This document shows, piece after piece, positions 1 through 64,000 of a stretch of 64,000 nucleotides of DNA (positions are counted from its first letter, which is position 1; every line of letters starts with the position of its first letter). Origin of the DNA: Desulfobacterium sp. (lineage in GTDB: Bacteria > Desulfobacterota > Desulfobacteria > Desulfobacterales > Desulfobacteraceae); contig JAEINR010000009.1 of the NCBI GenBank assembly GCA_016342325.1, positions 1 to 64,000 of the forward strand. Reading direction: 5' to 3'. A model generated the notes under the pieces. It was not told the DNA's origin. It saw only the letters and a list, made by a program, of their open reading frames with translations, and did no database searches. The position numbers and the translations under genes are program-made.

Positions 1-49
1 ACGGACCTTCGCCTGGTATTTCGGGCGGCATAAATTGCATTTCAAATTA

Positions 50-403
50 TCAGATGTCAGGAGCTCTGAAATTAGAATAATACATTGTTAATTCAGCAAG
101 TGCGGGAATAGCGGATTGTAAACAGATCGTTGTTTTCAGTGGGTCTATGCCGACCGCAAGGTAGTCAGCGACGACATTTAAAATATTTGAAGAGACGTTA
201 TGGGGGGTATGGCTGTTATCAGTCAAACCCTGCATGTCAGCAACTAAAATGGTCTGATCATAGCAATGTTGTAATTTCACTCGCTGCTCTAGTGAACCGA
301 CAAAATGACCCAGGTGTAATTGACCCGTGGCACGATCACCCGTGAGGATTTTTTCTTTAACGCTGCCATTTTGATGTGTGTTTGATAATTGAATGTTCTG
401 CAA
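50..403 (-). pseudogene. trpS: 5' fragment of tryptophanyl-tRNA synthetase (TrpS2-like)
   Basis: The 117 codons match the N-terminus of class I tryptophanyl-tRNA synthetases, which charge tRNA-Trp. The nucleotide-binding HIGH-type motif is seen as GDRATGQLHLGHFVGSL near residues 22-38, followed by VADMQGLTD and a segment ending LTMYYSN. After YYSN the family normally continues for some 200 more residues. Here the frame runs through FRAPDI to a TGA at 50-52. The start is a TTG with an AGGAGG Shine-Dalgarno at 411-416, seven bases upstream, so the 5' end looks intact. The break lies around 50-80. The plus strand there is open from the window edge to a TAA at 89-91, perhaps the tail of an inserted element, but no family could be named. 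Probably an insertion- or deletion-broken gene. Confidence 0.75.
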
Positions 404-675
404 AATTATGCCTCCTATATACGACCTCCGGAGACATAATTGATTCTATTCATCAGCTGCCATCCGGCGGCCTTTGAATAAAACAATCCAGCACCGCTCT
501 ATAAAAGAGAGTGCCACCAACAAGTTAAGGTAAAGTCATTAATTTTTTTCAGTTCCGTTTTCATTTTGTGGACAATAGCAGCCTCGATTGTTTAACTCAA
601 GAGAAATAGCAAAATCTGTTAAGAAGCCGGTATAAGCACCTGAACCGGGGGCAGGGGCTCGTGGGTTAGAACGTG
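404..675. other. intergenic region upstream of the trpS fragment
   Basis: About 270 bases without a convincing gene. The only clear signal is the AGGAGG ribosome-binding site at 411-416 for the trpS fragment. A minus-strand frame of about 50 codons through 540-690 is open, but it has no start codon or ribosome-binding site and resembles nothing recognised. Confidence 0.5.
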
Positions 676-708
676 AAGCTGCGGATCACGGATCTTGACC
701 CGCAGCCT
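676..708 (-). terminator. hairpin after moeA-PBP fusion gene
   Basis: Inverted repeat GCTGCGG (678-684) and CCGCAGC (700-706), extended inwards by TCA/TGA pairing. It lies 7 bases after the stop codon of the minus-strand gene ending at 715. The plus-strand side is followed by a T-rich run; the minus-strand side is less U-rich, so terminator strength in the gene's direction is uncertain. Confidence 0.5.
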
Positions 709-714
709 TTTATT

Positions 715-2649
715 TTAGTTGTTAAAAAGGATTTCTCCGGTTTTTTCCGTGCCATATCCCCCAAGCGCCTGGACCCGTTCCTTGAACGCCTCGGTTTTTA
801 TGGTTTTGATCAGGGTCTGGATCTTTTCTGTGTGGAAGAAGCGGTCCGGGATGATCAGATCGTACTCTTCGGTGACGATGGGGATGAAGGACAGATCAAG
901 GGCCCTTGCCGCGGCATGGATGCCAAGGCCTGCGTCTGCCCTGCCCGAGAGAACGGCTACGGCCACCGACATGTGGGTGTACTCTTCCGTGGCATACCCT
1001 TGGATCTCATGGGGCTTTATCCCCAGCGCCTCCATTTTGTAATCAAGGAGTATCCGGGTGCCGGAGCCGGGCTGGCGGTTGATGAAGGACAGGTCCCCTT
1101 GTTTCAGGTCCCCAAGTCCCTGGATGCCTTTGGGATTGTTCCTGGGCAGGATGAGGCCCTGCTCCCGCATGACCAGATTCACCACCCACACATGCTCATT
1201 GGGCAGGTAGCGCTTGATGTAGGAGATGTTGTAGGAGCCGTCCGCAGGATCGAGCAGATGGGATCCGGCCATGTGGCAGGCCCCTTTCTTTATGGCCATG
1301 AGGCCCCCCATGCTGCCCACGTGGCTGGAGGAGATGCGCACTGTGCCGGTCCCCCGTCTTATCTGGTCGGCCAGAAGGTCCAGGGTGTTGTCGTGGGAGC
1401 CTGTGATCACAACGGTCTGCTCAATGGCGGGAAGGGGCCTTAACAGCTCCGCCTCAACTTCTTCCCCTTCGGTGAGTCCCTCGGTGTTGGCGGGAATGCG
1501 TATGATGCCGTCGGCTTCCGTGAGGGTGGTGATGCTGCCGGATCCCCGGGGAAGCTGGGAGGCGATGAGGCCCTGGTCCACGGAGCCGATCTTTACCCGG
1601 ACAAACTCCTCCTGGCCCAGCTTGGAGGTCATTTTCCGACCGGGCGCCACCATGATCTTTTCCCGATCCGGCTTGTGAAGCCCCTGCATGGCAAGGAGCA
1701 GGGGGCCTGGAAACTGTTCAAACGCCACAATGGCTGATACGGGATACCCCGGGATGCCGAACACGGGAATTCCTTGGATCTTACCGAACATCACGGGCTT
1801 GCCAGGCATCATGGTCACCCCGTGGAGATAGACCTCCCCCAGGGCAGAGATGATGGGCTTGGCAAAGTCTTCTGAACCTGCGGAGGAGCCGCCGATGATG
1901 AGGATCATGTCGTAGCCGGCCCCAGCTGCCTTTTCCACCGCCGCAGTCATGGTCTTAAGGTTGTCCTTTAACAGGGGGTGGCGAACGTAGGTTGCGCCCC
2001 TTTCCTGGCACAGGACACCCAGCACATGGGAGTTGGAGTCGATCACCTCCCCGGGGTTCATGCCGTCGGTCTGGATCTCTTCCACCTGGCGGAGCTCGTT
2101 TCCCGTGGGGATGATGAGCACCTTTGGCTGTTTCCTGACCCTGACGGAGAACACGCCTCCCGAGATCAGTGCACCCATGGAGTAAGGGGTGATGGTGTGT
2201 CCCCTGGGAAAGAGGAGCTCGGTGGCCACGATGTCCTCGCCCATCTTTCGGACGTTCTGCCAGGGAAACACCGGGGCCTCGATCTCCACACTGTGGTCGT
2301 CAATGATGTTCAGGTGTTCGATCATGATGACGGCGTTGGTGTCCGGGGGCATCATATGGCCGGTGTTGACCCAGAAGGCGTTTGTGCCGGGTTCAAGGAC
2401 CACGGGTGTCTCTTCACCGGCCCCAAAGGTGGTGGCGGCATCCACGGCAATGCCGTCCATGGCAGCGGCATGGAAGTTGGGGGAAGAGAGGGCTGCCATG
2501 GCCGGTTCCCCCAGGATCCGTCCCACAGCGTCCGTGGTTGCAACGGTTTCAAGGGGCATGGAGGGCTGGGACGGAAACTTGTCAAAGAGGATTTTTCTGG
2601 CCTCGTTGATGCTCTTCATCTCCAGGTATACGTTTCGTTTAGTGGTCAT
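715..2649 (-). CDS. MoeA-like molybdopterin biosynthesis protein fused to PBP-like (LysR-substrate type) domain
   Basis: About 644 residues. The first 400 form a MoeA fold, which inserts molybdate or tungstate into adenylylated molybdopterin. Visible motifs include AAMDGIAVD, IIGGSSAGSEDF, MMPGKPVMFG and GIPGYPVSA. The last 220 residues begin at VVITGSHDNTLDLLADQI and match the PBP-like domain often fused to archaeal and deltaproteobacterial MoeA proteins, which resembles oxyanion- and substrate-binding domains (INRQPGSGTRILLDY). The start MTTKRNVYLEM is preferred: the frame extends 20 codons further upstream, but that part does not look like the family. Distal to moeA with a 168-base gap that holds a terminator-like hairpin, so it may have its own promoter. 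The fused domain may sense or deliver metal oxyanion; that is inference. Confidence 0.88.
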   Translation of the reverse strand: MTTKRNVYLEMKSINEARKILFDKFPSQPSMPLETVATTDAVGRILGEPAMAALSSPNFHAAAMDGIAVDAATTFGAGEETPVVLEPGTNAFWVNTGHMMPPDTNAVIMIEHLNIIDDHSVEIEAPVFPWQNVRKMGEDIVATELLFPRGHTITPYSMGALISGGVFSVRVRKQPKVLIIPTGNELRQVEEIQTDGMNPGEVIDSNSHVLGVLCQERGATYVRHPLLKDNLKTMTAAVEKAAGAGYDMILIIGGSSAGSEDFAKPIISALGEVYLHGVTMMPGKPVMFGKIQGIPVFGIPGYPVSAIVAFEQFPGPLLLAMQGLHKPDREKIMVAPGRKMTSKLGQEEFVRVKIGSVDQGLIASQLPRGSGSITTLTEADGIIRIPANTEGLTEGEEVEAELLRPLPAIEQTVVITGSHDNTLDLLADQIRRGTGTVRISSSHVGSMGGLMAIKKGACHMAGSHLLDPADGSYNISYIKRYLPNEHVWVVNLVMREQGLILPRNNPKGIQGLGDLKQGDLSFINRQPGSGTRILLDYKMEALGIKPHEIQGYATEEYTHMSVAVAVLSGRADAGLGIHAAARALDLSFIPIVTEEYDLIIPDRFFHTEKIQTLIKTIKTEAFKERVQALGGYGTEKTGEILFNN

Positions 2650-2775
2650 TTTGCATCTCGATATATATGGCGGGCATGATCCCGCATGGGTTGTTATAGC
2701 GCTTTGCATATGAAGAGATCCCGTTGCGTATATACTCGGTTGGGTCTCAATTCAAGTACAACATCTATAATTAGG

Positions 2776-2805
2776 AGGCATCGGGCCAGGAAAGGACAGA
2801 TGCCT
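2776..2805 (-). terminator. hairpin after moeA
   Basis: AGGCATC (2776-2782) pairs with GATGCCT (2799-2805), 12 bases after the moeA stop. On the minus strand it is followed by CCTAATTAT, which is only weakly U-rich, so it may be a weak or factor-assisted terminator. Confidence 0.45.
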
Positions 2806-2817
2806 GGGGGTGGTTCT

Positions 2818-4047
2818 TTAAATGGGCATGATCTCGACCAGGGTTCCCTTTTCCAGGCCCTCGACATTCTCTCCGATCTCCACCAGGCCGTGGGCCTGGA
2901 CCATGGTCCGGATGAGGCCGGATTTGCCGAGAACCGGTTCGGCCAGGAGTCCGGTATCGTCCTCTTTAAGAGAGACCCGGATGAAATCGCTTCTGCCCTG
3001 GGCCGAGGCGATGTTCCGGGTGAGTCGTGCCTGTAGGGTCAGGCGCGGTCCTTTTTCTTCGGCCAGCCCCCGGATCCTGTTGAGAAAGGGAAGCACCACC
3101 ACCCTGAAAACCACCATGGCTGATACCACGTGTCCGGGAAGTCCCCACACGGGTTTGTTGCCGCATCGTGCCAGGATGGTGGGTTTGCCGGGACTGATGG
3201 AGATGCCGTGGGCCAACAGTTCCGTGTCGGCAAGCTTTGAGAGGACATCCACGGTAAAGTCCCTGACCCCCACGGAGCTGCCCCCGGAGATCAAGACCAT
3301 GTCGCATTCGGTCACGGCTTTTTGGCAGGTCTTGAACAGCAGGTGCTCGTCATCCTTGACAATGCCGTAGGAACAGGGAACGCCCCCTGCATCCGAGACA
3401 AGGCCTGCCAGGGTGTAGGAGTTGATGTCCCGGATTTTGCCCGGTCCCGGGGCCTCGGTCACGGGAACCACCTCGTCCCCGGTGGAGATGATGGCCACCC
3501 GGGGGCGTTTAAACACCTGGAGCCGGTCCAGGCCCAGGGCCGCGGCCAGTCCGGCTTCCTGGGGCCGAACCCGGGTGCCCCGGGTCAGGACCATCTCGTC
3601 TTTCCTGAAATCCTCGGACCGGTCGATGACGTGCTGGAGCGGGGCCACACTCTTGTACACCTCGATGGCCGTGTCGTCCACGGCCTCGGCGTATTCGATC
3701 ATCACCACGCTGTCCCCACCCTCGGGCAGCATGCCCCCGGTGGAGATCCGTGCCGCCTGGCCCGGAAGAAGGGTAAAGTCGGGCACCTCGCCCATGGCGA
3801 TGGCGGGAGCCAGGGTGAGCCATGCCGGATTGGATTCCGACGCGCCAAAGGTGGTGCTTGACACCACGGCATACCCGTCCATGGTGGATCGCCTGAAACC
3901 GGGCAGATCCTGGATCGCGCTCAAGTCCCGGGCAAGGATCCGGGAGGATGCTTCGGCAATGGGCACCGACCGGGTGTCAACCTTTGGGAAGGTGGGGACC
4001 AGCTCCATGACCTGGTCCAGGCTCTTTACCTTGAAAAAGTGGTTCAT
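2818..4047 (-). CDS. moeA: molybdopterin molybdenumtransferase MoeA
   Basis: The 409 residues are the normal length for MoeA, the cytoplasmic enzyme that ligates molybdate to molybdopterin in molybdenum cofactor synthesis. In order it shows [44 protein letters not shown] (active-site loop), [10 protein letters not shown] and GLPGHVVSA, then a domain IV tail with FIRVSL. Its ATG overlaps the dapL stop as ATGA (4044-4047), so translation is probably coupled to dapL. It is a second, unfused paralogue beside the MoeA-PBP gene. Two copies could divide work between molybdenum and tungsten or between cofactor forms, but the sequence alone does not decide this. Confidence 0.95.
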
Positions 4048-5270
4048 TTTATGGCTTCTTTCATTCGTGTCATGGCGGTTTCAACGTTTTCCAGGCTGTT
4101 GAATGCGCTGATTCGTATATAGCCCTGGCCGCATTTGCCAAAGCCTGCACCAGGGGTGCAGACCACCCCGGCCTTGTTGAGGAGCAGATCAAAGAACGCC
4201 CACGAGTCCCGGCCGTTGCCGTCGATCCAGATGTAGGGGGAATTTTCCCCGCCCACACAGGCAAATCCCAGGGTGTCCATGGCTTTTCTGATAATACTTG
4301 CGTTTTTAAGGTAGTAGTCGGCAAGCTCCCTGACCTGGGCTTTTCCCTCCACGGAGTAGATCGCCTCGGCCGCCTTCTGGACCGGGTAGGAAACGCCGTT
4401 GAACTTGGTGCACTGACGCCGGTTCCAAAGGGGATGGAGGGCGGTCTGGTTGCCCTTTTCGTCAAACACCCTGCACGCCTTGGGCACCACGGTGTAGGCG
4501 CATCGTGTGCCGGTGAATCCGGCCGTCTTTGAATAGCTTCTAAACTCCACGGCCACCTCTTTGGCCCCTTCGATTTCATAGATGGAGCGGGGAAGATCGT
4601 CGTCCCGGATAAAGGCTTCATAGGCTGCGTCGAACAGGATCAGGGCCTTTGTCTCTTTTGCATAATCCACCCAGCGCTTGAGCTCGGGTTTTGTGATGGT
4701 GGTTCCCGTGGGGTTGTTGGGAAAGCAGAGATATATCAGGTCCACGGGCTCCTTGGGCAGCTCCGGGATGAAGTTGTTCTCCTTTGTGCAATCCAGGTAG
4801 CAGATGCCCTGGTACCGGTCGCTGTCAAAGGCTCCTGTCCGGCCCGCCATGACGTTGGTGTCCAGATACACGGGGTAGACCGGATCGGGAATGGCGATCT
4901 TGATGTCATTGCTGAACAGTTCCTGGAAGTTGCCGGTGTCGCATTTGGCGCCGTCGCTGACGAAAATTTCGTCTGCAGCGATGTCGGCGCCCCTGGCCTG
5001 GAAGTCCTCCCTGGCGATGGTTTCACGGAGGAAGTCATACCCCTGCTCCGGGCCGTAGCCGCGAAAGCTTGCGTCGTCGGCCATTTCGTCGACACCCTGG
5101 TGAAAGGCCCGGATGCATGCATCGGGCAGTGCCCGGGTCACATCTCCGATCCCGAGCCGTATGATATCCGTCCCGGGATGGCTCTCCTGGTGGTCTTTCA
5201 CCCTTTTGGCAATATCGGAAAAGAGGTAGGAGGCCTTTAGTTTGTCGTAGTGTTCATTTACTCGTATCAT
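4044..5270 (-). CDS. dapL: LL-diaminopimelate aminotransferase DapL
   Basis: A PLP-dependent fold-type I aminotransferase of 408 residues, close to the usual DapL length of about 410. It converts tetrahydrodipicolinate directly to LL-diaminopimelate for lysine and peptidoglycan. The N-terminus [17 protein letters not shown] and [15 protein letters not shown] are DapL signatures. PLP contacts are seen in [21 protein letters not shown] and [15 protein letters not shown], where the lysine in SYSK should be the Schiff-base residue. DapL replaces the succinylase or acetylase branches in Desulfobacterota, plants and chlamydiae. It lies 18 bases after the HD-GYP gene and overlaps moeA by ATGA. It has no obvious metabolic link to those neighbours. 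Confidence 0.96.
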
Positions 5271-5288
5271 GGAATATCCTCTTTAAGT

Positions 5289-6689
5289 TTAAGTTGTTTT
5301 CGGTTGTAGATAGGCGGGCAGAAGGTTGTACACTTCCAGGGGGGTCTTGATGCTTCTTCGGTTGTCAATCCTGAACTCGTTTTTGGTGCTGCTGTCGCCC
5401 ATGTCCATGGGGTTGGGTTTCGCGTTAAGGGTCTCCCCCCGGACGTTGGTAAAGGGGAGCACAAGGGGGCCGGCACTCTCAAGCACATAGGCCATCTGGC
5501 CGTTTCGAAGAAAGACGATGCTGCCCGGGGGATAGATCCCGATGCTCTTCACAAAGGAGTGGAGCACGTACTGGAGCATGGTATCCTTTTTTGCATACTG
5601 CCTGAATATCTCGGTCACCACGTTGATCTGGTTGAACGCCTCCTTGTAGGAGCGTTTGGATGTCATGGCGTCGTAGATGTCGGCAAGCTTGCCTATCTTG
5701 ACATAGAGGGGGATGTCGTTGGGGTGTCGCTCCTCGGGATAGCCCCTGTCTTCGCCTACATAAAGGGGGGCGTGGTGGTATTTGACGATGTTTCGGATAA
5801 AGGCGTTCTTGAGCTTGTTTTTTTCAAGGAGTTCGACGCCAAACTCATGGGAGTGGCGCTTGACCAAGTCAAATTCTTTTGCTGTGAGTTTGCCCGACTT
5901 GTTGAGCACCTTGTCCGGAACCATCACCTTGCCGATATCGTGGAGGAAAAATCCCATGGAGATCTCCTGGATCTCTTCCATGTGGTAGCACTTGTAGGAG
6001 TTCTTTTCCTTGTTGTTTTTTTTGTCATAGGGATCGGAGTTTCCCGGGGCCCCGGCATTGAGATGGTCGTTGATCACGGTGCTGAAGTTGGTGTTGAACA
6101 GGTTTACCACGGCCGTGCCGATGGCGCATACATTGACCGAGTGGTTGTAGAGATAGTCGTCATAGGTGAATATCTCCTTGGTCAGGTATGAAAAGGGGTT
6201 TTCCGTGACCGTGAGAAATTCCACCAGCTCCGAGACATGGGTTTCCACCTCGTCGTAGTCAAACTCGCCGCCGGTCTCCCGAATGTCGGTGAGCACCCGT
6301 TTGATGTTTTCCTTGGCATGGTCATACTTCTGGGTGGCGATGGTCTTGAGTGAGTCAATCTCCCGGAGGCGTTTCTCAATGGCACCCAGGGCGGAGCCAG
6401 GAGCATGTTTTTTCTTGACCTTTGTCTCGAATCCGATGTTGCCGTCTTTGCTGATGCTGGCTTGATTTCCCTGGGCGTCCCAGATGCCGCTTTGACTGCC
6501 GGGATCCAGGGTCAGGGAGTTGATGCCCTTCTCCTTGAGGATCTCAAGGGTTCTCACGTTCTCAATGAGCACGTCCCTCTCCAGCAGGAGTACGTCCTGA
6601 TCGTCGTAGACATCCACCCCGGTTTTTATCTTGCCGCCCTGGTTGATAACTCCTATAAGGTCATCGATCTTGATCCGCGCGTTGCTCAT
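5289..6689 (-). CDS. HD-GYP-type domain protein, putative cyclic-di-nucleotide phosphodiesterase
   Basis: The N-terminal 60 residues resemble the DUF3391-like region that precedes many HD-GYP domains. A helical stretch follows, then an HD domain with YLYNHSVNVCAIG, FFLHDIGKVMVPD and KYHHAPLYVGEDRGYPEERHP, ending in IGKLADIYDAMTSKRSYKEA. HD-GYP enzymes hydrolyse cyclic di-GMP or related dinucleotides. The GYP motif is present, but its context departs from the usual HHERxDGxGYP, and a hydrophilic insert (GNSDPYDKKNNKEKNSY) sits just before the HD pair, so substrate and activity are open. GGAGG six bases before the ATG fixes the start. It overlaps the rsmA end by 29 bases. A diguanylate cyclase is encoded at 34.7 kb. 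Confidence 0.88.
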   Translation of the reverse strand: MSNARIKIDDLIGVINQGGKIKTGVDVYDDQDVLLLERDVLIENVRTLEILKEKGINSLTLDPGSQSGIWDAQGNQASISKDGNIGFETKVKKKHAPGSALGAIEKRLREIDSLKTIATQKYDHAKENIKRVLTDIRETGGEFDYDEVETHVSELVEFLTVTENPFSYLTKEIFTYDDYLYNHSVNVCAIGTAVVNLFNTNFSTVINDHLNAGAPGNSDPYDKKNNKEKNSYKCYHMEEIQEISMGFFLHDIGKVMVPDKVLNKSGKLTAKEFDLVKRHSHEFGVELLEKNKLKNAFIRNIVKYHHAPLYVGEDRGYPEERHPNDIPLYVKIGKLADIYDAMTSKRSYKEAFNQINVVTEIFRQYAKKDTMLQYVLHSFVKSIGIYPPGSIVFLRNGQMAYVLESAGPLVLPFTNVRGETLNAKPNPMDMGDSSTKNEFRIDNRRSIKTPLEVYNLLPAYLQPKTT

Positions 6690-7539
6690 CCTTTCCCTCC
6701 ATGCCCATTGTCCAAAGGGCCTCTGTCAGCTCTGTATACTCTTCTACACCAAGGGTTTCCGCCCTTCTGGCCGGATCGATTCCCGCATTCTCCAGGGCCA
6801 TGCGCGACTGGCTCGTATCGATGCCAAGTTCGCTTCCGGCAAGTGAATTCCTCAAGGTCTTTCGTCTTTTTGAAAATGCGGCCTTGATCACTTTAAAGAG
6901 AAAACGCTCTTTTTCGCCTGAAAAACGGGTCTCTTTTGAAAAGGTGACCTCTATTACCCTGGAGTCCACGGCAGGCTTGGGGAAAAATAGGTGGGCCGGC
7001 ACATCTGAAACGGTTTTGACCGTTGAACAGTATTGGATCACCGCGGACAGCCTGCCGTAGTCCCTGCCCCCGGGAGGGGCCGCTATCCGCTGGGCCAGTT
7101 CCTTTTGGAACATGAGAATGGCCCGCTTGACCAGGTGGCGGTTCTCCACCAGCTTGAAAAGCACCTGGGAGGAGATGTTGTAGGGAAGGTTGCCGATCAC
7201 CACCATCTTTTCGTCCTTGGCAATGGCTTCAAGGTCCTGCTTGAGGATGTCGTTGTTGATCAGTTCCACATTGTCGATGCCGGCGAGGTCGAGTTCCCCG
7301 GTCAGAAGTCCGGCAAGGCGGGTGTCCTTTTCAACGGCCACCACCCGTTTTGCCTGCAGGGCGGCATGGACGGTGAGGGCGCCCAGTCCCGGGCCGATCT
7401 CGAGCACCAGATCGTTCTCTGAAATGGCTGCCTTGTTGACGATCTTTTCCGCAGCCTTGGGGTCTGAAAGAAAGTTCTGTCCCAGCTCTTTTCTTGCCAT
7501 GAGCTGTTGTCTCTTTAATAATGTTCCGGGGTAGGTCAT
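6661..7539 (-). CDS. rsmA: 16S rRNA (adenine1518/1519-N6)-dimethyltransferase RsmA (KsgA)
   Basis: At 292 residues, slightly longer than the E. coli enzyme, it dimethylates two adjacent adenines of the 3'-terminal 16S rRNA hairpin late in 30S assembly. It shows KELGQNFLSDP, motif I VLEIGPGLGALT, acidic VAVEKD, and the catalytic NLPY in VIGNLPYNISSQVLF, then FPKPAVDSRVIEV and FSKRRKTLRNSL in the C-terminal domain. The ATG overlaps the DUF2062 stop as ATGA (7536-7539), which supports this start rather than the internal MARKELG. Its last 29 bases overlap the HD-GYP gene, so the run of minus-strand genes is tightly coupled. Confidence 0.96.
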   Translation of the reverse strand: MTYPGTLLKRQQLMARKELGQNFLSDPKAAEKIVNKAAISENDLVLEIGPGLGALTVHAALQAKRVVAVEKDTRLAGLLTGELDLAGIDNVELINNDILKQDLEAIAKDEKMVVIGNLPYNISSQVLFKLVENRHLVKRAILMFQKELAQRIAAPPGGRDYGRLSAVIQYCSTVKTVSDVPAHLFFPKPAVDSRVIEVTFSKETRFSGEKERFLFKVIKAAFSKRRKTLRNSLAGSELGIDTSQSRMALENAGIDPARRAETLGVEEYTELTEALWTMGMEGKDEQRADQDR

Positions 7540-8075
7540 AGGTCCTCTTGATTCTTCGGTCTATTTTTTTTTTTCTGGTTTTGGAGTTTCTTAATGAATT
7601 TTTTGGTCACGGCATAGGCGACGATGCCGCCGGGAATGCCGAGCACAACCCCACCGACGTTCATGGCAAAAAAGAGCTTCAGCTTGGTGTGAAAAAACTC
7701 TACAAAAAGGTGAAGTTGCTCCTTTAATGGAATGTTGTTCTCCATTGCGTGCACTAGCTCCATTACCGAGTCTGCGTCTCCCAGGGCGTGGCCAAAAAGC
7801 AGCATGCCGATCTTGTAGCAGGCAATGTAGAGAAAAACCACGGTAAAGGGATTGCTTACCCATACGCCGATGATGGCCGCAGGTCGGCTCGCCTTGAACA
7901 GGTAGGCCATTGCAACGGCCATAACCGTATGAAAGGGAATGGTGGGGGTTATGGCCACAAAGACACCTATCGCCATGCCAAGGGCGATATAATGGGGATC
8001 TCCCTGGAGCTTTTTTACCCGGTCCAAGATTCTGGATACTTTTTCTTTTAACTCTGTCTTAGTTGTTTTTTTCAC
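7536..8075 (-). CDS. DUF2062 family membrane protein
   Basis: 179 residues with a charged N-terminus and three likely membrane helices: ALGMAIGVFVAITPTIPFHTV, IIGVWVSNPFTVVFLYIACYK, and a C-terminal segment VGGVVLGIPGGIVAYAV before a lysine-rich tail. The pattern GVFxGxxP...SNPFT is typical of DUF2062, a family of unknown molecular role often found near glycosyltransferase or envelope genes. The start is GTG at 8073-8075 without a strong ribosome-binding site. First gene of the minus-strand operon that continues through rsmA, the HD-GYP gene, dapL and moeA. Confidence 0.85.
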   Translation of the reverse strand: MKKTTKTELKEKVSRILDRVKKLQGDPHYIALGMAIGVFVAITPTIPFHTVMAVAMAYLFKASRPAAIIGVWVSNPFTVVFLYIACYKIGMLLFGHALGDADSVMELVHAMENNIPLKEQLHLFVEFFHTKLKLFFAMNVGGVVLGIPGGIVAYAVTKKFIKKLQNQKKKNRPKNQEDL

Positions 8076-8311
8076 TTCACTTTTCTGCTTTTAACAAAAC
8101 TACTACTTGACTTTCATATTTACTGCAAGTAGGTATGATTATAATACTACAAAAAACAGGTTTTTATTTTTAATGCATATCCGTAAATATTGCAAATACG
8201 AAATTTATTATTCTTGTACATCCAGCCAAACTGAGAACATATATCCAAACTCCAATGTTATAGATATATGTCCGTTTATGTCAACCGATTAAAAAACTAG
8301 GGAGGTGTACC

Positions 8312-8737
8312 ATGACACAGAAGACAGTACCAGGCGTTACTTGGGAAGGACTTGTCCATTTATTTCTTGATAAATTTGAAATTCCCTCCAGGGCGGATCT
8401 GTCGCAGATCAACCAAAGGCTTGACAGGGTCGAGAATCTGATCTATCAGACTCAGCCGGAGGCCTTTCAGATGCCGCCGGAAGCCCCACGGCCGTCGGAA
8501 ACGGTGCTGGGGCCACCGGAAACCGTGAAGATGGGGGGCAGGCTTGGAGATAAAAAGAGCGTTATTGCATCGGACGTTGTGCTCAACGTGATTGCAGACC
8601 AGGCCAAGGGCGCAGATTTTAAAACTATCAAGGCGGCAACCGATTATAACGATAAGAAGTTGCGAAATATCATTTTCCGCCTCGATAAAATAGGAAAAAT
8701 AAAAAGGGTAAAACGTGGGATCTATAAAAAAGTATGA
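8312..8737 (+). CDS. uncharacterised protein with possible C-terminal winged-helix fold
   Basis: 141 residues; start supported by GGGAGGTG six bases before the ATG. The N-terminus (VTWEGLVHLFLDKFEIPSRADL) and a short coiled-coil segment (INQRLDRVENLIYQ) are followed by a proline-rich linker. The basic C-terminal 65 residues (VVLNVIADQAKGADFKTIKAATDY through RRIDKIGKIKRVKRGIYKKV-like helices and wing) look like a helix-turn-helix of the kind that tests locus opening. Similar small proteins with a coiled coil and a C-terminal basic wing occur in Desulfobacterota, but no function is known to me. It overlaps the following protease gene by 23 bases, so the two are likely co-translated. Confidence 0.75.
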   Translation: MTQKTVPGVTWEGLVHLFLDKFEIPSRADLSQINQRLDRVENLIYQTQPEAFQMPPEAPRPSETVLGPPETVKMGGRLGDKKSVIASDVVLNVIADQAKGADFKTIKAATDYNDKKLRNIIFRLDKIGKIKRVKRGIYKKV

Positions 8738-11700
8738 CAACAACGGCAAGGGCTCCAAAGAAGAAATCGTGGTCGACGTCAATAACCCGGAGTTGAAACC
8801 GGGCGACGCCATTGGCGGTTACATCATTCTTCGCATGGAGCCCCTGGAGGAGCTCGACAGCATCCTTTTCCAGCTCGAGCACCGGGCAACCGGGGCAAGG
8901 CATGTTCATATCAGTAATCGCGATAAGGAAAACACCTTTGGTGTGGCCTTCAGGACTGTTCCTGAAGACTCCACCGGTGTCGCCCACATCCTGGAGCATA
9001 CGGTGCTCTGCGGTTCTGAGAAGTTTGATGTGAGGGATCCGTTCTTCTCCATGCTGAAACGGGGACTTTCCACGTTCATGAACGCCTTTACCGCATCCGA
9101 CTGGACCATGTATCCGTTTTCCACCCAGAATTCCAAGGATTTTTATAACCTCATGGATGTGTATCTGGATGCGGCGTTTTTTCCCCGCCTCGACCCCTTG
9201 AGTTTCAAGCAGGAGGGGCACCGCATGGAGGTTGCCGCTTCTGAAACGCCGGGGGAAGCGTCTGAGTTGATCTACAAGGGGGTTGTCTACAACGAGATGA
9301 AGGGCGCCATGTCATCCCCGAGCCAGGTCATGGGCCGCTCCCTTCTTGGGGCACTCTATCCTGACACCACCTACAGCTTTAATTCCGGTGGGGAGCCTTC
9401 GGATATTCCGGCCTTGACCCATGACGGCCTCAAGGCGTTTCATGCACGGTTTTATCATCCCTCCAACGCCTTTTTTTATACCTATGGGTCTATTCCCCTG
9501 AAAGATCATCTCCTATTTATAGAGGAGAAGGTGCTGAAGCGGTTCACAAAGATCGATCCGGATTCGGCTGTGCCTTCCCAGCCCAGGTGGGACGCGCCGA
9601 GAACGGCCACGGTCGGCTATCCTTTGGCCCGTGACGAGGATCCTTCAAACAAGTATCAGGCCTGTGTCGCCTGGCTCACGGCGGATGTCAAAGACTCCTT
9701 TGAGATGTTGGTGCTGGGTGTTCTTGAGCTGGTGCTTCTGGGCAATGCCGCATCTCCCCTGCGAAAGGCCCTCATCGATTCGGGCCTGGGTTCTGCCCTG
9801 AGCGACGGTTCCGGATTTGACCCGGACATGCGGGACACCATGTTTGCCTGCGGTCTCAAGGAGATCGCCAAAGGGTCGGAGTCAAAGGTGGAGACCGTGA
9901 TCTTTGACACCCTGGAAGCCATCGTTAGCAAGGGAGTGGATAAAACCATGGTGGAGTCGGCCATCCACCAGATCGAGTTCCACAGAAAGGAGATCACCAA
10001 CAGCCCCCATCCCTTTGGCATCAAACTGCTTCTCTCTTTAGCCGGTCCCTGGATACACGAAGGGGATCCCGTGGTCTGCCTCAAGTTTGACGCGGATCTT
10101 GAGCGGCTGAACCAGGAGATGGAAAAGGGCGGGTTTCTTGAGGAGAGAATCAGGACCTATTTCCTGGACAATCCCCACCGGGTGCTCTTTACCCTTGCCC
10201 CGGACCAGGAGATGGAGAAAAACGAGAAGGAAAAAACGGCAGAAGCGCTCTCCGCCATTTTGAAAGAGACATCCGCCGAAGGACTTGCCCGGATAGAAGC
10301 GGATGCGGCAACCCTGGCAGCGCTCCAGGATGCAAAGGAGGATCTCTCCTCCCTTCCCACCCTGGAACTTGGGGATGTCCCCCCCGAGATAGAGATCGTC
10401 CACCCCGACACCGTGGACCGGGTAACCACGGCAACCTGCTATGACAAGGCGACCTCCGGCATTCTCTATTTCTCCTGTCCCACTGGATTGGGCGCCATGC
10501 CCGAAGAGCTGTTTCCCCTTATCCCGTTCTTCTGCCGCACCTTTACAGGGGCTGGAACGGCTGTTCGGGATTATGCTGAGATGGCCGAGCGCATGAACCT
10601 CTACACCGGGGGAGTATCCCTGTCTCCGGTTTCCGGCACCGGGTTCTCCGACCAGGAGGCCTGTCTGCCCTTTGTCGCCCTCCAGGGAAAGGCCCTGGAT
10701 AGAAACGTGGGAAAGTTGTTTGAGATCATCACCGAATTTGTCTCCCAGTACAGTTTTAGCGACCACACCCGGCTGAAGAGTCTCCTGCTCCAGTACAAGG
10801 CTGGCATGGAGGGTGCCATTGTTTCAAACGGCCACAGGTACGCCATCTCCCTTGCCTCAAGGAACCTGACCCAGGCCAGCTTTCTCGGGGAGACCTGGCA
10901 CGGCATTTCCCAGTTCCAATATATCAAGGCGCTGACGGATAAAGTGGAGGAGAAGGAGACGGAGCAGGAGGCCCTTGAAGGCCTTGAACGGGATCTTCGC
11001 CGCATCGCAGGACTTTTGTTCAAGCAGGAGAACCTGAGGCCCGCCATTGTGGGGGAAAAAGAGTCCCTGGGACTTGCAGATGCGTCCATTCGGGCCATGA
11101 TCGACACCCTTCCCAAAAACAACGGGGACAGCCTTGTGCCCGCCAACCTTGATTTCAACGCCACGCTTCCCCATGAAGGGTGGAGCACAAGCACCCAGGT
11201 CTCGTTTGTGGCCCAGGCGTTCAAGACCGTCCGCATGGGCCATGACGATGCGCCGGCCCTTTCCGTGATTGCCAAGATGCTGCGGTCCCTCTATCTCCAT
11301 CGGGAGATCCGGGAGAAGGGAGGGGCCTATGGCGGGTTTGCCATGTACTCTCCGGAAGAGGGAATCTTCTCATTCGGCTCCTACCGGGATCCCTATATCC
11401 GGCGGACGCTTTCCGTTTACAGGGACTCCTGCGACTTTATCATCAACGGCGATTACTCGGAAGAGGATGTCAAAGAGGCGATCCTCCAGGTGTGTGCGGA
11501 AATAGACAAACCTGAGACACCGGGACCCGCATCGATCAAGGCCTTTTACCGGGATATCCTCAAGCTCACCGATGATAAGCGAAAGCAGTTCAAGGCAGCA
11601 TTGCTCAAGCTTGACAAGGGGGTGATACAGGGATGTGCCCAGTGTTATTTCAAGATTGAGGCCTCGAAAATAGGAACTGCGGTCATCTCGGGGCAGGATC

Positions 11701-11765
11701 TTCTTGACGCGGCCAACCAGGAGCTGGCAGAAGGACAGCGCCCCCTTGAGCTGCACAGGATCTGA
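8715..11765 (+). CDS. M16C family zinc metalloprotease (presequence-protease/insulinase type)
   Basis: At 1016 residues it matches the single-chain PreP/Cym1 group, which forms a closed chamber degrading short unfolded peptides. The inverted zinc motif HxxEH is HILEH at residues 91-95 in STGVAHILEHTVLCGSEKF. The distal glutamate lies in GVVYNEMKGAMSSP. The second half retains the non-catalytic M16 repeats with a typical REKGGAYGG substrate-binding motif near residue 865. No signal peptide is seen, so it is probably cytoplasmic. The start is a GTG at 8715 inside the upstream gene with a weak ribosome-binding site; an internal GTG near 8772 is also possible. Repeat element A lies just after its stop. 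Confidence 0.94.
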   Translation: MGSIKKYDNNGKGSKEEIVVDVNNPELKPGDAIGGYIILRMEPLEELDSILFQLEHRATGARHVHISNRDKENTFGVAFRTVPEDSTGVAHILEHTVLCGSEKFDVRDPFFSMLKRGLSTFMNAFTASDWTMYPFSTQNSKDFYNLMDVYLDAAFFPRLDPLSFKQEGHRMEVAASETPGEASELIYKGVVYNEMKGAMSSPSQVMGRSLLGALYPDTTYSFNSGGEPSDIPALTHDGLKAFHARFYHPSNAFFYTYGSIPLKDHLLFIEEKVLKRFTKIDPDSAVPSQPRWDAPRTATVGYPLARDEDPSNKYQACVAWLTADVKDSFEMLVLGVLELVLLGNAASPLRKALIDSGLGSALSDGSGFDPDMRDTMFACGLKEIAKGSESKVETVIFDTLEAIVSKGVDKTMVESAIHQIEFHRKEITNSPHPFGIKLLLSLAGPWIHEGDPVVCLKFDADLERLNQEMEKGGFLEERIRTYFLDNPHRVLFTLAPDQEMEKNEKEKTAEALSAILKETSAEGLARIEADAATLAALQDAKEDLSSLPTLELGDVPPEIEIVHPDTVDRVTTATCYDKATSGILYFSCPTGLGAMPEELFPLIPFFCRTFTGAGTAVRDYAEMAERMNLYTGGVSLSPVSGTGFSDQEACLPFVALQGKALDRNVGKLFEIITEFVSQYSFSDHTRLKSLLLQYKAGMEGAIVSNGHRYAISLASRNLTQASFLGETWHGISQFQYIKALTDKVEEKETEQEALEGLERDLRRIAGLLFKQENLRPAIVGEKESLGLADASIRAMIDTLPKNNGDSLVPANLDFNATLPHEGWSTSTQVSFVAQAFKTVRMGHDDAPALSVIAKMLRSLYLHREIREKGGAYGGFAMYSPEEGIFSFGSYRDPYIRRTLSVYRDSCDFIINGDYSEEDVKEAILQVCAEIDKPETPGPASIKAFYRDILKLTDDKRKQFKAALLKLDKGVIQGCAQCYFKIEASKIGTAVISGQDLLDAANQELAEGQRPLELHRI

Positions 11766-11780
11766 ACCCAGGCTTTTCAG

Positions 11781-11850
11781 CTCTGATTCTTTTGCTGTTT
11801 TGGCAAAAGAATCAGAGGGCCTCTTTGGTTTCGGATTGTACCGGTTTAGC
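11781..11850 (+). repeat. dispersed intergenic element, copy A
   Basis: A perfect 15-bp hairpin (CTCTGATTCTTTTGC at 11781-11795, complement at 11803-11817, 7-base loop), then CTCTTTGG, then a second small hairpin CGG/CCG (11832-11834 and 11841-11843) around ATTGTA, then GTTTAGC. It begins 15 bases after the protease stop. One of six related copies, all on this strand; this copy has the strongest first stem. Confidence 0.75.
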
Positions 11851-11938
11851 AAAAGGGGTGGTTTCCCTTGACAGGATCGCGCCTGTCTGAAAGTGTTGGG
11901 CTGTGCTCCTAGGATATGATCTGAACCCAAGGGGAAGT

Positions 11939-12586
11939 ATGACCATACGAATCATCATAGCGGACGACCATGGAATTATGCGGGAAGGGCTCAAGGTACT
12001 CCTGGAAAAAAAGGGATTTGAGGTGCCTGGCGTCGCCGAAAACGGGCGGGAAGCGGTTCGCTTTGCCGTGAAGTTTCGGCCGGATATTGTGATGATGGAT
12101 GTGAGCATGCCCGACATGAACGGTGCCGAGGCAACGGAGAGGATACTAAAAGAGATTCCCGGAACCAAGGTTATTGCCCTCTCCATGCACTCCTCCCGGC
12201 GATATATCGATCGGATGTTTGTCGCCGGCGCTTCCGGCTATGTGCTCAAGAATTGTGCCTTTGAGGAGCTCTACGATGCGATCTGCGAGGTAAATAAGGG
12301 CAACTTCTACATCAGTCCTGCCATTGCCAGAACCTTTGTGGAGAGCTATACTAAGGCCTTTGACAGGGATCAAAAACTTCCCTATAACAAATTCACCAAA
12401 AAGGAGCGGGAGGTGCTTCAACTCATTGCTGAAGGGGGCAAGACCCGGGAGATTGCAGAGAAGATGTTTGTCAGCGTCAAGACCGTGGAGACCCATCGCA
12501 GGAACCTCATGAAGAAGCTGAACATCTATACCGTGGCCGGACTGACCCTGTTTGCCATTAAAGAGGGGATCATCTCCCTGGATTGA
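11939..12586 (+). CDS. NarL/FixJ family response regulator
   Basis: 215 residues. An N-terminal receiver domain starts IRIIIADDHGIMREGL, with the phosphoacceptor aspartate in IVMMDVSMPDMNG and the conserved lysine in GYVLKNC. A C-terminal LuxR-type helix-turn-helix reads FTKKEREVLQLIAEGGKTREIAEKM and SVKTVETHRRNLMKKL. It should bind DNA as a dimer when phosphorylated. The ATG at 11939 is preferred because AAGGGGAAGT precedes it and the receiver begins immediately. The hybrid kinase 126 bases downstream is the likely partner. Its regulon cannot be told from sequence. Confidence 0.93.
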   Translation: MTIRIIIADDHGIMREGLKVLLEKKGFEVPGVAENGREAVRFAVKFRPDIVMMDVSMPDMNGAEATERILKEIPGTKVIALSMHSSRRYIDRMFVAGASGYVLKNCAFEELYDAICEVNKGNFYISPAIARTFVESYTKAFDRDQKLPYNKFTKKEREVLQLIAEGGKTREIAEKMFVSVKTVETHRRNLMKKLNIYTVAGLTLFAIKEGIISLD

Positions 12587-12712
12587 TCAAATAGGGTTTT
12601 TCGAGTTCTGAAATCAGGGTTTGCCTGATTGCACCCTTTTCTTATTTCTCCTATCACCTTCAAAGTATCTGTTGAAGTGGTCAACCAATTTCTTTACAGA
12701 GAGGAAACGTGC

Positions 12713-13855
12713 ATGACGCTGAAAGATCTGAATAAAGGGGAAAAGGGCGCGGTTGAGACCCTGGCCGGGGGTGTTGCCCATGATTTTAATAACCTTCTCA
12801 TGGCTATCCAGGGACGGGCCTGCCTCATGCTCAAGGACCTGAAACCCTCCCATCCTTTTCACCGCCATGTTTCAGAGATTATACGAAGTGTGAACAAGGG
12901 GGCGGAAATCACCAGCCAGCTCCTCGGGTTTGCCCGGGCCGGGAAATACCATGTGGAGCCCCTGGAGCTTAACCGGCTTGTGCTCTCCTCCCTGCGAAAG
13001 CTTCCCCTGTCCGACAAGGGGATCAAGCTTGAAACAGATTTCAGTGAAGATCCCATTATCTGTGAGGTGGATCAGCACCAGATACGGCTGGTGCTGATGA
13101 ATGTCCTTGAGAATGCCATTGTCGCCATGCCCAACGGTGGGGAACTCACCATTGTCACCGAATCTGCCAGGATCGTCAACAGCTCGGCCGAATCCCGGGG
13201 GCTTAAGCCTGGGAAATTTGCCAAGATCACGGTGAGTGACACCGGGATCGGCATGGACAAGGAGACCCTTCAGCGGGTCTTTGATCCGTTCTACACCACC
13301 CGATGCATGGGCGAAGGCCATGGTAAAGGGCTCGGGCTTGCCGCCTCCCACGGTATCATCCGGAACCACGGTGGGGTGATCGAGGTGTGGAGCACCGTGA
13401 ACGTCGGCACGTCGTTTTCCATTATCCTCTCCCAGTTAGACGAGTCCGACCGCCTGGGCTCTAGTGCCAATCAGGAGGAGATGCTCATGGGCTTTGAAAG
13501 CATTTTGCTTGTGGACGACGAGGAGATCATCCTGGAGATGGGACGGGAAGTGCTTGAGGAACTGGGATACCGGGTGGCAACGGCAAAAACCGGACAAGCC
13601 GCCCTTGATATGTTTCAGTCGGGAGAGGATTTTGACCTGGTGGTTCTGGACATGATCATGCCGGGCATGGACGGGCCCGAGACCTTTGAGCGTCTTCAGG
13701 CGATCGATCCGGATGTTCGGGTGCTGATCTCCACCGGCCACACCATCGACACTGCCGCAGAAGGGATGCTGGACGCCGGGTGCAAGGGATTTATTCTTAA
13801 ACCCTTCAGCATCAGTGCTTTTTCTTACAAGCTCAGAGAAGTGCTTGAATCCTAG
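12713..13855 (+). CDS. soluble hybrid histidine kinase with C-terminal receiver
   Basis: 380 residues with no membrane segment and no recognisable N-terminal sensor. The H-box is near the start: ETLAGGVAHDFNNLLMAIQGRA, the NtrB/FixL-like type whose histidine is followed by DFNN. The ATPase region has NVLENAIVAMPNGGEL (N box), VSDTGIGMD (G1) and GHGKGLGLAASHGI (G2). A receiver domain follows with ILLVDDEEIILEMG, phosphoacceptor LVVLDMIMPGMDG and GFILKPFS. The start is ATG 12713 because GAGGAA lies eight bases upstream. Lack of a sensor suggests that it is driven by protein partners. It probably signals with the NarL-type regulator just upstream. Confidence 0.9.
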   Translation: MTLKDLNKGEKGAVETLAGGVAHDFNNLLMAIQGRACLMLKDLKPSHPFHRHVSEIIRSVNKGAEITSQLLGFARAGKYHVEPLELNRLVLSSLRKLPLSDKGIKLETDFSEDPIICEVDQHQIRLVLMNVLENAIVAMPNGGELTIVTESARIVNSSAESRGLKPGKFAKITVSDTGIGMDKETLQRVFDPFYTTRCMGEGHGKGLGLAASHGIIRNHGGVIEVWSTVNVGTSFSIILSQLDESDRLGSSANQEEMLMGFESILLVDDEEIILEMGREVLEELGYRVATAKTGQAALDMFQSGEDFDLVVLDMIMPGMDGPETFERLQAIDPDVRVLISTGHTIDTAAEGMLDAGCKGFILKPFSISAFSYKLREVLES

Positions 13856-14004
13856 CCCTCTTTGATGGTTTTGAGTGACTTGTTTCCGCAAAGGAGATAA
13901 AGACAGTCCGGGGACGATAGGATTTATGTGTCCGGATGATGGTTGTTTGCGCCATACTCGTCAAGCCCTGCACCTTTTTAGTCGCCAGGGTTTGACATTC
14001 CTTC

Positions 14005-14033
14005 TTGACACCTTACCCCCCATTTTTTATAGT
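14005..14033 (+). promoter_or_regulatory. sigma-70 promoter for minCDE
   Basis: TTGACA at 14005-14010, 17-base spacer, TATAGT at 14028-14033. The likely transcription start near 14040 gives about 60 bases of leader before minC. This is the closest match to consensus seen in the window. Confidence 0.7.
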
Positions 14034-14102
14034 CTTTTTTACATCGCGGTTCCGGTAATTGACCGGGGCCTGGAACGTTGGTGTTAACAATGGAATCAAT
14101 TT

Positions 14103-14789
14103 ATGATATTAGAGGATGCGCCTCCCGTTAAACTGAAGGGTGTCGGGGATGGATTCTGGGTCACCTTGGATCCTTCAAGATCTGAAGAGCTGTTAAAAAA
14201 CGAGATTACCAAGCTCTTCGAACGTCTCAAGCATCTGGCCATCAACGCCAGGGTGGTCATTGATGTCGGTGACGCCCCGGGGGGGGATGACCTGGTGAAT
14301 GCCCTGGGCGGCTTTTTAAAAAAACAGTTTGATGTGGGGGTGGTTACCCGGCCGCCGGAGAAGCGGGTGATTCCTGTTGAGCGTATCCGGCAGCGGGATC
14401 TTTCCCGGGGATGGACCCAACACCGAAGCGATGTGCTCATGTTGAGGGGCAGGGTGCGTTCCGGCCAGAATATCGAGGCAAAGAAGCACCTGATCATTAC
14501 AGGGGATGTCAACCCCGGTGCCCAGATTATAGCCGGCGGAGATGTCCTGGTGATGGGCAGGCTCCTCGGCCAGGTCCATGCCGGCCGACCGGGCAACGAT
14601 GAATCCATCGTGCTGGCCCTGGATTTCAGGCCCACCCAGGTGAAGATCGGGGAGCATGTGGCGGCAGGGCTTGGTGATACAACTAATGGCCAGGTTGAGT
14701 TTGCCTCCGTGGTCAACGGGGCCATCCTGGTGCAGGATTATTTAAAGAGCAATCCCTTTGGGCGAATACCGTGGCCCGAGGTCATATAG
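14103..14789 (+). CDS. minC: septum site-determining protein MinC
   Basis: 228 residues, the normal MinC length. The N-terminal domain (GDGFWVTLDPS, ELLKNEITKLFERLKHLAINARVVIDVGD) and the C-terminal right-handed beta-helix (LRGRVRSGQNIEAKKHLIITGDVNPGAQIIAGGDVLVMG-type repeats and GRLLGQVHAGRPGNDESIV) are both clear. MinC blocks FtsZ polymerisation away from midcell and is carried to the membrane by MinD. The order minC-minD-minE behind one strong promoter is the classic arrangement. MinE instead of DivIVA implies an oscillating system as in proteobacteria. Confidence 0.95.
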   Translation: MILEDAPPVKLKGVGDGFWVTLDPSRSEELLKNEITKLFERLKHLAINARVVIDVGDAPGGDDLVNALGGFLKKQFDVGVVTRPPEKRVIPVERIRQRDLSRGWTQHRSDVLMLRGRVRSGQNIEAKKHLIITGDVNPGAQIIAGGDVLVMGRLLGQVHAGRPGNDESIVLALDFRPTQVKIGEHVAAGLGDTTNGQVEFASVVNGAILVQDYLKSNPFGRIPWPEVI

Positions 14790-14824
14790 TTATATAGTTA
14801 CAGACAAATCACATGAGGTGTGAC

Positions 14825-15625
14825 GTGGAAGGTAGAATCATTGTAGTAACATCAGGAAAGGGAGGAGTGGGTAAAACCACTGCAACTGCATCCATTGGCG
14901 CGGCCCTTGCCCTGGAGGGCAAACGGGTGGCCGTCATTGACATGGACATCGGATTGAGGAATCTGGATGTGGTTCTCGGGCTCGAGAACCGGATCGTCTT
15001 CAACATCGTGGACGTGGTCAATGGGCGTTGCAATCTTCGCCAGGCAGCCATCCGGGATCGCAGGATCGAGAATCTCTTTCTTGTGCCGGCCTCCCAGAGC
15101 GATAACAAGGACGTGTTGACCACCGCAGGCGTGGATCGCGTCGCAAAGCAGCTTCGAAAGGAATTCGACTATGTGATCATGGACTCCCCTGCAGGCATTG
15201 AACGGGGATTTGAAAATTCGGTCACGGCCGCGGATGAGGCCATTGTGGTCTGCACCCCGGATGTTTCCTCCATCAGGGACGCCGACCGTGTGATCGGGCT
15301 GCTCTATTCCCGCTCCATCACCCCTAAGCTTGTTGTGAACAGGATCGTTCCCGAGATGGTAGAACGGGGGGACATGCTCAGCCACGAGGATGTGCTGGAG
15401 GTGCTCTCCATCGATCTTGCCGGACTTGTGCCCATGGATGAGCAGGTGGTGATCGCCACCAATACCGGTATGCCCCTGGTGCTGCAGAACGATTCCAAGG
15501 CGGGCCAGGCCTTTAGGCGAATCGCCCGGCGGTTGAATGGTGAGCCTGATCTTCCGGTGGTGGTGCCCAGCGTCAAGGGGGGAATGTGGAACCGATTTAC
15601 CCAGAAACTGGGGTTGAAACAATAA
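14825..15625 (+). CDS. minD: septum site-determining ATPase MinD
   Basis: 266 residues from the GTG at 14825, chosen because GAGGTG ends four bases upstream and the protein then begins MEGRIIVVTSGKGGVGKTT as the family does; an in-frame ATG at 14813 would add four residues. The deviant Walker A (GKGGVGKTT), RVAVIDMDIGLRNLD and VIMDSPAGIE are all present. The C-terminus WNRFTQKLGLK should be the amphipathic membrane-targeting helix. ATP-bound MinD dimerises on the membrane, recruits MinC and is released by MinE. minE starts 10 bases downstream. Confidence 0.96.
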   Translation: MEGRIIVVTSGKGGVGKTTATASIGAALALEGKRVAVIDMDIGLRNLDVVLGLENRIVFNIVDVVNGRCNLRQAAIRDRRIENLFLVPASQSDNKDVLTTAGVDRVAKQLRKEFDYVIMDSPAGIERGFENSVTAADEAIVVCTPDVSSIRDADRVIGLLYSRSITPKLVVNRIVPEMVERGDMLSHEDVLEVLSIDLAGLVPMDEQVVIATNTGMPLVLQNDSKAGQAFRRIARRLNGEPDLPVVVPSVKGGMWNRFTQKLGLKQ

Positions 15626-15635
15626 GGAATAGCCC

Positions 15636-15902
15636 ATGCTGAATACACTGATCAGAAAACTCTCAGGCCACGAACCCAGCAAGGTGGCTGCCAAGAAACG
15701 GCTTCAATTTGCCCTTGTTTGCGATAAGCTCGAGGTGAATGACAAGACCTTGCACGCGCTTCAAAATGACATTGTTGAAGTGATTTCAAAGTATTTTGAG
15801 ATCGACCGGACATCCCTTGAGCTCAAGGTGGAGCGTGACGAGGATACCTCGGCCCTGGTCTTCAACACCCCCATCCGTTGTGTCAGAAGGAGTCGTGTCT
15901 GA
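15636..15902 (+). CDS. minE: cell division topological specificity factor MinE
   Basis: 88 residues. The N-terminal anti-MinCD region includes AAKKRLQFALVCDK, and the C-terminal dimerisation region includes IVEVISKYFEID and LELKVERDED. It stimulates MinD ATPase and forms the E ring that drives pole-to-pole oscillation. AAGGAA precedes the ATG. The last residues (PIRCVRRSRV) are basic. Repeat element B follows the stop directly and separates minE from the convergent HD gene. Confidence 0.95.
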   Translation: MLNTLIRKLSGHEPSKVAAKKRLQFALVCDKLEVNDKTLHALQNDIVEVISKYFEIDRTSLELKVERDEDTSALVFNTPIRCVRRSRV

Positions 15903-15913
15903 TCGATTTTAAT

Positions 15914-15990
15914 TTTTTAGCATTGTTTTTCGTGTTGTTTCGGCAAAAAAATCAGAAAGTTTTTTGGGGTCTGGTTTGTCCAGGCTAAAA
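15914..15990 (+). repeat. dispersed intergenic element, copy B
   Basis: Imperfect first hairpin containing CGGCAAAAAAATCAGAAAG, then TTTTTTGGGG, then the second hairpin CTGG (15971-15974), loop TTTGT, CCAG (15980-15983), and tail GCTAA. It fills the gap between the minE stop and the stop of the convergent HD gene, whose TAG lies inside the element's tail. Confidence 0.72.
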
Positions 15991-16743
15991 GAACAGCTCC
16001 GAACGCTCTTCCTGGAGTGCTGCCACAAGAAGCTCCCCTGCCTCTATCCCCAGATTTATAAATCCGGGACCGTAGGCTTTCCCTGTATCCGTACGGAAGG
16101 TATTCCGTATCTGGGACAGTTTATCCATTCCCCTGGGAAACCGTCGTAAAAATTCGACCAACGGAACCTTTGCAAAGATAACCATGTCCCAGACCGTGTG
16201 GGTAAAGTTGTCCGGGCCCCATCTGAACTTGTCCGCATCGTACAGGGCATCGGATATCAACGAAGGGGGATGGGCCAGGTTCTTTTCCTGGAACGCCTCG
16301 TGGTTCCGGATGGCGCTGCACACCGTTTCGATCTCTGCCGATGTCAGGGCGTAGTTGCCGCTCTCAAGCAGGGTGCGTGCAAACCGGGCCCCTTTTTCCG
16401 AGTGGTGCTTTTCTTTTCTCTTGATGTCGTGGAGCAGGCCTGCGGTCTGGACCAGCAACATGGCCCGCTCCATCTCGGTGGGGGTGACCCGGTGCTTAAG
16501 TTCTATCTGGACGATGGCGCCCCCATCCACGCACACCAGCTCCGAATGGAGCATGCCGTGTCCGAAATCGTCCTCCACCAGGGGGGTTATCTCGTTTTTG
16601 AGCTTAATCAGCAGGGGGTCGGAGCAGAGCAGGTGCCTGGACCGGGTGATCTCATCTTTGAACAGGGTGCAGAACGGTGGCCTGGGAAGCGTTGCTACGA
16701 TTTCCCTGGCCATGTCCCGCAACTCTTGATAGATGGTTTTCAT
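15985..16743 (-). CDS. HD-domain phosphohydrolase-like protein
   Basis: 252 residues with an HD-type metal site: HGMLHSELVCVDGG (first histidine), LLVQTAGLLHDIKRKEKHHSEKGA (the HD pair) and ALYDADKFRW (last aspartate). HD proteins of this shape hydrolyse nucleotides or phosphoesters; the substrate is unknown. The later region is rich in aromatic residues (FTHTVWDMVIFAKVPLVEFLRRFPRG) and unlike small dNTPases. It follows xpt by six bases at the end of the hisS-aspS-xpt run, so a purine-nucleotide role is possible but unproven. Convergent with minE across repeat B. Confidence 0.82.
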   Translation of the reverse strand: MKTIYQELRDMAREIVATLPRPPFCTLFKDEITRSRHLLCSDPLLIKLKNEITPLVEDDFGHGMLHSELVCVDGGAIVQIELKHRVTPTEMERAMLLVQTAGLLHDIKRKEKHHSEKGARFARTLLESGNYALTSAEIETVCSAIRNHEAFQEKNLAHPPSLISDALYDADKFRWGPDNFTHTVWDMVIFAKVPLVEFLRRFPRGMDKLSQIRNTFRTDTGKAYGPGFINLGIEAGELLVAALQEERSELFF

Positions 16744-16749
16744 GTCATG

Positions 16750-17331
16750 CTATAATACTGTGAAAGTCCTGCCCGAGTCAACAAGATCAACCTGGGCAAG
16801 ACTGATGATGGGAATCCCCAGGTGATCGAGCTTTTGCCTGCCGTTCTCAAACACTTTTTCGATGATGCAGCCGATGCCGATCAGTTGGGCACCGCTCTGT
16901 TTTACGATGGAGACCAGGGCCTCAAGGGTGGATGCCGTGGCCAGAAAATCATCCACGATGATCACCTTGTCGTCGGGTTCAAGGTACCTGGAGGAGATAT
17001 AGAGGGTGACATCATCTCCCTTGGTGCGGCTTGTGGCCGACGCTTCATAAAGGGTTTCCTTCATGAAGGCGGGCTTTTTCTTCCGGGCAAACACCATGGG
17101 TATGTCCAGGGCCTGGGCCGTCACCAGGGCCGGGGCAATGCCGCTCACCTCTGCGGTGACGATCTTGGTGGCGCTGCCCGCCCCTTGTTCCCTGAACCGG
17201 TCTGCAAAGGCCTTTCCCATGCGTGTGGAGAGGCCCGGAAGCAACTGATGGTTGACAAAGCTGTCGGCCTTGAGTATCCCGTCTCCAAGATACTCGGCCT
17301 TGGCGGTTATGGTCTCTTTCAGCTCTTTCAT
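16750..17331 (-). CDS. xpt: xanthine phosphoribosyltransferase
   Basis: 193 residues, the usual Xpt length. It converts xanthine and PRPP to XMP in purine salvage. KIVTAEVSGIAPALVTAQ, VFARKKKPAFMKE and the PRPP loop VIIVDDFLATASTLEAL are diagnostic, with LVSIVKQSGAQLIGIG following. The start is MKELKETITAKAEYLGDGIL: its ATG overlaps the aspS stop as ATGA (17328-17331). A longer frame upstream is discarded because it is translated from aspS in another frame. No purine riboswitch is expected here because it is internal to an operon. Confidence 0.93.
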   Translation of the reverse strand: MKELKETITAKAEYLGDGILKADSFVNHQLLPGLSTRMGKAFADRFREQGAGSATKIVTAEVSGIAPALVTAQALDIPMVFARKKKPAFMKETLYEASATSRTKGDDVTLYISSRYLEPDDKVIIVDDFLATASTLEALVSIVKQSGAQLIGIGCIIEKVFENGRQKLDHLGIPIISLAQVDLVDSGRTFTVL

Positions 17332-19118
17332 TCTTCTATCTTTGCCACCCGGATGGAGAGTTCCTGGAGCTGGGCCGGGGCTGCCTTGGACGGCGCATCC
17401 GTCAACAGGCAGGTGGCCTTCTGGGTCTTTGGAAAAGCGATCACGTCCCGGATGGAATCTTCCTGGCACAGAATCATTGCCAGGCGGTCAAATCCAAAGG
17501 CCAGTCCGCCGTGGGGCGGGGTGCCAGACGCCAGGGCATCCAGGAGGAAACCGAACTTGTCATTGGCCTCTTCCTTGCCGATGCCCAGGGTTTTCAACAC
17601 CTTTTGCTGGAGTTCCTGGGAGTGGATACGGATGGAGCCGCCGCCGATCTCGGTGCCGTTCAAAACCATGTCATAGGCCCTTGAACGCACGTTTGTCGGA
17701 TCGGTATCAAGCTTGTCCATGTCCTCTTCCAGGGGTGCTGTGAACGGATGGTGAAGGGCCTGGTACCGCTTTTCTCCCTCGTCATACTCAAGCAGGGGAA
17801 AGTGGGTGACCCACACGAAACGGTAGGTGTTCTTGTCGATGAGCTCAAGGCGCCTTGCAAGCTCGTTCCTGAGCTGGCCCAGGGCTTCGTTGGTGATCTT
17901 GGCGCTGTCTGCCACAAAGAAGATAAGGTCACCCACGGCCATGTCCAGGCGCTCTTTCAGGGCAGCTTTTTCGTCCTCGGTGAAGAATTTTGCAATGGGG
18001 GACTGCCACTCGCCATCCGCTTTCACCTTGATCCATGCAAGGCCCTTGGCTTTGTATATGGCGGTAAACGCAGTGAGTTCATCGATCTGCTTCCGGGTGA
18101 AGGTGGCGCATCCCTTTGCGTTGATCGCCTTGACAAGGCCTCCTTTTTTGACCACGCTGGAAAAGACCTTGAAGCCTGTATCCTTGACAATGTCGGAGAT
18201 GTCGCACAGTTCAAGGTCGAACCGCATATCCGGCCGATCGATGCCGAACCGCTCAATGGACTCGGCATAGGTGATCCGCTGGAAGGGAAGCTCAAGCTCG
18301 ATCTCTTTGACCTTCTTGAACACCTCCTTGATCAGGCCCTCGGTGATCTCCATGATCTCGTCTTCGCCCACAAAGGAGAGCTCCATGTCGATCTGGGTGA
18401 ACTCGGGCTGGCGATCGGCCCGGAGATCCTCGTCCCTGAAGCATCGGACGATCTGGTAGTAGCGATCGAATCCGCTGATCATCAGCATCTGCTTGAACAG
18501 CTGGGGGCTCTGGGGCAGGGCATAGAACTGGCCCTGGTTGACACGGCTGGGGACCAGGTAGTCCCTGGCGCCTTCCGGGGTGCTCTTGGTGAGGACCGGT
18601 GTCTCGATGTCCAGGAAGCCCAGGTCGTTGAGGTAGTCACGAACGGCTTTTGCGGCCGTGTGCCGGGCAATGATGTTCTTCTGGAGCTTGGGGCGTCTCA
18701 GGTCCAGGTGCCGGTGCTTGAGGCGGATGGTTTCCGAGGCCTCGATGCGGTCTTCGATCTGGAAGGCCGGTGTCTGGGCCCGGCTCAATATCTTGAGCTC
18801 ATCCACCAGGATCTCGATGGCACCGGTGTCCATCTTGGGATTGACCATGTCATTGGGTCGATTTACAACCGTGCCCCTGATCCCGAGGACAAATTCGCTC
18901 CTCAGGTCGTGGGCCTTGGCATGGACCTCGGGGGAGATCTCGGGGTTGAACACGATCTGGGTGATGCCCCCACGGTCCCTGAAATCTATGAATATTACGC
19001 CACCATGGTCCCGGCGGCGCTGCACCCAACCCATGAGCACAACCTGGGTGTCAACGTCTGTGTCCCTTAATTCGCCACAGGTGTGGGTTCTTCTCATATC
19101 TCCAAGTAAATCAGTCAC
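17328..19118 (-). CDS. aspS: aspartyl-tRNA synthetase, probably non-discriminating
   Basis: 596 residues, the length of bacterial AspRS with its GAD insertion. The N-terminal anticodon-binding OB fold contains GWVQRRRDHGGVIFIDFRD. Class II motif 2 is FRDEDLRADRQPEFTQIDME and motif 3 is GGLAFGFDRLAMI. The histidine in RRRDHGG corresponds to the position that, in characterised enzymes, favours non-discriminating AspRS, which also charge tRNA-Asn; discriminating forms usually carry leucine. If so, the organism needs GatCAB amidotransferase to make Asn-tRNA. Overlaps hisS by 8 bases and xpt by ATGA. Confidence 0.96.
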   Translation of the reverse strand: MTDLLGDMRRTHTCGELRDTDVDTQVVLMGWVQRRRDHGGVIFIDFRDRGGITQIVFNPEISPEVHAKAHDLRSEFVLGIRGTVVNRPNDMVNPKMDTGAIEILVDELKILSRAQTPAFQIEDRIEASETIRLKHRHLDLRRPKLQKNIIARHTAAKAVRDYLNDLGFLDIETPVLTKSTPEGARDYLVPSRVNQGQFYALPQSPQLFKQMLMISGFDRYYQIVRCFRDEDLRADRQPEFTQIDMELSFVGEDEIMEITEGLIKEVFKKVKEIELELPFQRITYAESIERFGIDRPDMRFDLELCDISDIVKDTGFKVFSSVVKKGGLVKAINAKGCATFTRKQIDELTAFTAIYKAKGLAWIKVKADGEWQSPIAKFFTEDEKAALKERLDMAVGDLIFFVADSAKITNEALGQLRNELARRLELIDKNTYRFVWVTHFPLLEYDEGEKRYQALHHPFTAPLEEDMDKLDTDPTNVRSRAYDMVLNGTEIGGGSIRIHSQELQQKVLKTLGIGKEEANDKFGFLLDALASGTPPHGGLAFGFDRLAMILCQEDSIRDVIAFPKTQKATCLLTDAPSKAAPAQLQELSIRVAKIEE

Positions 19119-20388
19119 GTATCGTTCCCTTATCGGTTAGAATTTTAATGATGTTATCAATGGGGTCGTCCGACGGCACGGTTGTCTGATCCCGGGTTTT
19201 CATATCCCTCAAGACCAGGGCATTCTCGTCAAGCTCCTTGTCTCCTGCGATCAGGACATGACCGGCGCCCAGTTTGTCTGCTCGCTTCATGAGGGCCTTG
19301 AGGCTCTTTCCTGCGTAGTCGGTCTCGCTTCTGACGCCCTTAAGATTGAGCTTGGATGACCACAGGTAGGCTTTTTCCATGGCCCGTTCTCCAAGGGGGA
19401 TGATGAACAGATCCGGCGCCTTGACTTTTCCCGGGCCCTTCAACTGCTCCATCACCTCGGCCAAACGGTCAAACCCGATGGCAAATCCAATGGCCGGCAT
19501 TTCAGGCCCGTCAAGCTCCTTGACAAGGGCGTCGTAACGCCCACCGCCGGCAACGGCGCTCTGGGCGCCCAGGGCCGTGGTCTGGATTTCAAAGGCGGTC
19601 CTGGAGTAATAGTCCAGTCCCCGGACCAGGGTTTTGTCCACGATGAAGTCAACCCCCTGCTTTTCAAGGGTGGTCTTGACCGTGTCAAAGTGGTCTGAGC
19701 AGCCGCCGCAGAGATGATCCAGGGTGGTGGGGGCCTCTTTCAGGGCCTCCCTGCACTCGGGCACCTTGCAGTCAAGGGTTCTCAGGGGATTCTTGTCCAT
19801 GCGGCGGGTGCAGTTGCTGCACAGCCGATCCTTTTTTTTGGTAAGAAAGTCCAGCAAGGCCTGGTGGAAGGTTGGCCGACACTCCGGGCATCCCAGGGAA
19901 TTGATGTGGGCTGTCAGGTCGGTGAGTCCCAGGCGCTTGAACAGTTCGTTCAGCATCAGGATCAGCTGGGCGTCAATAAAGGGGGAGGAGATGCCGAACA
20001 CCTCGGCATTGATCTGGTAAAACTGTCGATACCGTCCCTTCTGGGGCCGCTCCCGCCTGAACATGGGGCCGATGGTGTAGAGCTTTTTGATGGGATCCGC
20101 TGCATACATCTTGTGCTGGATGTAAGATCGGACCACCGATGCCGTGGCTTCCGGTCGAAGGGTGATGTTGGTGCCCTTTCGATCCGGAAAGGTGTACATC
20201 TCCTTTTCAACGATGTCGGTGACTTCGCCGATGCTTCTGGCAAAGAGCTCGGTCTTCTCGATCACGGGAAGCCGGATCTCCTGGAAACCGAAATCTTCGA
20301 AAAGCTGGGATGCCGTTTTCTCAATGGTCTGCCACAGGGCGGTGTCGCCGGGCAGTATGTCTCTGAAGCCTCTGATGGTCTGTATCAT
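19111..20388 (-). CDS. hisS: histidyl-tRNA synthetase
   Basis: 425 residues from the ATG at 20386-20388; the protein begins MIQTIRGFRDILPGD as expected. Class II motifs are clear: FPDRKGTNITLRPEATASVVRS (motif 1 and 2 region), GPMFRRERPQKGRYRQFYQIN, the histidine-specific RGLDYYSRTAFE, and AVAGGGRYDALV with GFAIGFDRLAEV (motif 3). A cysteine-rich stretch (GCPECRP, LCSNCTRRM, LCGGCSDHF) is a known insertion in many bacterial HisRS. First gene of the hisS-aspS-xpt-HD run, with a candidate promoter just upstream. Confidence 0.96.
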   Translation of the reverse strand: MIQTIRGFRDILPGDTALWQTIEKTASQLFEDFGFQEIRLPVIEKTELFARSIGEVTDIVEKEMYTFPDRKGTNITLRPEATASVVRSYIQHKMYAADPIKKLYTIGPMFRRERPQKGRYRQFYQINAEVFGISSPFIDAQLILMLNELFKRLGLTDLTAHINSLGCPECRPTFHQALLDFLTKKKDRLCSNCTRRMDKNPLRTLDCKVPECREALKEAPTTLDHLCGGCSDHFDTVKTTLEKQGVDFIVDKTLVRGLDYYSRTAFEIQTTALGAQSAVAGGGRYDALVKELDGPEMPAIGFAIGFDRLAEVMEQLKGPGKVKAPDLFIIPLGERAMEKAYLWSSKLNLKGVRSETDYAGKSLKALMKRADKLGAGHVLIAGDKELDENALVLRDMKTRDQTTVPSDDPIDNIIKILTDKGTIRD

Positions 20389-20442
20389 TGTCGTCTGTAG
20401 TGGTGCCCAAAAAAATATTATATTCAATGAAAATAAACCTTT

Positions 20443-20472
20443 CTTATATCTAAAAAATCATTGTTTAGTCAA
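20443..20472 (-). promoter_or_regulatory. candidate hisS promoter
   Basis: Minus strand TTGACT (20467-20472), 18-base spacer, TATAAG (20443-20448). A second -10-like TATAAT lies at 20417-20422, closer to the gene, without a clear -35. The hisS start is at 20388. Confidence 0.5.
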
Positions 20473-20666
20473 TATTATTTTTAATCTCGGCGACCGCCCG
20501 GCAAATGGAAGCCCTGGCGATTCTGGTATTTCTTCCCATGGACCCAGGCTTACGGGGCAATTGCCAGGAAATGGGTTGAACACGTCTTGAATTAATGTTA
20601 GTCAGAAATTAACAAAGTGTCAGGTCGTTGTTTTACTACTTTTAATCTGATGACGAAGGAGAGCTT

Positions 20667-21458
20667 ATGCAGTCCAGGGTAACCACTACCACATTGTTCA
20701 AGATGAAGCAGGAAGGCAGGAAAATAACGGCATTAACCGCCTATGACCATCCCTTTGCCGCCATGGTCGATGAAGCCGGTATCGACATGATTCTTGTGGG
20801 GGATTCCCTGGGCATGGTTGTCCAGGGTAAAACCACCACCCTGCCGGTGACCATGGACGAGATCCTCTACCACACCGCCATGGTGACCCGTGCCTGTAAG
20901 CGTGCCATGGTGGTGGGGGACATGCCCTTCATGTCCTACCAGAGTTCCATTGACGCCGCCGTTGACAATGCCGGCCGGTTCCTCAAGGAAACCGACGCCT
21001 CGGCTGTCAAGCTCGAAGGCGGGGCCGATGTGTGCCCGGTGATCCAGGCCATTGCCAAGGCCGGCATCCCGGTCCAGGCCCATATCGGGCTCACCCCCCA
21101 GAGCGTTCACCAGATGGGCGGGTTCAAGGTCCAGCGGGACGCGGAGCGCCTGATTGCCGATGCCCTTGAGGTTGAGGCGGCCGGGGCGTTTTCCGTGGTG
21201 CTGGAAGGCATTCCCTCTGACATTGCGGCCACCATCACGGAAAAACTCACCATTCCCACCATCGGCATCGGGGCCGGTGTGAATTGCGACGGCCAGATCC
21301 TTGTGCTCCACGACATGCTCGGCCTCCACGACAGGCATCTGCCGAAATTTGTGAAACAATTTGCAGACCTTAAGAAATCCGCCATGGCCGGGATCGAGGG
21401 CTACAGGGACGAGGTGATAAACCAGACCTTTCCCGCAAAGGCGCATGGGTATAAATAA
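20667..21458 (+). CDS. panB: 3-methyl-2-oxobutanoate hydroxymethyltransferase PanB
   Basis: 263 residues. It makes ketopantoate from 2-oxoisovalerate and methylene-tetrahydrofolate, the first step of pantothenate and CoA synthesis. Family signatures include [68 protein letters not shown] and [21 protein letters not shown], containing the magnesium and ketopantoate ligands. AAGGAGAGC precedes the ATG. The next gene starts on the base after its stop, so the pair is probably one operon. panC is not in the window. Confidence 0.96.
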
Positions 21459-22346
21459 ATGACGACACCTTCGATCGCCATCATCGGTTGTGGCCGGGTG
21501 GGAACGGCCCTGGCTGTTTTTCTCTCCCGGGCGGGCTTTCCTTTGGCAGGGGTGGCCAGCCGCAGCCTTGCATCGGCCCAAAACACGGCGCGGCTCGCAG
21601 GGGCCGGCCAGGTGTTTGACACGGCAATGGATGCCGCAAAAAACAGCACCACACTCTTTATCACCACCCCGGACGCCGCCATTGAAGGGGTCTTTGCCGA
21701 TCTCGTCGCCCAAAAGGGCGTTCTTTCCGGTAAGGTGGTGTTCCATTGCAGCGGAGCCTTGTCCTCGTGCATCCTTGCCAAGGGTGGGGAGACCGGTGTG
21801 GCCACAGGGTCCATCCATCCCCTCCAGAGCTTTGCTCCCTACGCGCCAGGGCAGGCCTCCCCGTTTGAGGGGATCAACATCTCCGTGGAGGGGGACGACC
21901 GGGCCGTTGTTGAGGGAACAAAAATGGTGGAGGCCCTGGGCGGGGTATCCTTCACCATCCCCACCCGTGCCAAGACCCTCTACCACGCCGCCGCCGTGGT
22001 GGCCTCCAACTATCTTGTCACCCTGGAGCGCTTTGCCGTGGACCTTCTCAAGGAGGCTGATCTGTCCGAGGCCAGGGCCTATGAGATCCTTTCACCCCTG
22101 ATCCTGGGCACCCTTTCCAACATCAAAACCCGGGGCACCGTTGGCGCCCTTACCGGGCCCGTGGCCCGGGGGGACAGCGATATTGTGGCCCGGCACATGG
22201 CCGATATTGAAAAGGTGCGGCCGGAATATTCGGAGCTCTACAGACTCCTTGGGCAATACACCTTGAAGATCGCAAAGGAGGGGGGGGATCTTCCTAACGG
22301 GAACGCGGACCGCCTCGAAGCGCTGTTCAAACCGCCCGGATCCTGA
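21459..22346 (+). CDS. Rossmann-fold DUF2520 dehydrogenase-like protein
   Basis: 295 residues. An N-terminal NAD(P)-binding motif IAIIGCGRVGTALAVFLSRAGF precedes FITTPDAAIEG and VVFHCSGALSS, then SIHPLQSFA, typical of the DUF2520/ProC-like group, with an all-helical C-terminal domain (LYHAAAVVASNYLVTLE). Members sit beside pantothenate genes in many bacteria. A role as a ketopantoate reductase standing in for PanE is plausible here because it starts directly after panB and no panE is in view, but that is inference. Other candidates are unknown short-chain acid reductions. Confidence 0.87.
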   Translation: MTTPSIAIIGCGRVGTALAVFLSRAGFPLAGVASRSLASAQNTARLAGAGQVFDTAMDAAKNSTTLFITTPDAAIEGVFADLVAQKGVLSGKVVFHCSGALSSCILAKGGETGVATGSIHPLQSFAPYAPGQASPFEGINISVEGDDRAVVEGTKMVEALGGVSFTIPTRAKTLYHAAAVVASNYLVTLERFAVDLLKEADLSEARAYEILSPLILGTLSNIKTRGTVGALTGPVARGDSDIVARHMADIEKVRPEYSELYRLLGQYTLKIAKEGGDLPNGNADRLEALFKPPGS

Positions 22347-22348
22347 TG

Positions 22349-22418
22349 TTTTGCTTCTTTGCTCTGATGTTCGCAAGAATCTGATAACTTTTTTGGCTTT
22401 AGCTTGTCTGGATTAGGG
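22349..22418 (+). repeat. dispersed intergenic element, copy C
   Basis: First stem region TTCTTTGC with GCAAGAA, then TTTTTTGG, then second hairpin TTTAG (22398-22402), loop CTTGT (22403-22407), CTGGA (22408-22412), tail TTAGGG. The second stem pairs through two G-T wobbles where other copies have standard pairs. The tail runs into the AGGGAGG ribosome-binding site of the adaptor gene starting at 22427. Confidence 0.72.
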
Positions 22419-22426
22419 AGGCTATA

Positions 22427-23770
22427 ATGGAAACAGGCGTCCAAGGCAACACCCGGTCTCGAAAAATTCTCTTCAGGACCCTTGTCTGCGCCCTGGTACT
22501 GGGGGCCGGGATTCTTGCCATGGTGGGGTTTGCCTCATTGAAAAAGCCCCCCCAGAAGGTTCAACACCAGGAGCATCCCATTGAGGTGGAGGTGTGGACG
22601 GCCCGGCCGGAACAGGTGGCGGTCGATCTGACCGGGTTCGGGGTGGCCATGCCCGTGGATGTGGTGACCCTCTCCTCCCAGGTCCGGGGCAAGATCGTTG
22701 CCACCCATGCCAGGTTCAAGCAGGGGGAGGTGATTCCCAAGGGGGAGTTGCTCTTTGAGATCGAGGCCGTGGACTATGAGGTGGCCCGGATCAAGGCCGA
22801 AACCGGGGTGACGGAACAGGGGACGGCCCTTGCCCGTTTGGAAACCCGATTTGCCTCGGATGCAAAACGGATCCACACACTTCAACGGACCCGGGATCTT
22901 GCCGCCGCCGAATATGGCCGGGTCAAGGGGCTGTTTGAGAAGAGCCGGGTGGGCAACCGTTCCGGGGTGGACATTGCGGAGAAAAATTACAACACGGCCA
23001 AGGATCTTGCGGACCTCCTCGAAACCACCCTTGCCCTTTATCCCATCTCCATCAAAGAGACCAACACCCGCCTCAGGGCGGCCCGGGCCGATCTGACAAA
23101 GGCCGAGGCAGACCTTGCACGGTGTGCCGTTACAGCGCCTTTCACCGGCAGGATCAAGGCCGTGCTTGCGGAGCAGGGCGAGTACACCACCCCGGGAAAG
23201 GAGATCCTGGTGCTGGCCGACGATGCCGTACATGAGCTGCGGGTTTCCCTGGACAGCAGGGAGACGGCAAGATGGCTCAGGTTCCAGCCCCCTGACCGGG
23301 TGACGGGCCCGGGCTGGTTCTCTTCCCCGGTTGTTGTTCCGTGCAAGATCGCATGGGTGGAGGATCCGGACACGGTCTCCTGGACGGGACGTCTCCACAG
23401 GGTGGTGGCGTTTGATCCGGATTCCAGGAGCGTCACCGTGGCCGTCCGGGTTGCAAACCATTCCCCGGTTCTCTCCCATGGGGTGTCCCTGGTGGAGGGG
23501 ATGTTCTGCTCGGTGACCATACCGGGGAAGATGCTGGACAATGTGTACAAGGTGCCCAGGTGGTCGGTGGCTGACGGGGATACCATCCATGTGGTGGAAG
23601 CAGACCGTCTCAAGACCCGCAGCATTGTTCGGGCCTACAGCCAGGGCGGGTTTGTCTTCATCTCCAAGGGGATCAGCCCCGGGGAGACCGTCATCCTGAC
23701 ACGGCTGGTGGACCCCATGGAGAACGCCCTGGTGAAATCCATTCCCCATGAACCTTCATCTTCGAATTGA
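22427..23770 (+). CDS. RND efflux periplasmic adaptor (membrane fusion protein)
   Basis: 447 residues. A single N-terminal membrane anchor (LFRTLVCALVLGAGILAMVGFA) is followed by lipoyl-like halves around a coiled-coil hairpin: VVTLSSQVRGKIVATHARFKQGEVIPKGELLFEIE and CAVTAPFTGRIKAVLAEQGEYTTPG. A beta-barrel and membrane-proximal domain follow (DGDTIHVVEADRLKTRSIV). Adaptors join an inner-membrane RND pump to an outer-membrane channel. AGGGAGGC lies just before the ATG. The permease and TolC-type genes follow at once, giving a full tripartite pump; its substrate is not evident. Confidence 0.93.
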   Translation: METGVQGNTRSRKILFRTLVCALVLGAGILAMVGFASLKKPPQKVQHQEHPIEVEVWTARPEQVAVDLTGFGVAMPVDVVTLSSQVRGKIVATHARFKQGEVIPKGELLFEIEAVDYEVARIKAETGVTEQGTALARLETRFASDAKRIHTLQRTRDLAAAEYGRVKGLFEKSRVGNRSGVDIAEKNYNTAKDLADLLETTLALYPISIKETNTRLRAARADLTKAEADLARCAVTAPFTGRIKAVLAEQGEYTTPGKEILVLADDAVHELRVSLDSRETARWLRFQPPDRVTGPGWFSSPVVVPCKIAWVEDPDTVSWTGRLHRVVAFDPDSRSVTVAVRVANHSPVLSHGVSLVEGMFCSVTIPGKMLDNVYKVPRWSVADGDTIHVVEADRLKTRSIVRAYSQGGFVFISKGISPGETVILTRLVDPMENALVKSIPHEPSSSN

Positions 23771-23825
23771 TGCCTCCATGGGCCTATTTGTAGGCGCGGT
23801 GAAATAAAATGACCCGGGAAAGACC

Positions 23826-26800
23826 ATGAAACAGATCCTATCGCTATTTGCCGGAAACACGGTGTTTGCCAACATCCTCCTGGTGTTGGTCTTCATGGCC
23901 GGCGCCTTTGCCTGTTTTGCCATGATCAAGGAGACCTTTCCCGCAATGGAGATGGACCGGATCTCCGTGTCCGTGGTCTATCCCGGGGCAGACCCTGAAG
24001 AGGTGGAAGAGGGGATCAGCCGCAAGATAGAGGCGGCCCTGGAAAACCTGGAAGGGGTCAGGGAGTACACCACCCGGTCAAGTGAAAGTGTTGCCACAGC
24101 CATGATCGAGGTGGATAAAGGATATGATCCCAAAACCCTGCTGGACGCTGTCCGGGCCAACATCAACGCCATCTCCACCTTTCCCCTAGATGCGGAACGG
24201 CCGGTGATCAAGGAGATCCTGATCACCGATTCCGTGATCACCCTTTATCTGTCGTCAACCATGTCTGAACGCAGGCTCAAGGTCTGGGGAGAAAGGATTA
24301 AGGACAGGATCAGGCGGCTTGACCCCATTTCCCAGGTAAGGGTCTCGGGGGCCCGGGCCTATGAGATCTCCATTGAGGTGTCCGAGACCCGGCTGCGCCA
24401 GTATGGTCTCACCTTTGCCAAGGTGGCCGAGGCCGTGAAAAAATCCAGTATCAACCTTGGGGGCGGCACCCTCAGGACCGCCGGGGAGGAGATCCGCATC
24501 CGCACCCTGGGCCGAAAGTATACGGGCAGAGAGCTGGCCGCCATTGTTGTGCTGGCGCGGCCTGACGGTGGCATGGTCCGGCTCGGCCGGGTGGCCACCA
24601 TTGTGGACGGGTTTACCGAGGATCCGGCAAAGGCATTGGTGAACGGAAACCGGTCGGTGCTGATCACGGTGTTCAAGACCGATGGCGAAGATGCCCTCAC
24701 CATTTCAGACGCCGTTCACACGTTTTTGGATCAGATCCGGGCCGAGCTTCCCCCGGGGATCACCCTGGGGGTGCTGTATGACAGCACGGACATGCTCCGG
24801 GCCAGGATCAACCTGCTTGTGAAAAACGGCACCGTGGGCCTTGCCATCGTGTTTCTCCTGCTCTGGGCCTTTCTCAACACACGGCTCAGCCTGTGGGTGG
24901 GCATGGGTATTCCCATCTCCCTGTCCGGCGGCCTGGCCATCCTCTGGGCCATTGGCGGCTCCATCAACATGATCTCTTTGTTCGGCCTGATCCTGGTCCT
25001 GGGCATCGTGGTGGACGACGCCATTGTGGTGGGGGAGGCGATCCATGTCCATCGAAAGCAAGGGGTGCCTCCCCTGAAGGCTGCCGTGGACGGTGTCATG
25101 GAGGTGGCCATGCCCGTGATTGCCGCCGTGTTGACCTCGGTGGTCGCCTTTGTGCCCCTGGCCTTTGTGGGGGGCACCATGGGCAAGTTCATCTCCATCC
25201 TGCCCGCAGTGGTGATCCCCTGCCTCCTGGTCTCCCTTTTGGAGTGCCTGGTGCTGCTGCCGGCCCATTTGAGCCATCTTCCTGATGCCGGTGAGCCGGG
25301 GGCCGATCCCAGTGAGCCGAACCCCAAGGTCGGTGTGCTGGGGAAGGTCAATGGGTACACAAGTCATGCCATGGAACGGTTTGTGGCGCGGGCCTACACC
25401 CCTTTTTTGAGCCTGGCCCTTAGATGGCGATACATCTCCCTTTGCCTTGCCCTGGGCCTGCTTTTGGTGGTGGTGGGCCTTGTCCGGGGCGGGATCGTGA
25501 AGTTCAACGTGTTTCCTGAAATCGATGGGTTTGTGATCACCTCTTCTGTCACCTTTCCCAACGGCACCCCGGCCGGGGTCACGGAACGGGCCGTGGCCCA
25601 GCTGGAAGGGGCACTTTCCCGGGTGGCCCACACGGTTTCGACACGATCCGGTGACCCCCTGGTTCGGGAGAGCCTCTCCTTCATCGGCGCGACTTCAGGC
25701 ACCATGGCAAGTACCGGGCCCAATGCCGGCATGGTTCAAGCGATCCTGCTGGCTTCGGAAAAGCGGGGGATCCACTCCCAGGATATCATTGCCCGGTGGG
25801 AAGCCGAGACCGGGCCCATCCCCGGGGCCGAATCCGTCCGTTTCGAATCCATGGGCGGGGGCCATGGCGGTGCGCCCCTGGAGTTCTGGATCCAGGGACA
25901 GTCCATGGAGACCATCCTTGGGGCGTCCCGGGCGCTGATGGAGCGGGTGGCTGAATTTGACGGGGTGTTTCAGGTCAAGTCGGACTTCTCACCCGGGAAG
26001 AAAGAGCTGCGGCTTTCCCTCAAGCCCCAAGCCAGAACCCTGGGGCTCACCGTGGCAGACCTTGCCGGCCAGGTCAACGCAGCCTATTACGGCTTTGAGG
26101 CGTTGCGGCTCCAGCGGGGCGAGGACGACATCCGGGTCAAGATCCGGTACACAAAGGCGGAGCGCTCCTCCATGGCAAGCCTTGAAACCATGAGAATCCG
26201 GACGCCCAACGGCAGCCAGGTGCCCCTGGGGGCCGTCGCCCACATGGAATTTGGTCCGGGGTTTGCCACCATCACCCGGACCAACGGCATGCGACGGGTG
26301 GTGGTCACTGCTTCCGTAGACACGAAAAAGGCCAACACCGAGGAGATCTTCCAGGCCCTCTCTCCGTTCATAAAAAAACTTGAGGCAAGACATCCCGATC
26401 TTGCCATCGCTCCCATGGGGGACCGGAAACGGTCCATGGAGAGTTTTGATAGCCTGAAGGTTGGTTTCCCCTTGGCCCTGGTGGGGATTTTCGCCCTGGT
26501 GGCCACCATGTTCCGCTCCTATCTCCAGCCCTTTATCATCATGGTCACCATCCCCTTTGGCATCATCGGCGGGGTGCTGGGCCACCTGGTCATGGGGTAC
26601 AGCCTGTCGATCATGAGCGTGTTCGGCATGGTGGCCCTGACCGGGGTCGTGGTCAACGACGCCATTGTCCTTATCGAGGGGGTCAATGTCAACATCGCCC
26701 GGGGCTTTTCTTTTTTTGAGGCCGTTCTCCAGGGAGGGGCCCGGCGGTTCAGGGCGATCTTTCTCACCACGGTGAGCACCGTGGGGGGGCTTGCCCCCAT

Positions 26801-27035
26801 GCTGGTGGAGACCGACCTCCAGGCAAGGGTGCTCATCCCCATGGCCATTTCCCTTGCCGCCGGTGTCACCTTTGCCACCCTCCTTACCCTGGTGCTGGTG
26901 CCCAGCCTTCTTGTGATCCTGAACGATTTCAGGCTCTTTGCCCACAGGGTGCGCTGGGGGGGCTGGCCCTTGAGAATTGATGTGGAACCCAGGGCCCGGC
27001 GCAGCCCCGGCTATGATGCGGAGGAGATCCCATGA
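23826..27035 (+). CDS. RND family efflux permease
   Basis: 1069 residues with the twelve-helix RND layout: TM1 (FANILLVLVFMAGAFACFAMI), a large periplasmic loop, TM2-6, a second loop and TM8-12. The proton-relay aspartates are in ILVLGIVVDDAIVVGEAIH (TM4), and the matching repeat is FGMVALTGVVVNDAIVLIEGV. Start IKETFPAMEMDRISVSVVYPGADPEEVEEGI is typical of the AcrB-like/HAE-related group common in Desulfobacterota and Bacteroidota. It is not the heavy-metal (CusA-type) subgroup. Its last four bases overlap the outer-membrane factor as ATGA. Confidence 0.95.
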   Translation: MKQILSLFAGNTVFANILLVLVFMAGAFACFAMIKETFPAMEMDRISVSVVYPGADPEEVEEGISRKIEAALENLEGVREYTTRSSESVATAMIEVDKGYDPKTLLDAVRANINAISTFPLDAERPVIKEILITDSVITLYLSSTMSERRLKVWGERIKDRIRRLDPISQVRVSGARAYEISIEVSETRLRQYGLTFAKVAEAVKKSSINLGGGTLRTAGEEIRIRTLGRKYTGRELAAIVVLARPDGGMVRLGRVATIVDGFTEDPAKALVNGNRSVLITVFKTDGEDALTISDAVHTFLDQIRAELPPGITLGVLYDSTDMLRARINLLVKNGTVGLAIVFLLLWAFLNTRLSLWVGMGIPISLSGGLAILWAIGGSINMISLFGLILVLGIVVDDAIVVGEAIHVHRKQGVPPLKAAVDGVMEVAMPVIAAVLTSVVAFVPLAFVGGTMGKFISILPAVVIPCLLVSLLECLVLLPAHLSHLPDAGEPGADPSEPNPKVGVLGKVNGYTSHAMERFVARAYTPFLSLALRWRYISLCLALGLLLVVVGLVRGGIVKFNVFPEIDGFVITSSVTFPNGTPAGVTERAVAQLEGALSRVAHTVSTRSGDPLVRESLSFIGATSGTMASTGPNAGMVQAILLASEKRGIHSQDIIARWEAETGPIPGAESVRFESMGGGHGGAPLEFWIQGQSMETILGASRALMERVAEFDGVFQVKSDFSPGKKELRLSLKPQARTLGLTVADLAGQVNAAYYGFEALRLQRGEDDIRVKIRYTKAERSSMASLETMRIRTPNGSQVPLGAVAHMEFGPGFATITRTNGMRRVVVTASVDTKKANTEEIFQALSPFIKKLEARHPDLAIAPMGDRKRSMESFDSLKVGFPLALVGIFALVATMFRSYLQPFIIMVTIPFGIIGGVLGHLVMGYSLSIMSVFGMVALTGVVVNDAIVLIEGVNVNIARGFSFFEAVLQGGARRFRAIFLTTVSTVGGLAPMLVETDLQARVLIPMAISLAAGVTFATLLTLVLVPSLLVILNDFRLFAHRVRWGGWPLRIDVEPRARRSPGYDAEEIP

Positions 27036-28354
27036 ACCGTTTTTTTGCCATTGTCATTGCCCTTTGCCTTGTCCTGGTGGGTGCCCGGACTGCTTCCTGT
27101 CAGACCCTCACCCTGGACCAGGCCTTTGGGATCGCCCTTTCCGGCAATCCCTCCATCCAGGCGGCTTCCGCACGGATCCACCAGGCCCGGGAGCGGGTGA
27201 AACAGGCCCGGGCCGACTTTTTCCCTACTCTGACCGCAACGGGTAATGCCGAGAGCCGCCGCATGTCGGACACCGCCTTTGCAGATGTCGTCCAGGGAGT
27301 CGACCAGCGGGAGGAGAGCTACGATACCGGCCTCCTTGCCCAATGGACCCTGTTTTCGGGCTTTGAGACCCGGCATCGCCACACCGCGGCCCTGGGGGCT
27401 TTGGACCAGGCGGCCTTTGATCGTGCCGATGTTGAGCGGACCCTGCTTTCTGCTGTTGCCGAGGCCTATTTCAATGCCCAGCTCGCCTTGAAAAACCGGG
27501 CCATTGCCCAGGCAGACAAGGTGTTCAACCAGCGCCAGGCCGTGGATGCAGACCTCAAGGAAAAGGCCGGGACAGGGTCGTTGAGTGACTTTCTCAATTT
27601 CCAGATCAAGGTCAACGCGGCCCAGAGCAATATCGAATCCGCGGCGTACGGTTATGGGGTGGCATTGTCAACCCTGGCCCAACTCATGGGCGGGGATGAT
27701 CTCCATGGGACGCTGTTTGAGCCGGCCGCCCTCACCCCGGAACAGGGGGCTGAAATGGACCTTCCCGACTTGGGCAAGCTGTCCGGGCTGGCCCTTTTCA
27801 CCCGGCCGGACATCAAATACAGGCAAAAGGCCGTTGAGGTGGCCCGGGAAAATCTGGCGGCTGCAAGATCGGGGTATTGGCCGACCATCACCCTTAATGC
27901 CGTTGTTGCTGCCCAGCGAACAGGAAAGAGCCGCTTTCAGTCCGACGACATCGGCGACAGGGTTTCCCTTGGGGTCGTCTGCCCCCTTTTTAAAGGCGGC
28001 GGGACACGGGCAGGGGTGGGCGTGGCCCTGGCCGTAAAAGCAGAGGCTGAAAAGCGGTTGAAGGGCATTGAAATTGAGGTGGTGGCTGGTGTGAGAACGG
28101 CCTGCCTCACCGTTGTGTCCGCCCAGAATCAGCTTCGGTTGCAGCGGGAGAGAGCCCGGCTGGTCAAGGAGAACCGGGATCTTGTGGAACAGGAGTATCT
28201 GTCGGGCCAGGTCTCCCTGGTTCGCCTCAACGAGGCCCAGAAGGAGCTGACAACGGCCGAGGGCAACCTTGCCCTTTCCCTTGTTGCCCTTCACCGGGCG
28301 TGGTTCCGCCTCAAGGCCGCCACCGGCACCATCGGGAAAAACACTGTTCCTTGA
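27032..28354 (+). CDS. TolC-family outer membrane efflux protein
   Basis: 440 residues with a cleavable signal peptide (FFAIVIALCLVLVGARTASC then QTLTLDQA). Two TolC-type repeats of coiled helices and beta strands are seen: ALSGNPSIQAASARIHQARERVKQARADFFPTL-style helix 1, and a second half around AVEVARENLAAARSGYWPTI. It should trimerise into the outer-membrane duct of the pump. The cysteine near position 21 is at the signal end, so a lipoprotein form is possible but the lipobox is poor. ATGA overlap with the permease gene. Confidence 0.93.
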   Translation: MNRFFAIVIALCLVLVGARTASCQTLTLDQAFGIALSGNPSIQAASARIHQARERVKQARADFFPTLTATGNAESRRMSDTAFADVVQGVDQREESYDTGLLAQWTLFSGFETRHRHTAALGALDQAAFDRADVERTLLSAVAEAYFNAQLALKNRAIAQADKVFNQRQAVDADLKEKAGTGSLSDFLNFQIKVNAAQSNIESAAYGYGVALSTLAQLMGGDDLHGTLFEPAALTPEQGAEMDLPDLGKLSGLALFTRPDIKYRQKAVEVARENLAAARSGYWPTITLNAVVAAQRTGKSRFQSDDIGDRVSLGVVCPLFKGGGTRAGVGVALAVKAEAEKRLKGIEIEVVAGVRTACLTVVSAQNQLRLQRERARLVKENRDLVEQEYLSGQVSLVRLNEAQKELTTAEGNLALSLVALHRAWFRLKAATGTIGKNTVP

Positions 28355-28406
28355 CGTTCATGGTGACATGGTCTCAACAAGGGAAGCGTCCCCCATATAA
28401 AACAAT

Positions 28407-28434
28407 TTGACTTCCCAGGGGCAGTGGCTATAAA
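28407..28434 (+). promoter_or_regulatory. promoter for Hpt-PP2C-kinase module
   Basis: TTGACT (28407-28412), 16-base spacer, TATAAA (28429-28434). It lies between the TolC gene and the Hpt gene and suggests that the signalling module is transcribed separately from the pump. Confidence 0.55.
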
Positions 28435-28482
28435 ATGAGGACGTCTTTGTTGACATAAATCCCATCAAATACAGGAGATCCC

Positions 28483-28803
28483 ATGGACTTTAAGGCAATG
28501 GCTTCAAACCTTGGCATTGGCGAGGCGGATTTTCTTGAACTGGCAGCGCTCCTGGTGGTCACCTCCCTCTCGGATCTTGCCGCCCTTGAAAAGGGCCTTG
28601 CCCAGGGCAGCCCGGATCCCATTGCCCATGCCGCCCACTCCATCAAGGGCGCAGCCGGAAATCTCGGGTTTGCCGATATCGCAGCCATTGCATCGGAAAT
28701 GGAAACCCTGGCCGGCAAGGGAGAGTTTGATCCGATCAACGCCAGGGCAAATGCCCTGCGCCAGGGCCTTGACGCCATCAACATGGCCATGGACAGGAGG
28801 TAA
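28483..28803 (+). CDS. Hpt (histidine phosphotransfer) domain protein
   Basis: 106 residues, essentially a single four-helix Hpt domain. The phospho-accepting histidine lies in PIAHAAHSIKGAAGNLGFADI near residue 47. Such proteins shuttle phosphate between receiver domains in phosphorelays. GGAGA precedes the ATG. The next gene, carrying a receiver, starts six bases downstream, so this protein probably exchanges phosphate with it. Hybrid kinases that could feed it include the one at 12.7 kb, but no pairing is shown by sequence. Confidence 0.9.
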   Translation: MDFKAMASNLGIGEADFLELAALLVVTSLSDLAALEKGLAQGSPDPIAHAAHSIKGAAGNLGFADIAAIASEMETLAGKGEFDPINARANALRQGLDAINMAMDRR

Positions 28804-28809
28804 ACGACC

Positions 28810-29931
28810 ATGGAAGCAACCCAGCCCTTTACCATCCTGGCGGTGGATGATAACCCGGTGAACCTGACGCTCATGAAAATGATTCTCTCCAAGGAGGGGT
28901 ATCGGGTGATTACGGCCCCTGGCGGGCCCAGGGCCAGGGCCCTCAGCGTGGCGGAGAAACCCGATCTCATTCTTCTGGACATCCAGATGCCGGGGGAGGA
29001 CGGGTTTGAGGTGATCCGCTTCTTGAAAGAAAATCCTGCCACAGGTGGAATACCGGTCATTTTTCTCACCAGTGAGAAGGAGATCGATTCAAAACTCAAG
29101 GGGTTTGATCTCGGGGCCGTGGATTATATCACCAAGCCGTTTAATCGCCGTGAAATGCTTGCCAGGGTCGGGATTCACCTCAAGCTCTCCATTGCCACCA
29201 ACTCGCTTATCGCGGAGCAGGCCCGGAAACTCAGGCAGATCACCGAAGCCCAGAACGCCATGCTTCCCCTTGCCGAAGAGTTTCCAAACGCACGGTTCGG
29301 GGTCTACTACAAGGCCCTTGAGGAGGCCGGGGGCGATTTCTATGATATCTTGGAAATCTCGGACCAGATCACCGGCTATTTTGTGGCCGATTTTTCCGGC
29401 CACGATATTAAGACCAGTTATATGACCGCCGCCCTCAAGGCGCTGCTGGCCCAGAACTGCAGTCCGGTCTACTCGCCCCTGGAGAGCATGAAGATGATCA
29501 ACGATGTGCTGGTGGAGATCCTTACGGACGGCAAGTACCTCACGGCCTGCTATGTCTGGTTGAACCGGAGCACGGGCCGGCTTCGCATCATCAGCGCAGG
29601 CCACCCGCCGGTGGTCCATATCCCCAAGGGCAAGGATCCCGAGGTGATACGGGTGGATGGGGATATCCTGGGCATGTTCACGGATGCCCGGTTCGGCATC
29701 CACCGCATCCGGGTGGCACCGGGGGACAGGCTCTTTATCTACTCGGACGGCCTGGTGGAGTCGGTTAAGCAGAAGATTCCCTGGGCCACCGGCGCCGAAA
29801 GCCTGGTTGAAAAGTTCAAGGAGATCAGGGCGGTGCCCTATGGTGATGCCCCCGTCGCCCTGATGGAAACCATCTTTGACAAGGGAGACGTTCCCGAGGA
29901 TGATGTTGTCGTACTCTGCGTGGAGGTGTGA
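28810..29931 (+). CDS. receiver-domain PP2C-type (SpoIIE/RsbU-like) phosphatase
   Basis: 373 residues. N-terminal receiver: ILAVDDNPVNLTLMKMIL, phosphoacceptor in LILLDIQMPGEDGFEV, and YITKPF. A short coiled helix links to a SpoIIE/PP2C phosphatase: EAGGDFYDILE, VADFSGHDIKTSY, FIYSDGLVES and DDVVVLCVEV supply the metal-binding aspartates. RsbU-like enzymes dephosphorylate an anti-sigma-factor antagonist. The GGAGG ribosome-binding site overlaps the Hpt stop. Paired with the RsbW-like kinase three bases downstream, it forms a partner-switching input module, though no STAS antagonist gene is present here. Confidence 0.92.
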   Translation: MEATQPFTILAVDDNPVNLTLMKMILSKEGYRVITAPGGPRARALSVAEKPDLILLDIQMPGEDGFEVIRFLKENPATGGIPVIFLTSEKEIDSKLKGFDLGAVDYITKPFNRREMLARVGIHLKLSIATNSLIAEQARKLRQITEAQNAMLPLAEEFPNARFGVYYKALEEAGGDFYDILEISDQITGYFVADFSGHDIKTSYMTAALKALLAQNCSPVYSPLESMKMINDVLVEILTDGKYLTACYVWLNRSTGRLRIISAGHPPVVHIPKGKDPEVIRVDGDILGMFTDARFGIHRIRVAPGDRLFIYSDGLVESVKQKIPWATGAESLVEKFKEIRAVPYGDAPVALMETIFDKGDVPEDDVVVLCVEV

Positions 29932-29934
29932 CAT

Positions 29935-30375
29935 ATGTCCCACATATTTGATCACTTTGTTACCGAGGAATCTGTGACCGTCACCTTTAGTTCGAGCCTG
30001 GAAAACATCGACCGCACCTGCGACGAGGTCGGAGGCTTCCTGAAACAGGGCTTCAAGGAGATGGAGGAGCACTTCTTTGCCATCAAGCTTGTGATGCGGG
30101 AGGCCCTCACCAATGCCGTCCGCCACGGCAACCGGCTCGATCCGGGCAAACGGGTGAATTTTTTTCTTGAAATCGACCAGGCCCGCTCCATCCGCATGGT
30201 GATCGAGGACCAGGGCGATGGGTTTGACTGGCAAAGGGCGCGCCAGCGTCCTCCCAATGAGGACGATGACCATGGCCGGGGTCTTGTCATCATGACCGCC
30301 TACTTCTCCTCCTGCGGATACAACCGAAAAGGGAATCGACTGATTCTCGAAAAAAGACTCTCTCCTCTGATTTAA
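29935..30375 (+). CDS. RsbW-like ATP-binding serine kinase / anti-sigma factor
   Basis: 146 residues of the GHKL type: N box in VMREALTNAVRHGNRLDPGK, G1 in EDQGDGFDWQ, and G2 in DDHGRGLVIMTAY. These match stand-alone RsbW/SpoIIAB-type kinases, which phosphorylate a STAS antagonist or hold a sigma factor or other target. GGAGGTG just inside the preceding gene serves the ATG. Last gene of the three-gene module. Its target is unknown and need not be a sigma factor. Confidence 0.88.
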   Translation: MSHIFDHFVTEESVTVTFSSSLENIDRTCDEVGGFLKQGFKEMEEHFFAIKLVMREALTNAVRHGNRLDPGKRVNFFLEIDQARSIRMVIEDQGDGFDWQRARQRPPNEDDDHGRGLVIMTAYFSSCGYNRKGNRLILEKRLSPLI

Positions 30376-30393
30376 CCGTTTCCCCACACACTC

Positions 30394-30425
30394 CTAATCG
30401 TTCTCTAACAGAATCCAGGTAGATT
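30394..30425 (+). promoter_or_regulatory. candidate Pho box and -10 element for pstS
   Basis: CTAATC (30394-30399), five bases, CTAACA (30405-30410), nine bases, TAGATT (30420-30425). The 11-base repeat period and the nine-base gap to the -10 are the same as in the phoB upstream region, which argues for a shared PhoB site. Confidence 0.55.
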
Positions 30426-30474
30426 CTCCCCCATGGATTCAATTAAACTACATCTGAAACTAAAAGGAGAAACC

Positions 30475-31290
30475 ATGAAAAACCCTATTAAAACGGGCGT
30501 TGTTGCCCTGTGTCTTACCGTTGCGGCGGCATGCCCGGCCCTTGGCGAGGCGCTTGTCCTGAAAGGTTCCACAACTGTTCTTCCCATTGCCCAGAAGGTG
30601 GCGGAGTCCTATATGAAGCTCCATCCTGCTGTGAAGATCTCCCTTTCCGGGGGCGGTTCCAGCAACGGCATCAAGGCCATTGTGGACGGCACCGCCGATA
30701 TCGGCAATGCCTCCCGCTTTATCAAGTCAAAGGAGATTAAGCTGGCCACTGCCAAGGGGATCTATCCCGTGCCCCACAGGATCGCTTTAGATTGTATCGT
30801 ACCGGTGGTTAATGCCCGGAACCCGGTGGCCGATCTCTCCACAGACCAGCTCAAGGAGATCTATCTTGGCAAGATCAAGAATTGGAAAGAGGTGGGCGGG
30901 GCCGACCAGAAGATCGTGGTCATCTCCAGGGACACCTCCTCCGGCACCTTTGAGGTGTGGGAAAAGCTTGTGATGAAAAAAGCCAGGGTCATTCCCAGCG
31001 CCCTCACCGTTCCCTCCAACGGCGGCCTGGTCCAGGCCGTGGCAACCACCCCCGGCGCCCTCGGTTATATTGCTCTTGGATATCTAAACGATGATATCAA
31101 GGCCTTGAGCGTCAACCAGGTGCCGGGTACCCCCGATACCACCCGAAACGGCCTTTACCCGATCTCCCGTCCTTTGTTCATGTTTACCAACGGATGGATC
31201 ACGGGACGCACCGCTGACTTCATGAACTATCTGTTGTCGAAAAAAGGTCAGCAGCTGGTTGAGGAAGCGGGAAGCATTCCGGTCTACTAA
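30475..31290 (+). CDS. pstS: phosphate ABC transporter substrate-binding protein PstS
   Basis: 271 residues from ATG 30475, set by AAGGAG and the start of a signal peptide (VVALCLTVAAACPALGEA). The mature protein has LVLKGSTTVLPIAQKVAESYM and LSGGGSSNGIKAIVDGTADIG near the phosphate pocket, then DTSSGTFEVWEKLVM. It captures phosphate in the periplasm and hands it to PstCA. A long hairpin gap separates it from pstC, as expected if pstS is made in excess of the rest. A candidate Pho box lies upstream. Confidence 0.95.
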   Translation: MKNPIKTGVVALCLTVAAACPALGEALVLKGSTTVLPIAQKVAESYMKLHPAVKISLSGGGSSNGIKAIVDGTADIGNASRFIKSKEIKLATAKGIYPVPHRIALDCIVPVVNARNPVADLSTDQLKEIYLGKIKNWKEVGGADQKIVVISRDTSSGTFEVWEKLVMKKARVIPSALTVPSNGGLVQAVATTPGALGYIALGYLNDDIKALSVNQVPGTPDTTRNGLYPISRPLFMFTNGWITGRTADFMNYLLSKKGQQLVEEAGSIPVY

Positions 31291-31348
31291 CTTGCAAGCA
31301 ACCTGCAAGATGTGGTGGGGTTGAAAAGATAGAACGCTTTCTCAACCC
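31291..31348 (+). other. two hairpins between pstS and pstC
   Basis: CTTGCA/TGCAAG (31291-31309) directly after the pstS stop, then GGGTTGA (31318-31324) with TCAACCC (31342-31348) extended by AAAG/CTTT. Neither is followed by a clear U run. They may stabilise the pstS message or reduce read-through into pstCAB; this is inferred from position. Confidence 0.5.
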
Positions 31349-31457
31349 TTGACCTGTCTTTTCCTTAACCTGGGTAAACCCTAATCAGAGCGGTTCCCTG
31401 ATTCCCCTGGTAAAATAATAGGAAAATCAAAGCAAAGAACCTAACGGAAATTCTATC

Positions 31458-32345
31458 TTGAAACAGCAAACTATTGAGACGCTTGTGCGGTGGGCCTTTA
31501 TGGCGGTGGCCCTTTTCTCTATCACCGCATTGTGCCTGATCATGCTCTTTCTCGTGTTTGAGGGGGTTCCCATCCTCAAGCATGTGTCGTTAAAAGAGTT
31601 TGTCTTCGGTCTTTACTGGTACCCCACCTCTGACCCGGCCGATTTCGGCATCTTCCCCCTGGTCGTGGGCTCGTTCCTGGTGACCCTTCTTTCCGGGGTG
31701 GTCTCGATCCCCCTGGGGGTGATGACGGCCCTTTATCTTGCGGAGATCGCATCCGGGCGAACGGCCGAGATCGTCAAACCCATGGTGGAACTCATGGCCT
31801 CCATGCCCTCGGTGGTGATCGGGTTTTTCGGCATGGTGGTGGTGGCCCCCTTTATCCAGAAAACCTTTGATATCCCCGTGGGCCTCAACCTGTTCAACGC
31901 CTCCCTGATGCTGGCCTTCATGTCCATCCCCACCATCTGCAGCATCTCGGAGGATGCCATCTTCAGTGTGCCCCAGGCGTTGAAGGAGGCCTCCTTTGCC
32001 CTGGGGGCCACCCATCTTGAGACCATTGTCCGGGTGATTGTCCCCGCATCCATCTCAGGCATCTGCACGGCGGTCATCCTGGGAATGTCCCGGGCCATCG
32101 GCGAAACCATGGTGGTGCTCATGGTGGCAGGGGGCGCTGCCATGATTCCGGGGTCCCTGTTTGATCCGGTCCGGCCCATGCCAGCCAGCATTGCTGCAGA
32201 GATGGCCGAGGCCCCCTTTGGCAGCGAACATTACCATGCGCTTTTTGCCACAGGCCTTGTGCTCTTTGCCTTTACTTTTGTTTTCAACCTGGTCGCCGAT
32301 TATATTTCCCATCGATTTCGGCAGACAGGGGAGGCGTCGCTATAA
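31458..32345 (+). CDS. pstC: phosphate ABC transporter permease PstC
   Basis: 295 residues with about six membrane helices, starting with MAVALFSITALCLIMLFLVFE. The conserved cytoplasmic coupling loop is EASFALGATHLETIVRVIVPAS, the typical EAA motif for contact with PstB. MGFFG-like and GLNLFNASLMLAFMSIPTI helices follow family order. The start codon is TTG at 31458 with a weak ribosome-binding site; an ATG 14 codons in would cut the first helix. pstA begins two bases after the stop. Confidence 0.94.
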   Translation: MKQQTIETLVRWAFMAVALFSITALCLIMLFLVFEGVPILKHVSLKEFVFGLYWYPTSDPADFGIFPLVVGSFLVTLLSGVVSIPLGVMTALYLAEIASGRTAEIVKPMVELMASMPSVVIGFFGMVVVAPFIQKTFDIPVGLNLFNASLMLAFMSIPTICSISEDAIFSVPQALKEASFALGATHLETIVRVIVPASISGICTAVILGMSRAIGETMVVLMVAGGAAMIPGSLFDPVRPMPASIAAEMAEAPFGSEHYHALFATGLVLFAFTFVFNLVADYISHRFRQTGEASL

Positions 32346-32347
32346 AC

Positions 32348-33202
32348 ATGAACAGGAGAAATATTGTTCAGACCATTGGATTCGTTTTGCTGAGAAGCGC
32401 GGCCCTGATCAACGGGACCGCCCTTGCCGTCATTGTCTGGTTCATGGTCTCCAGGGGGTGGCGGGCCATTTCATGGTCGTTCTTGACCCAGGCGCCCACG
32501 GATTCCATGACCCGGGGGGGCATCCTTCCCTGCATCGTGGGCACGGTCTGTCTCATGGGGATCGCCGTTGCGGTGGCCCTGCCCGTGGGGGTGGCCTCGG
32601 CCATCTATCTCAATGAGTATGCTGCCCAGGGGACGTTTGTGCGGATCATCCGCCTGGGTATTAACAACCTTGCCGGTGTGCCGTCCGTGGTGTTCGGCCT
32701 GTTCGGTCTGGCCTTTTTCTGCATTATCCTGAAAATGGGGGTCTCCATCCTGGCCGGTGGCCTTACTTTAGGACTCATGACCCTGCCGGTGATCATCGGC
32801 ACCTCGGAAGAGGCCTTGAAATCCGTGCCCCAGACCTATCGGGAGGCTTCCCTGGGGCTGGGGGCCACCAAATGGCAGACCATTTACAGGGTGGTGTTGC
32901 CCTCGGCCTTCCCCGGCATCATCACCGGCGGGATTCTCGGTTTGAGCCGGGCCGCAGGGGAGACCGCGCCCATCATGTACACGGGGGCGGTGTTTTTCAC
33001 CCCGGACCTTCCCGGCTCCCTGTTTGACGCGGTCATGGCCCTGCCCTACCACATCTATGTGCTGGCAACGGCGGGAACAAACATCGCGGCCACCCGGCCG
33101 CTTCAGTACGGCACCGCCCTTGTGCTCATCCTCCTGGTATTTGGAATGAACCTTGGCGCCATCATCCTTCGTACGCGAATCAGAAAAAAAATGAGGTTAT
33201 AA
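32348..33202 (+). CDS. pstA: phosphate ABC transporter permease PstA
   Basis: 284 residues, again six helices, with the EAA coupling loop [28 protein letters not shown] and conserved [10 protein letters not shown]-like and [12 protein letters not shown] segments. It pairs with PstC to form the inner-membrane channel. The stop TAA shares its last base with the ATG of pstB (33200-33204). [15 protein letters not shown] near the C-terminal third is typical of PstA. Confidence 0.94.
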
Positions 33203-33963
33203 TGGAGAGCAGCACTAAAATGCACACAAAGGGACTGGATTTTTACTACAACGACGCCCAGGCCCTCTATGACATATCACTTGAATTTCCCCAGAACAGG
33301 GTCACGGCCCTCATCGGGCCGTCCGGGTGCGGCAAGAGTACCTTTCTTCGGTGTCTCAACCGGATGAACGACCTTATCCCCAAAACCCGGGCCAAAGGGG
33401 AGATCATGCTGGAAAACATGGACGTGTTTGATCCTGCCCTGGACGTGGTGTCGTTGCGGCGGCGGGTGGGAATGGTGTTCCAGAAACCCAATCCCTTTCC
33501 CAAGACCATTTTTGAAAATATCGCCTATGGCATGCGGGTCAACGGCGTCAGGGACAAGGCGCTCATCGCGGAAAGGGTGGAGACAAGCCTCAGGCAGGCC
33601 GCCATCTGGGAGGAGGTCAAGGACCGACTCAACGAATCGGCCCTGGGCCTTTCCGGCGGCCAGCAGCAACGACTCTGCATCGCCCGGGCCCTTGCCGTGG
33701 AACCCGAGGTGCTGCTCATGGACGAACCAGCCTCGGCCCTGGATCCCATTGCCACCCAGAAGATAGAGGAGCTGATCATCAGCCTCTCCAAGGCGCTGAC
33801 CATCATCATCGTTACCCATAATATGCAGCAGGCTGCACGGGTGTCGGACATCACGGCTTTTTTCTACATGGGAAAACTGATCGAGGTAAACAATACGGAC
33901 ACCCTGTTTACCAAGCCCGAATTAAAACAGACGGAAGATTACATCACAGGCCGGTTCGGCTAA
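33202..33963 (+). CDS. pstB: phosphate ABC transporter ATPase PstB
   Basis: 253 residues. Walker A is GPSGCGKST, the signature is [17 protein letters not shown], Walker B is [13 protein letters not shown], and the switch histidine is in [15 protein letters not shown]. The PstB-specific [12 protein letters not shown] and [17 protein letters not shown] are present. It powers PstCA by ATP hydrolysis. GAGG-type ribosome-binding sequence lies in the end of pstA. phoU follows after nine bases. Confidence 0.97.
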
Positions 33964-33972
33964 GGAGATACC

Positions 33973-34626
33973 ATGGCAGGCAATCTGCAAAAAGAGATCA
34001 ACAAGATTAAGAAAAACATCCTTTCTTTAGGATCCATGGCGGAGGACCGGTTCAAGAAGGCTGTCCATGCGCTCAAGACAAACGATACCACCCTCGCCCG
34101 GGAGATCATTGCGTCGGACGTGGAGATCGATGAACTCGAGGTGGAGGTGGAGGAGGAATGCCTCAAGATTCTGGCCCTGTACCAACCCGTTGCCATCGAC
34201 CTTCGATTCCTCATCGTGGTGGTAAAGATCAACAACGACCTTGAGCGGGTGGCGGATCTTGCCGCTAACATCGCCCGCAGGATCAAGACCGTTTCGGGAA
34301 CAGGTACCGGCCAGTACCGATATGACTATGCCCCCATGGCCGAGAAGACCGGCCTGATGCTCAAGATGAGTCTGGATGCCTTGGTGGGCATGGATGCCGA
34401 CATGGCGGACCGTGTCATCCTCATGGACAAGGAGGTCAATGAGATGCGAAACCAGGCCTATGATGCCATGAAAACCGCCATCCTCAAGGCGCCGGAGCAG
34501 GTGGGCCAGACCATCAACCTCTATCTTATCTCACGGCACATGGAGCGGATCGGGGACCATGCCACCAACATTGCCGAGGAGGTGATTCATCTGATCCGGG
34601 GAAAGATCGTCCGCCACGGGATTTAG
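33973..34626 (+). CDS. phoU: phosphate transport regulator PhoU
   Basis: 217 residues built of two PhoU three-helix repeats. The metal-binding motif ExxxD appears as DVEIDELEVEVEEECLKILALYQPVAIDLR and again near HMERIGDHATNIAEEVI. PhoU links Pst transport state to PhoR and keeps the Pho regulon off when phosphate is abundant. GAGATACC precedes the ATG. Last gene of the pst operon; a 40-base tandem duplication lies between it and the convergent diguanylate cyclase. Confidence 0.95.
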   Translation: MAGNLQKEINKIKKNILSLGSMAEDRFKKAVHALKTNDTTLAREIIASDVEIDELEVEVEEECLKILALYQPVAIDLRFLIVVVKINNDLERVADLAANIARRIKTVSGTGTGQYRYDYAPMAEKTGLMLKMSLDALVGMDADMADRVILMDKEVNEMRNQAYDAMKTAILKAPEQVGQTINLYLISRHMERIGDHATNIAEEVIHLIRGKIVRHGI

Positions 34627-34628
34627 CG

Positions 34629-34708
34629 TATTGTGCTGATTCTCCGAGACCTTCAAGTACCGATCGCTTATTGTGCCGATTCTCCGGGGCCTTCCAGTGC
34701 CGTCAACT
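34629..34708. repeat. imperfect 40-base tandem duplication
   Basis: Two adjacent copies, 34629-34668 and 34669-34708, both beginning TATTGTG(C/C)-GATTCTCCG and carrying CCTTC-AGT-CCG, with a few differences. The second copy runs over the last codons of the convergent cyclase gene. No hairpin typical of a terminator is obvious. Confidence 0.7.
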
Positions 34709-35737
34709 TACCTGCTGATCTTCCGTGACCACCCGGTTGCGGCCACCTTCTTTTGCCGCATACAGGGCTGTGTCTGCCCGCTTGATCATGGCGGTTTCAG
34801 ACTCAGGGGGTCGGAACTGGGAGATGCCCAGGGAGATGGTGATCCTGCCCATGGAGCGCCCTGACTCCTTGTGCTTCCATTCTTGGTCCGCAAGGAGTTT
34901 CCGGATGCTCTCGGCAACCGCCCGGGCCTGTTCCAGTTCGGTGTCAGGAAGCATGATGATGAACTCTTCACCACCGAACCTTGCGGGTGTGTCCTTGCCC
35001 TTGATCTGCTGTTTTAGTATGTTGGCAAAGGCCTTGAGGATGCTGTCCCCCACAAGGTGGCCAAAGGTGTCGTTAATGCGCTTGAAGTGGTCGAGATCGA
35101 TCATGATGATGGAAAAGGGGGCTTGGGACGCCAGACACGCATCCATGGCACTGTGCAGCCGTTCTTCAAAGCCCCGCCGGTTCAATAGACCGGTCAGGGT
35201 GTCTGTCTTTGCTTCCTGTCTGGATTGCTCAAGTTGCTTGCGAAGGCTGGCAAGCTCCTCAGAGGAGGAGGTCATGCGGCCCTGGAGATGCTTTCCGGAC
35301 TGCACAAGGCCCTTTGCCTCCTGGATCATATGCTCCACGGCAGCACTGAGGGCCTCGAGATCCTCGGTTTTGTCCAGTTCCTTGGCAAGGGTCTCGAGCC
35401 GTTGGCCATGGCCTGCCAGATCCCCCTTGGTGTCAATGACATAGCGGGAGATATCGGTGAGGATCCCTTTTACTTCTTTGAGCAGTTTTCCCGTGAGGGT
35501 TTTGTCTTTGTCGGCGATGTATGCCTGGTAGAATTCCTTGACCGTGGAAACGTCGATCGGTTTTTTATTCTTTATGGTATGGTCGATGGCTTTTTTAAGT
35601 GGCGGGTTTTTTCCCGAAATATACTCGTACCATACGGAATAGCAGGTGGGGTCGGCCGGTAGATTGTACTTGGTGATGATGCCAAGGGTCAGTCTCAAGT
35701 ACTCTCCGGCCTGGTCTCTACTTTCGCTGTAGTACAT
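34703..35737 (-). CDS. diguanylate cyclase (GGDEF domain)
   Basis: 344 residues from the ATG at 35735-35737, preferred because GAGGA lies eight bases upstream; two further in-frame ATGs lie upstream. The N-terminal 180 residues are helical, with a long coiled segment (TSSSEELASLRKQLEQSRQEA), and no membrane helix or known sensor. The GGDEF domain has TDTLTGLLNRRGFEERL, IDLDHFKRINDTFGHLVGD and the active site ARFGGEEFIIMLP. The usual upstream RxxD inhibitory site is not obvious. It should make cyclic di-GMP from GTP. Divergent from phoB, sharing its 230-base control region. Confidence 0.92.
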   Translation of the reverse strand: MYYSESRDQAGEYLRLTLGIITKYNLPADPTCYSVWYEYISGKNPPLKKAIDHTIKNKKPIDVSTVKEFYQAYIADKDKTLTGKLLKEVKGILTDISRYVIDTKGDLAGHGQRLETLAKELDKTEDLEALSAAVEHMIQEAKGLVQSGKHLQGRMTSSSEELASLRKQLEQSRQEAKTDTLTGLLNRRGFEERLHSAMDACLASQAPFSIIMIDLDHFKRINDTFGHLVGDSILKAFANILKQQIKGKDTPARFGGEEFIIMLPDTELEQARAVAESIRKLLADQEWKHKESGRSMGRITISLGISQFRPPESETAMIKRADTALYAAKEGGRNRVVTEDQQVS

Positions 35738-35869
35738 TGTTCGATCCTCGCATGGGGTGGAGTGGTTAAGGGGTTTCATTTCACAGCCTTTTTCGTTTGT
35801 CAAGGATATAACGTGATTTCTATGGTGCAAATTACGCTTTATGGAAAATAATAGGGTTTGAATAGAATA

Positions 35870-35901
35870 TTAACAAAATGCTAACATGGCTCTGGTATAG
35901 C
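35870..35901 (+). promoter_or_regulatory. candidate Pho box and -10 element for phoB
   Basis: TTAACA (35870-35875), AAATG, CTAACA (35881-35886), nine bases, TATAGC (35896-35901). Seven-base half-sites with a four-base AT-rich spacer give the 11-base period of PhoB boxes. Layout and spacing match the pstS upstream site, implying autoregulation of phoBR. Confidence 0.58.
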
Positions 35902-35963
35902 AGGTGTAATGTTCCTGACCCGGATGTATGGGGTCGGGCCACAGCCAAATAAAGGGAAGCAAT

Positions 35964-36665
35964 ATGCCAAAAGAGAAAATACTGATCGTTGATGATGAAG
36001 AGGATATCGTAGAGCTGGTTCGATACAACCTGGAAAAGGAGGGGTATGAAACCCTGGTGGCCTTTTCCGGGGAAGAGGCCCTTGCCCTGGCCTTGAAGGA
36101 GATGCCCGACCTTGTGGTCCTGGATCTCATGCTTCCGGGAATCGACGGCCTGGAAGTGACGCGCCAAATACGAAATAGCGAAAAGATCGTTTCTCTACCC
36201 ATCGTGATGCTCACGGCAAAGGGAGAGGAGACCGACATCGTTACAGGGCTTGAGCTTGGGGCAAACGATTATGTGTCAAAGCCGTTCAGTCCCCGGGAAT
36301 TGATTGCCAGAATAAGAGGAATACTTCGCAGACGGCGAAAGAGCGATGAAGGGGCGTCGCCGAACATCACCACGGCAGGATCCCTGGTGATCGACCATGG
36401 CCGCCACCGGGTCACCGTGGACAGGGAAAATTTAGAGCTGACCTTTTCCGAGTTCCAGGTGGTCTCGTTTCTGGCCGCAAAAAAAGGGTGGGTCTTTACC
36501 CGGGGGCAGATCGTGGATGCCGTCCATGGGGAAAATTATGCAGTCACCGAGAGAAGCGTTGACGTGATCATCGCCGGGCTGCGCAAGAAACTGGGGGCCT
36601 GTGCCACCTCCATCGAAACGGTCCGGGGGGTGGGATATCGCTTCAAGGAGGAGGAGGATGCCTGA
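35964..36665 (+). CDS. phoB: phosphate response regulator PhoB
   Basis: 233 residues. Receiver: ILIVDDEEDIVELVRYNLEKEGY, phosphoacceptor LVVLDLMLPGIDG, and DYVSKPFSPRELIARI. The OmpR/PhoB winged helix carries LTFSEFQVVSFLAAKKGWVFTRGQIVD, VTERSVDVIIAGLRKKLG and ETVRGVGYRF. The ATG at 35964 has AAAGGGAAG upstream and starts MPKEKILIVDDEE. It overlaps phoR by eight bases. The identification as PhoB rather than another OmpR-type regulator rests on the phoR neighbour and the adjoining pst operon. Confidence 0.93.
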   Translation: MPKEKILIVDDEEDIVELVRYNLEKEGYETLVAFSGEEALALALKEMPDLVVLDLMLPGIDGLEVTRQIRNSEKIVSLPIVMLTAKGEETDIVTGLELGANDYVSKPFSPRELIARIRGILRRRRKSDEGASPNITTAGSLVIDHGRHRVTVDRENLELTFSEFQVVSFLAAKKGWVFTRGQIVDAVHGENYAVTERSVDVIIAGLRKKLGACATSIETVRGVGYRFKEEEDA

Positions 36666-38424
36666 AAAAAAGAGAAAGCTGTTGTGGCATATCTTTCCTT
36701 CCTTCCTCCTTATCATGGTTGTCTCCCTCTCCGTTGTGACCTGGTACTCCACGGGGTTTTTCAGGGAGTACTACCTGGTTAACAGTGAAACCGATCTGAC
36801 CACCCAGGGAACCCTGATCCGGCGGGAAATGTTTGGGCACTCCCAGGACCGGGTCAATGAAATCTGCAAGGAGATCGGCAGGCTCACCCAGACGCGGGTG
36901 ACTGTTGTGCTGCCGTCGGGCCGGGTGATCGGTGATTCCTTCGGGCGTGTCCTGGAGATGGAGAACCACCGGGTCAGGCCGGAAATTGCCGCGGCCCTGA
37001 AGGGGGACAAGGGGGTGTCTGTCCGATACAGCGCCACCCTTGGCCAGAAGATGATGTACGTGGCCCTGCCCATGGAGAGCCGGGGCAGGGTTTCCGCAGT
37101 GGTGCGGACCTCGGTATCTGTGTCAAACATCGACAATGAGATTCGTTCGGTTCAGAAGAGTATCGTTGCTGTCCTGGTGGTCACAGCCCTTGCCGCAGCC
37201 GGTGTGGCCCTGCTGGTTTCCCGGCGCATCACCCGTCCCCTTGAGGAGATGCGGGCCGGGGCCCAAGGGTTTGCCACGGGGGACCTGACCCGGCGGCTGG
37301 CCGTGCCCGATACCGAGGAGCTCTCGTTGCTTGCCACGACCATGAACCGCATGGCCGAGCGCCTGGACGAGAAGATCCAGAGTGCCGAGACGCGCACCAT
37401 GGAGCTTGAGGCGGTGCTTTCCAGCATGAAGGAGGGGGTGATTGCCATCGACCTGAACGAGGAAATTCTCATGGTCAACCGGGCTGCCGCCGGTATATTT
37501 GACTCACCTGCCGAAGGGCTGACCAACAGAAACGTGGTTGAGATCGCCCGGAATTACGATCTTCAGCAGTTCCTTAACAAGGCCCTGGCCAGCCATGATT
37601 CCGTTGAGGAGGATATTCTCTTTACCGGCAGAAGGGAGCATGTATTCAACATCCATTCCACGGCCCTGTGCAACTCCCGGGGGGGGCGCATGGGAACCCT
37701 GGTGATCTTCCATGACATCACCCGGATTCGAAGGCTTGAAACCATGCACAAGGATTTTGCCGCCAATGTCTCCCACGAACTCAAGACCCCCCTGACCTCC
37801 CTCAAGGGGTTTGTGGAAACCCTCCAGGACCTGAACGGTGAAGAGGTCCTGGAAAAAAGGAGCAAGTTCCTGACCATCCTGGAGAAGAACGTCAACCGCC
37901 TCATCGCCCTGGTGGATGACCTCATGGTGCTTTCAAAGCTGGAGAGAAAAGAGGGGGTGGTGCCGGTGTTTGACCCGGAAGCGCTGACCCCGGTGGTCAA
38001 TACGGCCCTTTCTGCCTGTAAGTGCATGGCCCAAAAACGGGGGATCGTTCTCCATGCCGCTGTTTCAGACGCTGTATCTGCCTTGATGGATCCCCTGCTC
38101 ATGGAGCAGGCCGTTGTGAATCTTGTGAACAACGCCTTGAAGTACAGCGAGCCCGGCAGCGAGGTCTCTGTTGAAGGGGGGGAGGAAGAGGGATATGCCG
38201 TGATCCGGGTGGTTGATTCCGGACCTGGCATCCACAAAGAGCATTTGCCGCGGATATTTGAGCGGTTTTACCGGGTGGACAGGGCCCGCAGCCGGGACAT
38301 GGGGGGCACGGGGTTGGGGCTCGCCATTGTAAAGCACATTGTCCAGTACCACGGGGGTGAGATCCGGGTGGCGAGTACCCCGGGCAAGGGATCTGTGTTT
38401 GAGATCCGCCTGCCCCTGGCCTGA
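36658..38424 (+). CDS. phoR: phosphate sensor histidine kinase PhoR
   Basis: 588 residues from ATG 36658, which has AGGAGG just before it. Layout: TM1 (IFPSFLLIMVVSLSVVTWYST), a periplasmic region of about 150 residues, TM2 (VAVLVVTALAAAGVALLVS), a HAMP domain, a PAS domain (MELEAVLSSMKEGVIAIDL), the H-box FAANVSHELKTPLTSLKGF, and the ATPase with NLVNNALKYS, DSGPGIHKEH and GGTGLGLAIVKHI. The periplasmic region is longer than in enteric PhoR, which lacks one, as is common outside gammaproteobacteria. It phosphorylates PhoB under phosphate limitation. Confidence 0.93.
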   Translation: MPEKKRKLLWHIFPSFLLIMVVSLSVVTWYSTGFFREYYLVNSETDLTTQGTLIRREMFGHSQDRVNEICKEIGRLTQTRVTVVLPSGRVIGDSFGRVLEMENHRVRPEIAAALKGDKGVSVRYSATLGQKMMYVALPMESRGRVSAVVRTSVSVSNIDNEIRSVQKSIVAVLVVTALAAAGVALLVSRRITRPLEEMRAGAQGFATGDLTRRLAVPDTEELSLLATTMNRMAERLDEKIQSAETRTMELEAVLSSMKEGVIAIDLNEEILMVNRAAAGIFDSPAEGLTNRNVVEIARNYDLQQFLNKALASHDSVEEDILFTGRREHVFNIHSTALCNSRGGRMGTLVIFHDITRIRRLETMHKDFAANVSHELKTPLTSLKGFVETLQDLNGEEVLEKRSKFLTILEKNVNRLIALVDDLMVLSKLERKEGVVPVFDPEALTPVVNTALSACKCMAQKRGIVLHAAVSDAVSALMDPLLMEQAVVNLVNNALKYSEPGSEVSVEGGEEEGYAVIRVVDSGPGIHKEHLPRIFERFYRVDRARSRDMGGTGLGLAIVKHIVQYHGGEIRVASTPGKGSVFEIRLPLA

Positions 38425-38444
38425 TCCATGCGGGTTCCCTTGGT

Positions 38445-39221
38445 TTATGCCAGGGTCGAGTAGTTGAGGTAGACCAGCCTGACAATGGTGAGGAAGACAA
38501 CGGTGAGGAAGATCGGGCGGATAAATCCTGCCCCCTTTTGTATGGCAAGGTTGGAGCCCAGCCTTGCCCCCAATACCTGGCCCAGGGCCATGCACAGCCC
38601 CAGGTCGTAAAGCACGTTGTCCCCGATCATGAAAATGGCCAGGGCAACAATGTTGCTGATAAAGTTCATGATCCGTGTGAAGCCGGACGCCTTGGTCATA
38701 TTGAACCCCATGACCACCACAAATGCCGCGGTCCAGAAGCTGCCGGTCCCGGGACCGAAAAAGCCGTCATAAAACCCGAGGGCCAGGCCGAAAATAAGGA
38801 AAAACAGGTTCTGGGGCAGCTTTGCCTGGGTGGTGCCTGTTCCCAGGTCTTTGGTGAAGAGGGTGTAGAGAAAAACCGTGACCAGCAGAAACGGGATGAT
38901 CTTGTTCAGGAACTGGGCATCCATGTGCTGGATGGCCCAGGCGCCGGTTCCGGCACCTGTCAGGGTAAAGAGGGCACCGGTCCAGGCCTCCCCGGGTTTT
39001 ACCTCCCCTTTTTTGATGTAGTTGTATGCCGCAGACAGCGTTCCAAAGCTTCCCTGGAGCTTGTTGGTGCCAAGGGCCATCTGGGGCGAAATTCCCGTGG
39101 ACAGGAGTACCGGCAGGGCGATCAATCCGCCTCCCCCGGCAATGGAATCCACAAATCCCGCAGAAAAACCTGTACCAAACAAGAGTAAAACCAGTGGGGC
39201 CGAAAGCTCAATGGGGGGCAT
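38445..39221 (-). CDS. TauE/SafE family sulfite/anion exporter-like permease
   Basis: 258 residues with about eight membrane helices. The ATG at 39219-39221 has AAGGA nine bases upstream; the frame also extends six codons further. GFSAGFVDSIAGGGGLIALPVLL and GTNKLQGSFGT match the conserved halves of the family, and the second half repeats the motif around GFYDGFFGPGTGSFW. Members move sulfite, sulfoacetate or other organic acids; the substrate here is unknown. A sulfate reducer has obvious uses for sulfite export, but this is a guess from biology. It is convergent with phoR and unlinked to it. Confidence 0.88.
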   Translation of the reverse strand: MPPIELSAPLVLLLFGTGFSAGFVDSIAGGGGLIALPVLLSTGISPQMALGTNKLQGSFGTLSAAYNYIKKGEVKPGEAWTGALFTLTGAGTGAWAIQHMDAQFLNKIIPFLLVTVFLYTLFTKDLGTGTTQAKLPQNLFFLIFGLALGFYDGFFGPGTGSFWTAAFVVVMGFNMTKASGFTRIMNFISNIVALAIFMIGDNVLYDLGLCMALGQVLGARLGSNLAIQKGAGFIRPIFLTVVFLTIVRLVYLNYSTLA

Positions 39222-39239
39222 GATCAACAATCCTTTCAA

Positions 39240-39523
39240 TGTTATCTTGGGTCATTTCTTTGGGGGCATGTTATTTGGGGTCAGGCTTTAATATGGGTTC
39301 TGTCTTTTTGCCGGTCTGCCCCTTCCTCCATGGCTCCATCCCGTCTAAGCAGATATCCCGGAACCGATTAAAAAACAAGCACAATTATTGGCTGGACATC
39401 TCCTTTGCCAAGATAGTATGGAGATGGAGCGCAGGGTTTTTGATCCTGATCCGTTGGCATGGATGAGGGCAGGATGTCGGTGAATCTCACCGGAAGGGAC
39501 GCGTTCAAGAATGGGGAGGAAAA
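39240..39523. other. intergenic control region before the sigma/RND operon
   Basis: About 280 bases between the divergent TauE/SafE gene and the anti-sigma gene. GGAAC at 39359-39363 could be an ECF-type -35 element, with AAACAAGCACAATTA downstream, but no matching -10 is convincing. No gene or repeat recognised. Confidence 0.4.
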
Positions 39524-39964
39524 ATGGCACATATCAAGGAGACCGAACTGAACCTGTGGGCGGAAGGAGCCCTTTCCGGAAGCCGACGTGGGGCCGTGGA
39601 AGCCCATCTTTGCCGATGCAGGCGTTGCAGGGAGAAGGCCCGGGAGCTGACGGTCCTGTTTGACGCCTTAGGGCAACTGCCGTCCCTGGCCCTTACCCGG
39701 GCGGTTGAAGCAAGGGTGGCTGCCATTCCGGGAACCGGTCGTTCCGTTGGAGAAGAACGTTCCTTTTGGCAGCACCTTGAGGCGCAATGGCGATCCCTTG
39801 CCTATGGGGCTGTGGCAGCAGGGGTTGTGACCGGCTGCATTCTGGGGGCCACGGTCCTGGATTATGTTTCCCCGCCCATGGATGCCGGTGGTATGATCGC
39901 AGCGGTCGAGGTTGAGGAGGGCGATGCCGGCTATTTTTTTCTTGAAGAGGGGGCGGAATATTGA
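39524..39964 (+). CDS. putative zinc-finger anti-sigma factor
   Basis: 146 residues. The N-terminal 60 residues carry the anti-sigma HxxxCxxC zinc-binding pattern (AVEAHLCRCRRCREKARELTV), followed by a linker, one membrane helix (AYGAVAAGVVTGCILGATVLDYV) and a short acidic periplasmic tail. GGGGAGGA lies before the ATG. It should hold the ECF sigma factor encoded two genes downstream. Its stop overlaps the TTG of the sensor gene. The order anti-sigma, sensor, sigma is the reverse of the usual sigma-first layout. Confidence 0.83.
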   Translation: MAHIKETELNLWAEGALSGSRRGAVEAHLCRCRRCREKARELTVLFDALGQLPSLALTRAVEARVAAIPGTGRSVGEERSFWQHLEAQWRSLAYGAVAAGVVTGCILGATVLDYVSPPMDAGGMIAAVEVEEGDAGYFFLEEGAEY

Positions 39965-40434
39965 ATTTATTGACAAAACGCCTTGTGGTGATATTCTCAT
40001 TGGGCCTTAATCTCGGTTTTTTTATCATGGGCGGCTATGTGCTGGTGCAGAAGGGGTGGGGTGAAACATCATCCTTTCATAACCGTTTCAGGCATACCCG
40101 GCCCTATGACCGCCTGAATCTTGATCCCGGCCGGAAGGCCCGGGTCGACGCCATGGGCGAAGCGTTCAGGGCAGAGATGAAAAAGATCTATCTTGGGGCA
40201 ATGGCCGAAGAGCTTGCCGTCATTGACCATCTCATGAAAACCGTGGAACCGGACAGGGCGCTCATCAACGGTCATACCCGGAAGATGGTGGCCCTTGAAA
40301 CCCTTAAGGTAGAGAAGCGGATCTCGCATTTTTTGGCGGTCAAGGGCACTTTGACCGATGATCAGGCAAGGGCGTTCTTCTCCCTTTTGCGGAAGTACAA
40401 GCAGCAGAAGATCGACCGGCGACGGGGACATTGA
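39961..40434 (+). CDS. CnrX/ZraP-like periplasmic sensor protein
   Basis: 157 residues with an N-terminal anchor (LVVIFSLGLNLGFFIMGGYVLV) and a mainly helical periplasmic domain. This carries a histidine-rich stretch (SFHNRFRHTRPYDRL) and the LTxxQ-like LTDDQARAFFSLLRKYK common to the Spy/CpxP/CnrX group. Such proteins sense metals or envelope stress and, as CnrX, restrain the anti-sigma factor. The start is TTG at 39961, overlapping the anti-sigma stop (TTGA). Its position between an anti-sigma and an ECF sigma gene strongly suggests a sensor role. Confidence 0.78.
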   Translation: MNLLTKRLVVIFSLGLNLGFFIMGGYVLVQKGWGETSSFHNRFRHTRPYDRLNLDPGRKARVDAMGEAFRAEMKKIYLGAMAEELAVIDHLMKTVEPDRALINGHTRKMVALETLKVEKRISHFLAVKGTLTDDQARAFFSLLRKYKQQKIDRRRGH

Positions 40435-40440
40435 CCGCGA

Positions 40441-41025
40441 ATGAATGGCAAGGGCAACTGGCTGCACCTGTTGGGCAAAAAAAGAGAACACCCAGGGGAG
40501 GGTGAGATGATGCAGGCCATCGCCCAGGGAAGCCAGGACGCATTTCTGGAGCTGACCACCCGGTATCAACAACGGGTCCTCAACTTTGCCTTCAGGTTCC
40601 TGGGCACACGGGAGGAGGCCGAGGATGTGGTCCAGGAAACCTTTTTGAGGCTGTTCAAGGGGGCCAATGCCTATGATGCCAGGGGGACGTTGACCGCTTT
40701 TGTGTTCCGGATCGTCCGGAATCTGTGCATCGACAGGTTCCGGAAAAAGAGCCCCGAGTTGCTGGACAGGCTGCCTGACCCCCTGGATAATCAAACGCCC
40801 CATGATTATCTTGACAGAAAGCAGGCCATGGCGTCCCTGGCTGATGCTGTCCGGACGCTTCCGGAAAATCAGTGTACCGCAGTGATCCTCCGTCACACCG
40901 AGGAGCTGAGCTACAGGGAAATTGCAGAGATTATGGGTGTCTCCACCTCGGCTGTGGAGTCCCTTCTGGTGAGGGGGAGGCGAACCTTGAGGAAACAACT
41001 TGGCATGGGGGTGTTGGGTGAATAG
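40441..41025 (+). CDS. ECF-type RNA polymerase sigma factor
   Basis: 194 residues. Region 2 (DAFLELTTRYQQRVLNFAFRFLG, EEAEDVVQETFLRLF, and IVRNLCIDRFRKK) and region 4 (LPENQCTAVILRHTEELSYREIAEIMGVSTSAVESLLVRGRRTLRK) are clear, with only a short linker between, as in ECF factors. It should direct polymerase to the sigma/RND operon and perhaps other stress genes, under the anti-sigma factor and sensor just upstream. The start at 40441 follows the sensor gene by six bases; a later ATG pair near 40507 is an alternative. Confidence 0.92.
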   Translation: MNGKGNWLHLLGKKREHPGEGEMMQAIAQGSQDAFLELTTRYQQRVLNFAFRFLGTREEAEDVVQETFLRLFKGANAYDARGTLTAFVFRIVRNLCIDRFRKKSPELLDRLPDPLDNQTPHDYLDRKQAMASLADAVRTLPENQCTAVILRHTEELSYREIAEIMGVSTSAVESLLVRGRRTLRKQLGMGVLGE

Positions 41026-41052
41026 AACCATAACCGTGGAAAGCGTATTCAA

Positions 41053-42603
41053 ATGAGAAGAGAAACCATTGTCAGCATCGTCATTTTTGGGCTGCTCCTG
41101 TTGGCCCAGGGCTGCCTGGGTGTGAACCCGTCCCCTGAATCCCTTGTGCCCGAACAGTTCCCGGATCAGTTTATCCGGGATTCGGGATCAGGGCCCCCGT
41201 TGCCGGAGCGGTGGTGGGAAAGCTTTGGCAGCGACCCGCTGAACCGCATGGTGGAGAATGCCCTGGGCAGCAACTTCACCATCAGGGAGGCCTATGCAAG
41301 GCTTGACCAGGCAAGGGCGGTTTCTAAAGAAAAGCGGTCCCCACTCGTTCCAAGCCTGGATCTGCAGGCAGGGGTCAGCCAGAGACGAACCCGGGCCGAT
41401 GGCCATGAATCCACCGTGGATGTTTTCTCCCTGGGCCCTGCAGCAAGCTATGAGGTGGATCTTTGGGGGGGTGTCAGGGCCCGGGCCCAGGCAGGAGAGA
41501 CGGCAAGCAGGGCAAGCCGCCTGGACCTTGAGACGGCGGCCATGACCGTGGCGGCAGAGGTGGCTACCACCTGGGTGGAACTCGTTTCAACCCTGGGGGA
41601 ACTCGATCTTGTCAGAAAGCAGCTTCAGATCAATACCATGCTGCTGGAACTCCTGGAACTCAGGTTTGAAAATGCCCTTTCCACCGGCCTGGATATCCTC
41701 CAGCAGCAGGAGGTGGTGGCCCGGGCAAAGGCCCAGATGCCGCCCCTGGAGAATCGCATCAGCGCGCTTTCCAACCGGCTTTTTCTGCTCCAGGGCAGGG
41801 CCCCGGGAAAGACCCTTTCCTTGGGAAAGACCCTTTCCTTGGGTAAGACCGATCTGGCCGAACTTCCCCTGTTGCCCGATATCGGTATCCCTGGGGATCT
41901 TCTGGTTAAGCGACCCGATGTCAGGGCGGCCTGGCTGAGGCTTGTGGCCGGACGATGGGACCGGGCCGGGGCCCGGGCAGACAGGCTGCCGTCATTGAAT
42001 CTCACGGGAAGCATGGTTTACCAGAACTCGGGCCTGGACAATCTGTTCAACGCCTGGGTGCTCTCCCTTGCCACAAACCTTGCCGGTAACCTGTTTGACG
42101 GCGGAAAAAGGGCAGCTGCCGTTGACAGGGCCGACGCCGTTGTTGACGAGCGGCTTGCCTTTTATGAGAAAACCGTATTCACGGCCCTGGTGGAGGTGGA
42201 AGATGCCTTGTCCGGGGAGATCCACCAGCGGGAGTGGCTGGGCTCTCTTAATAAGCAGCTTGAAATCGCCCGCCTGGCCTTGCAGGAGGCCACCAACCGC
42301 TATCAAAAGGGGCTTTCCGACTTTCTTCCCCTGCTCAGGGAACAGCTCAATGTCCAGGGCCTGGAGCGGGAGATCGTCAAGCAGCAGGCCCAGCTCATCA
42401 TCGCAAGAATCTCCCTGCACCGCTCCCTTGGCGGCACCTGGACAAATTCTCTCGGCGTTGGGCAAAGAAATGGTGCCCCGGGGGATACCCTGGGTGTTGG
42501 GCAAAGAAACGGTGCCCCAGGGGATGCCTTGGGTGTTGAGCAAAGAAACGGTGCCCCAGGGGATGCCTTGGGTGTTGAGCAAAAAAGCGGCAGGGGAGCC
42601 TGA
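41053..42603 (+). CDS. NodT-type outer membrane efflux lipoprotein
   Basis: 516 residues. The lipobox LLLAQGC puts the lipidated cysteine at residue 21. Two OMF repeats follow (AYARLDQARAVSKEKRSPLVPSLDLQ; the second half around KRPDVRAAWLRLVAGRWD). This is the duct of the second RND pump. Two in-frame DNA repeats are odd: an 18-base repeat encoding GKTLSL twice near residue 252, and a 39-base repeat encoding LGV(G/E)QRNGAPGD(A/T) three times plus a partial copy at the C-terminus, beyond the fold. The tail may be strain-variable. Confidence 0.92.
   Translation: MRRETIVSIVIFGLLLLAQGCLGVNPSPESLVPEQFPDQFIRDSGSGPPLPERWWESFGSDPLNRMVENALGSNFTIREAYARLDQARAVSKEKRSPLVPSLDLQAGVSQRRTRADGHESTVDVFSLGPAASYEVDLWGGVRARAQAGETASRASRLDLETAAMTVAAEVATTWVELVSTLGELDLVRKQLQINTMLLELLELRFENALSTGLDILQQQEVVARAKAQMPPLENRISALSNRLFLLQGRAPGKTLSLGKTLSLGKTDLAELPLLPDIGIPGDLLVKRPDVRAAWLRLVAGRWDRAGARADRLPSLNLTGSMVYQNSGLDNLFNAWVLSLATNLAGNLFDGGKRAAAVDRADAVVDERLAFYEKTVFTALVEVEDALSGEIHQREWLGSLNKQLEIARLALQEATNRYQKGLSDFLPLLREQLNVQGLEREIVKQQAQLIIARISLHRSLGGTWTNSLGVGQRNGAPGDTLGVGQRNGAPGDALGVEQRNGAPGDALGVEQKSGRGA
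41805..41850 (+). repeat. 18-base in-frame tandem repeat
   Basis: GGGAAAGACCCTTTCCTT at 41805-41822 and again at 41823-41840, then a partial copy GGGTAAGACC to 41850. It adds GKTLSL repeats to the OMF between its two halves and contains an inner palindrome GAAAG/CTTTC. Confidence 0.85.
42451..42591 (+). repeat. 39-base in-frame minisatellite at OMF C-terminus
   Basis: Three full units (42451-42489, 42490-42528, 42529-42567) and a partial fourth from 42568. Units 2 and 3 differ at two bases; unit 1 differs at a few more. Each unit codes 13 residues, so unit gain or loss keeps frame. Confidence 0.9.
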
Positions 42604-42686
42604 ACCGCCATGGCAGAGGGTCGAATTTTGGCTGTTAGCCGGGGGCGGCTTGTGTTGTTATCATCTTAAATTGCGTGGAAACCATC

Positions 42687-43940
42687 ATGATCAAACAGAC
42701 TAAAACAGGGTGGGGCGTCAGGGCGATGGGGATTCTTGTCCCCATGTTCATCGTCCTTGCAGGTCTTGCCCTTGCATGTTTTCTCTATGTCACAAAACCC
42801 GCTGCAAAGCGGGGGCAGGCCCAAATTAAGGCGCCCCTGGTGGAGGTGATGGCGGCCCGGGCCGCTGACCATGTGGTCACCCTCTCCGCCATGGGAACCG
42901 TGACCGCCTCCCGGTCCATGGCCCTGAAACCCAGGGTGGGCGGGTTTGTGCTCAACATTTCCCCGCGCTTTGTCCCGGGGGGGATCTTTAAAAAAGGGGA
43001 GGTGATCCTGGCCCTTGATCCCATGGATTACAAACTTGCCCTGGAAAAGAGGAAAACCCTTGTTGCCCGTGCCAGGGCCGAACTTAACCTTGAGAAGGGC
43101 CGGCAGGCGGTGGCCAGGGCCGAGGTGAAACTCATGGAGACCACCTCCGGAAAACGGTTCCGCGACTCGGATCTTGCCCTTAGAAAGCCCCAGCTGGCAA
43201 AGGTGCAGGCCGATCTTGCGTCGGCCATGGTTGATCTTGAAACCGCCCGGCACAACCTTGAACGAACCGTGATTCGCGCCCCCTTTAACTGCATGGTCAT
43301 GGAGAAGAATGTGGAGCAGGGATCCCAGGTCACAACCCAGGAGATCCTGGCCACCCTCTCCGCCACGGACGCGTACTGGGTGGAGGCGACCCTGCCCGTG
43401 GATGAGCTTGCCTGGATCCGGTTTCCCTTGTTCGGCAAGGGCCAGGGTAGTGCTGTCACCGTCTTCACCCGGGATAACAAGGCCCACCCGGGAAGGATCT
43501 TGAGACTGCTGGGGGATATTTCCCCCCAAAGCCGCCTTGCCAGGGTGCTTATCACGGTCGATGACCCCTTGGGCCTTGAAACCGAAAAAGTCAACCCATT
43601 GCTCATCAACGCCTATGTGACGGTGGCCATTGAGGGGGAACGGATCAACAACGTCATTGCCCTTCCCCGGGAGGTGGCAAGGGACGGCAATGGGGTCTGG
43701 ATTGTCCGGGATAACAGGCTTGCCATTGGCCGGCTTGAGATCCTGTGGAAAAACGCCGAGACCCTGTTCGTGAGATCCGGGGTCGAACCCGGTGACAAGA
43801 TCGTTATCTCCGACCTTTCCTCTGTTGTGGACGGTATGGTCATCCGGGTCCAGGGCGGTGGGAACGGGCCCAAAACGGCCGGCGGTGCTTTGGACGGGGA
43901 AACCAGTGGAAAACTCCGGGAGCAGGCTCCCCAGGGTTGA
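42687..43940 (+). CDS. RND efflux periplasmic adaptor
   Basis: About 417 residues from the ATG at 42687; an in-frame GTG at 42675 is the other option. Membrane anchor MGILVPMFIVLAGLALACFL, then lipoyl halves (VTLSAMGTVTASRSMALKPRVGGFV; NLERTVIRAPFNCMVMEKNVEQGSQVT) around a coiled hairpin. The C-terminal domain includes YVTVAIEGERINNVIALPREV. It belongs to the same class as the adaptor at 22.4 kb, but the two are only distantly similar. Repeat element D lies in the gap before the permease gene. Confidence 0.92.
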   Translation: MIKQTKTGWGVRAMGILVPMFIVLAGLALACFLYVTKPAAKRGQAQIKAPLVEVMAARAADHVVTLSAMGTVTASRSMALKPRVGGFVLNISPRFVPGGIFKKGEVILALDPMDYKLALEKRKTLVARARAELNLEKGRQAVARAEVKLMETTSGKRFRDSDLALRKPQLAKVQADLASAMVDLETARHNLERTVIRAPFNCMVMEKNVEQGSQVTTQEILATLSATDAYWVEATLPVDELAWIRFPLFGKGQGSAVTVFTRDNKAHPGRILRLLGDISPQSRLARVLITVDDPLGLETEKVNPLLINAYVTVAIEGERINNVIALPREVARDGNGVWIVRDNRLAIGRLEILWKNAETLFVRSGVEPGDKIVISDLSSVVDGMVIRVQGGGNGPKTAGGALDGETSGKLREQAPQG

Positions 43941-44035
43941 ATGTTTTTACCGATATCGAAATTTCGAAACAGCCTGATTTAAAGCGTTTTTACGTCTGAA
44001 CGGATGGGTAATATATAATATCTATTGCGACCTAC

Positions 44036-44107
44036 TTAGCTCTGATTCTTGCGTTATGTTGGTAAGAGAGTCGGAAAACTTGTTTGATCTGGCTTGTCCA
44101 GGCTAGG
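44036..44107 (+). repeat. dispersed intergenic element, copy D
   Basis: First hairpin CTGATTCTTGC with GTAAGAGAGTCGG, using G-T wobbles at positions that are G-C or A-T in copy A; then AAAACTTGTTTG, second hairpin CTGG, loop CTTGT, CCAG, and tail GCTAGG. About 95 bases after the adaptor stop and 17 before the permease ATG. Confidence 0.72.
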
Positions 44108-44124
44108 AAAAAGAGTGCGTGATC

Positions 44125-47100
44125 ATGGGAAATAACTTAGAGCGAACAGAACGAAAAGGGGCTGTGTCATGGATGGCCGGCAACAGCGTGGCAGCCAATC
44201 TCTTGATGGTGATCCTCCTGGTGGGAGGGCTCTTCATGGGCAGCAAGATCAAGCAGGAGGTGTTCCCGGCGTTTGAGATCGGGATCGTCAACGTCTCGGT
44301 GAGCTATCCTGGGGCAAGCCCGGAAGAGGTGGAGCGGGGCATTGTCCTTGCCGTTGAAGAGGCGGTCCAGGGCCTGGACGGGCTGGACGAGATGCGGTCA
44401 ACGGCCTTTGAGGGCCATGCCCGGATCTCCCTTGAGGTGCTCGAGGATGTGGATGTGAGGCGCTTTGCCCAGGAGGTGGAGAGCGAGATAGACGCCATCA
44501 CCTCGTTCCCGGACGAGGCTGAGACGCCCATGGTTTCCGTGGCCACCCGCCGCCGCCAGGTGGTCTCCTTTTCCCTGTTCGGCGATGTTTCCGAGAACGT
44601 TTTAAGGGACAGGGCCGAGCTCCTGCGGGAGATGCTTCTCCAGGACCCCGCCATTACCCAGGTGGAGCTCAATGGGGTTCGGGATTACGAGATCCACATT
44701 GAAGTGCCCCAGGAGAACCTGAGGCGTTACAATTTAACCCTTGCCAAGATCGCCGCCACCATTGCCGACGCTTCCATTGAACTGCCCGGGGGAAGCCTGA
44801 AGACCTCCGCCGGCGAGATCATGGTGCGCATGAAGGAGCGGCGGGAGGTTGCCAGGGAGTATGCAAAGCTTGCCGTCATCACCCTTGACGACGGGGCAAG
44901 GGTACTTCTCGAGGATATTGCCGTTATCACGGAGGGGTTTGAAGACTCCAACAACCATGCAAGCTTTAACGGCAAACCTGCGGTCATGCTCGAGGTGTTC
45001 CGGGTGGGGGACCAGAAACCGGTGGTGGTGGCAGACGCTGCCAAGGCAGGCATTGCACGGTTTAAACAGTCGTTGCCCCCGGGGATCGACGTGGCCATGA
45101 TCCATGATCGGTCGGAAATCTTCAGCCAGCGGGCGGCCCTGCTGGCCAAGAACGGTTACATGGGCCTGGGCCTGGTGTTTCTCTTCCTGGCCCTGTTCCT
45201 GGATATCCGCCTTGCCTTCTGGGTCTCTTTGGGGATTCCCATTTCTTTGCTCGGCTCCTTTCTCCTGCTGCCCCTGACCGATTTTTCCATTAACATGGTT
45301 TCCATGTTCGCCTTTATCGTTACCCTCGGTATTGTGGTGGATGACGCCATTGTGGTGGGGGAGAACGTCTATCACTACCGCCAGAAGGGCGTGCCGTTTC
45401 TGGATGCCGCCATCCAGGGTACCCGGGAGGTGGCCGTGCCCGTGGTGTTCAGCATCCTCACCAATATCGTGGCGTTTTTGCCCATCATGTTCGTTCCCGG
45501 CACCATGGGTAAATTTTTCAAGATCATTCCCGTGGTGGTGATCACGGTATTTATTGTCTCCCTTGTGGAGAGCCTCTTTATCCTGCCGGCCCATCTTGCC
45601 CATGGGAAAACAGGCTCCGAGAGTAAGGTGATGGGGTGGATCATTGCCCGGCAGCAGCGGATCAGCCAGGGGCTTGTCTCGTTTGTGGAGCGGGTTTACG
45701 TCCCTTTTTTGGGCCGGGTGTTGCGGAAGCGATACACCTGCCTTGCCGTTGCCGTTGCCATCCTCCTCATCGTGGGGGGCTATATTAAAAGCGGCCGGAT
45801 CACCACCACCCTCATGCCCCGGGTGGAATCCGACTATGCCTATGTCACGGCCTCCCTTCCCAGCGGCAGTTCAAAAGAGCGGGTGTCATCGGTATTGGAG
45901 CGCATCAGCGCTGCGTCCCGAACGGTGATCAAAGAAAACGGCGGCCAGGCCCTGTCCCGGGGATTCTTCTCCCATGTGGACGACAACGTGATCACCTCAA
46001 GGATTATGCTGACCCCGGGGGATGTCCGGCCCATCCACACCTCCGAAGTCACGGATCTGTGGCGGAAAAAACTCGGCCCCATCCCCGGCCTGGAATCCAT
46101 CACCTTTCAGGCGGATCGGGGCGGACCCGGTTCCGGCACCTCCTTGAACATGGAGCTGAGCCACCGGGAGATCGATACCCTCAGGGCAGCCAGCAAAGCC
46201 CTGGCCCGGGAGCTTGCCACCTTTCCCACCACCCGGGACATGGATGACGGATCGGCCCGGGGAAAACAGCAGTTTGACTTTACCATGCTTCCCCTGGGGG
46301 AGATGATGGGGCTCAAGGCCAGGGATGTCGCCCTTCAGGTGCGCCACGCCTTTTACGGGGCCCAGGCATTGAAGCTCCAGCGGGGACGGAACGAGGTAAC
46401 GGTGAGGGTGCGCCTGCCCGAGCAGGAGCGGACCTTTGAACATAATCTGGAGACCCTCATGGTGCGAAATTCGGCGGGCCAGGAGGCGCTGTTGCGGGAG
46501 GTGGTTGCCATGGAGCGGGGCAGGGCCTACACCTCGGTTGATCGCCGGGACGGACGCAGGATCTCCACGGTTTCTGCCAATGTGGTGCCACGGAACGAGA
46601 CAAGCCGTCTCATCGCCGTGCTCCAGGAGGAGATCCTTCCCCGTATCCAGCACGACTATCCCGGGCTGACCTGCAAGTTCCAGGGCCGCCAGGCCGACAT
46701 GCGGGAGAGCACGGAAAGCCTCATTTCGGGCCTGCTGATGGCCCTTTTCGTCATATACGCCCTTCTGGCCGTGCCCTTCCGGAGCTATGTTCAGCCCCTG
46801 GTCATCATGGCGGCCATCCCCTTTGGTCTTGTCGGGGCCGTCATCGGCCACATCCTGCTTGGTTACTCCCTCTCCCTCATGAGCCTGTTCGGCCTTGTGG
46901 CCCTCTCCGGGGTTGTGGTGAACGATTCCCTCGTGATGATCGATTTTGCCAATCGTCGCAGGAACAGCGGCATCCCAGCCCAGGAGGCGATCCTTGCGGC
47001 AGGCAAGCAGCGGTTCCGTCCCATCCTTTTGACCACGCTGACCACCTTTGGGGGGCTGGCCCCCATGATTTTTGAGACGTCCCGCCAGGCACGGTTCATG

Positions 47101-47274
47101 GTGCCCATGGCTATTTCTCTTGGGTTTGGGATCCTCTTTGCCACCCTCATCACCCTGGCCCTGGTGCCCACCTTTTACATGGTGGTGGAGGATTTTCGGG
47201 GGCTTTTCAGGGAAGAGGCCCCGGACGAGGCAGACGCCCGGATAATGGAACGGAAAGCCCAGGAGCAGTTTTGA
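44125..47274 (+). CDS. RND family efflux permease
   Basis: About 1050 residues from ATG 44125 (a GTG two codons earlier is possible). TM1 is VAANLLMVILLVGGLFMGSKI. The TM4 proton-relay pair is in FIVTLGIVVDDAIVVGENVYHYR; the second-half equivalent is LFGLVALSGVVVNDSLVMIDF. The long periplasmic loops and the SYPGASPEEVERGIVLAVEEAV motif match the AcrB-like multidrug group rather than the CusA metal-ion group. With the upstream sensor and sigma genes this suggests toxic organics or envelope stress, not only metal ions. Last gene of the operon. Confidence 0.95.
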   Translation: MGNNLERTERKGAVSWMAGNSVAANLLMVILLVGGLFMGSKIKQEVFPAFEIGIVNVSVSYPGASPEEVERGIVLAVEEAVQGLDGLDEMRSTAFEGHARISLEVLEDVDVRRFAQEVESEIDAITSFPDEAETPMVSVATRRRQVVSFSLFGDVSENVLRDRAELLREMLLQDPAITQVELNGVRDYEIHIEVPQENLRRYNLTLAKIAATIADASIELPGGSLKTSAGEIMVRMKERREVAREYAKLAVITLDDGARVLLEDIAVITEGFEDSNNHASFNGKPAVMLEVFRVGDQKPVVVADAAKAGIARFKQSLPPGIDVAMIHDRSEIFSQRAALLAKNGYMGLGLVFLFLALFLDIRLAFWVSLGIPISLLGSFLLLPLTDFSINMVSMFAFIVTLGIVVDDAIVVGENVYHYRQKGVPFLDAAIQGTREVAVPVVFSILTNIVAFLPIMFVPGTMGKFFKIIPVVVITVFIVSLVESLFILPAHLAHGKTGSESKVMGWIIARQQRISQGLVSFVERVYVPFLGRVLRKRYTCLAVAVAILLIVGGYIKSGRITTTLMPRVESDYAYVTASLPSGSSKERVSSVLERISAASRTVIKENGGQALSRGFFSHVDDNVITSRIMLTPGDVRPIHTSEVTDLWRKKLGPIPGLESITFQADRGGPGSGTSLNMELSHREIDTLRAASKALARELATFPTTRDMDDGSARGKQQFDFTMLPLGEMMGLKARDVALQVRHAFYGAQALKLQRGRNEVTVRVRLPEQERTFEHNLETLMVRNSAGQEALLREVVAMERGRAYTSVDRRDGRRISTVSANVVPRNETSRLIAVLQEEILPRIQHDYPGLTCKFQGRQADMRESTESLISGLLMALFVIYALLAVPFRSYVQPLVIMAAIPFGLVGAVIGHILLGYSLSLMSLFGLVALSGVVVNDSLVMIDFANRRRNSGIPAQEAILAAGKQRFRPILLTTLTTFGGLAPMIFETSRQARFMVPMAISLGFGILFATLITLALVPTFYMVVEDFRGLFREEAPDEADARIMERKAQEQF

Positions 47275-47331
47275 CAGCCGGGCTCAATAATAGCTGTTCG
47301 TGGACGCTTTGCGTTTCTTTTCCATGGGCGG

Positions 47332-48423
47332 TTATTCCGCTACCGGGCCATCATCCCTTCCAAACAGCGTTGCAAAAACAGCCAGTTCTTCCAGGCCGAA
47401 GTCCGTTCCATACTGTAAGGCAACGTCTGCCAGGTCAGTGCCATCAATATCATCGTCACTGTCAAAATCAGTTTTAAGAATTTCATCAGCACCTATATCT
47501 ATTTTGTAGCCCTGGGGTCTTTTGTCTCCATCAATGTCTGTAAAAAAATATGGATTCAGAGGATCTAATCGTCCTTTATCAATACACGGTGAGGAAAAAT
47601 CAAGATGGAAATCATTATTGTCCGGGTCCATGAAAACAGGATCTTCGGCAATATTATTATTATTTAAATCAATTTCCGGAAAATTAGAATATTCTTTTGT
47701 AATTGAACTTTCTGACCCGGAAGCAATAAAAGAATCCGCATTATTACCCCATATTATGCTGTTCATAATATGGATTGAAGAATTCCCTGATGCAGAAATA
47801 ACGCCACTGGAAGAAAAATCGTTTCTACTGAATGTACAGTTTGTCAGATTAACCGTTGTATTTATCCTGCTGTATACGGCATTGCCGGAAAATGTAGCCG
47901 TATTTTCAAACACGATACAATTGATAAAAGAAGGTGAAGAATCATCGCCACTATTTGAACCGCAACTGATTGCACCGCCGTATTCCGCTCTGTTATTTTG
48001 CAAACGACAGTTTGCGATAACGGGGGAGGATGAATACCCAACATGTATGGCACCGCCAAACCCCCACCTTACAAATCCATTTTGAATCGTAAATCCTGAA
48101 AAAACAGACTCTGGGCTTTCACCATTAGAAAAAGTAATGCCTCTCTTCGGAGAGTCCCAGGACCCCTCACAGTCAATGATACAATTTTCAGGTCCGTTTA
48201 TGGATTTTACGATAATTGCCTTGCCGTTAAATGAAAGGCTTCTGTTATTACCTCCTGTGTAGATGCCATCATCTACCAAAACCGTATCTCCATTTTTGGC
48301 AGCATTAATTCCTTCCTGAATGGTTGGGTGATCGCCAGGGACGGTTATGACACTGGCCAAGGAATTTGAAATCCCTAGTGTTGTAACGATAACAAATGTG
48401 ATGGTCTGAAGAATCATTCTCAT
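47332..48423 (-). CDS. secreted right-handed beta-helix protein with dockerin-like tail
   Basis: About 363 residues from the ATG at 48421-48423 (AAGGA 11 bases upstream), beginning a signal peptide (ILQTITFVIVTTLGISNSLAS). The mature part opens with ITVPGDHPTIQEGINAAKNGDTVLVDDGIY, the usual entry to pectate-lyase-like beta helices. Short repeats such as SGFTIQNGF, NCRLQNN, NCIVFENT and NCTFSRN follow. The end has DSDDDIDGTDLADVA, a calcium-binding dockerin- or EF-hand-like loop. Such proteins bind or cleave surface carbohydrate; catalytic residues are not recognisable. The gene is visibly AT-rich against its neighbours, suggesting transfer. Confidence 0.83.
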   Translation of the reverse strand: MRMILQTITFVIVTTLGISNSLASVITVPGDHPTIQEGINAAKNGDTVLVDDGIYTGGNNRSLSFNGKAIIVKSINGPENCIIDCEGSWDSPKRGITFSNGESPESVFSGFTIQNGFVRWGFGGAIHVGYSSSPVIANCRLQNNRAEYGGAISCGSNSGDDSSPSFINCIVFENTATFSGNAVYSRINTTVNLTNCTFSRNDFSSSGVISASGNSSIHIMNSIIWGNNADSFIASGSESSITKEYSNFPEIDLNNNNIAEDPVFMDPDNNDFHLDFSSPCIDKGRLDPLNPYFFTDIDGDKRPQGYKIDIGADEILKTDFDSDDDIDGTDLADVALQYGTDFGLEELAVFATLFGRDDGPVAE

Positions 48424-48598
48424 TCTCTTTAATTCCTTTATAATTATTGATATATGGAATCTGAACTGCACCCGGATCGGAAGAAAGAAAGGCAAACCAC
48501 TACGTCGCCTCAGTCATCTTTTTTTATAGGCGATAAAGAATCAGGTTGCCCCTTCACCCTGTGGAAACCTCTTTCTCTCCATGGGGGTGGGGTGGGGA

Positions 48599-49438
48599 TC
48601 ATCGCGGTGGGGGGACTGGCGCTTTGTTCTTAACGGGAATTCCATCTGTAACAGTGGGCTTTTTCGTGGATGAGGTCTTTTCAAGTCCCTGGTTGAAAAT
48701 TTGAATCAAGCTGTGGCTCTCTTTGGAGACTTTAGGCATGATCAAATGAAGTGTGGAAGCGTTCAGGGGGGTTGCATGGTGGGTGAAGAGACTGGCTTGC
48801 TCTTTGGGCAGGATTTGGGACAGGGTGTAATAACCACTCTCTTTTTCCATGGGAGAGATGTCGATGCGTCCTGCGAGGATTTTACGAAGGTTTTGCTCCA
48901 GGCTGACGGTTTCATCCACCAGTAGATTTCCTTCAGCCACTGCCCGGTTGAATGCGGGGTCATAATCGAATCCGATAATGGTTCCGATGCGGATGCCGGC
49001 CAGGTCTTTCGGGGTTTTCCACTGGAAAGAGAAATCCTTCATGTGGAAAAAAACCACTGAAACATCAAGAACCGCTTTACTGTATAAAAAATGGACCTCC
49101 CGTTCTGCCGTTCGTCGCCAGAGGATGGTTCCGTCCGCCTTTCCGAACTTGGCAAGCTCGAAGGCGCGTTTCCAGGGGACAAACTTGAAGTTGACCTGAA
49201 ATCCCATTTCACCAAAGGCTTTGCGAACGATTTCGCAGGCAATGCCCCCGTTTTTTTTGTTCTGGTTGGTGAAAGGGCGCCACAGGCCCGTGGTGATAGT
49301 GAGAATTTTTTCGGAGCGCACATCCTGTAACGTCTGATCTGCCTGGACTGGGAAACTCCAAATTATGGAGGAGAGAACAATCATAAAAAGGAGGAGGATT
49401 TGTCCTGACCCACTGGAACATTTGAATGTCTGGTTCAT
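48599..49438 (-). CDS. periplasmic solute-binding protein (family 3 type)
   Basis: 279 residues from the ATG at 49436-49438, which opens a signal peptide (LLLFMIVLSSIIWSFPVQA); a start 13 codons earlier is possible but neither has a good ribosome-binding site. The mature protein has LTITTGLWRPFTNQNKKNGGIACEIVRKAF, VNFKFVPWKRAFE and DLAGIRIGTIIGFDYDP, typical of the SBP_bac_3 fold for amino acids and small ligands. No permease or ATPase is nearby, so it may be an orphan sensor or receptor. It ends in a proline-rich tail. Confidence 0.84.
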   Translation of the reverse strand: MNQTFKCSSGSGQILLLFMIVLSSIIWSFPVQADQTLQDVRSEKILTITTGLWRPFTNQNKKNGGIACEIVRKAFGEMGFQVNFKFVPWKRAFELAKFGKADGTILWRRTAEREVHFLYSKAVLDVSVVFFHMKDFSFQWKTPKDLAGIRIGTIIGFDYDPAFNRAVAEGNLLVDETVSLEQNLRKILAGRIDISPMEKESGYYTLSQILPKEQASLFTHHATPLNASTLHLIMPKVSKESHSLIQIFNQGLEKTSSTKKPTVTDGIPVKNKAPVPPPR

Positions 49439-49802
49439 GGTAAAAATATCCGTAACCGGTAAGGTTTCGAAAGTCATTTTGAAGAAGAGGACCTTTTCAG
49501 AATTGAGTTTACAATAATTAACAGGACATAGATACTTTTTTTTGCTGTTTTTTCCGAGGCTTGCAGGGAATGTGACGTTTAGGCTTCCTTGGGCACTGGG
49601 TTGATGGGACAGCTATCCTGCCTCCTAACAAGGCAAATTGGTAGCCTCTTTTGGCACCCGATTCTCTTTTCGTCCCCCATTGACAAAAAGAGTGCATCTC
49701 TTCATTATGTCCGGGAAAGGGTGGCACCGGTAAACTTAGGTTATGCTTGGGGTTGTCTGGCTTTGCCCTTGAATGGTTTTAACACTCCAGGGAGAATTAT
49801 CC
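49439..49802. other. intergenic region between solute-binding and AraC genes
   Basis: About 360 bases with no convincing gene. AGGGAGA at 49789-49795 serves the AraC gene start. No clear promoter, tRNA or repeat was recognised; the middle (49590-49700) is rich in short C and T runs. Confidence 0.45.
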
Positions 49803-50642
49803 GTGGGAGAGGTTACAAAGGACAAGGCCCGGCTGTGGAAACCGGAGAATGCAAACGGGGTTTCCCTGTTCAAGGCGGAGTTCCACCAATTTTCCTTCCG
49901 GAAACACACCCATGATGATTTCGCCATCGGTGTGATCGAGGAGGGGGCCCAGCGCTTCTTCCACGGCGGGGGATCCCATGTGGTGGTCGGCGGGGACATG
50001 ATCACCGTGAACCCGGACGAGGTCCACGACGGAGAGACTGCCCATGCCGGGGGGTACCGCTACCGCATGACCTATATCCACCCGGACATGGTGGGGGAGA
50101 TCCTGTCGGAACTCTTTGACCATGGCAGCGCTTTTTCCTGGTTTAAGGCCCCCATGACCTATGACCGGCAGCTTTCGTCATGCCTGTGCTACGCCCATCG
50201 GTTGATGGAGCAGGGCGGTAACAATTCCATGGAGGCCCAGACCTGCCTGATGCGGGTGGTGGCGGAGACCTTTCTCCGGTACGGGGAGGATCGAAGGTCA
50301 CCCCGCCCCGTCGGAAAAAGCCGGGAGGCGGTGGGGAAGGCCTTGGAGCACATCAGGCGGCACGCTGCCGAAAACATCTCTTTGGAAGAGATCTCAACGG
50401 TGGCGGGGCTCTCCCGGTACCATTTCCTTCGTCGGTTCAAGGCCACCACCGGCCTTGCCCCCCACGCCTATCTGATCCAGCAACGGGTGGCCCTGGGCAA
50501 AAAGGCCATTGAGGAAGGGGAATCCCTGGCGGATGCCGCCCTCCGGTCCGGGTTCTCCGACCAGAGCCATTTTTCCCGCCGTTTCAAGGCGTTCCACGGC
50601 TTTACGCCCGGCCAGTACCGGAAATCCCTGGGATTTCGCTGA
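49803..50642 (+). CDS. AraC-family transcriptional regulator
   Basis: 279 residues from the GTG at 49803, chosen because AGGGAGA lies eight bases upstream; an ATG ten codons earlier is possible. The N-terminal cupin-like ligand domain shows HTHDDFAIGVIEEGAQ, GGDMITVNPDEVHDG and YRYRMTYIHPD, the effector pocket pattern of the AraC-binding family. The C-terminal double helix-turn-helix has LEEISTVAGLSRYHFLRRFKATTGLAPHAYL and DAALRSGFSDQSHFSRRFKAFHGFTPGQYR. It precedes azlCD by 95 bases on the same strand and probably controls them. Confidence 0.93.
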   Translation: MGEVTKDKARLWKPENANGVSLFKAEFHQFSFRKHTHDDFAIGVIEEGAQRFFHGGGSHVVVGGDMITVNPDEVHDGETAHAGGYRYRMTYIHPDMVGEILSELFDHGSAFSWFKAPMTYDRQLSSCLCYAHRLMEQGGNNSMEAQTCLMRVVAETFLRYGEDRRSPRPVGKSREAVGKALEHIRRHAAENISLEEISTVAGLSRYHFLRRFKATTGLAPHAYLIQQRVALGKKAIEEGESLADAALRSGFSDQSHFSRRFKAFHGFTPGQYRKSLGFR

Positions 50643-50736
50643 CAGACATTTTTTGCTTAAAACAGCAATTTTGTTCAAGACCTGGCGCTTTGTCTCCTGC
50701 TATTCTTCCTGTCAATGAAAGATAAGGAGATACGTT

Positions 50737-51444
50737 ATGATGAAGTTTTTCAGGGCCGGATTTGTTGAAAACCTCCCGGTGGCTCTCAGTGTGGCCGCCT
50801 ATGGGAGTGTCTTGGGTATCCTGGCCGCCCAGAAGGGGATCGCTTGGCCGGCGCTTATGGCCATGAACCTGTTCCTTTTTGCAGGGTCTGCACAGTTTGT
50901 GATGGTGGAAATGTGGGTCTCTCCGTTGCCGGTGGTGGAGATCACCATGGCGGTGCTGGCCATCAACCTGCGGTACCTGCTGATCGGGGCATCCCTGCAC
51001 CCGGTGTTTAAAGGAAAAACCCCTAGGGAAAAATGTTTGATGATGCACCTGGTGGCGGATGAGAACTGGGCCATGACCATGGCCGCCCACCAGCGGGGTG
51101 AGGCAAGCCCCCTTTTTCTTTTGGGGGGCGGCGTGTGCGTCTGCGCCTTCTGGTGCATGGGCACCCTGCTCGGCCATGGAATGGGGGCGGTGATCGAAAG
51201 TCCCGAGGCCTACGCCCTGGACTTTGCCTTTATCGCGGTGTTCACGGCCCTTGCGGTGAGCATGTGGCGGGGACGGCAGGAGGTGTTGCCCTGGCTTGTG
51301 GCTGCGGCCTGTGCCGTGATAGCCGAGAAACTGCTGCCCGGGAAATGGTATATCATCATCGGCGGCTTTAGCGGGGCCCTGGTGCCGGCGCTTCTGTCCT
51401 CCGGTGAAACCCATGAAAAAAAGGTGGTCCATGATGTCAGGTGA
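50737..51444 (+). CDS. azlC: branched-chain amino acid exporter subunit AzlC
   Basis: 235 residues with several membrane helices and the AzlC core: ENLPVALSVAAYGSVLG, NLFLFAGSAQFVMVEMW, INLRYLLIGASLHPVF and DENWAMTMAAHQRGE. The AzlC/AzlD (YgaZ/YgaH) pair exports valine, leucine or isoleucine analogues and related amino acids. AAGGAGATACGTT lies before the ATG. The small partner gene overlaps its end by about ten bases. An AraC-type regulator directly upstream is a common arrangement for this pair. Confidence 0.93.
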   Translation: MMKFFRAGFVENLPVALSVAAYGSVLGILAAQKGIAWPALMAMNLFLFAGSAQFVMVEMWVSPLPVVEITMAVLAINLRYLLIGASLHPVFKGKTPREKCLMMHLVADENWAMTMAAHQRGEASPLFLLGGGVCVCAFWCMGTLLGHGMGAVIESPEAYALDFAFIAVFTALAVSMWRGRQEVLPWLVAAACAVIAEKLLPGKWYIIIGGFSGALVPALLSSGETHEKKVVHDVR

Positions 51445-51745
51445 TTTTGATATGGCGGTGGGGGTGACCATCGCGGCGGCGGCCCTGGTGACCTATGCCC
51501 TGAGAATCAGTGGGCTGCTTTTGGCCGGCCGCCTGCCCCAAACGGGTCGGTTCAAGGTGTTTTTGGATACCCTTCCCGGAACCATCCTGCTTTCCCTGGT
51601 GGTGCCGGGGATTCTGGCCGAAGGGGTCTGGGGGGGCGTGGCCGCTCTTGCCACGGGCCTGATCACCCGCCTGACCGGGAACCTCTTTTTCGCCATGCTG
51701 GTAGGGGTGGGAATCATCGCGGTGCGGCGGCAACTTGGGTTATAA
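51434..51745 (+). CDS. azlD: AzlD family protein, branched-chain amino acid exporter small subunit
   Basis: 103 residues from the ATG at 51434, which has AGGTGG six bases upstream; an in-frame ATG one codon earlier is nearly as good. Three or four membrane helices include VGVTIAAAALVTYALRISGLLLAGRLP, LPGTILLSLVVPGILAEGVWGGVAAL and NLFFAMLVGVGIIAVR, with the conserved Y-T/R-P pattern. It overlaps the end of azlC and forms the two-component exporter with it. Confidence 0.9.
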   Translation: MSGDFDMAVGVTIAAAALVTYALRISGLLLAGRLPQTGRFKVFLDTLPGTILLSLVVPGILAEGVWGGVAALATGLITRLTGNLFFAMLVGVGIIAVRRQLGL

Positions 51746-51852
51746 GCGGGTCGTTCCATTAACCCAACAATCTTTATAAGCCCCTCATCAGCGAAAATGG
51801 CCGGGATGGGGCAGATTCCTGCATATCGGAACCGTTGATATGAAAGGGAAAA

Positions 51853-52836
51853 TTAGGAAAAGATAATTCTATTATTGTCTGGGAAACCCATTGCTGTATT
51901 TGGACAACTATCCATGGACGGTTTAGACTCTATCAAGTCAGTTACAGAATTTAACCAACTTGAACTTGGGCCAATTTTTTTAACCAGGAACCAAAGCACA
52001 CAAATCATGCCATAATTTCTCTTTAATGCATTCCTATTAAGATTCAGGGCATTAAAATATGTATTGTCTAATACGGGAAGAGGATTACGAAAGGATTGAT
52101 TCCAAATCCTTGTATGATGGGCACATCTATTCCGAAGAATATTAATTTCTTGCAACCATGTTTTTAATACTACCGGATTCGAAATACTTAGTCTCGACGA
52201 TATTTTGTTCTGATATTTGCGATTAAGATTTTCAAAGTATTTGGACATGGTTCCAAAATCCCAAGCTTCAACAGCTACCCAAATCGGTATGGGCTTGGAA
52301 TTCGATAGGTGCCACTTTATACACTCTTCACGGCTTTTTTTTATTTTGTTTGAGTGGCTTATTTTCCACTCTTTCCAAAAGTTCCTATTTTTGTTGTTTT
52401 TGCGGTCATACCAGTCCTGACATTTTTTAGGATTAATAAACGCTTGATTTTCGTAGGCAAGAGGATCATGATATCCTACCTCATGAGCGATAACAGAACG
52501 AACCTGGATTTCAATTCGTTCAATTGCGTCGAGCATTAACAACCTGAGCTTTTTATCAAAAAGGTACAACTTGATGATATCGCTGAAATTGATGTTTTTC
52601 TGAAAGGTATCTTCCCTTAACCGCTTGCCATTTCGTGTGTTTATAACCTGTTGGCCGTTTGTGTCTTTTTTAAATTCACGACAAGGATACCAGAACCCGC
52701 TCAGCCTGTAATAACCAATTTGCGAGAGTTTTCTTTCAGCACGGTTTTTATCCGGTACTATCATTCCTCTTTTTTCCAAAATATCAACCAATTGAGTGTA
52801 GCTTTGATGGGGCTTGGGAGGAGAAAATGAGGTCAT
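51853..52836 (-). CDS. Abi family abortive-infection protein (HEPN RNase-like)
   Basis: 327 residues from the ATG at 52834-52836. A longer frame is excluded because the likely promoter lies inside it. The N-terminus SPPKPHQSYTQLVDILEKRGMIV and IGYYRLSGFWYPCRE are Abi_2 (AbiD/AbiF) signatures. The C-terminal LRNRCAHHTRIWN fits the HEPN R-x4-H active site, so it is a candidate phage-induced ribonuclease toxin. Abi_2 proteins abort phage infection by killing or arresting the cell. Strongly AT-rich with codons unlike the neighbours and no partner gene, so probably acquired. Confidence 0.87.
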   Translation of the reverse strand: MTSFSPPKPHQSYTQLVDILEKRGMIVPDKNRAERKLSQIGYYRLSGFWYPCREFKKDTNGQQVINTRNGKRLREDTFQKNINFSDIIKLYLFDKKLRLLMLDAIERIEIQVRSVIAHEVGYHDPLAYENQAFINPKKCQDWYDRKNNKNRNFWKEWKISHSNKIKKSREECIKWHLSNSKPIPIWVAVEAWDFGTMSKYFENLNRKYQNKISSRLSISNPVVLKTWLQEINILRNRCAHHTRIWNQSFRNPLPVLDNTYFNALNLNRNALKRNYGMICVLWFLVKKIGPSSSWLNSVTDLIESKPSMDSCPNTAMGFPDNNRIIFS

Positions 52837-52892
52837 TATATAAATCAATACCCTCTTAAAACAAGAAGGCCCAAACGTAGTACCGAACAAGT

Positions 52893-52918
52893 CGGTAGCA
52901 GAGGTTCGGGCACAGTTG
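52893..52918 (-). promoter_or_regulatory. hairpin in abi leader
   Basis: CCGAAC with GTTCGG forms a six-base stem around a 14-base loop just after the predicted transcription start of the abi gene. It may affect abi mRNA or serve as an operator. Function inferred from position only; ends are approximate. Confidence 0.4.
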
Positions 52919-52923
52919 AGCAT

Positions 52924-52953
52924 AAAATAACAATATTCTTGGTTGTTTGTCAA
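52924..52953 (-). promoter_or_regulatory. promoter for the abi gene
   Basis: Minus strand TTGACA (52948-52953), 18-base spacer, TATTTT (52924-52929). The transcription start would be near 52917, about 80 bases before the ATG. Confidence 0.58.
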
Positions 52954-53046
52954 TATTTGTTTTTACGCCTCAAGATTATGGGCAACATTGAAGGGTCTGG
53001 TGAATTTTCTTGCAAAAATTGGTGATTTTAGGCATAAATCTCGTTC

Positions 53047-53919
53047 ATGACACAATGGTATGAACCAATTACTGTTTCCGAGTGGCTCAAGAGAACCCTG
53101 TCCTTTTTTAACCTGCTTCTCCTGGTCGCTCTGGCTACCCTCCTGTTTTCGGAATTCAGGTTTGACTGGGGCGAGCGCCTGGTGGGCAACTACCTTGCCT
53201 CCACCAATGCCCTGCGCCCTGAAGTTGGCATTGTATGGAAGACCGGTAACCAGGCCTCCCGGGCCCACACTGCCCTTGATTCCATGGTGACCGAGCGCCA
53301 GGATACGGCCAGGGCTGTCCAAGGGGCGGCCACCTTTGCGGCCCTTTCCGGGATCGTGTTGCCGGGGCAGTGGACAAGCCTTGACAGCGACCGGTTCAAG
53401 GAACTTTACCTTGGGCTGGCCCCGGATGTCGCATCTGAACTGATCTCTCCTTCCGAACTTGTCTGGCTGTTTGGCAGTCCGGGCCTGACCCGGATCTTCT
53501 GCCAGGGCACCCCCCAGGGGCTGGAAATTTATTTCCTTGGTTCCGACAACCGGGTGATCCGGCAGCTGGACCTTGACCATTCCTTTTTGTCAGGCCTTGA
53601 AAATCAAGGGGCCTCTTTTTCGGGAAAGCTCGAGGATATCCCCGGGTTTGCCGGGCGGATCTTTCCGGCCGACCGGTTTTTTAATGTGCTTCTTGCCCTG
53701 CCAAAGGAGGTGCAGCCGGATCTGATCACCACCCCGGAACTCCTGTTGAGGGAGAAAGGAACCATTGTCCGGGCCGGTATCTGGAACGAGGCAAAATCGG
53801 GATACATACGGCTCGGGTTTGAGTTCCAGGAGAACGGCCACACAAAGATTGTCTTTGTCAGGGCCAGGGAGTGGGCCGTGTGGCGGTTGAGCATGGGCCT
53901 TGCCAAGGGAGATCAATGA
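53047..53919 (+). CDS. uncharacterised inner-membrane protein, PBP operon
   Basis: 290 residues. One N-terminal membrane helix (TLSFFNLLLLVALATLLFSEF) anchors a mainly periplasmic domain with no domain I can name; it contains LPGQWTSLDSDRFKELYLGLAP, LDHSFLSGLENQ and a C-terminal GFEFQENGHTKIVFVRAREWAV. Its stop overlaps the penicillin-binding protein start as ATGA, so the two are co-translated and a role in regulating or assembling that PBP is plausible but unproven. Confidence 0.72.
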   Translation: MTQWYEPITVSEWLKRTLSFFNLLLLVALATLLFSEFRFDWGERLVGNYLASTNALRPEVGIVWKTGNQASRAHTALDSMVTERQDTARAVQGAATFAALSGIVLPGQWTSLDSDRFKELYLGLAPDVASELISPSELVWLFGSPGLTRIFCQGTPQGLEIYFLGSDNRVIRQLDLDHSFLSGLENQGASFSGKLEDIPGFAGRIFPADRFFNVLLALPKEVQPDLITTPELLLREKGTIVRAGIWNEAKSGYIRLGFEFQENGHTKIVFVRAREWAVWRLSMGLAKGDQ

Positions 53920-55940
53920 AGACCTTAAATTCCATCTACTATATTGCAAGGCTATCCTTCTACGCCCTGCTCGCTTTTGCAGGCGTTGCCTTTCTGGTGG
54001 TGACCTGCCTGATCTTTGTTGCGGCCAAGGACCTGCCCCAGGTGCCTGAGCCCCTTGGCAGGATCATTGATGTGCCCCAGACCGAGGTCTTTGCCGTCAC
54101 AGGGGAGCGGCTCATGACCCTGGGGGGCCGGGTGCCGGTACCGCTGTCTTCCGTATCTACCCATTTTCTGGATGCGGTTGTGGCCACCGAGGATCATCGG
54201 TTCTTTGAGCACCACGGCCTGAACAAGCTTCGAACCCTCAAGGCGCTCTATATCACCCTGTTTAAGCCGGGCAAGATCCAGGGGGCGTCCACCATCACCC
54301 AGCAGCTGGCCAAGAACCTTTTTTTCAGCTTTGAAAAGACCTATCTCCGGAAATTCAGGGAGCTTTTGGTGGCGTTCCAGATCGAGGCCACAAGCACCAA
54401 GCAGGAGATTCTCCACGCCTACATCAACCAGATTCATTTTGGGGCAGGGGCCCAGGGCATTGAAAAGGCGTCCCAGCTTTTTTTCGGCATCCCGGCCTCG
54501 GATCTCAACCTGGGCCAGGCATCGCTTTTGGCAGGTCTTCCCAAATCCCCCACCCGGTACAATCCCTTTCGTCACTATGACAGGGCCTTGAAGCGGAGAA
54601 ACACCGTCTTGAAACGGATGGTGGCGGTGGGCGCCATTGAGGCGCTTGCGGCCCGGGAGGCCATGGAAACCCGGCCACAGCTGATTGCCCGCCAGGGAGA
54701 TTCACGGACCGGTTCCTATTTTGTGGATGCCCTGATCAACCAGCTGGTGGAAAAGTACGGGGAGGAGGTTGTTTTCCACGGGGGGATCAAGGTGTTTTCC
54801 ACCCTGGATACCCGACTCCAGGCGGCGGCCGATGGTGCCGTTGCCAAGGGCCTTGTGCGTCTGGACGAAATGATGGGGCTGAAGCAAGGGGATGCACCCC
54901 TGCCCCAGGGCGCCCTGGTCGCCATTGACACCGGTTCCGGTGCCGTAAAAGCCATGGTGGGGGGCCGGGACTACTTTCAGACCGAATTCAACCGGGCCGT
55001 CCAGAGCCGCCGTCAGCCCGGCTCCGGGTTCAAGCCCTTTTTATTTTATGCCGCCTTAAATGACCTGGGCCTTAACCCGGCAAGCGTTCTTACGGACAAG
55101 CCTGTGACCGTTGAAATAAACGGCGCGCCTGACTGGCGACCCCAGAATTTTGAGCGGCGCTTCAAGGGTGGGATGGTGCTGAAACAGGCCCTGACCCATT
55201 CGGTTAACACCATTGCAGCCCAGCTTGTGGAGAGAACAGGCCCTGCCGCCGTCATCCGGACGGCCCAGCGTTGCGGCATCAAGAGCCCCCTTGAGGAGAT
55301 CTATTCCATCGCCCTGGGGACCTGCGGGGTCACCCCCCTGGAGATGGCATCGGCCTTTTCCACCTTTGCCACCAACGGGGTTCGCCATGAACCCTTTCTC
55401 ATATGGCGGGTTGAGGATCCCTTTGGACGGGTGATTGATGAACACATTGCCCAGGGAAAAAGGGTGTTGGATCCTGAAATTACTTTTCAGGTGGTGGACA
55501 TGATGCGGTCGGTGGTGGACAACGGAAGCGGCCGGAACGTTCGACGGCTGGGCTTCACCCGGCCGGCCGCAGGCAAGACTGGCACCACGGATTCCTTTAA
55601 CGATGCCTGGTTCACCGGGTTTACCCCTTCCCTCTCCGTCTCGGTGTGGACGGGATTTGACCGGGAGAAAAAGCTTGCCGTCAAGGGCCGGGTCGGCATC
55701 ACCGGCGGCCGGGCCGCCGCTCCCATCTGGGCAGAGTTCATGAAAGAGGCCTTGAAAAATGAGCCTGAACGGGATTTTCCCATTCCCGGGGGGATTCGGT
55801 TCGAGGCGGTGGACCCGGTCACCGGGTGCGCACCCGAGGGCGATGGATCCCTGGGGACAGATTTGAACTCTGTCCACCAGGTGTTCCGGGTGCCCTTGAA
55901 AGAGGACCAGATCCTTTGCCAGGGGGAGGAGAAGCCATGA
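53916..55940 (+). CDS. class A penicillin-binding protein (PBP1A type)
   Basis: 674 residues. N-terminal membrane helix, then glycosyltransferase domain (VVATEDHRFFEHHGL, GASTITQQLAKNLFFSFE, QIHFGAGAQGIEKASQ) and transpeptidase domain. The serine motif SxxK lies in SRRQPGSGFKPFLFY, the SxN in LTHSVNTIAAQL, and the KTG in AAGKTGTTDSFNDAW. It polymerises and cross-links peptidoglycan at the inner membrane. ATGA overlaps join it to the genes on both sides, so the unknown protein, this enzyme and the SPOR protein are one transcription and translation unit. Confidence 0.94.
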   Translation: MKTLNSIYYIARLSFYALLAFAGVAFLVVTCLIFVAAKDLPQVPEPLGRIIDVPQTEVFAVTGERLMTLGGRVPVPLSSVSTHFLDAVVATEDHRFFEHHGLNKLRTLKALYITLFKPGKIQGASTITQQLAKNLFFSFEKTYLRKFRELLVAFQIEATSTKQEILHAYINQIHFGAGAQGIEKASQLFFGIPASDLNLGQASLLAGLPKSPTRYNPFRHYDRALKRRNTVLKRMVAVGAIEALAAREAMETRPQLIARQGDSRTGSYFVDALINQLVEKYGEEVVFHGGIKVFSTLDTRLQAAADGAVAKGLVRLDEMMGLKQGDAPLPQGALVAIDTGSGAVKAMVGGRDYFQTEFNRAVQSRRQPGSGFKPFLFYAALNDLGLNPASVLTDKPVTVEINGAPDWRPQNFERRFKGGMVLKQALTHSVNTIAAQLVERTGPAAVIRTAQRCGIKSPLEEIYSIALGTCGVTPLEMASAFSTFATNGVRHEPFLIWRVEDPFGRVIDEHIAQGKRVLDPEITFQVVDMMRSVVDNGSGRNVRRLGFTRPAAGKTGTTDSFNDAWFTGFTPSLSVSVWTGFDREKKLAVKGRVGITGGRAAAPIWAEFMKEALKNEPERDFPIPGGIRFEAVDPVTGCAPEGDGSLGTDLNSVHQVFRVPLKEDQILCQGEEKP

Positions 55941-57196
55941 TGCGGATGCTGCGCCATACAACCCTTTGCCTCTGGATGGTAGCGATACTGGGCATTCCCC
56001 TGGTCTTTTGGGCCATGCCTTTGTTGAACGGTTTTTTCCCGGGCCATGATCTTCTGGTGGCCCTGGTGATATTTGGGGCCCTCTATATGGGGGTTGGGTA
56101 TGCCGTGGGGCTGACCGGGGAGCGCCTGGTGATTGCCAGGGTGAAAGAGGCCGAGGCCTGGGAGCGGGCCGGCCTTGCCCGGCGGAGCGAACAGCGGTTC
56201 CTAAAGGCTTTGCGACTCTACGACACCGCCCTTATTTCCCCGTTCAGGGCTGGTCGGATCGCCCTGATCCTTGCCGGCGCCCTGGCAAAGTTCAGCCTCA
56301 CCTCGGCGCTGGAAAACCCTGGCTTTGACCGGGCGGTCAAAGCGTTTTTGCGCATGGCCCCCCAGGAGGAGGAGATCGTTCTTTTGTGGCTGAAGCGGCT
56401 GTGCAATGGCACCACCCCGGGAAGGGAGGACCATGAGATCCTTACCCTGGTGGCCGAGGTTCACCTTGATCATCCCGTGATACGGGCGCTTGTGGCCGAA
56501 CTCTTTGTGGCGTCCGGGCGGACCGACTTTACGGCCCGAAAGATTTACGGGTTGGTCACGGAAGGGTCCGGGTTGAGCCGGGAGACCCTTTCAAACATCA
56601 GCGAACTCCTGGGACCGGAGACCTTGGTCCGTCCGGCGTTTCCGCCAACCGGGTTCAAGCCGGCACCCGGGGTGACCCTGTCCAACCGGGTTAAGGCCAT
56701 GGGCGGGGGAGTCAGGGCCATTGCCGGGATGGTCAAAAGGGCTGTACAACACCTTTTCCTGGTTCTTTATGGCGGCGTGGCTGTCCTGAAGCAGGGGGTT
56801 ACTTTTTTTCGTGGGCAAAAAAGATTTCAAACCGCTCTGAAATGGGGCCTGGGGGGGGTGGTTGCCGTTGTTTTCCTCGGCTTCATGGTCAACACCGTGG
56901 GCCATCTTTTCCATGCCGCCCCCCAGCCGGTGGCGGTGAATAAGGTGGCGGTGGAGATTTCCAAGGGGTTCACCATCCAGGTGGCCGCCTATCTCAAGAA
57001 AAACCATGCCAACGCCTATGTGACAAAGCTCAAGGCCAAAGGCCTTGATGCCTATATTTACAAGGCCGATGGCGGAGGTCGCACCTGGTTCATTGTTCGG
57101 ATCTCACGGTTTGCCGATAAAAAGAGTGCTGCCGACTATGGGAACGGGTTGAAGCGGCAGCACCTGATCGACGATTTCTTTGTTGACAACAATTAG
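55937..57196 (+). CDS. SPOR-domain membrane protein
   Basis: 419 residues from ATG 55937, with GGGGGAGGAG upstream. Two N-terminal membrane helices (TTLCLWMVAILGIPLVFWAMP and DLLVALVIFGALYMGVGYAVG) precede a cytoplasmic helical region. A third helix at about 320 (WGLGGVVAVVFLGFMVNTVGHLF) leads to a C-terminal SPOR domain, GFTIQVAAYLKKNHANAYVTKLKAKG-type, which binds denuded septal glycan. It probably targets the neighbouring class A PBP to division sites. The middle region (RTDFTARKIYGLVTEG) has helical repeats of unknown role. Confidence 0.82.
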   Translation: MMRMLRHTTLCLWMVAILGIPLVFWAMPLLNGFFPGHDLLVALVIFGALYMGVGYAVGLTGERLVIARVKEAEAWERAGLARRSEQRFLKALRLYDTALISPFRAGRIALILAGALAKFSLTSALENPGFDRAVKAFLRMAPQEEEIVLLWLKRLCNGTTPGREDHEILTLVAEVHLDHPVIRALVAELFVASGRTDFTARKIYGLVTEGSGLSRETLSNISELLGPETLVRPAFPPTGFKPAPGVTLSNRVKAMGGGVRAIAGMVKRAVQHLFLVLYGGVAVLKQGVTFFRGQKRFQTALKWGLGGVVAVVFLGFMVNTVGHLFHAAPQPVAVNKVAVEISKGFTIQVAAYLKKNHANAYVTKLKAKGLDAYIYKADGGGRTWFIVRISRFADKKSAADYGNGLKRQHLIDDFFVDNN

Positions 57197-57274
57197 CGTC
57201 CTCTTTCCGATTTTCGCGTTATGTTGGCAAGGAAATCAGAACCCTTTTTGGGCTTTGGCTTGCCCAGGTTAGGC
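57194..57274 (+). repeat. dispersed intergenic element, copy E
   Basis: First hairpin CCGATTTTCGC with GGCAAGGAAATCAG, then CCCTTTTTGGG, second hairpin TTGG, loop CTTGC, CCAG, and tail GTTAGG. It starts at the stop codon of the SPOR gene and ends 20 bases before the convergent yedF stop. Confidence 0.74.
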
Positions 57275-57293
57275 ATGCAGGAACGATTTTTTC

Positions 57294-57899
57294 CTAGAGG
57301 TTGATCACCTTTTCCGCAAGTTGCATGGCGGTGACGATGTCCAGCATGTTGGTGGTCTCTCCCACCTTTTTTTGGTCAAGAATATCAAAATGGGTGAGGC
57401 AGGTGCCGCACACCAGGACGTGAACCCCCTGTTCCTCAAGGGCGCGGATATCCCCAAGAAGTTCCGATCCCTCAATGGTGAACTTGACCCCTGCGTTGAC
57501 AAATACCACCCGCCACAGGTCTTCCCCCATCTCTTTCAGGGTTTTTAAAAAGCTTGCCATGAGCTTCTCGCCGAGGAGATCATCCCCTTTGCCAATGGTC
57601 TGGGAGGCGATCATCACCATGATCTTCTGGTGCTCCGGGTCGTTTGCTTCCATTTCCTGGGGCAGGGGTGAATCCACGGCCGTGATATCCCTTGTGCCCT
57701 CGATCACCGAGGTTCTGCCGTCGGAATCCACCGAGACCTCAAATCCGTTGTAGGTGAGGAAACGGCTCACATTCTCTGCGGCCGCATCGTTGTCCACTGT
57801 CACGCGGATCTGTGCCGGATTCCGGGTTTCGAGGGCTTCTTTTGTCTTCACCACCGGGCCGGGGCATGCAAGCCCTATCCCGTTTATTTCTATTGTCAT
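57294..57899 (-). CDS. yedF: YedF-like sulfurtransferase/selenium metabolism protein
   Basis: 201 residues with two domains. The N-terminal TusA fold has CPGPVVKTKEALE, where the cysteine is the likely sulfur carrier. The C-terminal half has a DsrE-like fold (KIMVMIASQTIGKGDDLLGEKLMASFLKTL) with VHVLVCGTCLTHF as a second cysteine site. This architecture is the YedF type associated with selenium metabolism and sulfur relay, common in Desulfobacterota. The stop lies just after repeat E; a candidate promoter is upstream. No selenoprotein machinery is in view. Confidence 0.9.
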   Translation of the reverse strand: MTIEINGIGLACPGPVVKTKEALETRNPAQIRVTVDNDAAAENVSRFLTYNGFEVSVDSDGRTSVIEGTRDITAVDSPLPQEMEANDPEHQKIMVMIASQTIGKGDDLLGEKLMASFLKTLKEMGEDLWRVVFVNAGVKFTIEGSELLGDIRALEEQGVHVLVCGTCLTHFDILDQKKVGETTNMLDIVTAMQLAEKVINL

Positions 57900-57997
57900 C
57901 TTTACCTGCCTTGGGTTAAAAACGTCACTTTCGGATCTGGGTTTTGATGGACGGCATGGAAAAACAGTCCCCCTGAAAGTTTAAGTTAAAATCATAA

Positions 57998-58026
57998 AAG
58001 TTATTGGGGTTGTCCTGTTTTGTCAA
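57998..58026 (-). promoter_or_regulatory. promoter for yedF
   Basis: Minus strand TTGACA (58021-58026), 17-base spacer, TAACTT (57998-58003). A hairpin AACCCC/GGGGTT (58033-58053) sits just upstream of the -35 and could be an operator. Confidence 0.45.
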
Positions 58027-58126
58027 ATTGAAAACCCCTATGGAATCGGGGTTGGTTATAGAAATATACGATAATGAAAGATTGATCTTGATAGATTACC
58101 ATGATTTGGAATACTAATGTACCATT

Positions 58127-58930
58127 ATGGGTCATGTATTTGATTACAAGGATGCAAGTGGATATGATGCCTGGTTTGAAAAGGTAAAGCAGGGCTACGC
58201 CTTTGATCTGGAGATGAACCTGCTCCTAGGGATGCTGGCCCCCCACCGGGGGGAGCGGCTCCTTGACATTGGGTGCGGAACGGGAAAGAGCCTTGAACCC
58301 CTTCTTTCTTCGTGTCTCCACCTCACCGGGGTGGATGCCTCCCCCTATATGCTGGATCTTGCCCGGGCCCGCTTGCCGGACAAGGTCGACCTTCACCGGG
58401 GCTTTGCCGAAGCCCTTCCCTTTGAGGACAACGCCTTTGATCACGCCATGCTCTTCACCACCCTTGAGTTCACGGACCGGCCTGCCAAGGCCATTGAAGA
58501 GGCCTGCAGGGTGGCGAAGCATTCCGTGGTGCTGGGGGTGCTGAATCGCCATGCGCCCCTTAACCTCATGCGGCGGGTCAAGGGGTTCTTTGTTGCCAAC
58601 ACCTTGTCCCATGCCCACTATTTCAGCATCTGGGAGCTGAAACGAATGATCCATGCCGTCCTGGGTGATGTGCCCCTCTGCTGGAGAACCACCTTGCAGT
58701 GTCCATGGAGCTCAAGCAGGATCGCCAGCTTCCTTGAACGCCAACCTTTGGTCCAGCGCTCTCCCCTGGGCACCATGATCATCATGAAGATCAAGCCGGT
58801 GCCCAAGTTCAGGGTCCGTCCCCTGTGGGTGAGGGTGAAGAACGCAAGGCCTTATAACCCGGTATCAGGATTCGCCAGAATTTTTATGGAGGAGGGAGAT
58901 GAAAACGCTGATTTACGAAAATCTGGATAA
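58127..58930 (+). CDS. class I SAM-dependent methyltransferase
   Basis: 267 residues. Motif I GERLLDIGCGTGKSLEPLL and the acidic VTGVDASPYMLDLARARL give the SAM-binding Rossmann fold, with ALPFEDNAFDHAMLF and CRVAKHSVVLGVLNR as motifs III and IV of the UbiE/small-molecule group. The C-terminal 90 residues are basic and family-specific. The substrate is unknown. It overlaps the AmmeMemoRadiSam gene by 32 bases, so the two are almost surely co-translated and may act on the same product. The start lacks a strong ribosome-binding site. Confidence 0.87.
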   Translation: MGHVFDYKDASGYDAWFEKVKQGYAFDLEMNLLLGMLAPHRGERLLDIGCGTGKSLEPLLSSCLHLTGVDASPYMLDLARARLPDKVDLHRGFAEALPFEDNAFDHAMLFTTLEFTDRPAKAIEEACRVAKHSVVLGVLNRHAPLNLMRRVKGFFVANTLSHAHYFSIWELKRMIHAVLGDVPLCWRTTLQCPWSSSRIASFLERQPLVQRSPLGTMIIMKIKPVPKFRVRPLWVRVKNARPYNPVSGFARIFMEEGDENADLRKSG

Positions 58931-59909
58931 AGGGAAGGTTCGCTGCGGGATTTGCAACCATTTCTGCATCATAGACAAGGGCAAGCGGGGGCTTTGCAAT
59001 GTTCGGGAGAACCAGGATGGCACCCTTGTCTCCCTGGTCTATCCAAAGGTCGTTGCAAGGGGCATTGATCCGGTGGAGAAAAAGCCCATCTTTCATCTTG
59101 CGCCGGGCTCCCTCTCCTTTTCCGTGGCAACGGTGGGCTGCAATTTCAGGTGCAGCTTTTGCCAGAATGCCGACATCGCCCAGATGCCCACCAACAACAA
59201 GGGCCTCATCCAGGGCGCGGACATGACCCCGGAGGAGATCGTGGCCCAGGCGATCCGGGCCAACTGCCGAAGCATCGCCTACACCTACACCGAGCCTGCG
59301 GTCTTTGCGGAGCTTGTCCTTGAAACCGCCAAGCTTGCCTGTAAGGAGGGGCTTTACAACATCATCGTCACCAATGGTTATATGAGTGACGCGCTGATCC
59401 GGGTCCTTGCCCCCTATATTGATGCCGCCAATGTGGATCTAAAGGCCTTTGACGACGGCTTTTACCGGAAATACTGCAAGGCCAAGATCGAACCGGTCAA
59501 GGAGAATCTCAAGCTTATGAAATCCCTTGGTATCCTTGTGGAGGTGACCACGCTTCTCATCCCCGGGCTCAACGACGACACGGACCAGGTCGAGGGCATT
59601 GCCGGGTTCATTGCAACGGAGCTGGGGGTGGAGACCCCCTGGCACGTCTCACGGTTCCACCCCTGCTACCGCATGACCGACCGGGGGGCGACCCCGTTGG
59701 CTTCCATTGAGCGGGCCTTTGACGCCGGCAAGGCCGCCGGCTTGAGATATGTTTACACTGGGAACGTGCCCGGGCTTGGGAGCGAAAACACCCTGTGCCA
59801 CGACTGCGGCGGCCTGTTGGTCAGGCGGGTGGCTTACAAAATTAAAAGTTTCATCACCCCGGAGGGCCGATGTCCTGATTGTAATTCTGCGGTTTATGGA
59901 CTATATTAG
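58899..59909 (+). CDS. amrS: AmmeMemoRadiSam system radical SAM enzyme
   Basis: 336 residues. Radical SAM motif CxxxCxxC lies in VATVGCNFRCSFCQNADIAQ, preceded by four cysteines in CGICNHFCIIDKGKRGLCNV and followed by two late pairs (CHDCGG, CPDC), together the AmmeMemoRadiSam signature. It is the radical-SAM component of a three-protein set whose reaction is unknown. Neither the AMMECR1 nor the MEMO-like gene is in this window, so they may be elsewhere. GGAGGGAG lies before the ATG. Repeat F follows its stop. Confidence 0.92.
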   Translation: MKTLIYENLDKGKVRCGICNHFCIIDKGKRGLCNVRENQDGTLVSLVYPKVVARGIDPVEKKPIFHLAPGSLSFSVATVGCNFRCSFCQNADIAQMPTNNKGLIQGADMTPEEIVAQAIRANCRSIAYTYTEPAVFAELVLETAKLACKEGLYNIIVTNGYMSDALIRVLAPYIDAANVDLKAFDDGFYRKYCKAKIEPVKENLKLMKSLGILVEVTTLLIPGLNDDTDQVEGIAGFIATELGVETPWHVSRFHPCYRMTDRGATPLASIERAFDAGKAAGLRYVYTGNVPGLGSENTLCHDCGGLLVRRVAYKIKSFITPEGRCPDCNSAVYGLY

Positions 59910-59973
59910 AGCGTTTTGTACCGGCCGTCATGGGGAAAAATAACCGGCATGGCCGGCGCATGGTATTTGTGCT

Positions 59974-60049
59974 TTTTAGTTCAGCGTTTTGTGTTATTTT
60001 GGCAAGAGCATTAGAAAATTTTTTTGGGTCTGGCTTGTCCAGATTAGGA
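59974..60049 (+). repeat. dispersed intergenic element, copy F
   Basis: A weak first stem around TTTTGGCAAGAG, then a run TTTTTTTGGG, second hairpin TCTGG, loop CTTGT, CCAGA, and tail TTAGGAG. The tail supplies AGGAG, the likely ribosome-binding site 12 bases before the ubiA ATG. Confidence 0.7.
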
Positions 60050-60062
60050 GATGTGTTCAATA

Positions 60063-60932
60063 ATGAAGTCGCTTGTTAAGGAGAAGATCCTCCTCTTCGG
60101 GAGAATGATCAAATTTTCCCACACCGTGTTTGCCCTTCCTTTTGCTCTTTCCGCCGTGATCATGGCCTGGCAGGGCCATGAACCCAAGATTTCGGTGCTG
60201 TTATGGATACTTGTCGCCATGGTGGGGGCACGGTCGGCCGCCATGGGATTCAACCGGATCCTGGACGCGGATCTTGACAGGGAAAATCCCAGGACCGCCA
60301 ACCGGGAGATTCCCGCGGGCCTGTTGTCAAAAAAAGATGCGGCCTTGTTTGTGGGGGCATCCTCCGCCCTGTTCATCTTTGCTGCGGCCATGCTTGGCAC
60401 CCTCTGTTTCTGGCTCTCGTTTCCCGTGCTTTTTTTTCTCCTGTTCTACTCCTATACCAAGCGGTTCACCCCCTACTGCCACCTCTATCTCGGGGCTGCC
60501 ATCTCCCTTGCGCCCTTGGGCGCCTGGATCGCCGTGACCGGTACCCTTTCCCTGGGGGTGATTTTTCTCACCCTGGCCCTCATGACCTATATCGCAGGGT
60601 TTGACATCCTCTATGCCTGCCAGGACACGGCGTTTGACACAGACGAGGGGCTTTACTCCATTCCGTCTGCCATTGGGCCCAAGAATGCCATGGCCCTGTC
60701 CTCCCTTCTCCACCTGGGAACCCTTGTTTTTTTCTTTGCCATGTACCTTGCCTTTGGCATGGATCCGGTGTTTTTCGGGTTCCTGGGGGTGATCGCCCTG
60801 CTACTCCTGGCCGAGCACCGACTGGTTAAACCGGACAACCTCACCCACATCAACATCGCTTTTTTTCATATCAACAGCGTTGTTTCCATCACCCTCCTTG
60901 CAGGGGTTGTAACCGAGGTGATGGTGGGATGA
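60063..60932 (+). CDS. ubiA: UbiA-family prenyltransferase (probable menaquinone pathway)
   Basis: 289 residues with eight or nine membrane helices. The first aspartate motif is GFNRILDADLDRENPRTANREI (NxxxDxxxD) and the second is YACQDTAFDTDEGLYSIPS. It should attach a polyprenyl chain to an aromatic acid. Sitting with ubiX, and in an organism group that makes menaquinone by the futalosine route, it may be MqnP; the ubiquinone pathway is unlikely here. The ATG at 60063 is preferred over 60051, whose ribosome-binding site would touch it. Its stop overlaps ubiX by ATGA (60929-60932). Confidence 0.88.
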   Translation: MKSLVKEKILLFGRMIKFSHTVFALPFALSAVIMAWQGHEPKISVLLWILVAMVGARSAAMGFNRILDADLDRENPRTANREIPAGLLSKKDAALFVGASSALFIFAAAMLGTLCFWLSFPVLFFLLFYSYTKRFTPYCHLYLGAAISLAPLGAWIAVTGTLSLGVIFLTLALMTYIAGFDILYACQDTAFDTDEGLYSIPSAIGPKNAMALSSLLHLGTLVFFFAMYLAFGMDPVFFGFLGVIALLLLAEHRLVKPDNLTHINIAFFHINSVVSITLLAGVVTEVMVG

Positions 60933-61543
60933 AAACAAAACCGACCTATGTGGTTGCCATCTGCGGCGCTTCGGGCGTTGTTTACGGTATCAGGCTGGTA
61001 AAGGCCCTTGTTGCGTCCCCCTGCCGGGTGATTCTCATGGTGTCCGAGGGTGGGTTCCGGGTGCTTGACCATGAAGCCGGGTTCAAGCCGGGGGACAACC
61101 TTGAGACGTTTTTGGCGGCCCAGGGAGTGGTTTGTCACCCGGAGAGTACCATCAAGGTGTTTGAACAGACCGATTATGCCGCCTCCCCAGCCAGCGGCTC
61201 CTTTGTTCATTCGGGCATGGCCGTTGTGCCCTGTTCCATGAAGAGCCTTGCAAACATCGCGGCGGGCTTTGCCGACAATCTCATCACCCGGTCCGCCGAT
61301 GTCTGCCTCAAGGAGCGGCGCCCCCTGATCCTGGTGCCCAGAGAAACCCCCTTCAGCCTGATTCATCTGGAGAACATGACCCGGGCCTGCCGGGCAGGGG
61401 CCACCATTCTCCCCCCCTCCCCCTCGTTTTATACCTTTGCTTCGACCCTGGAGGCCCTGGTGGACACGGTGGTGGCACGGATACTCGACCACCTGAACGT
61501 GGACCATGACCTGGTTCCCAGGTGGAGCAACGGAACCCGCTGA
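60929..61543 (+). CDS. ubiX: UbiX flavin prenyltransferase
   Basis: 204 residues, the normal UbiX size. It makes prenylated FMN, the cofactor of UbiD-type decarboxylases, which the menaquinone and ubiquinone routes both need. CGASGVVYGIRLVKAL at the FMN site and VVPCSMKSLANIAAGFADNLITRSADVCLKERRPLILVPRETPFS are family signatures. Its stop shares a base with the next gene's ATG (TGATG, 61541-61545). A ubiD gene is not in the window. Confidence 0.94.
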   Translation: MKTKPTYVVAICGASGVVYGIRLVKALVASPCRVILMVSEGGFRVLDHEAGFKPGDNLETFLAAQGVVCHPESTIKVFEQTDYAASPASGSFVHSGMAVVPCSMKSLANIAAGFADNLITRSADVCLKERRPLILVPRETPFSLIHLENMTRACRAGATILPPSPSFYTFASTLEALVDTVVARILDHLNVDHDLVPRWSNGTR

Positions 61544-62919
61544 TGGCGCCGGAGCTTACTTTTGGGGTTGAGTTCATCCTTGAACGGCTTGCAAGGCATT
61601 GCTTCAAGGCCTATATCGCCGGCGGTGCGGTCAGGGACATGGTGAACCAAAAACAGCCTTCGGACGTGGATATCGTCACCAACGCCTCCCTTGCCGAGAT
61701 CCAGCGGATATTCAAGGGCGAGCATGTCCGGATGGTGGGGAAAAGCTTCCATGTCTGCCTGGTCAACGGCATCGAGGTCGCCTCCCTCCGGGGCCGGGCC
61801 TCGGCGTTTCCCGAGTCCGACCTTGGAAAACGGGATCTTACCATCAACAGCATGGCCTGGGATCCGGAGACCCGATCCGTGATCGATCCCTTTTCCGGAC
61901 AAAAAGACCTGGAACATAGAATCATTCGTTTCACCCGGGACGGGGATCAACGAATCCTTGAGGATCCCCTGCGCATGGTGCGGGCCTGCCGGTTTGTCTC
62001 CCAGATCAACGGTCGGCTTTCGCCTGAAGCCTTTGATGCCATCACGGCCCATGGGGACCTTGTCAACACCCAGGTGGCAAAGGAGCGGATTCGCAGCGAG
62101 ATCCTCAAGGCCATGGTCCATGACCGGCCATCGCTTTTTTTCAATGCCCTCCGGGAAACAGGACTTTTAAAAATCATCTTTCCCTGCCTGGATCGTTTGG
62201 TTGACCTGGACGGCGGTCCCTTCCACGGAGAGACCGTGTTTGAGCACTGCATGATCGTGGGGGATTCCCTCTCCCCCCGGCGGCCCTTGTTGAGACTGGC
62301 AGGCTTTCTCCACGATGGGGGGAAATTTGAGGCAGCTGGGGTGAAAGAGGGCAGACTTACCTTCCACGGCCATGAAACGTATCGGGAGGAAATTGTCGCG
62401 GACCTGGAACGGCTGAAATTTTCCAACCAGGAGATCGCCTACATTGACGCCGTCATCCGGGTGCACATGCGGCCGCTGACCCAGGAGACCACCCCGAAAG
62501 CGGTTCGCAGAATTCTTGCTCTCTTGGAACAGCACGGGGTGACCTACCAGGAGTTCATGCGGATGCGGATTGCAGACATGGGGGGCAACCTTGCCAAACG
62601 CCCCTACACCCTGGGGGAGATCCGTATCCGGCTGAACAAGCTGCTGACGGAGATCCGTCGCAACGGTGCTGCCGGGTTCGCCATCCAGGACCTTGCTATC
62701 AATGGAAAAGAGGTCATGGCCCTGCTGAATCTGCCCCAGGGACCGGCGGTGGGCCGGGTGATGAACCTTCTCTTTGAACGGGTGCTGGACGACCCTACCC
62801 TCAATACCCGGGAAGCGTTGGAAGCCCTGGTGCGCTCCCTTGAACCGGGGTTATTCGGTCCAGGAGAAGAACGTGGCGGCCAGGGTGAGGCAGCCCAGGC
62901 TCAACACCCCAAGAAATAG
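61543..62919 (+). CDS. CCA/poly(A)-type tRNA nucleotidyltransferase with HD domain
   Basis: 458 residues from the ATG at 61543, supported by the TGATG junction with ubiX; a GTG seven codons earlier is possible. The nucleotidyltransferase core has AYIAGGAVRDMVNQKQPSDVDIVTNA with catalytic aspartates, RDLTINSMAW and EDPLRMVRACRFVSQ. A later HD domain (FEHCMIVGDSLSPRRPLLRLAGFLHDGGK) is normal for bacterial CCA enzymes. It may add CCA to tRNA or poly(A) tails. The last 18 residues (GEERGGQGEAAQAQHPKK) are low-complexity and lie over the convergent ABC permease gene (69 bases of overlap). Confidence 0.9.
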   Translation: MAPELTFGVEFILERLARHCFKAYIAGGAVRDMVNQKQPSDVDIVTNASLAEIQRIFKGEHVRMVGKSFHVCLVNGIEVASLRGRASAFPESDLGKRDLTINSMAWDPETRSVIDPFSGQKDLEHRIIRFTRDGDQRILEDPLRMVRACRFVSQINGRLSPEAFDAITAHGDLVNTQVAKERIRSEILKAMVHDRPSLFFNALRETGLLKIIFPCLDRLVDLDGGPFHGETVFEHCMIVGDSLSPRRPLLRLAGFLHDGGKFEAAGVKEGRLTFHGHETYREEIVADLERLKFSNQEIAYIDAVIRVHMRPLTQETTPKAVRRILALLEQHGVTYQEFMRMRIADMGGNLAKRPYTLGEIRIRLNKLLTEIRRNGAAGFAIQDLAINGKEVMALLNLPQGPAVGRVMNLLFERVLDDPTLNTREALEALVRSLEPGLFGPGEERGGQGEAAQAQHPKK

Positions 62920-63903
62920 CAGGTCCGGCATCACATCGGCCAGACCTGCCCCGTCATTGATGATGCGTCTCACCCCGGAGAGCATCCGGGTCAGGGGCAG
63001 AAAGCCGGCAAGGGATTGCACCCATTCCGGGGCCCCTTCCAGGGAGAACCACACCTCGGAGAGAAACATCATGGGCCAGGAGATGAAGTTGATAACGCCG
63101 TTGGCAAACTCTTCGCTGGTGCCCCTTGAGGCGACCAAAAGACCGATGGAAACAAGGGCGATGCTTCCCATGGCAAAGACCACGGCCACATCCCCAAGGG
63201 ATCCTTGGGTGTTGAACGAGAAGGTCAGATCGCACCCGATCCAGACCATGCCCACGGTAAACAGGAGCAGGAACACCCGGGAGAGCATCTGGGCGGTGAG
63301 GTACTCCAATGCTGTTAAGGGGGTGGCCTTGAGTCGTTTCAGTACGCCGTTCTTTCGGTAGCGCACGATCACGAACCCCACCCCGTAGAGGGCGGAGAAC
63401 ATCATGTTCATGGCCAGGATTCCGGGAAACAGCCAGTCAATGTATCTTATCTGGGTGCCGTGAATCTTCTCTTTTTTCATGATTTTGGCAAGGGGGTCGC
63501 CGGGCAGGGCACTCTCCCGAAAGATCTTCTCCGCCACATACCCCTTGGGTGAGGCGTCGCTGATCCAGTAGCGCCAGGGGGGGGACGCGTTTTCCACCAG
63601 CATGTCAATCTTGTGGTGTTTGAGCCGGTCCAACCCCTGGTCACGGTCGCTGAAAAACACGAAATCCAGGTATTTTGTCTCCTTGAACCCCTGGGGCAGC
63701 TCAAGATCTTGTATGGCGGTCTCCGGGGAGGAAAGGGGGAAAACCCCCACCTTGAACTGGGCCTGGTTGTCGTTGCTAAAGACGATGGCAAATCCGGCAA
63801 CGATGAGAAAGGGGAAGAGAAAGTTCCAGCCAAAGGCGGCCCTGTCCCTGAAATATTCATAGTTTCTGGCGACAAACACGGCCCACATTCGTTTCAGGTT
63901 CAT
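62851..63903 (-). CDS. ABC-2 type transporter permease
   Basis: 350 residues with one N-terminal helix (GWNFLFPFLIVAGFAIVF), a soluble region of about 130 residues (VGVFPLSSPETAIQDLELPQG, LDRLKHHKIDMLVENA) and five or six C-terminal helices (FPGILAMNMMFSALYGVGFVIV; LLLFTVGMVWIGCDLTF; MPDLLFLGVLSLGCLTLAATFF). This is the YhhJ/DrrB-like layout of ABC-2 exporters with an extracytoplasmic insert. The ATG lies two bases after the stop of the ATPase gene on the same strand. Its final 69 bases are antisense to the tRNA nucleotidyltransferase gene. Confidence 0.9.
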   Translation of the reverse strand: MNLKRMWAVFVARNYEYFRDRAAFGWNFLFPFLIVAGFAIVFSNDNQAQFKVGVFPLSSPETAIQDLELPQGFKETKYLDFVFFSDRDQGLDRLKHHKIDMLVENASPPWRYWISDASPKGYVAEKIFRESALPGDPLAKIMKKEKIHGTQIRYIDWLFPGILAMNMMFSALYGVGFVIVRYRKNGVLKRLKATPLTALEYLTAQMLSRVFLLLFTVGMVWIGCDLTFSFNTQGSLGDVAVVFAMGSIALVSIGLLVASRGTSEEFANGVINFISWPMMFLSEVWFSLEGAPEWVQSLAGFLPLTRMLSGVRRIINDGAGLADVMPDLLFLGVLSLGCLTLAATFFSWTE

Positions 63904-63905
63904 GG

Positions 63906-64000
63906 CTACTCCCGCAGGTTGCGTCCGGTGAGGTTGAGGAACACGGTCTCAAGGTTTTGGGGTTCCTGGCCCTCCCGGCAGTATTGGTCGATGAGCTCGG
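63906..64000 (-). CDS. ABC transporter ATP-binding protein, C-terminal end only (partial)
   Basis: The last 31 codons end LETVFLNLTGRNLRE, the usual C-terminal signature of DrrA/CcmA-type ABC-2 ATPases (normally LEDVFLxLTGxxL). The stop TAG at 63906-63908 is two bases before the permease start, so it is the partner of the permease at 62851-63903. The nucleotide-binding domain lies beyond the window edge. Confidence 0.82.
   Translation of the reverse strand, partial: ELIDQYCREGQEPQNLETVFLNLTGRNLRE

Follow-up and report, generated by a model that had tools for sequence, protein, structure and literature searches.

A cnr-organised ECF sigma factor cassette predicted to control a tripartite RND pump of a separate lineage in Desulfobacterium sp.

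A six-gene block in the genome of Desulfobacterium sp. is organised like the cnr operon and, judging from its sequence, would with a probability of roughly 0.72 be an autoregulated ECF sigma factor cassette controlling a tripartite RND pump that belongs to a separate lineage. The best reading of its function is an envelope-signal cassette serving an organic-solute-type pump. What is new here is the promoter motif that such cassettes share, CGC[A/T]GG-N16-CGT[T/C]; no description of the cassette was found in the open-licence literature. The cnr regulatory layout would thus not be tied to metal resistance, since here its six-gene design comes with a sensor in which the CnrX metal site is missing and with a pump from another lineage.

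Gene organisation and distribution

The window, a stretch of 64,000 nt (assembly GCA_016342325.1, contig JAEINR010000009.1, positions 1 to 64,000 of the forward strand), contains six open reading frames spanning positions 39524-47274. All are on the + strand, as is every feature described below, and they lie where an earlier note on this DNA had placed them. In order, they encode an anti-sigma factor (39524-39964), a sensor (39961-40434), an ECF sigma factor (40441-41025), an outer-membrane factor (41053-42603), a periplasmic adaptor (42675-43940) and an RND permease (44119-47274). Five of the six proteins scored above the Pfam cut-offs (zf-HC2, sigma-70 regions 2 and 4, OEP, HlyD and ACR_tran). 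The gaps are 6 nt between the sensor and sigma genes, 27 nt between the sigma and outer-membrane factor genes and 178 nt between the adaptor and permease genes.

The order had been described in the earlier note as unusual. It is not, because cnrYXHCBA(T) from the Cupriavidus metallidurans plasmid pMOL28, the textbook nickel/cobalt operon, has exactly the same succession of genes (cnrY, X, H, C, B, A for anti-sigma factor, sensor, sigma factor, outer-membrane factor, adaptor and permease). The search for the same six-gene order that the note had proposed found it on pMOL28, in a genome of the same genus and in other families, where the anti-sigma-first order recurs. The genus is represented by two more genomes, of which one (G001) carries the whole block at 79-93% identity and the other (G002) gave no sensor match, which makes the cassette patchy. 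The 27 sensor loci first examined comprised 6 anti-sigma-first, 8 sigma-first and 13 incompletely recognised arrangements. Counts given below for 22 anti-sigma-first and 15 sigma-first cassettes omit loci without a recognised sigma factor, anti-sigma factor and sensor (e.g., L052, L053, L056-L060, L062-L067 and L280). Duplicates were removed (L102=L049, L110=L011, L240=L098 and L241=L106), and 78 upstream proteins were chosen from 111 listed. The pump tree did not show that the cassette arose once: 5 changes were needed, 4 of them forced.

The sigma factor, anti-sigma factor and sensor

The sigma factor (194 aa) consists of sigma-70 regions 2 and 4 only according to Pfam (Sigma70_r2, 74.7 bits; Sigma70_r4_2, 56.6 bits). 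It shares 43-49% identity with its counterparts in eight sister cassettes from other genera and 25% with CnrH. The anti-sigma factor (146 aa) is a class I zinc-binding protein with one transmembrane helix and a short acidic periplasmic tail. Its N-terminal zf-HC2 domain (26.0 bits, cut-off 22.2) includes the sequence HLCRCRRC, in which the zinc-binding motif H28-x3-C32-x2-C35 (39605-39628) is found, and its transmembrane helix contains a GxxxGxxxG motif formed by G100, G104 and G108 (39794-39859). The Hx3Cx2C motif was present in all 21 anti-sigma factors scanned, a set from which L106 was left out, and GxxxGxxxG was found in the transmembrane helix of 20 of them. When ten anti-sigma factors were compared with shuffled sequences, GxxxGxxxG occurred in nine, against a shuffled mean of 0.64 and a maximum of 4. 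The Hx3Cx2C motif and the zf-HC2 match are features shared with the class I (ZASD) anti-sigma factors RsiW and ChrR; the window protein differs from these in having only a short periplasmic tail and in being paired with a separate, membrane-anchored sensor of the CnrX fold. It also differs from CnrY, which an excerpt of PMC7406223 assigns to class II.

The sensor (157 aa), whose gene starts with TTG and shares its first 4 nt with the end of the anti-sigma gene, consists of an N-terminal transmembrane helix followed by a periplasmic helical domain. Its match to the Pfam LTXXQ family was weak (18.4 bits, cut-off 24.3). Because a search of its sequence against the PDB gave no meaningful match, a fold comparison was used. 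The AlphaFold2 model was of medium confidence (mean pLDDT 78.5, pTM 0.60), and with it Foldseek returned CnrX at all of ranks 1-13, the best E value being 5.7e-3. Comparison of the model with CnrX by VIA gave Z 11.8 over 104 residues at 2.7 A, although in a bundle of helices a Z of about 12 may be due in part to an arrangement that is common, and the likeness to CnrX must be read with that caution. CpxP, ZraP and Spy are matched by the fold as well; they belong to the LTXXQ family, from which the window sensor differs by its membrane anchor and by being encoded within a sigma/anti-sigma cassette. This anchor carries a conserved transmembrane signature, F12-S13-x2-L16-N17-x-G19 (39994-40017), of which F12, S13, N17 and G19 were present in 20/20 sensors and L16 in 19/20 (L106 and L279, with broken sensor frames, were left out of the set). 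Close relatives of the sensor were found neither in viral contigs nor in plasmids.

The CnrX metal-site ligands, which we take to include H42, H46, E63 and H119 (residues checked on the pMOL28 sequence), were then located in the alignments. Only the H119 equivalent, H123 (40327-40329), is certain in the window sensor; the E63 column is alignment-dependent, with E in one alignment and G in another. Met123, which a section of PMC7689651 describes as required for CnrX signalling and conserved among CnrX homologs, corresponds to Val at position 127. The complete set of five CnrX ligands was present in 0/20 sensors. The histidine-rich stretch that the earlier note had mentioned is not supported, the sensor having 6 His in 157 residues. 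Having the CnrX fold without the CnrX metal site, the sensor is unlikely to read Ni/Co as CnrX does.

The matches to CpxP, ZraP and Spy could also point to an RseB/CpxP-like damage detector, in which the sensor would bind misfolded or hydrophobic ligands and its release would let a protease cut the anti-sigma factor, instead of acting as a simple conformational switch. The recognisable exposed C-terminal tails of sister anti-sigma factors, e.g., PYQSVYASKGIYP or EDPYLGYLISDNGDLL, are consistent with this mechanism. However, the tail of the window anti-sigma factor has no close match to either form, Pfam profiles revealed no protease-like gene among the six, and the conserved transmembrane residues favour direct contact between sensor and anti-sigma factor. 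We consider proteolytic release rather unlikely.

The tripartite pump

The outer-membrane factor belongs to the NodT family (TIGR01845, 260.9 bits, cut-off 210.05). The adaptor, starting at GTG 42675 or ATG 42687, matched TIGR01730 (132.7 bits, cut-off 94.9). The permease, starting at GTG 44119 or ATG 44125, is an ACR_tran protein (565 bits) of a distinct lineage. It stayed below the cut-off of every one of the 16 listed NCBIfam models, scoring 287 bits against the HME model TIGR00914 (cut-off 701) and 314 bits against the HAE model TIGR00915 (cut-off 940). Because it is similarly distant from AcrB, MdtB, MdtC, CusA and CnrA (22-24% identity; AcrB 22%, CusA 22%, CnrA 23%), we regard it as neither AcrB-type nor metal-type. 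With the HAE-1 (AcrB, MdtBC) and HME (CusA, CnrA) pumps it shares the ACR_tran family, and it keeps AcrB D407, D408, R971 and T978. It differs in having N in place of K940, the third member of what we take to be the AcrB proton relay (D407, D408 and K940, checked on K-12 AcrB), and in lacking all six phenylalanines tested (F136, F178, F610, F615, F617 and F628) of what is presumably the phenylalanine-rich hydrophobic trap of AcrB. CusA M573, M623, M672 and E939 are all replaced. The claim that the pump is AcrB-type rather than a metal-ion RND was therefore half right: the identity, the missing K940 and the empty trap positions argue against an AcrB-type protein, and the loss of the CusA methionine triad and E939 argues against a metal-type one. 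Groups in which the lineage is found include Thermodesulfobacteriota, Planctomycetota and Verrucomicrobiota, and the nearest solved structure, MdtB, is distant. Where the cassette is absent, pumps of the lineage often adjoin TetR/CecR or two-component regulators.

The cnr layout is known for metal efflux, and the window sensor could truly detect a metal at a rebuilt site: H123 and the N-terminal histidines would bind one that is neither Ni nor Co, and the pump would export that metal or a metal complex. Since H123 is kept in 14 of the 20 sensors, another metal site is conceivable in this CnrX fold, and the linker of the window sensor has His at 40 and 45. Yet the 20 sensors have no conserved ligand set, the H119 column being Tyr in 6/20 and the M123 column mixed (M in 8/20), and the permease lacks the metal-type residues tested. 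This makes a rebuilt metal site quite improbable. The proposal of a self-contained sensor/anti-sigma/sigma cassette preceding a non-metal-type RND pump is supported by gene conservation, the CnrX-like fold, the missing CnrX metal site and the shared motif.

The predicted promoter and the proposed mechanism

The sequence CGCAGG-N16-CGTT is found at 39430-39455, 94 nt before the anti-sigma start codon, and is the only exact match to the motif and the best PWM match within the window. In one 64-kb window the motif alone is not significant (5 matches when 1 mismatch was allowed, against 3.65 expected). The CGCAGG motif was first spotted by eye upstream of ten loci, and these are in-sample, having served to set its two loose positions; their spacing was 16 in 10/10 loci, a spacing of 12 being seen in one, and shuffled controls had the motif in a mean of 0.005 of 10 loci. 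Among 11 loci found after the motif had been defined, which represent five genera (two already in the defining set, and one contributing five loci), 10 had the strict motif. Overall, it precedes the anti-sigma gene in 20/22 anti-sigma-first cassettes, a count for which start codons were partly set by hand; the failures were L106, a frameshifted MAG with 17-nt spacing, and L242, which has TGCCGG. It was found in 0/64 pump operons without a cassette and, among sigma-first cassettes, in 0/15 before the sigma gene and 0/15 before the anti-sigma gene. Looser versions, of the form CGxxGGTTTT...GTTTA, precede the anti-sigma gene in 8/15 sigma-first cassettes, indicating that the promoter code is part of a wider family and not exclusive to the anti-sigma-first order. 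A GGAAC-type ECF promoter was considered and rejected, with one regex match 5' of the anti-sigma gene (L048 only). The motif is probably the cassette's own promoter, recognisable from sequence. As such, it would help to read the regulon of this sigma group from genomes, and the cassette could be tested in a reporter strain.

A passage of PMC9045368 describes two CnrH-dependent promoters in the cnr operon, cnrYp and cnrCp. The cassettes may resemble cnr in this respect: a promoter-like motif stands ahead of the first gene, and six of the 16 pump-bearing cassettes have a second copy between the sigma and outer-membrane factor genes, placed like cnrCp. They differ from cnr in the motif, since inspection by eye revealed no CGCAGG-type sequence before cnrY or cnrC. 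In the window, the PWM scan found no second motif before the pump genes. A degenerate site lies in the adaptor-permease gap (score 8.7) and is not claimed as a promoter. The single strict copy in the window, the 178-nt gap and the five cassettes without a pump nearby would suit a sigma factor that controls its own three genes only, next to a regulatorily unlinked pump with its own promoter, but this is very unlikely given the 6- and 27-nt gaps, the pump following the cassette at 16/22 loci and the second motif copy at 6/16 pump loci.

According to the preferred reading, in which an envelope signal governs both cassette and pump, the anti-sigma factor would hold the sigma factor at the membrane in the resting cell. 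The sensor would in turn hold the anti-sigma factor through paired transmembrane helices, FSxxLNxG against GxxxGxxxG, and through the C-terminal tail of the anti-sigma factor. The sensor would be shifted, and the anti-sigma factor loosened, by a signal in the periplasm; the most likely candidates are organic or envelope-damaging compounds and misfolded protein, in preference to Ni/Co detected in the CnrX manner. The freed sigma factor may then read the motif at 39430-39455 and raise expression of its own three genes. Since no second motif precedes the window pump genes and the adaptor-permease gap is long, control of the pump by read-through from the cassette promoter is assumed. That an unrecognised stress signal feeds a broad pump, as the earlier note suggested, is an inference.

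Somewhat more tentatively, at slightly less than even odds, the sensor, anti-sigma factor and sigma factor may form a portable signalling cassette with its own promoter code and varied outputs, in which a CnrX fold would take up a periplasmic signal, not of the CnrX Ni/Co kind, and relay it via a glycine-zipper transmembrane pair and a tail-docking peptide. The outputs found beside the cassette are mostly pumps of this third tripartite RND lineage. In Desulfoluna relatives the cassette also occurs with an ABC-binding-protein/outer-membrane-factor gene, and pump-less loci have a sigma-54-type activator and other genes.

A wider regulon in the genome of origin was sought and rejected. CGCAGG-N16-CGTT had 10 exact matches there, against 7 for the reversed control. 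A version of the motif with the T-run had 2 exact matches; allowing 2 mismatches, it had 179 against 88 in the control, an excess that is too noisy. The second exact T-run match overlaps, in antisense, the last part of a coding frame, recurs in the sister genome and is not claimed as a site. In another genome, G133, three exact T-run matches were located outside the cassette.

Gene order and the cnr layout

The six ORFs lie on the forward strand at 39524-47274, where the earlier note had placed them, but the order that it regarded as unusual is known: the cnr operon of Cupriavidus metallidurans pMOL28 has an identical one, with anti-sigma (cnrY), sensor (cnrX), sigma (cnrH), outer-membrane factor (OMF; cnrC), adaptor (cnrB) and permease (cnrA). 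Pfam assigned ORF 1 to zf-HC2 anti-sigma factors (26.0 bits; cut-off 22.2), ORF 3 to ECF sigma factors and ORFs 4, 5 and 6 to an OMF, an adaptor and an RND permease, while the LTXXQ match of ORF 2, the sensor, was weak (18.4 bits; cut-off 24.3). NCBIfam identities as a NodT-type OMF and an RND adaptor were both above cut-off, and none of the 16 models among the matches listed for the permease reached it. The anti-sigma and sensor genes overlap by 4 nt, and 6 nt and 27 nt separate sensor from sigma and sigma from OMF, respectively.

BLAST comparisons with cnr related the sigma factor to CnrH (27% identity, E 1.5e-11) and the permease to CnrA (24% identity), and yielded no match up to E 10 between the sensor and CnrX or the anti-sigma and CnrY. 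An excerpt of PMC7406223 places CnrY in class II, whereas the anti-sigma factors of the cassette carry the class I feature Hx3Cx2C (21/21). The cassette is a new variant of the known cnr layout; the architecture is shared, but the anti-sigma belongs to another class, the sensor has another chemistry, the pump comes from another lineage and the promoter is a different one. It is not categorically new, yet it is clear and testable and has a promoter signature. The open-licence literature searched contained no description of the cassette, and an ECF group number may already exist for this sigma factor.

The window's genome (G000) totals 6.67 Mb over 205 contigs. Of the two further genomes examined from this genus, one (G001) keeps all six genes at 79-93% identity, and in the other (G002) the sensor search gave no match. 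Upstream, at 35928-39239, are a PhoB/PhoR-like response regulator and kinase (+ strand) and a TauE/SafE transporter (- strand), also found in the sister genome. The OMF gene contains an 18-bp in-frame repeat (2.6 copies, 41805-41850) and encodes a repetitive C-terminal tail (39-bp repeat, 3.4 copies, 92% match, 42457-42590); the OMF of L008, a locus of the same genus, is shorter (484 versus 516 aa). The adaptor-permease gap is 178 nt (43941-44118), about 95 nt in L008, none or about 10 nt in L011, L012, L048 and L049, and wide again in L276.

Sensor and anti-sigma factor

An AlphaFold2 model from six aligned sensors (mean pLDDT 78.5, pTM 0.60) predicted one helix at the N terminus and three long ones in the periplasm. 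CnrX accounted for each of the top 13 Foldseek matches in the PDB (best E 5.7e-3, probability 1.00), and VIA-align superposed the model on CnrX with Z 11.8 (104 residues, 2.7 A), compared with 9.6 for CpxP, 9.1 for ZraP and 8.7 for Spy. Since an unrelated plant protein also reached 9.4, assignment of the predicted fold to CnrX is good but not overwhelming. The description of the sensor as CnrX/ZraP-like was thus borne out for the fold but not for the histidine-rich stretch, as its 157 residues include 6 His.

Met123 is required for CnrX signalling and conserved across CnrX homologs, according to a portion of a review (PMC7689651). The corresponding column holds M in 8/20 sensors of the cassette and V in the window; that of H119 holds H in 14, including the window, and Y in 6. 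The complete five-ligand CnrX set was found in 0/20. Among nine sensors, the mean top-residue fraction was 0.62 in the membrane helix, which is thus the better conserved part, and 0.41 in the helices of the periplasmic domain; F12, S13, N17 and G19 of the membrane helix were invariant in 20/20. The anti-sigma transmembrane helix carries GxxxGxxxG in 20/21 proteins; nine of the first ten loci have it, compared with a mean of 0.64 (maximum 4) in shuffled sequences. The periplasmic tails of sister anti-sigmas are recognisable, such as PYQSVYASKGIYP or EDPYLGYLISDNGDLL, and the window's tail has mainly a Tyr and a Gly near the end in common with them. These patterns suggest that sensor and anti-sigma make contact through their transmembrane helices and the anti-sigma tail.

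CnrX-like sensors also lie beside pumps at L057 (9154-15489) and L060 (2017-9273). The permeases there give better scores against CnrA than against that of the window, so sensors of this type may also serve other kinds of pump.

Pump lineage

Alignment of the permease gave 22% identity with AcrB, 23% with MdtB, 24% with MdtC, 22% with CusA and 23% with CnrA. It retains D407, D408, R971 and T978 of AcrB, but N replaces K940 and none of six AcrB trap phenylalanines tested is present; the three CusA methionines are also absent (0/3). Because the sensor no longer has the CnrX metal ligands as a set and metal-type residues are missing from the permease, we take the signal to be non-CnrX-like, probably an organic or envelope stress.

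The nearest permeases among named organisms belong to Desulfobacteraceae. A scan of genome contigs with the permease alignment confirmed at least 501 relatives, of which the best 80 were kept. OMF and adaptor genes precede 72 of these 80, and six of the remaining 8 are near contig ends. The cassette precedes 7/80, two of them duplicating loci already collected and one broken. A selection of 78 nearby upstream proteins of cassette-less loci included CecR (10) and TetR (9) domains, partly in the same proteins, response regulators (10), histidine kinases (8) and ECF sigmas (2). In a 90-row permease tree, built by a quick method and predating the later loci, the 11 permeases with a cassette all fell in one 36-row clade (SH-aLRT 99), and the window permease's closest relatives outside its genus (Desulfamplus, Desulfocicer) lacked the cassette. 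The cassette label required five changes, of which well-supported branches force four (shuffled mean 10.6; 0/500 as low); the cassette was either gained once and lost several times or gained more than once.

Searching 98 relatives and 389 genomes of the order with sensor profiles added 11 loci from five genera, three new to the set. A pump lies downstream of 16/22 cassettes and is absent from the fetched stretch in five (L242, L243, L272, L275, L279); at L278 the contig ends. The pump-less cassettes of L242 (3797-6595) and L243 (3899-6744) have upstream a flagellin gene and downstream a sigma-54-type activator, both named by reading the sequence; a weak second motif precedes the L243 activator (PWM, position weight matrix, 17.6). 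In a Desulfotignum MAG (L106/L241), the permease occupies one frame and the cassette, OMF and adaptor are split over several, through either decay or assembly errors.

Promoter motif and proposed circuit

The strict motif, CGC[A/T]GG-N16-CGT[T/C], precedes the anti-sigma gene in 10/10 of the cassettes first collected, an in-sample count as the motif was derived from them; dinucleotide shuffles of the same stretches gave a mean of 0.005 per 10 loci (maximum 1). Of spacings from 8 to 25, 16 was seen in 10 loci, 12 in one locus and all others in none. The predicted promoter at 39430-39455 is the window's only exact match and best PWM hit. The motif passed an out-of-sample check, with 10/11 new loci carrying it before the anti-sigma gene and L242 having TGCCGG-N16-CGTT instead. 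Overall it occurs in 20/22 cassettes, counting as a miss the frameshifted L106 (17-nt spacing), and in 0/64 cassette-less pump operons.

Among 15 cassettes in which the sigma gene leads, the strict motif was found neither before sigma (0/15; best PWM scores -10.7 to 12.3) nor before anti-sigma (0/15). Eight (L009, L010, L013, L244, L281, L282, L284, L286) have CGxxGGTTTT...GTTTA upstream of anti-sigma, not sigma (PWM 15.7 to 24.6), in looser forms such as CGCAGGTTTT...TGTTTAA or CGGGGGTTTT...CGTTTAA. The strict form therefore tracks the anti-sigma-first order, and its looser relative occupies the same place in sigma-first kin. The looser motifs make the strict form less exclusive and the site itself more likely to be real. 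We read both as a putative single promoter family, and CGxxGGTTTT...GTTTA is possibly a wider promoter code of systems with CnrX-like sensors.

Genes, order, domains, fold match, missing CnrX site and motif are all read from sequence; inhibition, sensing, release, read-through and substrate are what we infer for the circuit. At rest, the zinc-domain anti-sigma would bind sigma at the membrane in a complex stabilised by the sensor. A periplasmic signal would shift the sensor and loosen the anti-sigma, and the freed sigma would initiate from 39430-39455, which would raise expression of the cassette and, by read-through, of the pump.

Of the 16 pump-bearing cassettes, 6 (L011, L048, L049, L106, L239, L273; L011, L106 and L239 are close kin) have another strict copy between the sigma and OMF genes, and a PWM scan found none before the window's pump genes. 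Where two copies exist, their positions are those of the CnrH-dependent promoters cnrYp and cnrCp, as given in an excerpt of PMC9045368. In the window's genome we consider only the operon site credible as a target, and thus the sigma factor appears to act locally. In the genome of Desulfoluna limicola, the motif plus T-run matches exactly at two sites, both at the cassette locus. The second precedes a neighbouring gene (L079, 2-1741) for a protein with ABC_sub_bind and OEP domains, a make-up domain-tested in L079 only, and at the related locus L277, likewise from a Desulfoluna-related genome, the motif lies at the same place, before an ABC-substrate-binding/outer-membrane efflux gene (11429-13501).
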